Shown here: piece by piece, positions 1-23,322 of the stretch
Layout of the letters: each line of letters opens with the position of its first letter
Numbering within the stretch: the stretch's first letter is position 1
IMG/VR virus record: IMGVR_UViG_3300031702_000050
Coordinates: 1-23,322 of that record
Reading direction: 5' to 3' (one strand)
From: a virus
Length of the DNA: 23,322 bases
The notes under the pieces: model-generated
The model's database searches: none
The model's input: the letters and a program-made list of their open reading frames with translations, nothing else
Told to the model about the DNA's origin: nothing
Program-made: the position numbers and the translations under genes

Positions 1-1107
1 CCATCAAATGTTGCTGAAGAAGTAACTCCTTTGACAACAAATACATTACCTCGTACTGAATCCGGCGGACAAATAAGCTCCTACGAAAGTATATTAGCAA
101 GATCCCCCCAACATGAGCCTTGGCCGCATCATGAAAACTTAGATCCGTTATCGTTTAAGAAAATTTACACAGATAGAGATTCGCCTGGCGCACTTCCTAG
201 TGCAGACCGTGTTGTTACTCCAGATACGTTTGACAAAAATTTACAAGGTAGAAAATCGAGTGGATATGTACAAGGCAGCGGCGGCAATGTTAGTACAGGA
301 AATTCTAGTCGTCCAGGCGGCAGCGGACAAGCGCCTGTACCTCCAGGAGACTATAACAGTGACTATGTGTTTGATGAAAATATAGGAGCATTAAGTGAAA
401 AATATGAATCTCGGGGCGATCCTGGTATTATTGGATGGGATAGTACCGGTGGCTGGAGCTACGGAAAATACCAACTTGCAGCAAATACAGGCTCACTAAA
501 TGAATTTCATAATTGGTTAAAAAATAAATACCCTGAATTAGAATCACAACTGTATGCTGCTGGCGGCCCAGCTGGAGGAAGAGCAGGTAGTGCAGCATAT
601 AAAGAAGCTTGGTCTTTAGTAATGGGTACAGACGAAGGCGGTGAGGTACAAAGCCAGTATGCAGGATTGAAATACTATGTCCCTGGAGCTAAACGTATCT
701 TAAATGGTTCCGGAATTAATCTTGCACTTCGGTCTATAACAGTCCGTCAAGCAGCATTTTCTACAACAATACAACACGGAGCAGGCGGCGCATCAAAAGT
801 TTTTCGAAATGCATTAGCCGGATTGGGATTTACATCAACTGATATAACTGCAACAGTGCCTACTGACGCAGCGTTAATTAGAGCATTATATTCCGAACGC
901 CGCGCTGAGCATGGCGGCAAATATTTCCCTAGCAGCAGTGAAGGTATTAGAAATAGTGTTGTTAACAGATTTCATAATGAAGAAGCAGATGCAATTAGAA
1001 GTTTAAACGAAGAAATTTTAATTGCACAAGCAACACCTCCGACTTCAGATCCAACAGATAATAGTGCAGGCACAAACACAGTAGCACCTCATCGTAGTGC
1101 TGTTTAA
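1..1107 (+). CDS. gp5-like baseplate hub/spike protein with C-terminal peptidoglycan-hydrolase-like domain (5' partial)
   Basis: The frame is open from base 1, so the gene begins upstream; the TTG at 31 is not a credible start. 368 residues are visible. The first ~120 are polar and low-complexity, ending in a Gly/Ser/Pro-rich linker (around residues 88-118, with a PGGSGQAPVPPGD stretch). From about residue 122 a compact domain begins with ALSEKYESRGDPG followed by SYGKYQLAANTGS. This resembles lysozyme-like domains of phage and VgrG-related proteins that have a KYES(G)G...SYGxYQ signature; Glu136 (nt 406-408) is the likely catalytic acid. Such domains cleave peptidoglycan so that the tail tube can pass the wall. 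Position directly before gp25 and gp6 matches gp5 of T4-like phages, but in T4 the lysozyme lies mid-protein, before a C-terminal beta-helix; here the enzyme-like domain is near the C-terminus and no beta-helix follows. The last ~30 residues are a Thr/Pro-rich tail. The hydrolase call is moderately sure; gp5 identity rests on context. Confidence 0.7.
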   Translation, partial: PSNVAEEVTPLTTNTLPRTESGGQISSYESILARSPQHEPWPHHENLDPLSFKKIYTDRDSPGALPSADRVVTPDTFDKNLQGRKSSGYVQGSGGNVSTGNSSRPGGSGQAPVPPGDYNSDYVFDENIGALSEKYESRGDPGIIGWDSTGGWSYGKYQLAANTGSLNEFHNWLKNKYPELESQLYAAGGPAGGRAGSAAYKEAWSLVMGTDEGGEVQSQYAGLKYYVPGAKRILNGSGINLALRSITVRQAAFSTTIQHGAGGASKVFRNALAGLGFTSTDITATVPTDAALIRALYSERRAEHGGKYFPSSSEGIRNSVVNRFHNEEADAIRSLNEEILIAQATPPTSDPTDNSAGTNTVAPHRSAV

Positions 1108-1123
1108 TTAAGGTAAATATAGT

Positions 1124-1558
1124 ATGAGCCAATTAGAAAAAAATCTTTATAAACGTGTTACAGTAAGCCAGCCTACTCAAACAGCCACAGCTGGCAGAAA
1201 ATACAGAGGTTTTTCAACAGTTGCAGATAGTAAAAGTTATAGCCTGTATGACTTTGAACTTATTAAACAAGATTTAATTAATCATTTTCATATACGCCAA
1301 ACTGAAAAATTAAGCGATCCTACTTTTGGTACGATTATTTGGGATATACTATATGAACCTTTTACTGTTGAAGTTCAAGAAGCAATTATTGAGGATGTTA
1401 CCCGTATTATTAATTACGATCCTAGAATAACCGCTGAAAATATTGTTATTGATACTTACGAACAAGGTATACAAATTGATTGCACTATAACAGTACTTCC
1501 TTTTGGTATAACAGACCAATTACGCTTTAAATTTGATAAAGAAAACGGACTTCTTTAA
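1124..1558 (+). CDS. 25: gp25-type baseplate wedge protein
   Basis: This 144-residue protein (T4 gp25 has 132) belongs to the gp25/TssE family, which nucleates sheath assembly at the baseplate and binds gp6 in the wedge core. Visible family features are an N-terminal SYSLYDFELIKQDLINHF segment, the FGTIIWDILYEPF block, a helix VEVQEAIIEDVTRII, and the conserved turn around residues 99-101, which here reads D-P-R in YDPRI where the family signature is E-P-R. The C-terminal strands (IDCTITVLPFG) are typical. The ATG follows an AAGG at 1110-1113 by 10 nt and lies 16 nt after the previous stop, so it is probably co-transcribed with the gp5-like gene. Lying directly before gp6 supports the assignment strongly. 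Confidence 0.93.
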   Translation: MSQLEKNLYKRVTVSQPTQTATAGRKYRGFSTVADSKSYSLYDFELIKQDLINHFHIRQTEKLSDPTFGTIIWDILYEPFTVEVQEAIIEDVTRIINYDPRITAENIVIDTYEQGIQIDCTITVLPFGITDQLRFKFDKENGLL

Positions 1559-1566
1559 ATTTAAAA

Positions 1567-1599
1567 ATTAAATACACACATTATCATTTCAGGTAAATA
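1567..1599 (+). promoter_or_regulatory. candidate T4-type late promoter elements upstream of gp6
   Basis: The 64-nt gap before gp6 is the longest intergenic space in the window. It holds ATTAAATA at 1567-1574 and GGTAAATA at 1592-1599; both are one or two bases off the T4 late -10 octamer TATAAATA, which works without a -35 box. Initiation about 6 nt downstream of either would place the start before the AAGGA at 1611-1615. In DNA this AT-rich such octamers arise by chance, so this is only a candidate. Confidence 0.3.
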
Positions 1600-1622
1600 C
1601 ATTAGTAAACAAGGAAAATGAT

Positions 1623-4600
1623 ATGTCTTCAAATGATAGACAGTCCAGGCTATTAGTAGCTGAGGACTGGAAACGAATTTACCAAAGCTTTAGAAACGCA
1701 GATTTCCAAAGCTACGATTTTGATAATCTAAGACGCACAATGATTAACTATCTGCGTCAAAACTATCCAGAAGACTTTAACGATTACATTGAATCGAGTG
1801 AATATCTTGCGCTAATTGATATGATTGCTTTCCTTGGGCAAAATCTATCATTCCGTATTGATTTAAACGCTCGTGAAAACTTCCTTGAAACAGCAGAGCG
1901 TAGAGAAAGTGTATTACGTCTAGCACGTATGCTATCTTACAATCCCCGCAGAAATCAAGCAGCTAACGGCTTGCTTAAATTTGACACAATTAAAACAACT
2001 GAAAATATTTTAGATAGTAATGGTTTAAACATGGCAGGTATTACTGTTAAGTGGAATGACCAAACTAACTCAAACTATTTTGAACAATTTATTAAACTCT
2101 TAAACTCAGCATTGCCACTATCTAATTCAATTGGCAATCCTCTAAAGTCAGCATTAATTGCAGATGTACAAACGCAAAAATATCGCTTAAATGCTACAAA
2201 TACTGGACAAGCAATATATCCGTTTACTAAACGTATTGAAGGCGTAAGCACACGTTTTGAAGTAGTAAGTACTGACATTTTGGGTGAAGATATTATAGAA
2301 GAAGCACCGCTTCCAGGTAACAGTCCTGCATTTTTGTTTAGAGATGACGGACAAGGCGCCGGCAGTAATAACACTGGATTTTTTATGCACTTCCGTCAAG
2401 GTAAACTTGAAAAAGGAAACTTTGCAGTAAGCAATCCAACACCAAATCAAGCAGTAGCAATTGACGCTGAAAATATTAACGATAGTGATGTGTGGTTGTT
2501 TTCACTAAACAGCACAGGATTTGAAAGCAGTGAATGGACAAAAATTGACTCAACTGAAGGCAATAACGTTATCTATAATAGTTTGTTTAATAAAACTAGA
2601 GATGTATATGCTGTAACAACACGTATCGGTGACAGAATTAATTTAAACTTTAGTGACGGTGTATTTGGAAATTTACCAGCTGGCAACTTTAACGTATACT
2701 ACAGAACTAGTAATAATATACGTAGTGTAGTTACACCTTCAGCATTAAGCACAATAAGTATTGATATTCCGTACCAGTCAAGAAACGGATCTGCACAAAC
2801 ACTTACAGTAGGGCTCAAATTAAATTACACAGTTAGTAATGGCACAGCAGCTGAAACAAGTACAGAAATTAAACAAAATGCACCTGCGACTTATTACACA
2901 CAAAATAGGTTAATTACTGGCGAGGACTATAATATAGGTCCTTTAGCAATTAGTCAAGACATCATTAAAACTAAAAGTTCAAATAGGATATCGAGCGGCA
3001 TCAGTCGGTTCTTTGACTTAAAAGACGCAAGCGGAAAGTATTCAAATACTAGTTTGTTTGCAGACGATGGTGTAATTTATAAAGAAGAATTTACTGAAAA
3101 ACAATCATTTACGTTTGCAACACAAACAGATATTGAAGGTGTTATATACAACACAATTGAAGATATATTAAAAAGTACAACTTCGCAGAACTTCTATCTA
3201 GCAAAATATCCAAAGATTATTGTTAGTGATCTTAACGCTACTTGGCTACAGTCTAGCAATAGCACAAATCAATCATTAGGTTTATTACAAGATGTTGATT
3301 TTAATCCTTACACAGTAGGCGAGTTTACTGCAAACAGTTTGCGGCTATTGGAAGCAGGGTCGATGTTAAAGTTTGTTGCCCCTGTAGGTAAGCACTTTAT
3401 GGCAGACGGCACATTAATGACAGACGGCACAGGCACTGACCACTTAGGCAAAACATCATACAAATGGTGCAAAGTAATTTCTGTAACAGGCGCTGGCACA
3501 GTAATAGACGAAGATGGAATTTCTCCTATTGCAGTAAACGAGGTCATACCATCGGATGCAATACTACAACAAGTTATACCAAATTTTTCTAAGGTACTAA
3601 TTAACGACATAAAAACACAATTAATTGACCAAGCATTTGAATATAAAGACTTTGCTTTACGTTATGATCAATACGACAGACAGTGGAAATTAGTATTAGC
3701 AGAAGACATTAATACACTTAATACGTTTGCTACAGGTAAAGCAGGAGACATTACTGGTGAAAATCTTGATGCAAGTTGGATGCTATACTTTAAGACAGAT
3801 GGTGAGAAATACACAATTACATACCGCAATTTAAGATATGTAATGGAAAGTGCAGAAGAAATTAGATTCTTCTTTGATGCTGCTGATAAAATTTATGATC
3901 CTGCAACAGGACAAATTGTTAGAGATAAAATTGATATCTTAAATATTAATCGTAAGCCAGGAGAATTAACTCCATTTACAAGAGACTTTAATTGGACAAT
4001 TACTGATGCATATAGAGATACCGAAGGTTATCTAGATAGCCGTAAAATACAAGTCCAATTTATTGACCTCGATGATGACGGCGTAATTGATGATCCTGAT
4101 ATTTTTGAGCAAATTGTCGGCGAAGAAGATACAACTATTCTTACAAAAGACAAACTAATATTTCAAAAGAAATATACCACAACTGACGGAGTAGAAGACT
4201 TTAAGTATTTTGCAAACACAACTGCCGAAATAATAGTAATACAAAACGAAGCAGCTATCGTTCCGTACAGCACACGTTTAGAAGGACAAATTTTTTATCT
4301 AATTGACGAAGATATATTTAGAAAGCTTAATAAAGTACTAAACAACACTATAATTAACACTGATTATAAAGCATACTTCGGACGTGCTGATTTAAAGTTC
4401 CATTACATCCATGTTGCCGATAGTGGATACAGAATTGACCCAAGTGCAAGTAATATTATTGATACATATATCTTATCTAAGACTTACGATACTCAAGTAA
4501 AACAATATATCAGCGGAACAACTTTAATACAACCTAAGCCGCCGAGTAATGATGAATTGTTTAGAAGCTATGGCACAGCAATAAACAAAATAAAAAGTTT

Positions 4601-5141
4601 AAGTGACGAAGTAATTTATCATCCTGCAAAGTATAAAATCTTATTTGGCGATAAAGCTCCAGGTGATCTGCAAGTTAAGTTTAAGATTGTTAAAAATCCT
4701 AGTATGGTTATTAACGATAATGAACTTAAATCAGACATAATTGAAGCTATTAATAAGTTCTTTGATATTGAAAATTGGGACTTCGGAGAGACGTTTTACT
4801 TTCAAGAGCTTAGTGCCTATATTATAAATGGGCTGTCTCCTAAACTGGTAAGTATACTAATAGTACCGCGCCAAACTACACAATCGTTTGGTAGCCTATT
4901 TGAAATAAAAAGTGAGCCAGATGAAATATTTGCAAGTGCAGCTAAGGTGAGTGATATCGAAACAATTGATCAATTAACAGCAACTAATTTACAAGCTAGT
5001 GGAACAATAATTAATACTGTTGCGACTAGTATAACGTCAGGAATATCAAGCAGTGCATCGACACCTGCAACAACCACAACTGCAACAACTGCAACAACTA
5101 CAACAACTACACCATCAACAGGCGGAGGCTATAGTTACTAA
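1623..5141 (+). CDS. 6: gp6-type baseplate wedge protein, enlarged
   Basis: gp6 forms the dimeric wedge core that links neighbouring baseplate wedges into a ring and contacts gp25 and gp7. The protein shows the family's strongly conserved N-terminus (residues ~12-115: DWKRIYQSFRNADFQSYDF, YLALIDMIAFLGQNLSFRID, ENFLETAERRESVLRLARML). A baseplate-J-like core follows (FSDGVFGNLPAGNF near 342-355; an APATYYTQNRLITGEDY segment near 422-438). The C-terminal block has ETFYFQELSAYIINGL and IKSEPDEIFASAAKVSDI. It is 1172 residues against 660 in T4; the extra length sits mainly between the core and the C-terminal block (~residues 520-1010). That region contains an EF-hand-like loop DLDDDGVIDDPD at residues 815-826. 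The last ~50 residues are a Ser/Thr/Ala-rich tail. ATG at 1623 is preceded by AAGGA at 1611-1615 with 7-nt spacing. Its stop TAA overlaps the next ATG (TAATG). Assignment is secure; the role of the insertion is unknown. Confidence 0.93.
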   Translation: MSSNDRQSRLLVAEDWKRIYQSFRNADFQSYDFDNLRRTMINYLRQNYPEDFNDYIESSEYLALIDMIAFLGQNLSFRIDLNARENFLETAERRESVLRLARMLSYNPRRNQAANGLLKFDTIKTTENILDSNGLNMAGITVKWNDQTNSNYFEQFIKLLNSALPLSNSIGNPLKSALIADVQTQKYRLNATNTGQAIYPFTKRIEGVSTRFEVVSTDILGEDIIEEAPLPGNSPAFLFRDDGQGAGSNNTGFFMHFRQGKLEKGNFAVSNPTPNQAVAIDAENINDSDVWLFSLNSTGFESSEWTKIDSTEGNNVIYNSLFNKTRDVYAVTTRIGDRINLNFSDGVFGNLPAGNFNVYYRTSNNIRSVVTPSALSTISIDIPYQSRNGSAQTLTVGLKLNYTVSNGTAAETSTEIKQNAPATYYTQNRLITGEDYNIGPLAISQDIIKTKSSNRISSGISRFFDLKDASGKYSNTSLFADDGVIYKEEFTEKQSFTFATQTDIEGVIYNTIEDILKSTTSQNFYLAKYPKIIVSDLNATWLQSSNSTNQSLGLLQDVDFNPYTVGEFTANSLRLLEAGSMLKFVAPVGKHFMADGTLMTDGTGTDHLGKTSYKWCKVISVTGAGTVIDEDGISPIAVNEVIPSDAILQQVIPNFSKVLINDIKTQLIDQAFEYKDFALRYDQYDRQWKLVLAEDINTLNTFATGKAGDITGENLDASWMLYFKTDGEKYTITYRNLRYVMESAEEIRFFFDAADKIYDPATGQIVRDKIDILNINRKPGELTPFTRDFNWTITDAYRDTEGYLDSRKIQVQFIDLDDDGVIDDPDIFEQIVGEEDTTILTKDKLIFQKKYTTTDGVEDFKYFANTTAEIIVIQNEAAIVPYSTRLEGQIFYLIDEDIFRKLNKVLNNTIINTDYKAYFGRADLKFHYIHVADSGYRIDPSASNIIDTYILSKTYDTQVKQYISGTTLIQPKPPSNDELFRSYGTAINKIKSLSDEVIYHPAKYKILFGDKAPGDLQVKFKIVKNPSMVINDNELKSDIIEAINKFFDIENWDFGETFYFQELSAYIINGLSPKLVSILIVPRQTTQSFGSLFEIKSEPDEIFASAAKVSDIETIDQLTATNLQASGTIINTVATSITSGISSSASTPATTTTATTATTTTTTPSTGGGYSY
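5067..5120 (+). repeat. ACA/ACT trinucleotide-rich tract encoding Thr-rich tail of gp6
   Basis: This is an imperfect trinucleotide repeat (CAA CAA CCA CAA CTG... and ACA ACT type units) coding for a run of threonines with scattered alanines just before the gp6 stop. It is low-complexity DNA and protein. The tract lies immediately upstream of the start of the giant gene, so length changes in multiples of three would alter only the gp6 tail, while a slip by one or two bases would break the TAATG junction. Confidence 0.8.
5124..5128 (+). promoter_or_regulatory. ribosome binding site for the giant ORF, inside gp6
   Basis: GGAGG lies within the gp6 codons for Gly-Gly-Gly, 12 nt before the ATG at 5141. 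The spacing is longer than ideal, but the start codon shares its A with the gp6 TAA (TAATG), so termination-reinitiation probably contributes. This arrangement ties production of the giant protein to that of gp6. Confidence 0.6.
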
Positions 5142-8100
5142 TGGCTAAGAATGATCAGAACGAAAGCGCACTACCTGTTCCAGGACAGAATAATAAAATT
5201 ACTGCAAGTGATTTTTTACCAAAGTTCTTTAGAACACAAGCAAATAAAAAGTTCTTACAAGGAACACTTGACCAACTTATACAACCCGGCGTTGCTGAAA
5301 AAGTAAATGGTTATTACGGTAGAAAAACAGCCAAAGCATACAAAACTACAGACAATTATGTCGATGACATAAGTGCTAACCGAACTAACTATCAGTTAGA
5401 GCCTGCGACAGTTATCAAAGACAATTATGATAATGTAACTTTTTATAAAGATTATAATGATTACATAGGACAACTTAGTAACTATGGCGCCACTACAGAT
5501 AATCACAGTCGTTTAAACAGTCAAGAAACTTATGCGTGGAACCCAAATATCGACTGGGATAAGTTTGTAAACTTCCGAGAGTACTACTGGATGCCAAACG
5601 GTCCTATTAGTGTTCCTGTAAGAGGACAAAGCAGAGATATTGTTAGTACGTACACTGTTACTACAGAAGACCAAGGCGATAATATTGCTTATGTATTTAA
5701 TGATGGTCTCGTCCGAAACCCTAGCTTAAAAATATTCCGTGGCCAAACATATCGTTTTGTTATTGATGCTATAAACCATCCAATGGCAATTGCACTTAGT
5801 AGAACGTTTACTCCTGGAATAACAGTTGACACTAATGTTAGTACACTGTATAATGACGGTATAACTATCTATGATGAAGAGGGTAATATTACAACCAGTA
5901 GTTATATTGAAAAAGGCACAATTGAATTTACTGTTCCTTCCAATGCTCCTGATGTACTGTATTATATCAGTAAAAATTCTGTTGATACGAGTAACTTTAT
6001 TAAAGTTTACGATATTGAAGAAAATACATTCCTTAATGTCGCTGAAGAAATACTAGGTAAGAAAACTTACAAAAGTGCAAATGGTGTAGAATTATCCAAC
6101 GGAATGAAAATTAAATTTCAAGGTGATGTATTACCTGCTACGTATGACACCAATGATTGGTATGTAGAAGGTGTTGGTGAAAAAATTAAATTAATTAAAG
6201 ATCAAGATCTAATTATTCCAGCTGCATACAGCGAAATTAACCGCATAGCATTCGATGCTGATAACTTTGATACATTGCCTTTTAGTGACGCAACAGCATA
6301 TGCAACTAATAAAGATTATATTGTTGTTAACCGTGCAACTCCAGATAGAAATGCATGGAGTCGGTACAATAGATGGTACCACAAAGATGTAATTTTAAAA
6401 AGTTTTGAACTTAATAATTTAGCAGGAGATGTAGATGAAACTTCTCGTGCAAAACGTCCTATTATAGAATTTGAAGCAGGATTAAAGTTACACAATTTTG
6501 GCGCATATGCTAAAACTGACGTTGACTTAGTTGACACATTCACGACTGATGTGTTTAGTACTATTGAAGGTGAAATAGGATATAACATTGACGGTATTAA
6601 TCTTGCTGATAATATGCGTATTTTGTTTACAGCAGACACTGATACATTAGTGAACGGAAAAATATACCAAGTTAAATTTGTTAAAATTGGAAATAGCAGA
6701 CAAATTAGTTTAATTGAAACTACTGATACATTGCCTATTGATCTTGAAACAGTATTAATTACACAAGGCTTAATAAATGCAGGTAAGAGTTATCACTACC
6801 ATAATAATAAGTGGGCTACTGCACAAGAAAAGACAACACGTAATCAAGCTCCTACTTTTGAAGTATGCGACAAAAATGGTAACAGTTTCAGCAATGAAAC
6901 ATATTATGGTTCGACTACATTTAAAGGCACTAAGTTATTTTCATACAGTATCGGCGAAGGTATTGTAGATACTGAATTAGGATTTGCATTAGATTATAAG
7001 TCTATTAATAATTCAGGCGACATTGTTTTTGATTTTAATTTATTATCTGATACATTTACTTACCAGACAGATACTGATTTGTATACGCAGCATATTAAAA
7101 GCGGCTATTTAAAGAAATATAGTTCGCTTACTAAATTTAAGTATGTAAATGGATTTAGTGATATTCCTACTATTAGTAAGCAGTATGTTGTAAGAGAGTA
7201 TTCTGCAACTAGCACCCAGATTAATAATTTTATAATTGACGTTTACAATAAATCAAGTAGTATTATTGACTTAAAATTAGTTGTAATTGTAAACAATAAA
7301 TTACAATTAATTAATACTGATTACACAATTGATAAAACTAATAGTAATGCAGTTGTTATCTTTGTAAAAGACTTAGTAGCTACTGATGTTATTAAAATTA
7401 AGACAGATAGTAAAACTATTAAAAATTCCAATGGATATTACGAGTTTCCATATAACTTAGAACGTAATCCTTTAAACGATGATGTTAATCAATTTACATT
7501 AGGCGAAGTAGTTGACCATGTTGACAGTATGTTAGAAGACATTCCTAACTACACAGGTGCATTTCTTGGATCAAGTAACCTGCGTGATTTAGGTGATTTA
7601 GATCGCTACGGTAAACGCTTTGTTAAACATAGCGGCCCAATTAATTTGCCACTGTACCATGTAACTAATAAAGATTATAATATTGTAAAGGCATTAAAAT
7701 ATTCTAGAAAAGAGTATTCAAGATTTAAGAAAGTATTTTTAGACACTGCTGCTACATTAGGTTATGATGGTCCTATAAAAGGACACGTTGATCTTATATT
7801 AAAAACTGTTAATAGTGATAAATTAAAGTCGCAGCCTTTTTACTTCTCTGATATGCTTCCAGCTGGAGCAGCTAATAAACTAACATACACTATATTAGAT
7901 AAGAGAACAACAGAATATCCGATTACCGCCGACTTTAACTTAACAGAGTTAAGTGCAAAAAGTGTAACTGTTTATTTAAACGGCGTACAATTAACGCACA
8001 TTAAAGATTACAATTTTAATATTGCAGGGTATGTTTCAATTAATGCCGGACAGATAGAAACTGATTTAATTGAAATACACGAATACGATAGTACTGATGG

Positions 8101-11100
8101 TAGCTTCATTGCTCCTACTCCTAGTAAACTAGGATTGTTTCCTAAGTATTATCCTGAACTAACAATAGACGATACTGTGATTGCAGCAGAGCCAGAAACT
8201 ACTGGTCCGTTTAAGCTATACGGCGAAGATAGTGCAACTGGTACTAGAGGTTGGTTCTATCCTGTGTACACTACTAAGAGTGCAGCAGGCACCGGCGCAT
8301 TATCTAAGTCTTATACATTTGCAGGAATGAACAAACTGTTTTATATTCCTGCAACAGGTGCAACACTTGCTGGCATTGATGATATCGAAGTTATTGAATA
8401 CCCAGTCGGCGTCGCATTTATCAGAGGCCATGACGGTAGCTATATTAAAGCGTATAAAGACTTTAGAGATGAATTATTATTAGAATTAGAAAAGAGAATC
8501 TTTAATAACATTAAAGCAGAATATTCAACTGATAGATTAGACGTTAATACATTTGTTGGCGGAGAATTTAGAACGAATGAATTTACTAAAACTGAAATTG
8601 ACAATGCAATGCTTGGTGATTTTACGCAGTGGCTACAGCAAAACTTAAATAATCAAACTTACACGACTAATACGTTTTATAATAGAGAAAATAATTGGAC
8701 ATTTAACTACCAAGATACTACTTCGCCAGACGGTAACGTAAACTCGGGATACTGGAGAGGCATGTATGTTAGGGCATTTGATACTGATCGCCCGCATAGT
8801 CATCCTTGGGAAATGCTTGGTCTAACAACTAAGCCAAGTTGGTGGAATACAGTTTATGGTCCTGCACCTTATACAGGTGATAACTTAGTACTTTGGAGAG
8901 ACTTAGAAAAGGGACGCATTGCTGATCCTAAAAACACTAGGATTGATCTTAACTATGCACGTACTGGATTAACTAGTTTTATCCCAGTTAACAGCCTCGG
9001 CAAATTACTATCACCACTAGATAGCAGATATGCAAAAGACTTCCAAGTGCAAAATGCTACACAAAACTTTAAATTTGGAGATTATGCTCCTGTTGAAAAC
9101 GCATGGCGGAGAAGTTCTGAATATCCTTTTTCTGTACTAACAGCTATGCTATTAAACAAGCCTGCTAAAACAATGGGATTAGGGTTTGATGTTTCAAGAG
9201 TGTCTAAGAATTTAGCAAATCAGTGGGTAAACGTAGATACAAACGCACCTATTGTAATTAAGGATTTAACATTACCAAATACAGTTGAATCACTTGCACG
9301 AACTAACACAGCAGGATTAGTAAACTATATTTACAATCTTGTAGCAAGCGATATATTATCAGTTTACGATGGATACAAAACTAACCTTGCAGGAATTACT
9401 AATCAACTCGGTATTAAAATTGCAGGTTTTACAAGTAAGGAAAAGTTTAATTTAATACTTGATAGCAGGTCGCCGACACAGTCAATAACACAGGATGGTA
9501 TATTTGTCCCACAAGAAAACTACCAAGTATTTTTAAATACAAGTAGTCCTATTGAACTAGCAATATACAGTGGTATTATTGTAGAACGTGTTGAACTAGG
9601 GTATATAGTAAGAGGATACAACTCAGAAAAACCATACTTTGAATATTATCCTGCACTACATGGATCGTCTACAAGTACTGTAACAGTTGGCGGAATATCT
9701 GAAAAAGTAATTGAATGGGATAGTAGTACTGCTTACATCTCCGGCGAAATAATATTAAATAATAATGCATATTATAGAGTTGTTACTTCATTTACTAGTG
9801 ATAGAACATTTGACACTGATAATATAGTTAAGCTTCCTGCACTTCCTCTTACTGGTGGAAGAACAGCATCATTTAAGAAAAACTTTGATATCAATGCACT
9901 TACAAGAATTCAGTATGGTACACGACTTGACACAGTGCAAGAAGTTATTGACTTTATATTAGGTTATAATGTAAGACAAAAAGAAATTGGATTTAATTTT
10001 GAAAATGTTATTGCTGGAACTAACGAAGTTGAAAATTGGAATTACGCAGCAAAGCAGTTTTTATTCTGGACAACACAAGGATGGTCCGATAACTCGCTAA
10101 TTGCATTAAGTCCTGCTGCAAACTTATTAGAATTCCAAAAAGACTATGTTATAGTTGATAATATTAAAGACGAGTTTTATGGATATAGTCTACTTAAAGC
10201 AGACGGACTATTCTTAGATTCAGAGTTTACCAGTTTATTAAGAGACCAAAACAGCTTTGGTCTCGAAACAGTTGGTACTGATGAAGGTCTATATCATGTG
10301 TCTTTACCGTTAATACAAAAAGAACACGTTGTATTAATAGACAATATTACTGACTTTAACGACACAATTTATAATCCAAGTACAGGTTACAGACAAGAAC
10401 GAATCCGTGTAAATGGTTACAGATCAGATAACTGGAATGGCGGATTAAATATTCCGGGATTTGTTTATGACGATGCAAGCTTTACAGATTGGGCACAATG
10501 GAAAGATTACAAGATTGGTGATATTGTAAAGTACAAGCAGTATTACTATGTTGCAACAGTTAACGCAAATGGCACACAAAACTTTAATTCAGCTAACTGG
10601 TATAAGTTAAGCGAAAAACCTGAGTCACAGTTAATGACTAACTTTGATTACAAAATTACACAGTTTACAGACTTTTATGATTTAGATTCAGATAGCTTTG
10701 ATACTGAGCAGCAAAAAATGGCGCAGCATTTGATAGGTTATCAGAAGCGCCAATATCTTGCTAACATTATTAATGATGATGTAAGTCAGTTTAAATTCTA
10801 CAGAGGTGCAATTGCAGACAAAGGCACAATGAATGTGTTTACTAAATTGTTTGATGCATTGGGTAATACTGCCGACAATTTGGAATTCTACGAAGAATGG
10901 GCAATCCAAGTTGGCCGGTACGGCGCAATTGACGATGTGCAGCAAGTTGGATTTAATTTAATACAAAAAAATATCCAAGAGTCGCCCCAAGCAATTGAGC
11001 TTGTAACCACTCTGCCTGAAACTAACTATGATAAGATTTATAGAATTAAACCAAACAACGTATACGATCAGCCTGCAGGGTATACACACGCACCGTTTCC

Positions 11101-14100
11101 TACTAAATCACTAACTAATGAATTTATTAGAACCTCTGGGTATGCAAATGAAAATGATGTTGACTTTATTGTTGGCTCCTTGCAAGACCTTGCAGACGTT
11201 GATACTAATCAAATTAAATTAGGCGATACTATGTGGATAACTGACACGGACAATAAGAGTTGGTCAGTTATGCAACTAACACGAGGACTTGTAAATGCAA
11301 TTAGCATAGAAACTGATATTTCTAATTTTGCAGCCAACGGATTAAATTTAGTAGAAATAACACTAGATAAATGGGCAGTAAGTTTATTTACAGTTGGTGA
11401 CTATGTTAGTATCAGAGGAGCGCAACAGTATACTATTAACGGGTTATACGAAATTGATAATATTAATCTTAATAAGATACAACTAAGAGTTCCACTAAAC
11501 AGCGGCATCCAAGCTGTTACTATTGAAGATAATATAAGTTTTGCAATGTCATTACTAAGAACTATAAGAGTAAGTGATACAGCAGGCATTAATGCAGCAA
11601 CAAATCAGGATATATACGACAAACAGCGATTGTGGATTGACAATTATAAAGGCGATTGGGGTGTATTAGAAAATAATTCTGTATATTTAAATTCGCAAAC
11701 AATTACAAATCCGTCAGATTACGACAGCACGGATCAAGGGTTTAGTGACAGTGTTGCCGTAACCGAAAGTAATACTAATGTTTTTGTATCAGCACCAAAT
11801 GACTTAAACGGAAAAGTTTCAGTATACCGTAGAACACAAGAACAGTCTAATTTAATACTAGATCAAGAAATTATACTAGTCAATGATGACCTTTTTGTTA
11901 GTACAAATTCTGCCTTTGGCAAAAGTGTAGCAGTATCGCCAGACGGTGAATATCTTATTGTAGGTATTCCGAAAGCTAGTAATGTTAAAACTAATCTATC
12001 TTATAAAACAGATGCAAGTACAGGAGCATCTACGTTTGACTTTCAACCAGATGCATCGTATGTTAAGAATAATATTGTACGGTATCGAGAAAGTTTATGG
12101 TCAGCAAATAGAGAAGTGTTACCGCAGATTGCAAATCAGCCATTTAGTACATTTGACACATATGTTAATTTAGCATCCGCAGCAGATGCTGATAGTACAA
12201 CATTAAATCTTTTAGTTGCAGGTGATCCGGGATTAGCAACTAACACAACAAGTCACATGTTAGTGCGGGCACCAAAAGATATGTATATTGGAACAACAGC
12301 CGGTGACACAATTAACTTATTTTGGAACCAGCGTAGTTTTACATTCCCAACATTAGATAACTATATTCCGTTTGAAGGGCTTATTCCAGAAATTACTGGA
12401 GCATTTTTAAGTCAAGATCATACTATTGTTGAAAAAATTGATCATGTAATGTTTGTTGAAACTTTTGTATCATTACCGGTTGTAGGATCTATAGTAACAA
12501 CTGATACAGGTAGTGCAGAAGTAGCATATGTAGGCAAGCGCCTAGACAGTGCAGTTGTTTATGTTAAAAACACAAATGGTGTTTTTAATGTTACTGGCGA
12601 AATGTTTATTAATGAATTAGACTTTGTAGGATTTTATTCAGAAGCAGACACATATGCTACAAGTGCAGTACTAGGCGGCTTCTGGATGATTAATACAGGA
12701 TTTACTTATTCAAACAATAGTGTGTATTATGAACAAGGCCGAGGCTTAGTGTATGCTGATGTTAAACTACAAGGCTCAGTAAGAGCTATTAATAACTATT
12801 ATAATATTCAAAACACAGTCGGCACAATTGGTACATATGTTACTAACAAAAATAATGTAAGCTATATTGAACAATTGTCATATCGAGGTGATCCGTCAGG
12901 CGCTGATGCACAAGACGGTGTTGAGAGAGATTTACTGAGTAATAAATGGGTAGCTAGAGTAGGCAAGACATTTAGTGATTATTTAACAATTGGTGAAACA
13001 CAAGAGTTCCGTTTATACAATCTTGACAACAGAATTATTGATGTTGCAAGTGCAGGATTTACATATGATATTCTAAACAAAGCACAAACTGTTGCTGATA
13101 TATGGGACGGATACATTGACTTTACGTTAACAGAATTTGACTTCCAAGGCTTTGGATACGAGCCTCAAGTAGGCGACACAATTTCGGATGTACAAACACC
13201 CCGTGATGGCACAGGTGGCCTTGCATTAACAACAATTACTACAAGTACTGCTGAAGTTATGTTTATAAAACGTAATTTTAATAGTATTAGAGTTTATGTA
13301 AAAGTCTTAACTGGCGAGTGGACAGAACAATCGAACATTGGACGCTATCAAGTTTACAGAGAAGCAAATGTTGGATTACGCGGTGCCACTGATATTGGCC
13401 GCACAATTGGCACAATAACTGACATTAATAATAGTATAGTAGTAGGTAATACATTAGTTGGCAAATTAGTAGTGTTCGAACATAACAATAACTTTAATAT
13501 TGTTACTACACCGACTATTGTTGATGAAGAATATTGGTTCTTTGATGAAACTACAGAAGAAGGTGTCCAGCGTTTACCAAATCCTCCATATACCTTAAAC
13601 AAAGATTACACACAAGTATATAATATTCTTGCAGAGAAAACAGGTACAAGTCCTGTACTAGCAAATGAAGGTGCAGTTGCTATATATAGAAGACTGCGAG
13701 ATGGTACTTATAGATTACAGCATACATTAGTGTCAGAATATAGAGTATCAAACAGACACTTTGGTGACAATGTTGCAATAGTACAAACTGGAAATTATTA
13801 TACTTTATTAGTTGCTAGTAATAGTGTTGCAAGTGCAAATGAAACAGATAGTACAGGTAGGCGTGTACACCCTGGCGCAATTGAAATATTCCGTCATGGT
13901 ACACTAGCAACTGATAGTTTTAAAGGCGAATACAAACTAAGTGCATATGTGATTGATGATGTTGTAATATATAAAGACGATTATTATATTTGCCTTAAAG
14001 CAACAACAGCAATACAAAATGTTATACTTGATCCAATTTACTGGAATAAAATTAGTTGGAAGCACGGCAAGGATTCAAACTATCGCGGAACATTTGATAA

Positions 14101-17100
14101 TACTTACACTTATAAAACGGGTAATATTGTTGTAGTAAGTAATACATTATGGAAAGCAGCAACTAATGTAGCAACAGGTGCAGCAACACCAAGTTCGTCA
14201 AATAACTCTTGGACAAGTATTAGTACTAATGTTGATTATTTAGGCTACTTGCCAAATCTAACTGCAAATGCATTTTATAATGAAACTGTATTTGATCCTA
14301 TCGAAAACATACTAGAATTTAGTAAGAGCTTTGATATTAGTAATGATGCACAAGTGTTAGTAGTAACAAGTAATCAACAAGAAGTAGAAAATGATAGCAC
14401 AGTAAGAACAAAGCTTGTGATTTATCGTGCAGTAGGAGATAAATTCCAAGTAGATCAAGTAATAACTGCTCCTAATGATATTACCGGCTGGGCTGACAAA
14501 GTTGCACTAAATCCTAAAGGCACACAGCTTGCAATTAGTTCAATGTTAAACGATACAAGTAAAGCTAACCAAGGTGTTGTAGATGTTTACACACAAACTA
14601 ATGGCACATTTACTTTAACACAAACACTAACACCTCCACAAAATGAAGAAAGTGAAGGCTTCGGCTTTGGACTAGACTTTGGCATAGATAACTTAGTAGT
14701 ATCGAGTTTAAATGGCGACCAAGTAATACCAACTACATTTGATGTTACGGTATATTCTGTAACTGAAGATACTGCAACAACGTTTGACAACGAGTTTACA
14801 AATTTTGCAAACGTAAAACTTGACAAAGGTGTTGTTTATGTATACGAAACAGTTAACAACAGTTTAATATATTCAGAGCAATTTGTTTATCCGTTAACAC
14901 AAACTACCTTCGGCGAAAACATTTATGCCAACGGCAATCACGTTTATATTGGTATGCCAGATCAACTTATAGATTCAACAGGCGGCACCGACGCGAATGA
15001 CACAGCTGGAAACAAAGGGCAATTGCTTGACTTTAGAAAAAATAAAAATACATTTGCATGGAACATAATTAGCGAAGGCATTACTCCAGTAGACGTAGAT
15101 AACATTCAAGGAATGTTTTTATACAACAAGCGTGAGAATACTATTGTAAGTTATATTGATTATATTGATCCAGTACAAGGTAAAATAGCTGGCCCAGCAG
15201 ATCAAGAAATTACATTTAAAACTCCGTTTGATCCTGCTGTATACAATACAGGTAATCTTTTAGATAACTCAGTTGACCCTAACAGGGCATGGTGCGAGAC
15301 ACACGTTGGACAAGTATGGTGGAATATTAGTACTGCTAAATTTACTCATGCATATCAAGGTTCAACTACATTCCAAAAAAATAACTGGAATAAATTAACT
15401 CCTAATGCGAGAATTGATATATTTGAATGGGTAGCAAGTAACTTTATTCCTAGTGTTTGGGATAGTATAGCAGATACTCCTTCCGGCATTGAAGCGAAAA
15501 TTAGTGGCACGAGTTTATTTGGCGATACTAAATATTCTACTAAAATAATATATAACGAAGTTAGTAAAACATTTAGTAATGTATATTACTTTTGGGTAGT
15601 TAACAAAGTTACAGTTCCTGTTATGGAACACAGAAAATTAAGCATCAGTGATATTACATCACTTATTGAGAATCCAAGACTACAAGGATATCCTTTTGTA
15701 AGTTTGCTTTCTGATAGCAAGTTTGTAATCAATAATTTTGATACGTTCCTCGATAATGACGATTTAGTATTGAACATTAAGTATTCAACAGGACCCAAGA
15801 AGACACAAAATACACACAGTCAATACAAACTAATATCAGATGGGTTAAACACAAGTAAGCCTGATGCAGATATTGAACGCAAGTGGTTTGACAGCTTAAT
15901 TGGCTTTGATAGTAATGACAGAATTGTTCCAGATCCAACTATATCTGTTAAAAATCGTTATGGTGTACAAAACCGCCCAAGACAAAGTATGTTTGTTAAT
16001 CGATTTGAAGCACTAAAGCAGACTATTGAAAGAATAAATCTAAAGTTAGCTGAAAGTCTAGCAGTTGACCAATTTGATATTACTAAGTTAGCACAAAAAG
16101 ATATTGCTCCGACTGTAATATCTAGAGAATATGACCTAGTAACAGACACGTTATCTGAACTTACTTTTGTAAGCACAAATAAGATTACTCCGGCTACACT
16201 AACACCTGTAATTACTAACGGCAGAATATCTAGAATTAATATTACTAATTCTGGCAGAGGATACAAAGTAGTTCCTACTTTTAAAATTAGCAGCAGCTCC
16301 GGACAAGACGCTAATTTTAATGTTACTATTAATAACTTAGGACAGGTTATTTCTGCTACTATTACTAATCAAGGTAGCGGATACGATGCAACTACAAGTA
16401 TTACTGTTAGACCATTTACAGTACTAGTTAGTGCTGACGAAAGTGTGCAAGATAAATGGGCATTATATTCGTGGAACGGAACTGTTTGGTTTAGAAGAAA
16501 ACTACAAAGTTATAATACAGAATTGTATTGGAATTATGTTGACTGGTACGCACGTGGATATAATCAGTTTACACATATTAATGACACAATTATTGGTTCT
16601 TACCAGTTGCCTTCATTAGAAAATAACCTTGGCGACATTGTAAAAATTGAAAATGTAGGATCAGGAGGTTGGCTACTATTAAGAAAAGTAGATGACCAAG
16701 ATACCGAAGACTACACAATTAATTATGATACTATTGGCCGAAAGAATGGAACTTTACAATTTAAGGATACGTTGTACGATTACAGTAAGAATACTGTAGG
16801 ATTTGACAACCGTAGCTTTGATAGTAATTTTTATGATAATAACCCAAGCGTAGAATTAAGAATTATACTCGGAGCTATTAGGGATAATATTTTTGTAGGC
16901 GAGTTAGAAGTTGAATATAATAATTTGTTTATGGCTGCGTTACGTTATGTAATGTCAGAACAGCAATCAGTTGATTGGATGTTTAAAACAAGTTTTGTCA
17001 AAGCAAAGCACAACAGAGAAACATTAAACCAAAAAGACATTACATTTAACAATGATAATCTTGCAAGCTATCAAAACTTTGTTGAAGAATTTAAACCTTA

Positions 17101-20100
17101 TTCAACAAAGATAAGAGAATTTGTTAGCGAATACAATGCAATAGATCCTACGAACAGTAGTGTTAGTGATTTTGATTTACCACCAGTATACAATAGCATT
17201 ACTAAAACAATTGATCCGAGTAGAGCAATTATTTTAGACGGCACAATTAAAAGAGCAAACTTAGACACTACTAGTTACCCTAGAAAAAACTGGAATGATA
17301 ATCACGGTTATCAAATAACTGGAATTAAACTAGGCAATGGCGGCAGTGGATTTACTTATGAACCTGTTGTTACTTTAGTTGGCGGCAACGGAACAGGCGC
17401 AACAGCAAAGGCATATTTAGGTTATGGAAAAATTACTAGTATTAAAGTAACAAATCCAGGATCTGGATACACAAGCGCACCGACAGTTGTTATATCGGGA
17501 TCACAAACAGACATAGGAACTGTTGCTAACGCAACTGCTATTTTAGGTAACGGATTAGTAAGAAGTCCAAGTATCAAAATTAAGTTTGACAGAACTAGCG
17601 GAAAAGTTACATTTAGTACACTTGCAAAAATTGAAACCTTTACTGGAACAGGATTTGAAAATAGATTCTTCTTAGAATGGCCAATGAATCTAGATACTAA
17701 GAAAGTTAATGTATATGTGGATAATATTTTACAATTGCGTAGCAAGTATACATTTACAAATATTGAAAATACTGACAAAACTTATATTAGGAATCAAGGC
17801 AAGGTGTTATTTACAACTCCTCCGAAAGTAAATACAGTTGTGCGTGTTGAATACAACATTCCTTTAAGCATGTTAAGTGCAGAAGATAGAATAACACATG
17901 CATACAATCCAGTGGCAGGCATGTATGGCACTGATTTTGCACAATTAATGACAGGCACAGATTATGGCGGAGTTGAAGTACGCAGTTTTGACTTTGATGG
18001 CCCTGCTGGTTTTGACACAGCCGGCTGGTATACTGATAATTGGGATGAATTTGATAATACTTTTGAAGATGAAGTATTTACAGCAGACGGATCTACAATT
18101 GCAGTACAATTAAGTGCTCCATTAGCAGATGGAGTTGTTTATAATCTTTATAAAAACGGCGTAAGAATTGACGATCCTAACTTTGATTTAGGAACTGCAA
18201 CTAATGTAAATGCTATTACAAACAGTATTACAGGCGATGGCATAACTGACATAGTATATGTACAAGACTTAGAAATAACTCTATTAGACAACGATATATT
18301 CGTTGTAAGAAAAACCTCAAGTGATGGTAGTGTTATTCCTGATACTAACAGTTATGATACTGCACTAAGTGGCGGCAACTTATCTTACACATCAGCACGT
18401 GGTATTGCAGCAGAAGAAATTATTGTAGACGGCGACGGTTTTGTTACACCTACTACTTCAGGAGGCCCTGAGGAAATTGTACCTGGACAGATTCTAGACA
18501 CATTAGATATCAAGGTATTTACAAGAGACAGTAAAGGCCAGGGTATTATTAACAGTCAAAGTTATATAATGCAAGCTAACAGCAATCTAACTTACAGATT
18601 AGGAGTTACTCCAAATAGTAAAGATGCTGTAATTGTAAAAGTTGCTAATAATATATTACCACAAACTGATTATACAATTAATTGGGCTGCAGGCGAAGTA
18701 ACACTTAATACAGTAACAGTAGGAGCAGAACTTAGTATTGTAACAGTTGCGCAAGGTACACAGAATATACTAGACTTTGGACAGCTAATTGGTGATGGTT
18801 CCGCTACTGATTTTGAAACTACAGTTGATTGGGAAACTAACGTAACTGTTTACGCAAGCATTAACGGAGTACAACAAACAGTTATAGCGTTTAAATCAGA
18901 AACTGGTCCTAAGACAACTATCAGATTTGATGAAGTTGTTGCAGTAGGTGATGTAATTAATTATACTGTGTTCTCAGCAAATACACAAATTAACTATAGT
19001 CAAATTACTAAAGATACGTTTACTGGCGATGCAGCAACAACGGTATTTACACTAGCAAATGCACCACTGTATGCTATACCAACAGAACATAATGTAATTG
19101 TTAAAGTAAATAATACTATTTTAAGTGCAGGATACAATATACAGTATACGATTCCTGCAAACAGTCAAAGAGAATTTCCACTAGAAATATTCCAGATGCC
19201 AGCAGGTAGTTTAGATGTTTCTGATGTTAAGATATTCTTAAATGGCATTGCAATTACGACTCCGCTACAATGGCGTTTTGAAATTGCAAACAGCGCCATT
19301 ACACTAGCAGACGAAGTCGGAGCACCTGGCGACTTACTAGAAATGTATGTGATAACAGACGGTGCATATAGGTTAAATGGAACTGCAATAACATTAGATG
19401 CAGCACCAGCAGCTGGAGCAGTAATTGAAGTAATTCAATTTACTAACCACAACTTGCTAGGCCTTGAGCGTATGACTTATGATGTAGTTAACAGAGCTAC
19501 GCTACTTGAAACAGATGTTGATTATGTTACGTACAATAGATTAACAGTTGGTGAAATTACGTTACGTAAGCCTGCAATTGATGCAGAATATGTTTGGGTA
19601 AGTGTAAACGGCGAACTGTTAACACCTAGTGTAGACTATGCTATAACTAGTGACAGGCTAAAAGTTCAATTAGTAAGAACACCAGCAGCTGATGATATTA
19701 TAGACGTTATTCACTTTACTTCTGCAGCAAGTACAGCTAAATTTGCATATAGACAGTTTAAAGATATGTTGAATAGGACACATTTTAAGCGTCTTGATAA
19801 AGCAGCTACTAAACTAGCACAACCATTAAATTATTACGATTTAAGAGTTGAGTTAACCGATGCAAGCCAGTTGTCAGATCCAAACAAGGGACAAAATTTA
19901 CCTGGTGTAATCTTTATTGATGGCGAGCGCATTGAGTACTTTGTAAAAGAAAGTAATACACTGCGCCAACTACGTAGAGGGACATTAGGTACTGGAGTTA
20001 AGAATACTTACACATTAGATACTAAGGTATACGATCAGAACATAAGTAAAACTATACCTTATAAAGATCAAACCTTGGCCCATAACGCTACAGCAGACGG

Positions 20101-20437
20101 CGCTACAAGCGAGTTTACAGTTAGTTACCCTGTTGCATCAATTAATGAGATTGAAGTGTTTGTGGCAGGCACACGTATGCGTAAGACTACGTTAGATGTG
20201 TTTAATCCTGTAACTGCACTAGATAGTCCAGAAGGGGATACTACAATTGTAGCAGACTTTACGTTTGATACAGAAACTAACGTAATTACATTACTTGCAA
20301 CTCCTGCAAAAGATACAAGAGTAACAATTGTGAAAAAAGTGGGCCAAAGTTGGACAACTTTCGGAGAATCATTGGGTGATACAGAAAATAGTATTGCAAG
20401 ATTCTTACGTGCAGGAACATCTGAGCTACCTGAATAA
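5141..20437 (+). CDS. giant multi-module baseplate/tail structural protein (gp7 position)
   Basis: One uninterrupted 5098-residue frame, about five times the length of T4 gp7 (1032 aa). No enzyme signature, signal peptide or membrane segment is evident; it is beta-rich and rich in Asn, Thr, Asp and Tyr, as in phage structural proteins. Order: conserved N-terminus (residues ~22-155, with FLPKFFRTQANKKFLQ, NYQLEPATVIKD, NPNIDWDKFVNFREYYW); degenerate cupredoxin-like domain (~183-292); a block around 1212-1380 with SHPWEMLGLTTKPSWW and WRRSSEYPF; CBM5/12-like modules at ~1524, 1784, 2301, 2927 and 2981; a helical block FYRGAIADKGTMNVFTKLF (1886 on) recalling the KG...LF motif in baseplate wedge proteins; FG-GAP-like propeller segments between ~2199 and 3300; two pairs of GxGY repeats (3682-3759 and 4056-4139); beta-sandwich-like repeats (4164-4861); GERIEYF/RRGTLGT module (~4868-4978). 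The start overlaps the gp6 stop. Position after gp6 suggests a gp7 counterpart or a gp7-fibre fusion; identity to gp7 is inference. Similar large proteins are, from memory, common in marine T4-like phages. Confidence 0.85.
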   Translation: MAKNDQNESALPVPGQNNKITASDFLPKFFRTQANKKFLQGTLDQLIQPGVAEKVNGYYGRKTAKAYKTTDNYVDDISANRTNYQLEPATVIKDNYDNVTFYKDYNDYIGQLSNYGATTDNHSRLNSQETYAWNPNIDWDKFVNFREYYWMPNGPISVPVRGQSRDIVSTYTVTTEDQGDNIAYVFNDGLVRNPSLKIFRGQTYRFVIDAINHPMAIALSRTFTPGITVDTNVSTLYNDGITIYDEEGNITTSSYIEKGTIEFTVPSNAPDVLYYISKNSVDTSNFIKVYDIEENTFLNVAEEILGKKTYKSANGVELSNGMKIKFQGDVLPATYDTNDWYVEGVGEKIKLIKDQDLIIPAAYSEINRIAFDADNFDTLPFSDATAYATNKDYIVVNRATPDRNAWSRYNRWYHKDVILKSFELNNLAGDVDETSRAKRPIIEFEAGLKLHNFGAYAKTDVDLVDTFTTDVFSTIEGEIGYNIDGINLADNMRILFTADTDTLVNGKIYQVKFVKIGNSRQISLIETTDTLPIDLETVLITQGLINAGKSYHYHNNKWATAQEKTTRNQAPTFEVCDKNGNSFSNETYYGSTTFKGTKLFSYSIGEGIVDTELGFALDYKSINNSGDIVFDFNLLSDTFTYQTDTDLYTQHIKSGYLKKYSSLTKFKYVNGFSDIPTISKQYVVREYSATSTQINNFIIDVYNKSSSIIDLKLVVIVNNKLQLINTDYTIDKTNSNAVVIFVKDLVATDVIKIKTDSKTIKNSNGYYEFPYNLERNPLNDDVNQFTLGEVVDHVDSMLEDIPNYTGAFLGSSNLRDLGDLDRYGKRFVKHSGPINLPLYHVTNKDYNIVKALKYSRKEYSRFKKVFLDTAATLGYDGPIKGHVDLILKTVNSDKLKSQPFYFSDMLPAGAANKLTYTILDKRTTEYPITADFNLTELSAKSVTVYLNGVQLTHIKDYNFNIAGYVSINAGQIETDLIEIHEYDSTDGSFIAPTPSKLGLFPKYYPELTIDDTVIAAEPETTGPFKLYGEDSATGTRGWFYPVYTTKSAAGTGALSKSYTFAGMNKLFYIPATGATLAGIDDIEVIEYPVGVAFIRGHDGSYIKAYKDFRDELLLELEKRIFNNIKAEYSTDRLDVNTFVGGEFRTNEFTKTEIDNAMLGDFTQWLQQNLNNQTYTTNTFYNRENNWTFNYQDTTSPDGNVNSGYWRGMYVRAFDTDRPHSHPWEMLGLTTKPSWWNTVYGPAPYTGDNLVLWRDLEKGRIADPKNTRIDLNYARTGLTSFIPVNSLGKLLSPLDSRYAKDFQVQNATQNFKFGDYAPVENAWRRSSEYPFSVLTAMLLNKPAKTMGLGFDVSRVSKNLANQWVNVDTNAPIVIKDLTLPNTVESLARTNTAGLVNYIYNLVASDILSVYDGYKTNLAGITNQLGIKIAGFTSKEKFNLILDSRSPTQSITQDGIFVPQENYQVFLNTSSPIELAIYSGIIVERVELGYIVRGYNSEKPYFEYYPALHGSSTSTVTVGGISEKVIEWDSSTAYISGEIILNNNAYYRVVTSFTSDRTFDTDNIVKLPALPLTGGRTASFKKNFDINALTRIQYGTRLDTVQEVIDFILGYNVRQKEIGFNFENVIAGTNEVENWNYAAKQFLFWTTQGWSDNSLIALSPAANLLEFQKDYVIVDNIKDEFYGYSLLKADGLFLDSEFTSLLRDQNSFGLETVGTDEGLYHVSLPLIQKEHVVLIDNITDFNDTIYNPSTGYRQERIRVNGYRSDNWNGGLNIPGFVYDDASFTDWAQWKDYKIGDIVKYKQYYYVATVNANGTQNFNSANWYKLSEKPESQLMTNFDYKITQFTDFYDLDSDSFDTEQQKMAQHLIGYQKRQYLANIINDDVSQFKFYRGAIADKGTMNVFTKLFDALGNTADNLEFYEEWAIQVGRYGAIDDVQQVGFNLIQKNIQESPQAIELVTTLPETNYDKIYRIKPNNVYDQPAGYTHAPFPTKSLTNEFIRTSGYANENDVDFIVGSLQDLADVDTNQIKLGDTMWITDTDNKSWSVMQLTRGLVNAISIETDISNFAANGLNLVEITLDKWAVSLFTVGDYVSIRGAQQYTINGLYEIDNINLNKIQLRVPLNSGIQAVTIEDNISFAMSLLRTIRVSDTAGINAATNQDIYDKQRLWIDNYKGDWGVLENNSVYLNSQTITNPSDYDSTDQGFSDSVAVTESNTNVFVSAPNDLNGKVSVYRRTQEQSNLILDQEIILVNDDLFVSTNSAFGKSVAVSPDGEYLIVGIPKASNVKTNLSYKTDASTGASTFDFQPDASYVKNNIVRYRESLWSANREVLPQIANQPFSTFDTYVNLASAADADSTTLNLLVAGDPGLATNTTSHMLVRAPKDMYIGTTAGDTINLFWNQRSFTFPTLDNYIPFEGLIPEITGAFLSQDHTIVEKIDHVMFVETFVSLPVVGSIVTTDTGSAEVAYVGKRLDSAVVYVKNTNGVFNVTGEMFINELDFVGFYSEADTYATSAVLGGFWMINTGFTYSNNSVYYEQGRGLVYADVKLQGSVRAINNYYNIQNTVGTIGTYVTNKNNVSYIEQLSYRGDPSGADAQDGVERDLLSNKWVARVGKTFSDYLTIGETQEFRLYNLDNRIIDVASAGFTYDILNKAQTVADIWDGYIDFTLTEFDFQGFGYEPQVGDTISDVQTPRDGTGGLALTTITTSTAEVMFIKRNFNSIRVYVKVLTGEWTEQSNIGRYQVYREANVGLRGATDIGRTIGTITDINNSIVVGNTLVGKLVVFEHNNNFNIVTTPTIVDEEYWFFDETTEEGVQRLPNPPYTLNKDYTQVYNILAEKTGTSPVLANEGAVAIYRRLRDGTYRLQHTLVSEYRVSNRHFGDNVAIVQTGNYYTLLVASNSVASANETDSTGRRVHPGAIEIFRHGTLATDSFKGEYKLSAYVIDDVVIYKDDYYICLKATTAIQNVILDPIYWNKISWKHGKDSNYRGTFDNTYTYKTGNIVVVSNTLWKAATNVATGAATPSSSNNSWTSISTNVDYLGYLPNLTANAFYNETVFDPIENILEFSKSFDISNDAQVLVVTSNQQEVENDSTVRTKLVIYRAVGDKFQVDQVITAPNDITGWADKVALNPKGTQLAISSMLNDTSKANQGVVDVYTQTNGTFTLTQTLTPPQNEESEGFGFGLDFGIDNLVVSSLNGDQVIPTTFDVTVYSVTEDTATTFDNEFTNFANVKLDKGVVYVYETVNNSLIYSEQFVYPLTQTTFGENIYANGNHVYIGMPDQLIDSTGGTDANDTAGNKGQLLDFRKNKNTFAWNIISEGITPVDVDNIQGMFLYNKRENTIVSYIDYIDPVQGKIAGPADQEITFKTPFDPAVYNTGNLLDNSVDPNRAWCETHVGQVWWNISTAKFTHAYQGSTTFQKNNWNKLTPNARIDIFEWVASNFIPSVWDSIADTPSGIEAKISGTSLFGDTKYSTKIIYNEVSKTFSNVYYFWVVNKVTVPVMEHRKLSISDITSLIENPRLQGYPFVSLLSDSKFVINNFDTFLDNDDLVLNIKYSTGPKKTQNTHSQYKLISDGLNTSKPDADIERKWFDSLIGFDSNDRIVPDPTISVKNRYGVQNRPRQSMFVNRFEALKQTIERINLKLAESLAVDQFDITKLAQKDIAPTVISREYDLVTDTLSELTFVSTNKITPATLTPVITNGRISRINITNSGRGYKVVPTFKISSSSGQDANFNVTINNLGQVISATITNQGSGYDATTSITVRPFTVLVSADESVQDKWALYSWNGTVWFRRKLQSYNTELYWNYVDWYARGYNQFTHINDTIIGSYQLPSLENNLGDIVKIENVGSGGWLLLRKVDDQDTEDYTINYDTIGRKNGTLQFKDTLYDYSKNTVGFDNRSFDSNFYDNNPSVELRIILGAIRDNIFVGELEVEYNNLFMAALRYVMSEQQSVDWMFKTSFVKAKHNRETLNQKDITFNNDNLASYQNFVEEFKPYSTKIREFVSEYNAIDPTNSSVSDFDLPPVYNSITKTIDPSRAIILDGTIKRANLDTTSYPRKNWNDNHGYQITGIKLGNGGSGFTYEPVVTLVGGNGTGATAKAYLGYGKITSIKVTNPGSGYTSAPTVVISGSQTDIGTVANATAILGNGLVRSPSIKIKFDRTSGKVTFSTLAKIETFTGTGFENRFFLEWPMNLDTKKVNVYVDNILQLRSKYTFTNIENTDKTYIRNQGKVLFTTPPKVNTVVRVEYNIPLSMLSAEDRITHAYNPVAGMYGTDFAQLMTGTDYGGVEVRSFDFDGPAGFDTAGWYTDNWDEFDNTFEDEVFTADGSTIAVQLSAPLADGVVYNLYKNGVRIDDPNFDLGTATNVNAITNSITGDGITDIVYVQDLEITLLDNDIFVVRKTSSDGSVIPDTNSYDTALSGGNLSYTSARGIAAEEIIVDGDGFVTPTTSGGPEEIVPGQILDTLDIKVFTRDSKGQGIINSQSYIMQANSNLTYRLGVTPNSKDAVIVKVANNILPQTDYTINWAAGEVTLNTVTVGAELSIVTVAQGTQNILDFGQLIGDGSATDFETTVDWETNVTVYASINGVQQTVIAFKSETGPKTTIRFDEVVAVGDVINYTVFSANTQINYSQITKDTFTGDAATTVFTLANAPLYAIPTEHNVIVKVNNTILSAGYNIQYTIPANSQREFPLEIFQMPAGSLDVSDVKIFLNGIAITTPLQWRFEIANSAITLADEVGAPGDLLEMYVITDGAYRLNGTAITLDAAPAAGAVIEVIQFTNHNLLGLERMTYDVVNRATLLETDVDYVTYNRLTVGEITLRKPAIDAEYVWVSVNGELLTPSVDYAITSDRLKVQLVRTPAADDIIDVIHFTSAASTAKFAYRQFKDMLNRTHFKRLDKAATKLAQPLNYYDLRVELTDASQLSDPNKGQNLPGVIFIDGERIEYFVKESNTLRQLRRGTLGTGVKNTYTLDTKVYDQNISKTIPYKDQTLAHNATADGATSEFTVSYPVASINEIEVFVAGTRMRKTTLDVFNPVTALDSPEGDTTIVADFTFDTETNVITLLATPAKDTRVTIVKKVGQSWTTFGESLGDTENSIARFLRAGTSELPE
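5687..6016 (+). other. cupredoxin-like module within the giant protein, metal ligands apparently lost
   Basis: Residues ~183-292 read as the small beta-barrel module frequent in marine phage structural proteins: NPSLKIFRGQTYRFVIDA, then an NHP turn, YNDGI, GTIEFTVPSNAP and DVLYYISKN. In the metal-binding form the last strand normally ends in a Cys-x-x-His-like stretch (YYIC.NH); here it is YYISKNSVDTS, with neither Cys nor His. The His of the NHP turn remains. The fold call is pattern-based and moderate. Confidence 0.55.
9712..9834 (+). other. CBM5/12-like aromatic module 1 in the giant protein
   Basis: Residues ~1524-1565 follow the pattern W-D-x(2)-x-A-Y-x-x-G-(E/D)-x-I/V...Y-Y-R-V, typical of small chitin-binding-type (CBM5/12-like) modules: EWDSSTAYISGEIILNNNAY then YRVVTS. 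This is the first of five similar segments. Sugar binding is inference. Confidence 0.45.
10490..10622 (+). other. CBM5/12-like aromatic module 2 in the giant protein
   Basis: Residues 1784-1828: WAQWKDYKIGDIVKYKQYYY, then VATVNANG and a closing NWYKL. Of the set this is the closest to the W...Y..GDIV.Y...YY.A.......W consensus of CBM5/12-type modules. Confidence 0.55.
12041..12166 (+). other. CBM5/12-like aromatic module 3 in the giant protein
   Basis: Residues 2301-2342: FQPDASYVKNNIVRYRESLW, with the Y..NNIV.Y...W pattern matching the other modules, placed directly after the second propeller-like blade. The closing Trp of the consensus is absent, so this is the weakest member with module 1. 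Confidence 0.4.
12478..12615 (+). repeat. internal AEV...VYVK repeat, copy 1
   Basis: Within the giant protein, VGSIVTTDTGSAEVAYVGKR, then D-S-A-V-V-Y-V-K and a G-x-F turn. The same arrangement (VGDTI..., TAEVMFIKRNFNSIRVYVKV, G-E-W) recurs about 690 nt downstream, so this is a diverged internal duplication. Function unknown. Confidence 0.5.
13169..13360 (+). repeat. internal AEV...VYVK repeat, copy 2
   Basis: Second copy of the module described at 12478. It is longer because of an insertion between the VGD turn and the TAEV strand. Both copies lie within the inserts that interrupt the propeller-like region. Confidence 0.5.
13919..14059 (+). other. CBM5/12-like aromatic module 4 in the giant protein
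   Basis: Residues 2927-2973: FKGEYKLSAYVIDDVVIYKD, then DYYICLKATT and a closing YWNKISW. It has the full Y...DVV.Y...YY.......W layout and is followed within about ten residues by module 5, forming a tandem. Confidence 0.5.
14081..14221 (+). other. CBM5/12-like aromatic module 5 in the giant protein
   Basis: Residues 2981-3027: YRGTFDNTYTYKTGNIVVVS, then NTLWKAATN and a closing SWTSI. It follows the Y..G.IV......W.A.......W layout and is the second half of a tandem with module 4. Confidence 0.5.
16184..16418 (+). repeat. GxGY beta-repeat pair 1 in the giant protein
   Basis: Residues 3682-3759 hold two units of the form (I/V)xxIxITNxGxGYxxxPTFxI: RISRINITNSGRGYKVVPTF and QVISATITNQGSGYDATTSI. 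These short beta-repeats recur at 17306. Such units are, from memory, common in large marine phage structural proteins and probably form a stacked beta structure. Confidence 0.65.
17306..17557 (+). repeat. GxGY beta-repeat pair 2 in the giant protein
   Basis: Residues 4056-4139 hold two further units: GIKLGNGGSGFTYEPVVTLV and ITSIKVTNPGSGYTSAPTVV, joined by a G/A-rich ATAKAYL connector. A second connector (ANATAIL) follows. They match pair 1 in motif and spacing, 370 residues further on, with a helix-containing block between them. Confidence 0.65.
17630..19723 (+). repeat. run of beta-sandwich-like repeats near the C-terminus of the giant protein
   Basis: Residues 4164-4861 contain about six or seven diverged modules of roughly 80-110 residues. 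They share a (F)TGDGxTTxFxL opening strand, a VxVNGxxLTxxxDY hairpin and a PxxGDxIxVxxF closing strand. Examples are IETFTGTGFENRFFLEW, DEVFTADGSTIAVQLS, LIGDGSATDFETTVDW, DTFTGDAATTVFTLANAP and VWVSVNGELLTPSVDYAI. This pattern is typical of stacked domains in long fibre-like phage proteins. One more related module closes the protein (TADGATSEFTVSYPVA, near residue 4990). Exact unit boundaries cannot be set by eye. Confidence 0.55.
19742..20074 (+). other. conserved GERIEYF/RRGTLGT module of the giant protein
   Basis: Residues ~4868-4978: an RTHFKRLDKAATKLAQPL helix-like start, then PGVIFIDGERIEYFVKE, LRQLRRGTLGT and ISKTIPYKDQT. Unlike the surrounding diverged repeats this stretch looks strongly constrained, and I recall near-identical motifs at the C-termini of other marine T4-like phage structural proteins. 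Function unknown; an attachment or joining interface is a guess. Confidence 0.5.
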
Positions 20438-20440
20438 ATA
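20433..20440 (+). promoter_or_regulatory. candidate T4-type late promoter octamer at the end of the giant ORF
   Basis: AATAAATA differs at one base from the T4 late consensus TATAAATA and overlaps the giant ORF stop codon. Initiation about 6 nt downstream would fall just before the AGGA at 20447-20450 that serves the ATG at 20460. It would let the small virion gene and the fibre genes be transcribed independently of the 15-kb gene upstream. Confidence 0.35.
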
Positions 20441-20459
20441 CAGTATAGGAAAAAATTAA

Positions 20460-21062
20460 ATGAGCGATAACATGCAGGACACAAACGGAGTACTAGTTCA
20501 GGGACATATTAAGATATTTGACCCTGAATCACAAAAGGTATACATTGACAAGCGCAATGCAATCCATTATGAGAATATGAGTATTGCACTAGCAGATAGT
20601 TTAGCAAACGCTGGAGCAGGATTTATATATGAAATGAGCTTTGGAAACGGCGGAACAAGCGTCGATCCAACTGGTATTATTACATATTTAACACCTAATA
20701 GCACAGGAACTAATGCAAGTCTATACAATCAAACCTATACTAAGGTTGTTGACGACAGAAGTGTAAACAACACTGATCCTGCAAGAAACAAACTAGAAAC
20801 TAGACATGTTAGTGGAACAAACTATACTGATATTGTAGTAAGTTGTTTATTAGATTACGGTGAACCAAATGGACAAGATGCATTTGATACTGCAAGTGCA
20901 ACAGACAGTGCGTATGTATTTGATGAATTAGGATTACGTAGCTATAGTGCAGCCGGAACAGGCAGACTGATTACACATGTTATTTTCCACCCAGTTCAAA
21001 AGTCACTTAACAGATTAATCCAAATTGATTACACAGTGCGTGTACAAAGTTTGGCAGGGTAA
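20460..21062 (+). CDS. probable virion structural protein, 200 aa
   Basis: The protein opens with a conserved-looking GHIKIFDPESQKVYIDKRNA segment, then AIHYENMSIALADSLA (a helix) and YEMSFGNGGTSVDPTGIITY, followed by a beta-rich half ending LNRLIQIDYTVRVQSL. I do not recognise a named domain, but I recall similar KRNAIHxENM...EMxFGNGGTSVDPTG proteins beside the baseplate and fibre genes of marine T4-like phages. No signal peptide, membrane segment or enzyme motif is visible. ATG at 20460 is preceded by AGGA (20447-20450) with 9-nt spacing, 22 nt after the previous stop; the next gene's RBS overlaps this gene's stop. Placement between the giant wedge/tail protein and the fibres suggests a baseplate-peripheral or fibre-attachment protein. 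That role is inference. Confidence 0.75.
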   Translation: MSDNMQDTNGVLVQGHIKIFDPESQKVYIDKRNAIHYENMSIALADSLANAGAGFIYEMSFGNGGTSVDPTGIITYLTPNSTGTNASLYNQTYTKVVDDRSVNNTDPARNKLETRHVSGTNYTDIVVSCLLDYGEPNGQDAFDTASATDSAYVFDELGLRSYSAAGTGRLITHVIFHPVQKSLNRLIQIDYTVRVQSLAG

Positions 21063-21065
21063 GGA
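21061..21065 (+). promoter_or_regulatory. ribosome binding site overlapping the upstream stop codon
   Basis: AAGGA begins within the TAA of the 200-aa gene and lies 7 nt before the ATG at 21073. It fixes the start of the 684-aa fibre gene and implies translational coupling between the two. Confidence 0.7.
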
Positions 21066-21072
21066 ATAAACT

Positions 21073-23127
21073 ATGCCATATACAATAAGCTACACTGACA
21101 CTGTTAATAAAGGAACAATAATTGTTGCTGATAACACTCTTAATAGTGAAACTACTTTAAACTTTCCTGGTCGTGGCACAACAGCATACGGTCAAGCAGT
21201 AAATGAAAACTTTTTACACTTATTAGAAAACTTTGCAAATACTACAGCACCGTTACGTCCAGTAGAAGGACAACTTTGGTATGACTCTACTCAAGGAGTA
21301 GATCAACTTAAAGTGTATGACGGAACTAACTGGGTAGCAAGCGGCGGACTTAAAAAAGCAAGTGCTGCTCCGGCAGTAGCAAACTCAAGCGCAGGCGACT
21401 TGTGGGTTAACACAGAAAGTCAGCAGCTATATTTGTTTACAGGCAGCTCGTGGGTACTTGTTGGACCAGACTTTAGTGATGGTCTACTAACAGGAGCCCA
21501 GGCCCAGGCAATTATAGGTACTGACGATATAACTTACAATGTATTATCAATTAAGGTCGAAGATCAGCCAGTAATTATTATTAGTAGCCAGAGCTTTGTT
21601 CCTAAAACTTCAATAAAAGGATTTAGAACAGGTATTAACCCTGGTATGAATATTGCTAACGAAGCAATTATTGGTGTACAAGCACTAAAATATTACGGAA
21701 CTGCCGAAAAAGCAGAAGCATTAGTAGTCGGAAACACATCGATACCAGCAAGTAATTTTTTAAGAGGCAACGCAGCAAGTAGTACAGATTATCAATTAAG
21801 TGTTAAAAGCAATGACGGTATTAAAATTGGTACCGGCGGGCAATTAAGTTTAGGTATTGACGGTGAAACTGGAGTTATACAGCATAACACTAGTGGCTCA
21901 AGTATTGATATTAGAATGCGTAACGGAAACTTAACTCCGACTATTATGAGTATTAATAGTAGCGGCAATGTAGGATTCAATAATCCTGCTCCGGAGCAAA
22001 CTGTTGATGTAAAAGGAAATGTTAAAATATCTCCAAAAACTGGAGAACCAGAATCGGGTACATTCCAACTTACGAGTACTGAAAATTCGTCTTCAATTGG
22101 AACAGGCAGCATCACAACAGCAGGCGGCTTAGGTGTTGCACGTAACGTTTATATCGGAGGTGACGCAGATATCGGCGGCATACTACAAACTGGTAATGTT
22201 GCTCCTGATAGTAATAGTACACGAAATATCGGTACCTCAATTAACAAATACGATCAAATACATGCTACAACATTCTTTGGTAATATCCAGGGTAACGTAA
22301 GTGGCACAGTTAGTGGCAGAGCAGGTAGTGCAGATAGGCTTGCTAGTGCTACAACATTTGCTCTAAGCGGCGATGTTACACCAAGCAGTTTTGAATTCGA
22401 CGGACAAACTGGCGGAAGTACAAAAACTTTTGCAGTAAGTATTGCTGATAGTTTTATTAGTAATAAAGAAGTTACTTATGATGCAGCCAACGCTGACGAA
22501 TTACTACTAAATGTAACTACTGGCACTACTGGCGTTCGTAAAATTACAAAGCGTAACTTCTTAAAGACAATTCCACTTGTGCCAGCAGGCGCAATGATGC
22601 CATTTGGTGGCGCAGAAGCACCTACAGGGTGGCTACTATGTGATGGACAAGAAATTAATAAGTCTGATTACAATGAATTATGGATTACTATTCAACATAA
22701 CTTTAAAGATGCTAGTTTAGTTAGCGATAATGGTGTTGCTAAATTTACATTGCCAGACTTTAGAGGCAGATTCGCATTAGGTCTTGATAATATGGGCGGA
22801 CCAGGAGCGAACAGAGTAACTGATATTGCTGCTGATGCCATTGGCGGCAACGCAGGAGTAGAATCGATAGTAGTTGCAACTGACAATTTGCCAGAACATG
22901 AGCACGATTTAGAAGGCGCAAGTGGCACACAGTTTTATGGTGTTAGAGTTGGTGCTGGTGTACCAGTCGATGACAATGCTATTGAACTTCCGATTGAACC
23001 AGGGTTAGGTGGAACACAAGGCATTGCAAGTAGTGGTGGCATAAAAACAGATGCAACATTAGGCACACCATTAAATGTTATGAATCCTTTCTTAGCAGTC
23101 AATTACATTATCTATACTGGAGCATAA
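21073..23127 (+). CDS. tail fibre protein with C-terminal phage tail-collar domain
   Basis: 684 residues. N-terminal adapter (~1-60): GRGTTAYGQAVNENFLHLLE. Then two Trp-containing repeats, EGQLWYDST...LKVYDGTNWV (65-89) and AGDLWVNTES...LYLFTGSSWV (107-131). The middle is a fibrous region with a GSITTAGGLGVARNVYIGGD motif (GxxxxxGGxGVAxNxxxGG type), STRNIGTSINKYDQIHA and Gly/Ser-rich repeats (GNIQGNVSGTVSGRAGSADR). Residues ~503-567 match the tail-collar domain: VPAGAMMPFGGAEAPTGWLL, CDGQEINKSDYNELW and FTLPDFRGRFALG. They are followed by an EHEH pair and the typical ending MNPFLAVNYIIYTGA. Such domains occur in short tail fibres (T4 gp12-like) and other trimeric fibres that bind host receptors. 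No peptidase-S74 chaperone domain is present. The gene starts 10 nt after the previous stop and is followed after 1 nt by a paralogous fibre gene. Fibre identity is secure; which fibre is not. Confidence 0.9.
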   Translation: MPYTISYTDTVNKGTIIVADNTLNSETTLNFPGRGTTAYGQAVNENFLHLLENFANTTAPLRPVEGQLWYDSTQGVDQLKVYDGTNWVASGGLKKASAAPAVANSSAGDLWVNTESQQLYLFTGSSWVLVGPDFSDGLLTGAQAQAIIGTDDITYNVLSIKVEDQPVIIISSQSFVPKTSIKGFRTGINPGMNIANEAIIGVQALKYYGTAEKAEALVVGNTSIPASNFLRGNAASSTDYQLSVKSNDGIKIGTGGQLSLGIDGETGVIQHNTSGSSIDIRMRNGNLTPTIMSINSSGNVGFNNPAPEQTVDVKGNVKISPKTGEPESGTFQLTSTENSSSIGTGSITTAGGLGVARNVYIGGDADIGGILQTGNVAPDSNSTRNIGTSINKYDQIHATTFFGNIQGNVSGTVSGRAGSADRLASATTFALSGDVTPSSFEFDGQTGGSTKTFAVSIADSFISNKEVTYDAANADELLLNVTTGTTGVRKITKRNFLKTIPLVPAGAMMPFGGAEAPTGWLLCDGQEINKSDYNELWITIQHNFKDASLVSDNGVAKFTLPDFRGRFALGLDNMGGPGANRVTDIAADAIGGNAGVESIVVATDNLPEHEHDLEGASGTQFYGVRVGAGVPVDDNAIELPIEPGLGGTQGIASSGGIKTDATLGTPLNVMNPFLAVNYIIYTGA
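23119..23122 (+). promoter_or_regulatory. ribosome binding site for the second fibre gene, within the first
   Basis: GGAG lies in the final codons of the 684-aa fibre gene, 6 nt before the ATG at 23129. The single-base gap between stop and start points to coupled translation. Confidence 0.6.
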
Positions 23128-23128
23128 C

Positions 23129-23322
23129 ATGAGTTATCAACTAAACAAAACAGACGGCACATTGCTACTAGACTTAATTGACGGGCAAATTGATACAGCT
23201 AGTACAAACCTTACATTAGTTGGTAGAAACTATACTGGATACGGCGAGTATTTTAATGAAAACTTTATTAAATTACTAGAAAATTTTAGTAGTACTTCTG
23301 CACCCAGTAATCCTTTAACTGG
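23129..23322 (+). CDS. second tail-fibre gene, paralogous N-terminus (3' partial)
   Basis: The frame opens with ATG at 23129 and runs off the right edge after 64 complete codons. Its N-terminus (MSYQLNKTDGTLLLDLIDGQ...) leads into GRNYTGYGEYFNENFIKLLE and NFSSTSAPSNPLTG. This aligns with GRGTTAYGQAVNENFLHLLE and NFANTTAPLRPVEG of the preceding fibre at almost the same residue positions (NENF at 43-46 here, 44-47 there). It is therefore a tandem paralogue sharing the N-terminal adapter. The receptor-binding end lies outside the window. Confidence 0.85.
   Translation, partial: MSYQLNKTDGTLLLDLIDGQIDTASTNLTLVGRNYTGYGEYFNENFIKLLENFSSTSAPSNPLT

Follow-up and report, generated by a model that had tools for sequence, protein, structure and literature searches.

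A giant protein matching PHROG 10938 in the gp7 position of a T4-like baseplate gene cluster

The window, 23,322 bases long, is the entire IMG/VR record and carries six genes, all on the + strand (Table 1). The IMG/VR contigs of this set are presumably marine, judged by their sample numbers. The largest gene encodes a giant protein (predicted 569.5 kDa, three cysteines) that starts with ATG directly after the gp6-like gene, the gp6 stop and the giant ATG overlapping by 1 nt (TAATG), an arrangement that makes translational coupling of the two plausible. An earlier note on this DNA had described a single 5098-residue ORF right after gp6, in the gp7 position of a T4-like baseplate cluster; both points were borne out, with the frame uninterrupted from 5141 to 20437 and a spike-lysozyme fragment, gp25, and gp6 lying upstream. 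The further suggestion that the giant replaces fibre genes finds no support, as a collar-domain fibre gene is present just downstream. A stop-free run of 5098 codons would arise by chance with P ~10^-179 at the base composition of the window, no frame stayed open for more than 162 codons in 50 shuffled versions of the window, and GC per codon position in the ORF is 0.444/0.374/0.223. The ORF is a genuine, intact, and conserved single frame, and no assembly accident. Bases 5141-13000 had no DNA similarity to phage records, and a self-BLAST of the protein found no off-diagonal pair at E up to 1 that would indicate internal repeats. One scan of genome contigs for a host gave 15 pattern matches with no relative among them, and therefore no host is claimed.

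Table 1. Genes of the window and features of the giant protein (residue numbers refer to the giant)
Feature	Coordinates	Strand	Basis or remark
Spike/lysozyme-like protein, 5' end outside the window	1..1107	+	PF21277, E 1e-23
gp25-like wedge protein	1124..1558	+	PF04965, E 1.7e-6
gp6-like baseplate wedge protein, 1172 aa	1623..5141	+	phrog_10646, E 3.2e-293; phrog_219, E 4.6e-26
Giant virion protein by family match (PHROG 10938), 5098 aa, gp7 position	5141..20437	+	
N-terminal domain, residues 1-165	5141..5635	+	322/339 core-bearing ORFs; predicted model
Cupredoxin fold (predicted), residues 166-294	5636..6022	+	2dv6_A, Z 10.3, rmsd 2.2 over 96 residues
Conserved core, residues 1172-2020, PxxxPWEMLG ... 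FYxGxIxxKGT	8654..11200	+	
CBM5/12-like module 1, residues 1522-1568	9704..9844	+	3wx7_A, Z 7.1 over 45 residues
CBM5/12-like module 2, residues 1779-1826	10475..10618	+	8fqc_Q1, Z 7.5, rmsd 1.6 over 45
KGT segment, residues 1885-1926, candidate gp7 FYxxKG counterpart	10793..10918	+	Profile match; pLDDT blocks 34-57
FG-GAP_2 repeat, residues 2254-2281, propeller region	11900..11983	+	E 9e-5, at curated cutoff
GxGY module, residues 3690-3760	16208..16420	+	Inspection and profile
GxGY module, residues 4058-4113	17312..17479	+	Inspection and profile; inside phrog_460 best stretch
200-aa protein, phrog_11259	20460..21062	+	
Collar-domain tail fibre protein	21073..23127	+	PF07484, E 1.1e-13

The mosaic of modules proposed for the giant was recovered, comprising a cupredoxin, CBM-like modules (by fold, at modest Z), a propeller region (FG-GAP_2), and GxGY modules (by inspection and profile). 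The model of residues 1-1179 is good (105 sequences, mean pLDDT 87.0, pTM 0.76) and clearly predicts a cupredoxin fold downstream of the N-terminal domain. Compared with a His-Cys-His-Met ligand set as a sequence pattern, the window cupredoxin is without the Cys, the second His, and the Met, whereas the full copper-ligand pattern persists in a minority of relatives, namely in 13 (10 distinct) of the 326 ORFs with the N-terminal domain. Loci L253, L261, L281, L321, and L355 are flagged for a cupredoxin in a baseplate-cluster protein. The conserved core was modelled moderately (57 sequences, pLDDT 80.6, pTM 0.53). Its CBM5/12-like modules resemble chitin-binding modules and chains of the Milano baseplate, to which the entry 8fqc_Q1 belongs, and of the 7-7-1 tail fibre, with modest Z of 7-7.5; a PF02839 match at module 1 (E 0.0056) lies below the cutoff. 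FG-GAP_2 repeats were found in six of the eight members scanned, within residues 2090-3480 (best E 1.1e-13), and the GxGY modules (near 3705-3745 and 4068-4107) occur as well in the proteins that P-SSM2 and HTVC008M carry at the gp7 position. The assignments of the CBM5/12-like, FG-GAP, and GxGY modules are supported. The giant also matches phrog_460 ('Hc2'), with the best stretch at residues 4053-4124; this stretch falls on a GxGY module, for which reason a head role drawn from that match was rejected. A sequence search of solved structures returned nothing for residues 1-4981, gp6, or the profiles A5 and A6, and one weak match each for profiles A7 (a CD8 chain, E 0.17) and A8 (a tailspike, E 0.021).

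A HMMER search of PHROGs matched the giant to phrog_10938 (E 1.8e-234 and 1.6e-71), and by this profile evidence it belongs to the giant virion proteins of jumbo phages, a family that PHROGs places in the category 'head and packaging'. Residues 1-2999 matched 57 phage records by tblastn, and of the 50 records listed, which match at 24-29% identity, 48 are 284-490 kb long. The cultured counterparts, with lengths taken from coordinates, include those of Phosso (4555 aa), Atu_ph07 (4449 aa), PA5oct (3857 aa), SCTP-2 (3807 aa), CBB (3340 aa), and 121Q (3323 aa). Homology to the PHROG 10938 members (121Q gp582, CBB_236, PA5oct gp355, and those of Atu_ph07 and Phosso) lies at the N-terminal region and the core; gp6 directly precedes the giant in Atu_ph07, Phosso, PA5oct, 121Q, and CBB, and PHROG 10938 phages share this position as well as, judged by size, neighbouring genes for a protein of about 200 aa and for a fibre-sized one. 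The window giant is the longer protein, at 5098 aa against 3323-4555 aa for the cultured members. In BFVD, the fold of residues 1-1179 matches the Atu_ph07 structural protein (E 7.6e-67, TMq 0.62), and the N-terminal tile as a whole matches jumbo-phage proteins.

That the giants of relatives are part of the virion comes from the work of others. CBB_236 is described as found in virions by mass spectrometry, with 21 peptides and 7.72% coverage (PMC5259590), and phAPEC6 gp245 as a virion protein of 381.88 kDa with 17 peptides, encoded next to the baseplate wedge gene gp244 (PMC7247149). ORF 58 of AP-J-162 is given as a 4455-aa 'structural protein' most like that of Atu_ph07, adjoining ORFs 56 and 57, which are labelled 'baseplate wedge' (PMC11242549). 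Both phAPEC6 gp245 and AP-J-162 ORF 58 are taken here as family counterparts by size and position. The PA5oct giant record carries the note 'ESI-MS/MS'; virion proteomics has also been reported for Atu_ph07, the giant not being named in the accessible part of that paper (PMC6102473). The jumbo-phage records examined label the giants only as 'structural' or 'hypothetical' proteins, and none was presented as gp7 in the accessible text of the literature searched, a search that lay mostly outside subscription journals. A giant in the gp7 slot is nevertheless already on record, because of these jumbo counterparts and the gp7 of P-SSM2, annotated with 5195 aa; its size, which the earlier note had found surprising, is normal for both, and the window giant is a real, intact, and conserved protein of an already recorded kind.

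Among close IMG/VR relatives, 28 loci with ORFs over 2500 aa considered, 14 have a complete ORF (13 distinct) of 4940-5196 aa. These 14 are not all independent, because L088 and L089, like L090 over its first half, differ little or not at all from the window. A wider set, which includes five cultured phages as well as overlapping contigs, holds 44 complete core-bearing ORFs (32 distinct) of 2613-5207 codons from stop to stop, and constant length is therefore a property of the close clade only. NG86 estimates of dN/dS against L097, L103, and L106 are about 0.09-0.24 in all eight segments of the giant, with dS of 0.62-0.90, 0.74-1.32, and 1.32-1.87, respectively, so that the values against L106 are near saturation. 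The giant is under purifying selection over its whole length. Up to residue 2446 the L090 sequence does not differ from that of the window; beyond it, L090 shows 98-100% identity to L095, with the switch at about 2446-2600; this reflects either intragenic recombination or chimeric assembly, and the sample of L090 also contains a window-like second half, L107.

The N-terminal domain is also stable among relatives, the 17 of the 339 core-bearing ORFs outside the count in Table 1 all being cut short by the 5' edge of their locus. The 5' end is closed in 324 of the ORFs that carry the N-terminal domain; 16 of these have less than 1.5 kb upstream, leaving 308 testable for gp6, and in 306 of them a gp6 homologue ends no more than 400 nt upstream (202/204 when counted by distinct N-terminal sequence). 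Taken from the first in-frame ATG, 184 of these 306 show a 1-nt overlap with the gp6 stop. Downstream of the giant, a phrog_11259 homologue is present in 27 of 32 testable ORFs. The two exceptions to gp6 adjacency are Salicola phage SCTP-2 and L210. In SCTP-2 (L083 4609-13899), a second giant gene of 3096 aa lies directly upstream of the giant, and the gp6 homologue is ~92 kb away.

The question of whether the giant is a gp7 counterpart was approached through profile comparisons. As background, gp7, gp10, and gp12 of T4-like phages are described as so divergent that they form up to nine clusters, according to Sullivan and others (PMC3037559). The FYxxKG segment connects known gp7 proteins, the P-SSM2-type gp7 matching the T4 gp7 profile there at E 6.7e-8 and the HTVC008M family matching the T4 gp7 family at E 0.004. 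Residues 1885-1926 of the giant match this segment of cyanophage gp7 at E 0.013 with the whole family (reversed decoy 0.57) and at E 0.0018 with the tile only (reversed decoy 0.47), and no other part of the giant scores better against the first 300 residues of cyanophage gp7. The probability that hhalign itself assigns to the match is low, 3 to 24%. In 100 column shuffles the tile score rose no higher than 21.6, against 32.2 observed, and with three cyanophage profiles the observed score was reached in 0/100, 0/60, and 0/60 shuffles. The similarity of the KGT segment to cyanophage gp7 is weak but site-specific. When P-SSM2 gp7 and the giant are compared whole against whole, the best match is a GxGY module and not the KGT segment; phrog_2885 is absent from the PHROG matches listed for the giant, and likeness to the giant cyanophage gp7 is confined to local GxGY and KGT matches.

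Direct homology to T4 gp7 is unsupported by each of the sequence methods used. No gp7 family is among the HMMER matches listed for the giant in PHROGs, hhalign against a seven-member T4 gp7 alignment gave nothing above noise for the whole family or for tiles, and 11 of 40 column shuffles reach the observed score against T4 gp7 itself. For the N-terminal tile (residues 1-175), what hhalign matched to the gp7 of cyanophages or T4 was likewise dismissed as noise. In the records of 12 relatives, comprising six complete jumbo genomes and six large contigs, the T4 gp7 profile found nothing; this absence is weak because the same profile, which detects T4 gp7 and, in P-SSM2 gp7, the KG segment (E 1.6e-4), misses HTVC008M and S-PM2. 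A T4-type gp8 profile found 0/12 in the same records, its controls RB49 and S-PM2 being found. A cyanophage-gp7 profile, which finds T4, P-SSM2, and HTVC008M, all three being members of that profile, matched only G003 and G005 among relatives, at positions 34-107 and missing the KG segment. The matched regions of these two large contigs (G003 33909-34094, - strand; G005 46017-46238, - strand) lie in other long ORFs, of 2346 and 2026 aa, that share the module at cyanophage gp7 positions 34-107. In Pelagibacter phage HTVC008M (L125 14146-24906), four further genes are annotated 'baseplate wedge initiator', and the N-terminus of P-SSM2 gp7 matches 739 places in 461 phage records; the P-SSM2 gp7 N-terminal/HTVC008M module may recur within genomes.

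Fold searches with residues 1-1179 and with the core returned no gp7 chain among the 50 matches listed per search, which proves little because the core list is full of CBM-like modules and the 1-1179 list of cupredoxins; the KGT segment itself is modelled at low confidence. The core list does contain baseplate chains at low Z, 7b5h_AE (Z 4.7) and 9euj_G of phi812 (Z 4.6). Covariation between residues 1-175 and 1172-2020 was computed from 157 sequences (~126 effective). Several of the top N-terminal pairs by mutual information lie at 1885-1907; of 300 pairs, however, 55 fall at 1222-1271 versus 46 at 1872-1921, and direct coupling is spread evenly. With more pairs in the 1222 bin and even coupling, covariation was dropped as support for a contact linking the N-terminal domain to the KGT segment. 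Of the idea of a gp7 counterpart, the gene position is upheld and homology to T4 gp7 finds no support, HMMER, hhalign, and the listed fold matches all being without T4 gp7. It had been held that the idea would fall if no tile resembled gp7 and a separate gp7 gene lay elsewhere in the genome; no gp7 chain is among the listed fold matches, and a separate gp7 gene was found in 0/12 records, a weak absence, so that the second half of this combination was not observed.

Family membership, gene position, conservation, and part of the domain content are established here, and against this background the giant is probably a virion protein of a contractile phage of the jumbo type, encoded next to gp6 and forming part of the baseplate wedge with a gp7-like role. 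It would sit in the wedge beside gp6, where the N-terminal domain and the KGT segment would take over the function of gp7, gripping gp6 and connecting the wedge with the outer baseplate. The long stretch between them, together with the C-terminal half, would form an outward arm or shell of cupredoxin, CBM5/12-like, FG-GAP propeller, GxGY, and beta-sandwich modules, which would support fibres and may touch the cell surface. We infer the baseplate location, the contact with gp6, the gp7-like role, and the copy number of the giant. It is not filed as gp7, because the evidence makes a gp7-like role plausible without establishing homology to T4 gp7.

A rather unlikely alternative is that the giant is a peripheral baseplate or tail appendage, such as a fibre network or receptor-binding scaffold, that merely occupies the gp7 slot, the function of gp7 being absent or falling to a different, unrecognised protein. 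Its CBM5/12-like modules are of an adhesion type, known also from the Milano baseplate and 7-7-1 tail fibre chains, significant direct gp7 homology was not found, and the giant stands apart from gp6 in SCTP-2 and L210; the adjacency to gp6 in 306/308 testable ORFs, the presence of the N-terminal domain wherever the locus includes the 5' end, and the KGT match to cyanophage gp7 nevertheless count against it. It is improbable that the giant is a true T4 gp7 orthologue with inserted modules, too diverged for the tools used. Such an origin would agree with the gp25-gp6-giant order, the KGT segment, and the slot shared with P-SSM2 gp7, in which the T4 gp7 profile does find the KG segment, but that profile matches nothing in the six complete genomes and six large contigs, and the length and remaining domains are unlike T4 gp7. 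Size alone would suggest that no single working protein exists, through an assembly artefact or a polyprotein cut in pieces, which is very improbable given 14 complete close relatives of similar length, purifying selection throughout, and counterparts reported in virions.

Within the favoured reading of a wedge protein with a gp7-like role, a bolder version can be offered tentatively, in which the gp7 signature is split. Residues ~27-63 and the KGT segment would together form the gp6-binding core, with ~1,800 residues separating them and ~3,200 following; a single chain would then serve as gp7, perhaps also as gp8, and form the outer baseplate, and the jumbo giants, cyanophage gp7, and T4 gp7 would be one lineage grown by insertion. 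The N-terminal half of this proposal rests on inspection only, because the match of the 1-175 tile is noise.

A comparable layout is seen for P-SSM2 gp7 (PHROG 2885), where the gp25-gp6-giant order recurs and the protein, of about the same length, has GxGY modules as well as a KG-type segment, although this segment lies at residue ~205 rather than 1886 and no homology was found along the length. T4 gp7 (PHROG 964, 1032 aa) also follows gp6 and possibly has the FYxxKG segment in common with the giant through the cyanophage bridge, but no significant direct match links them and the giant is five times longer. In T4, gp8 follows gp7, whereas the gp8 profile found none in the 12 records of relatives. 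Proteins of 3,300-5,200 residues stand at the position of gp7 in cyanophage P-SSM2 as well as in jumbo phages, and the gp7-position idea deserves a structural test. If these giants are gp7 equivalents, they would make a well-defined cryo-EM target in cultured phages and would illustrate how a single modular chain can serve a baseplate for what takes several genes in T4.
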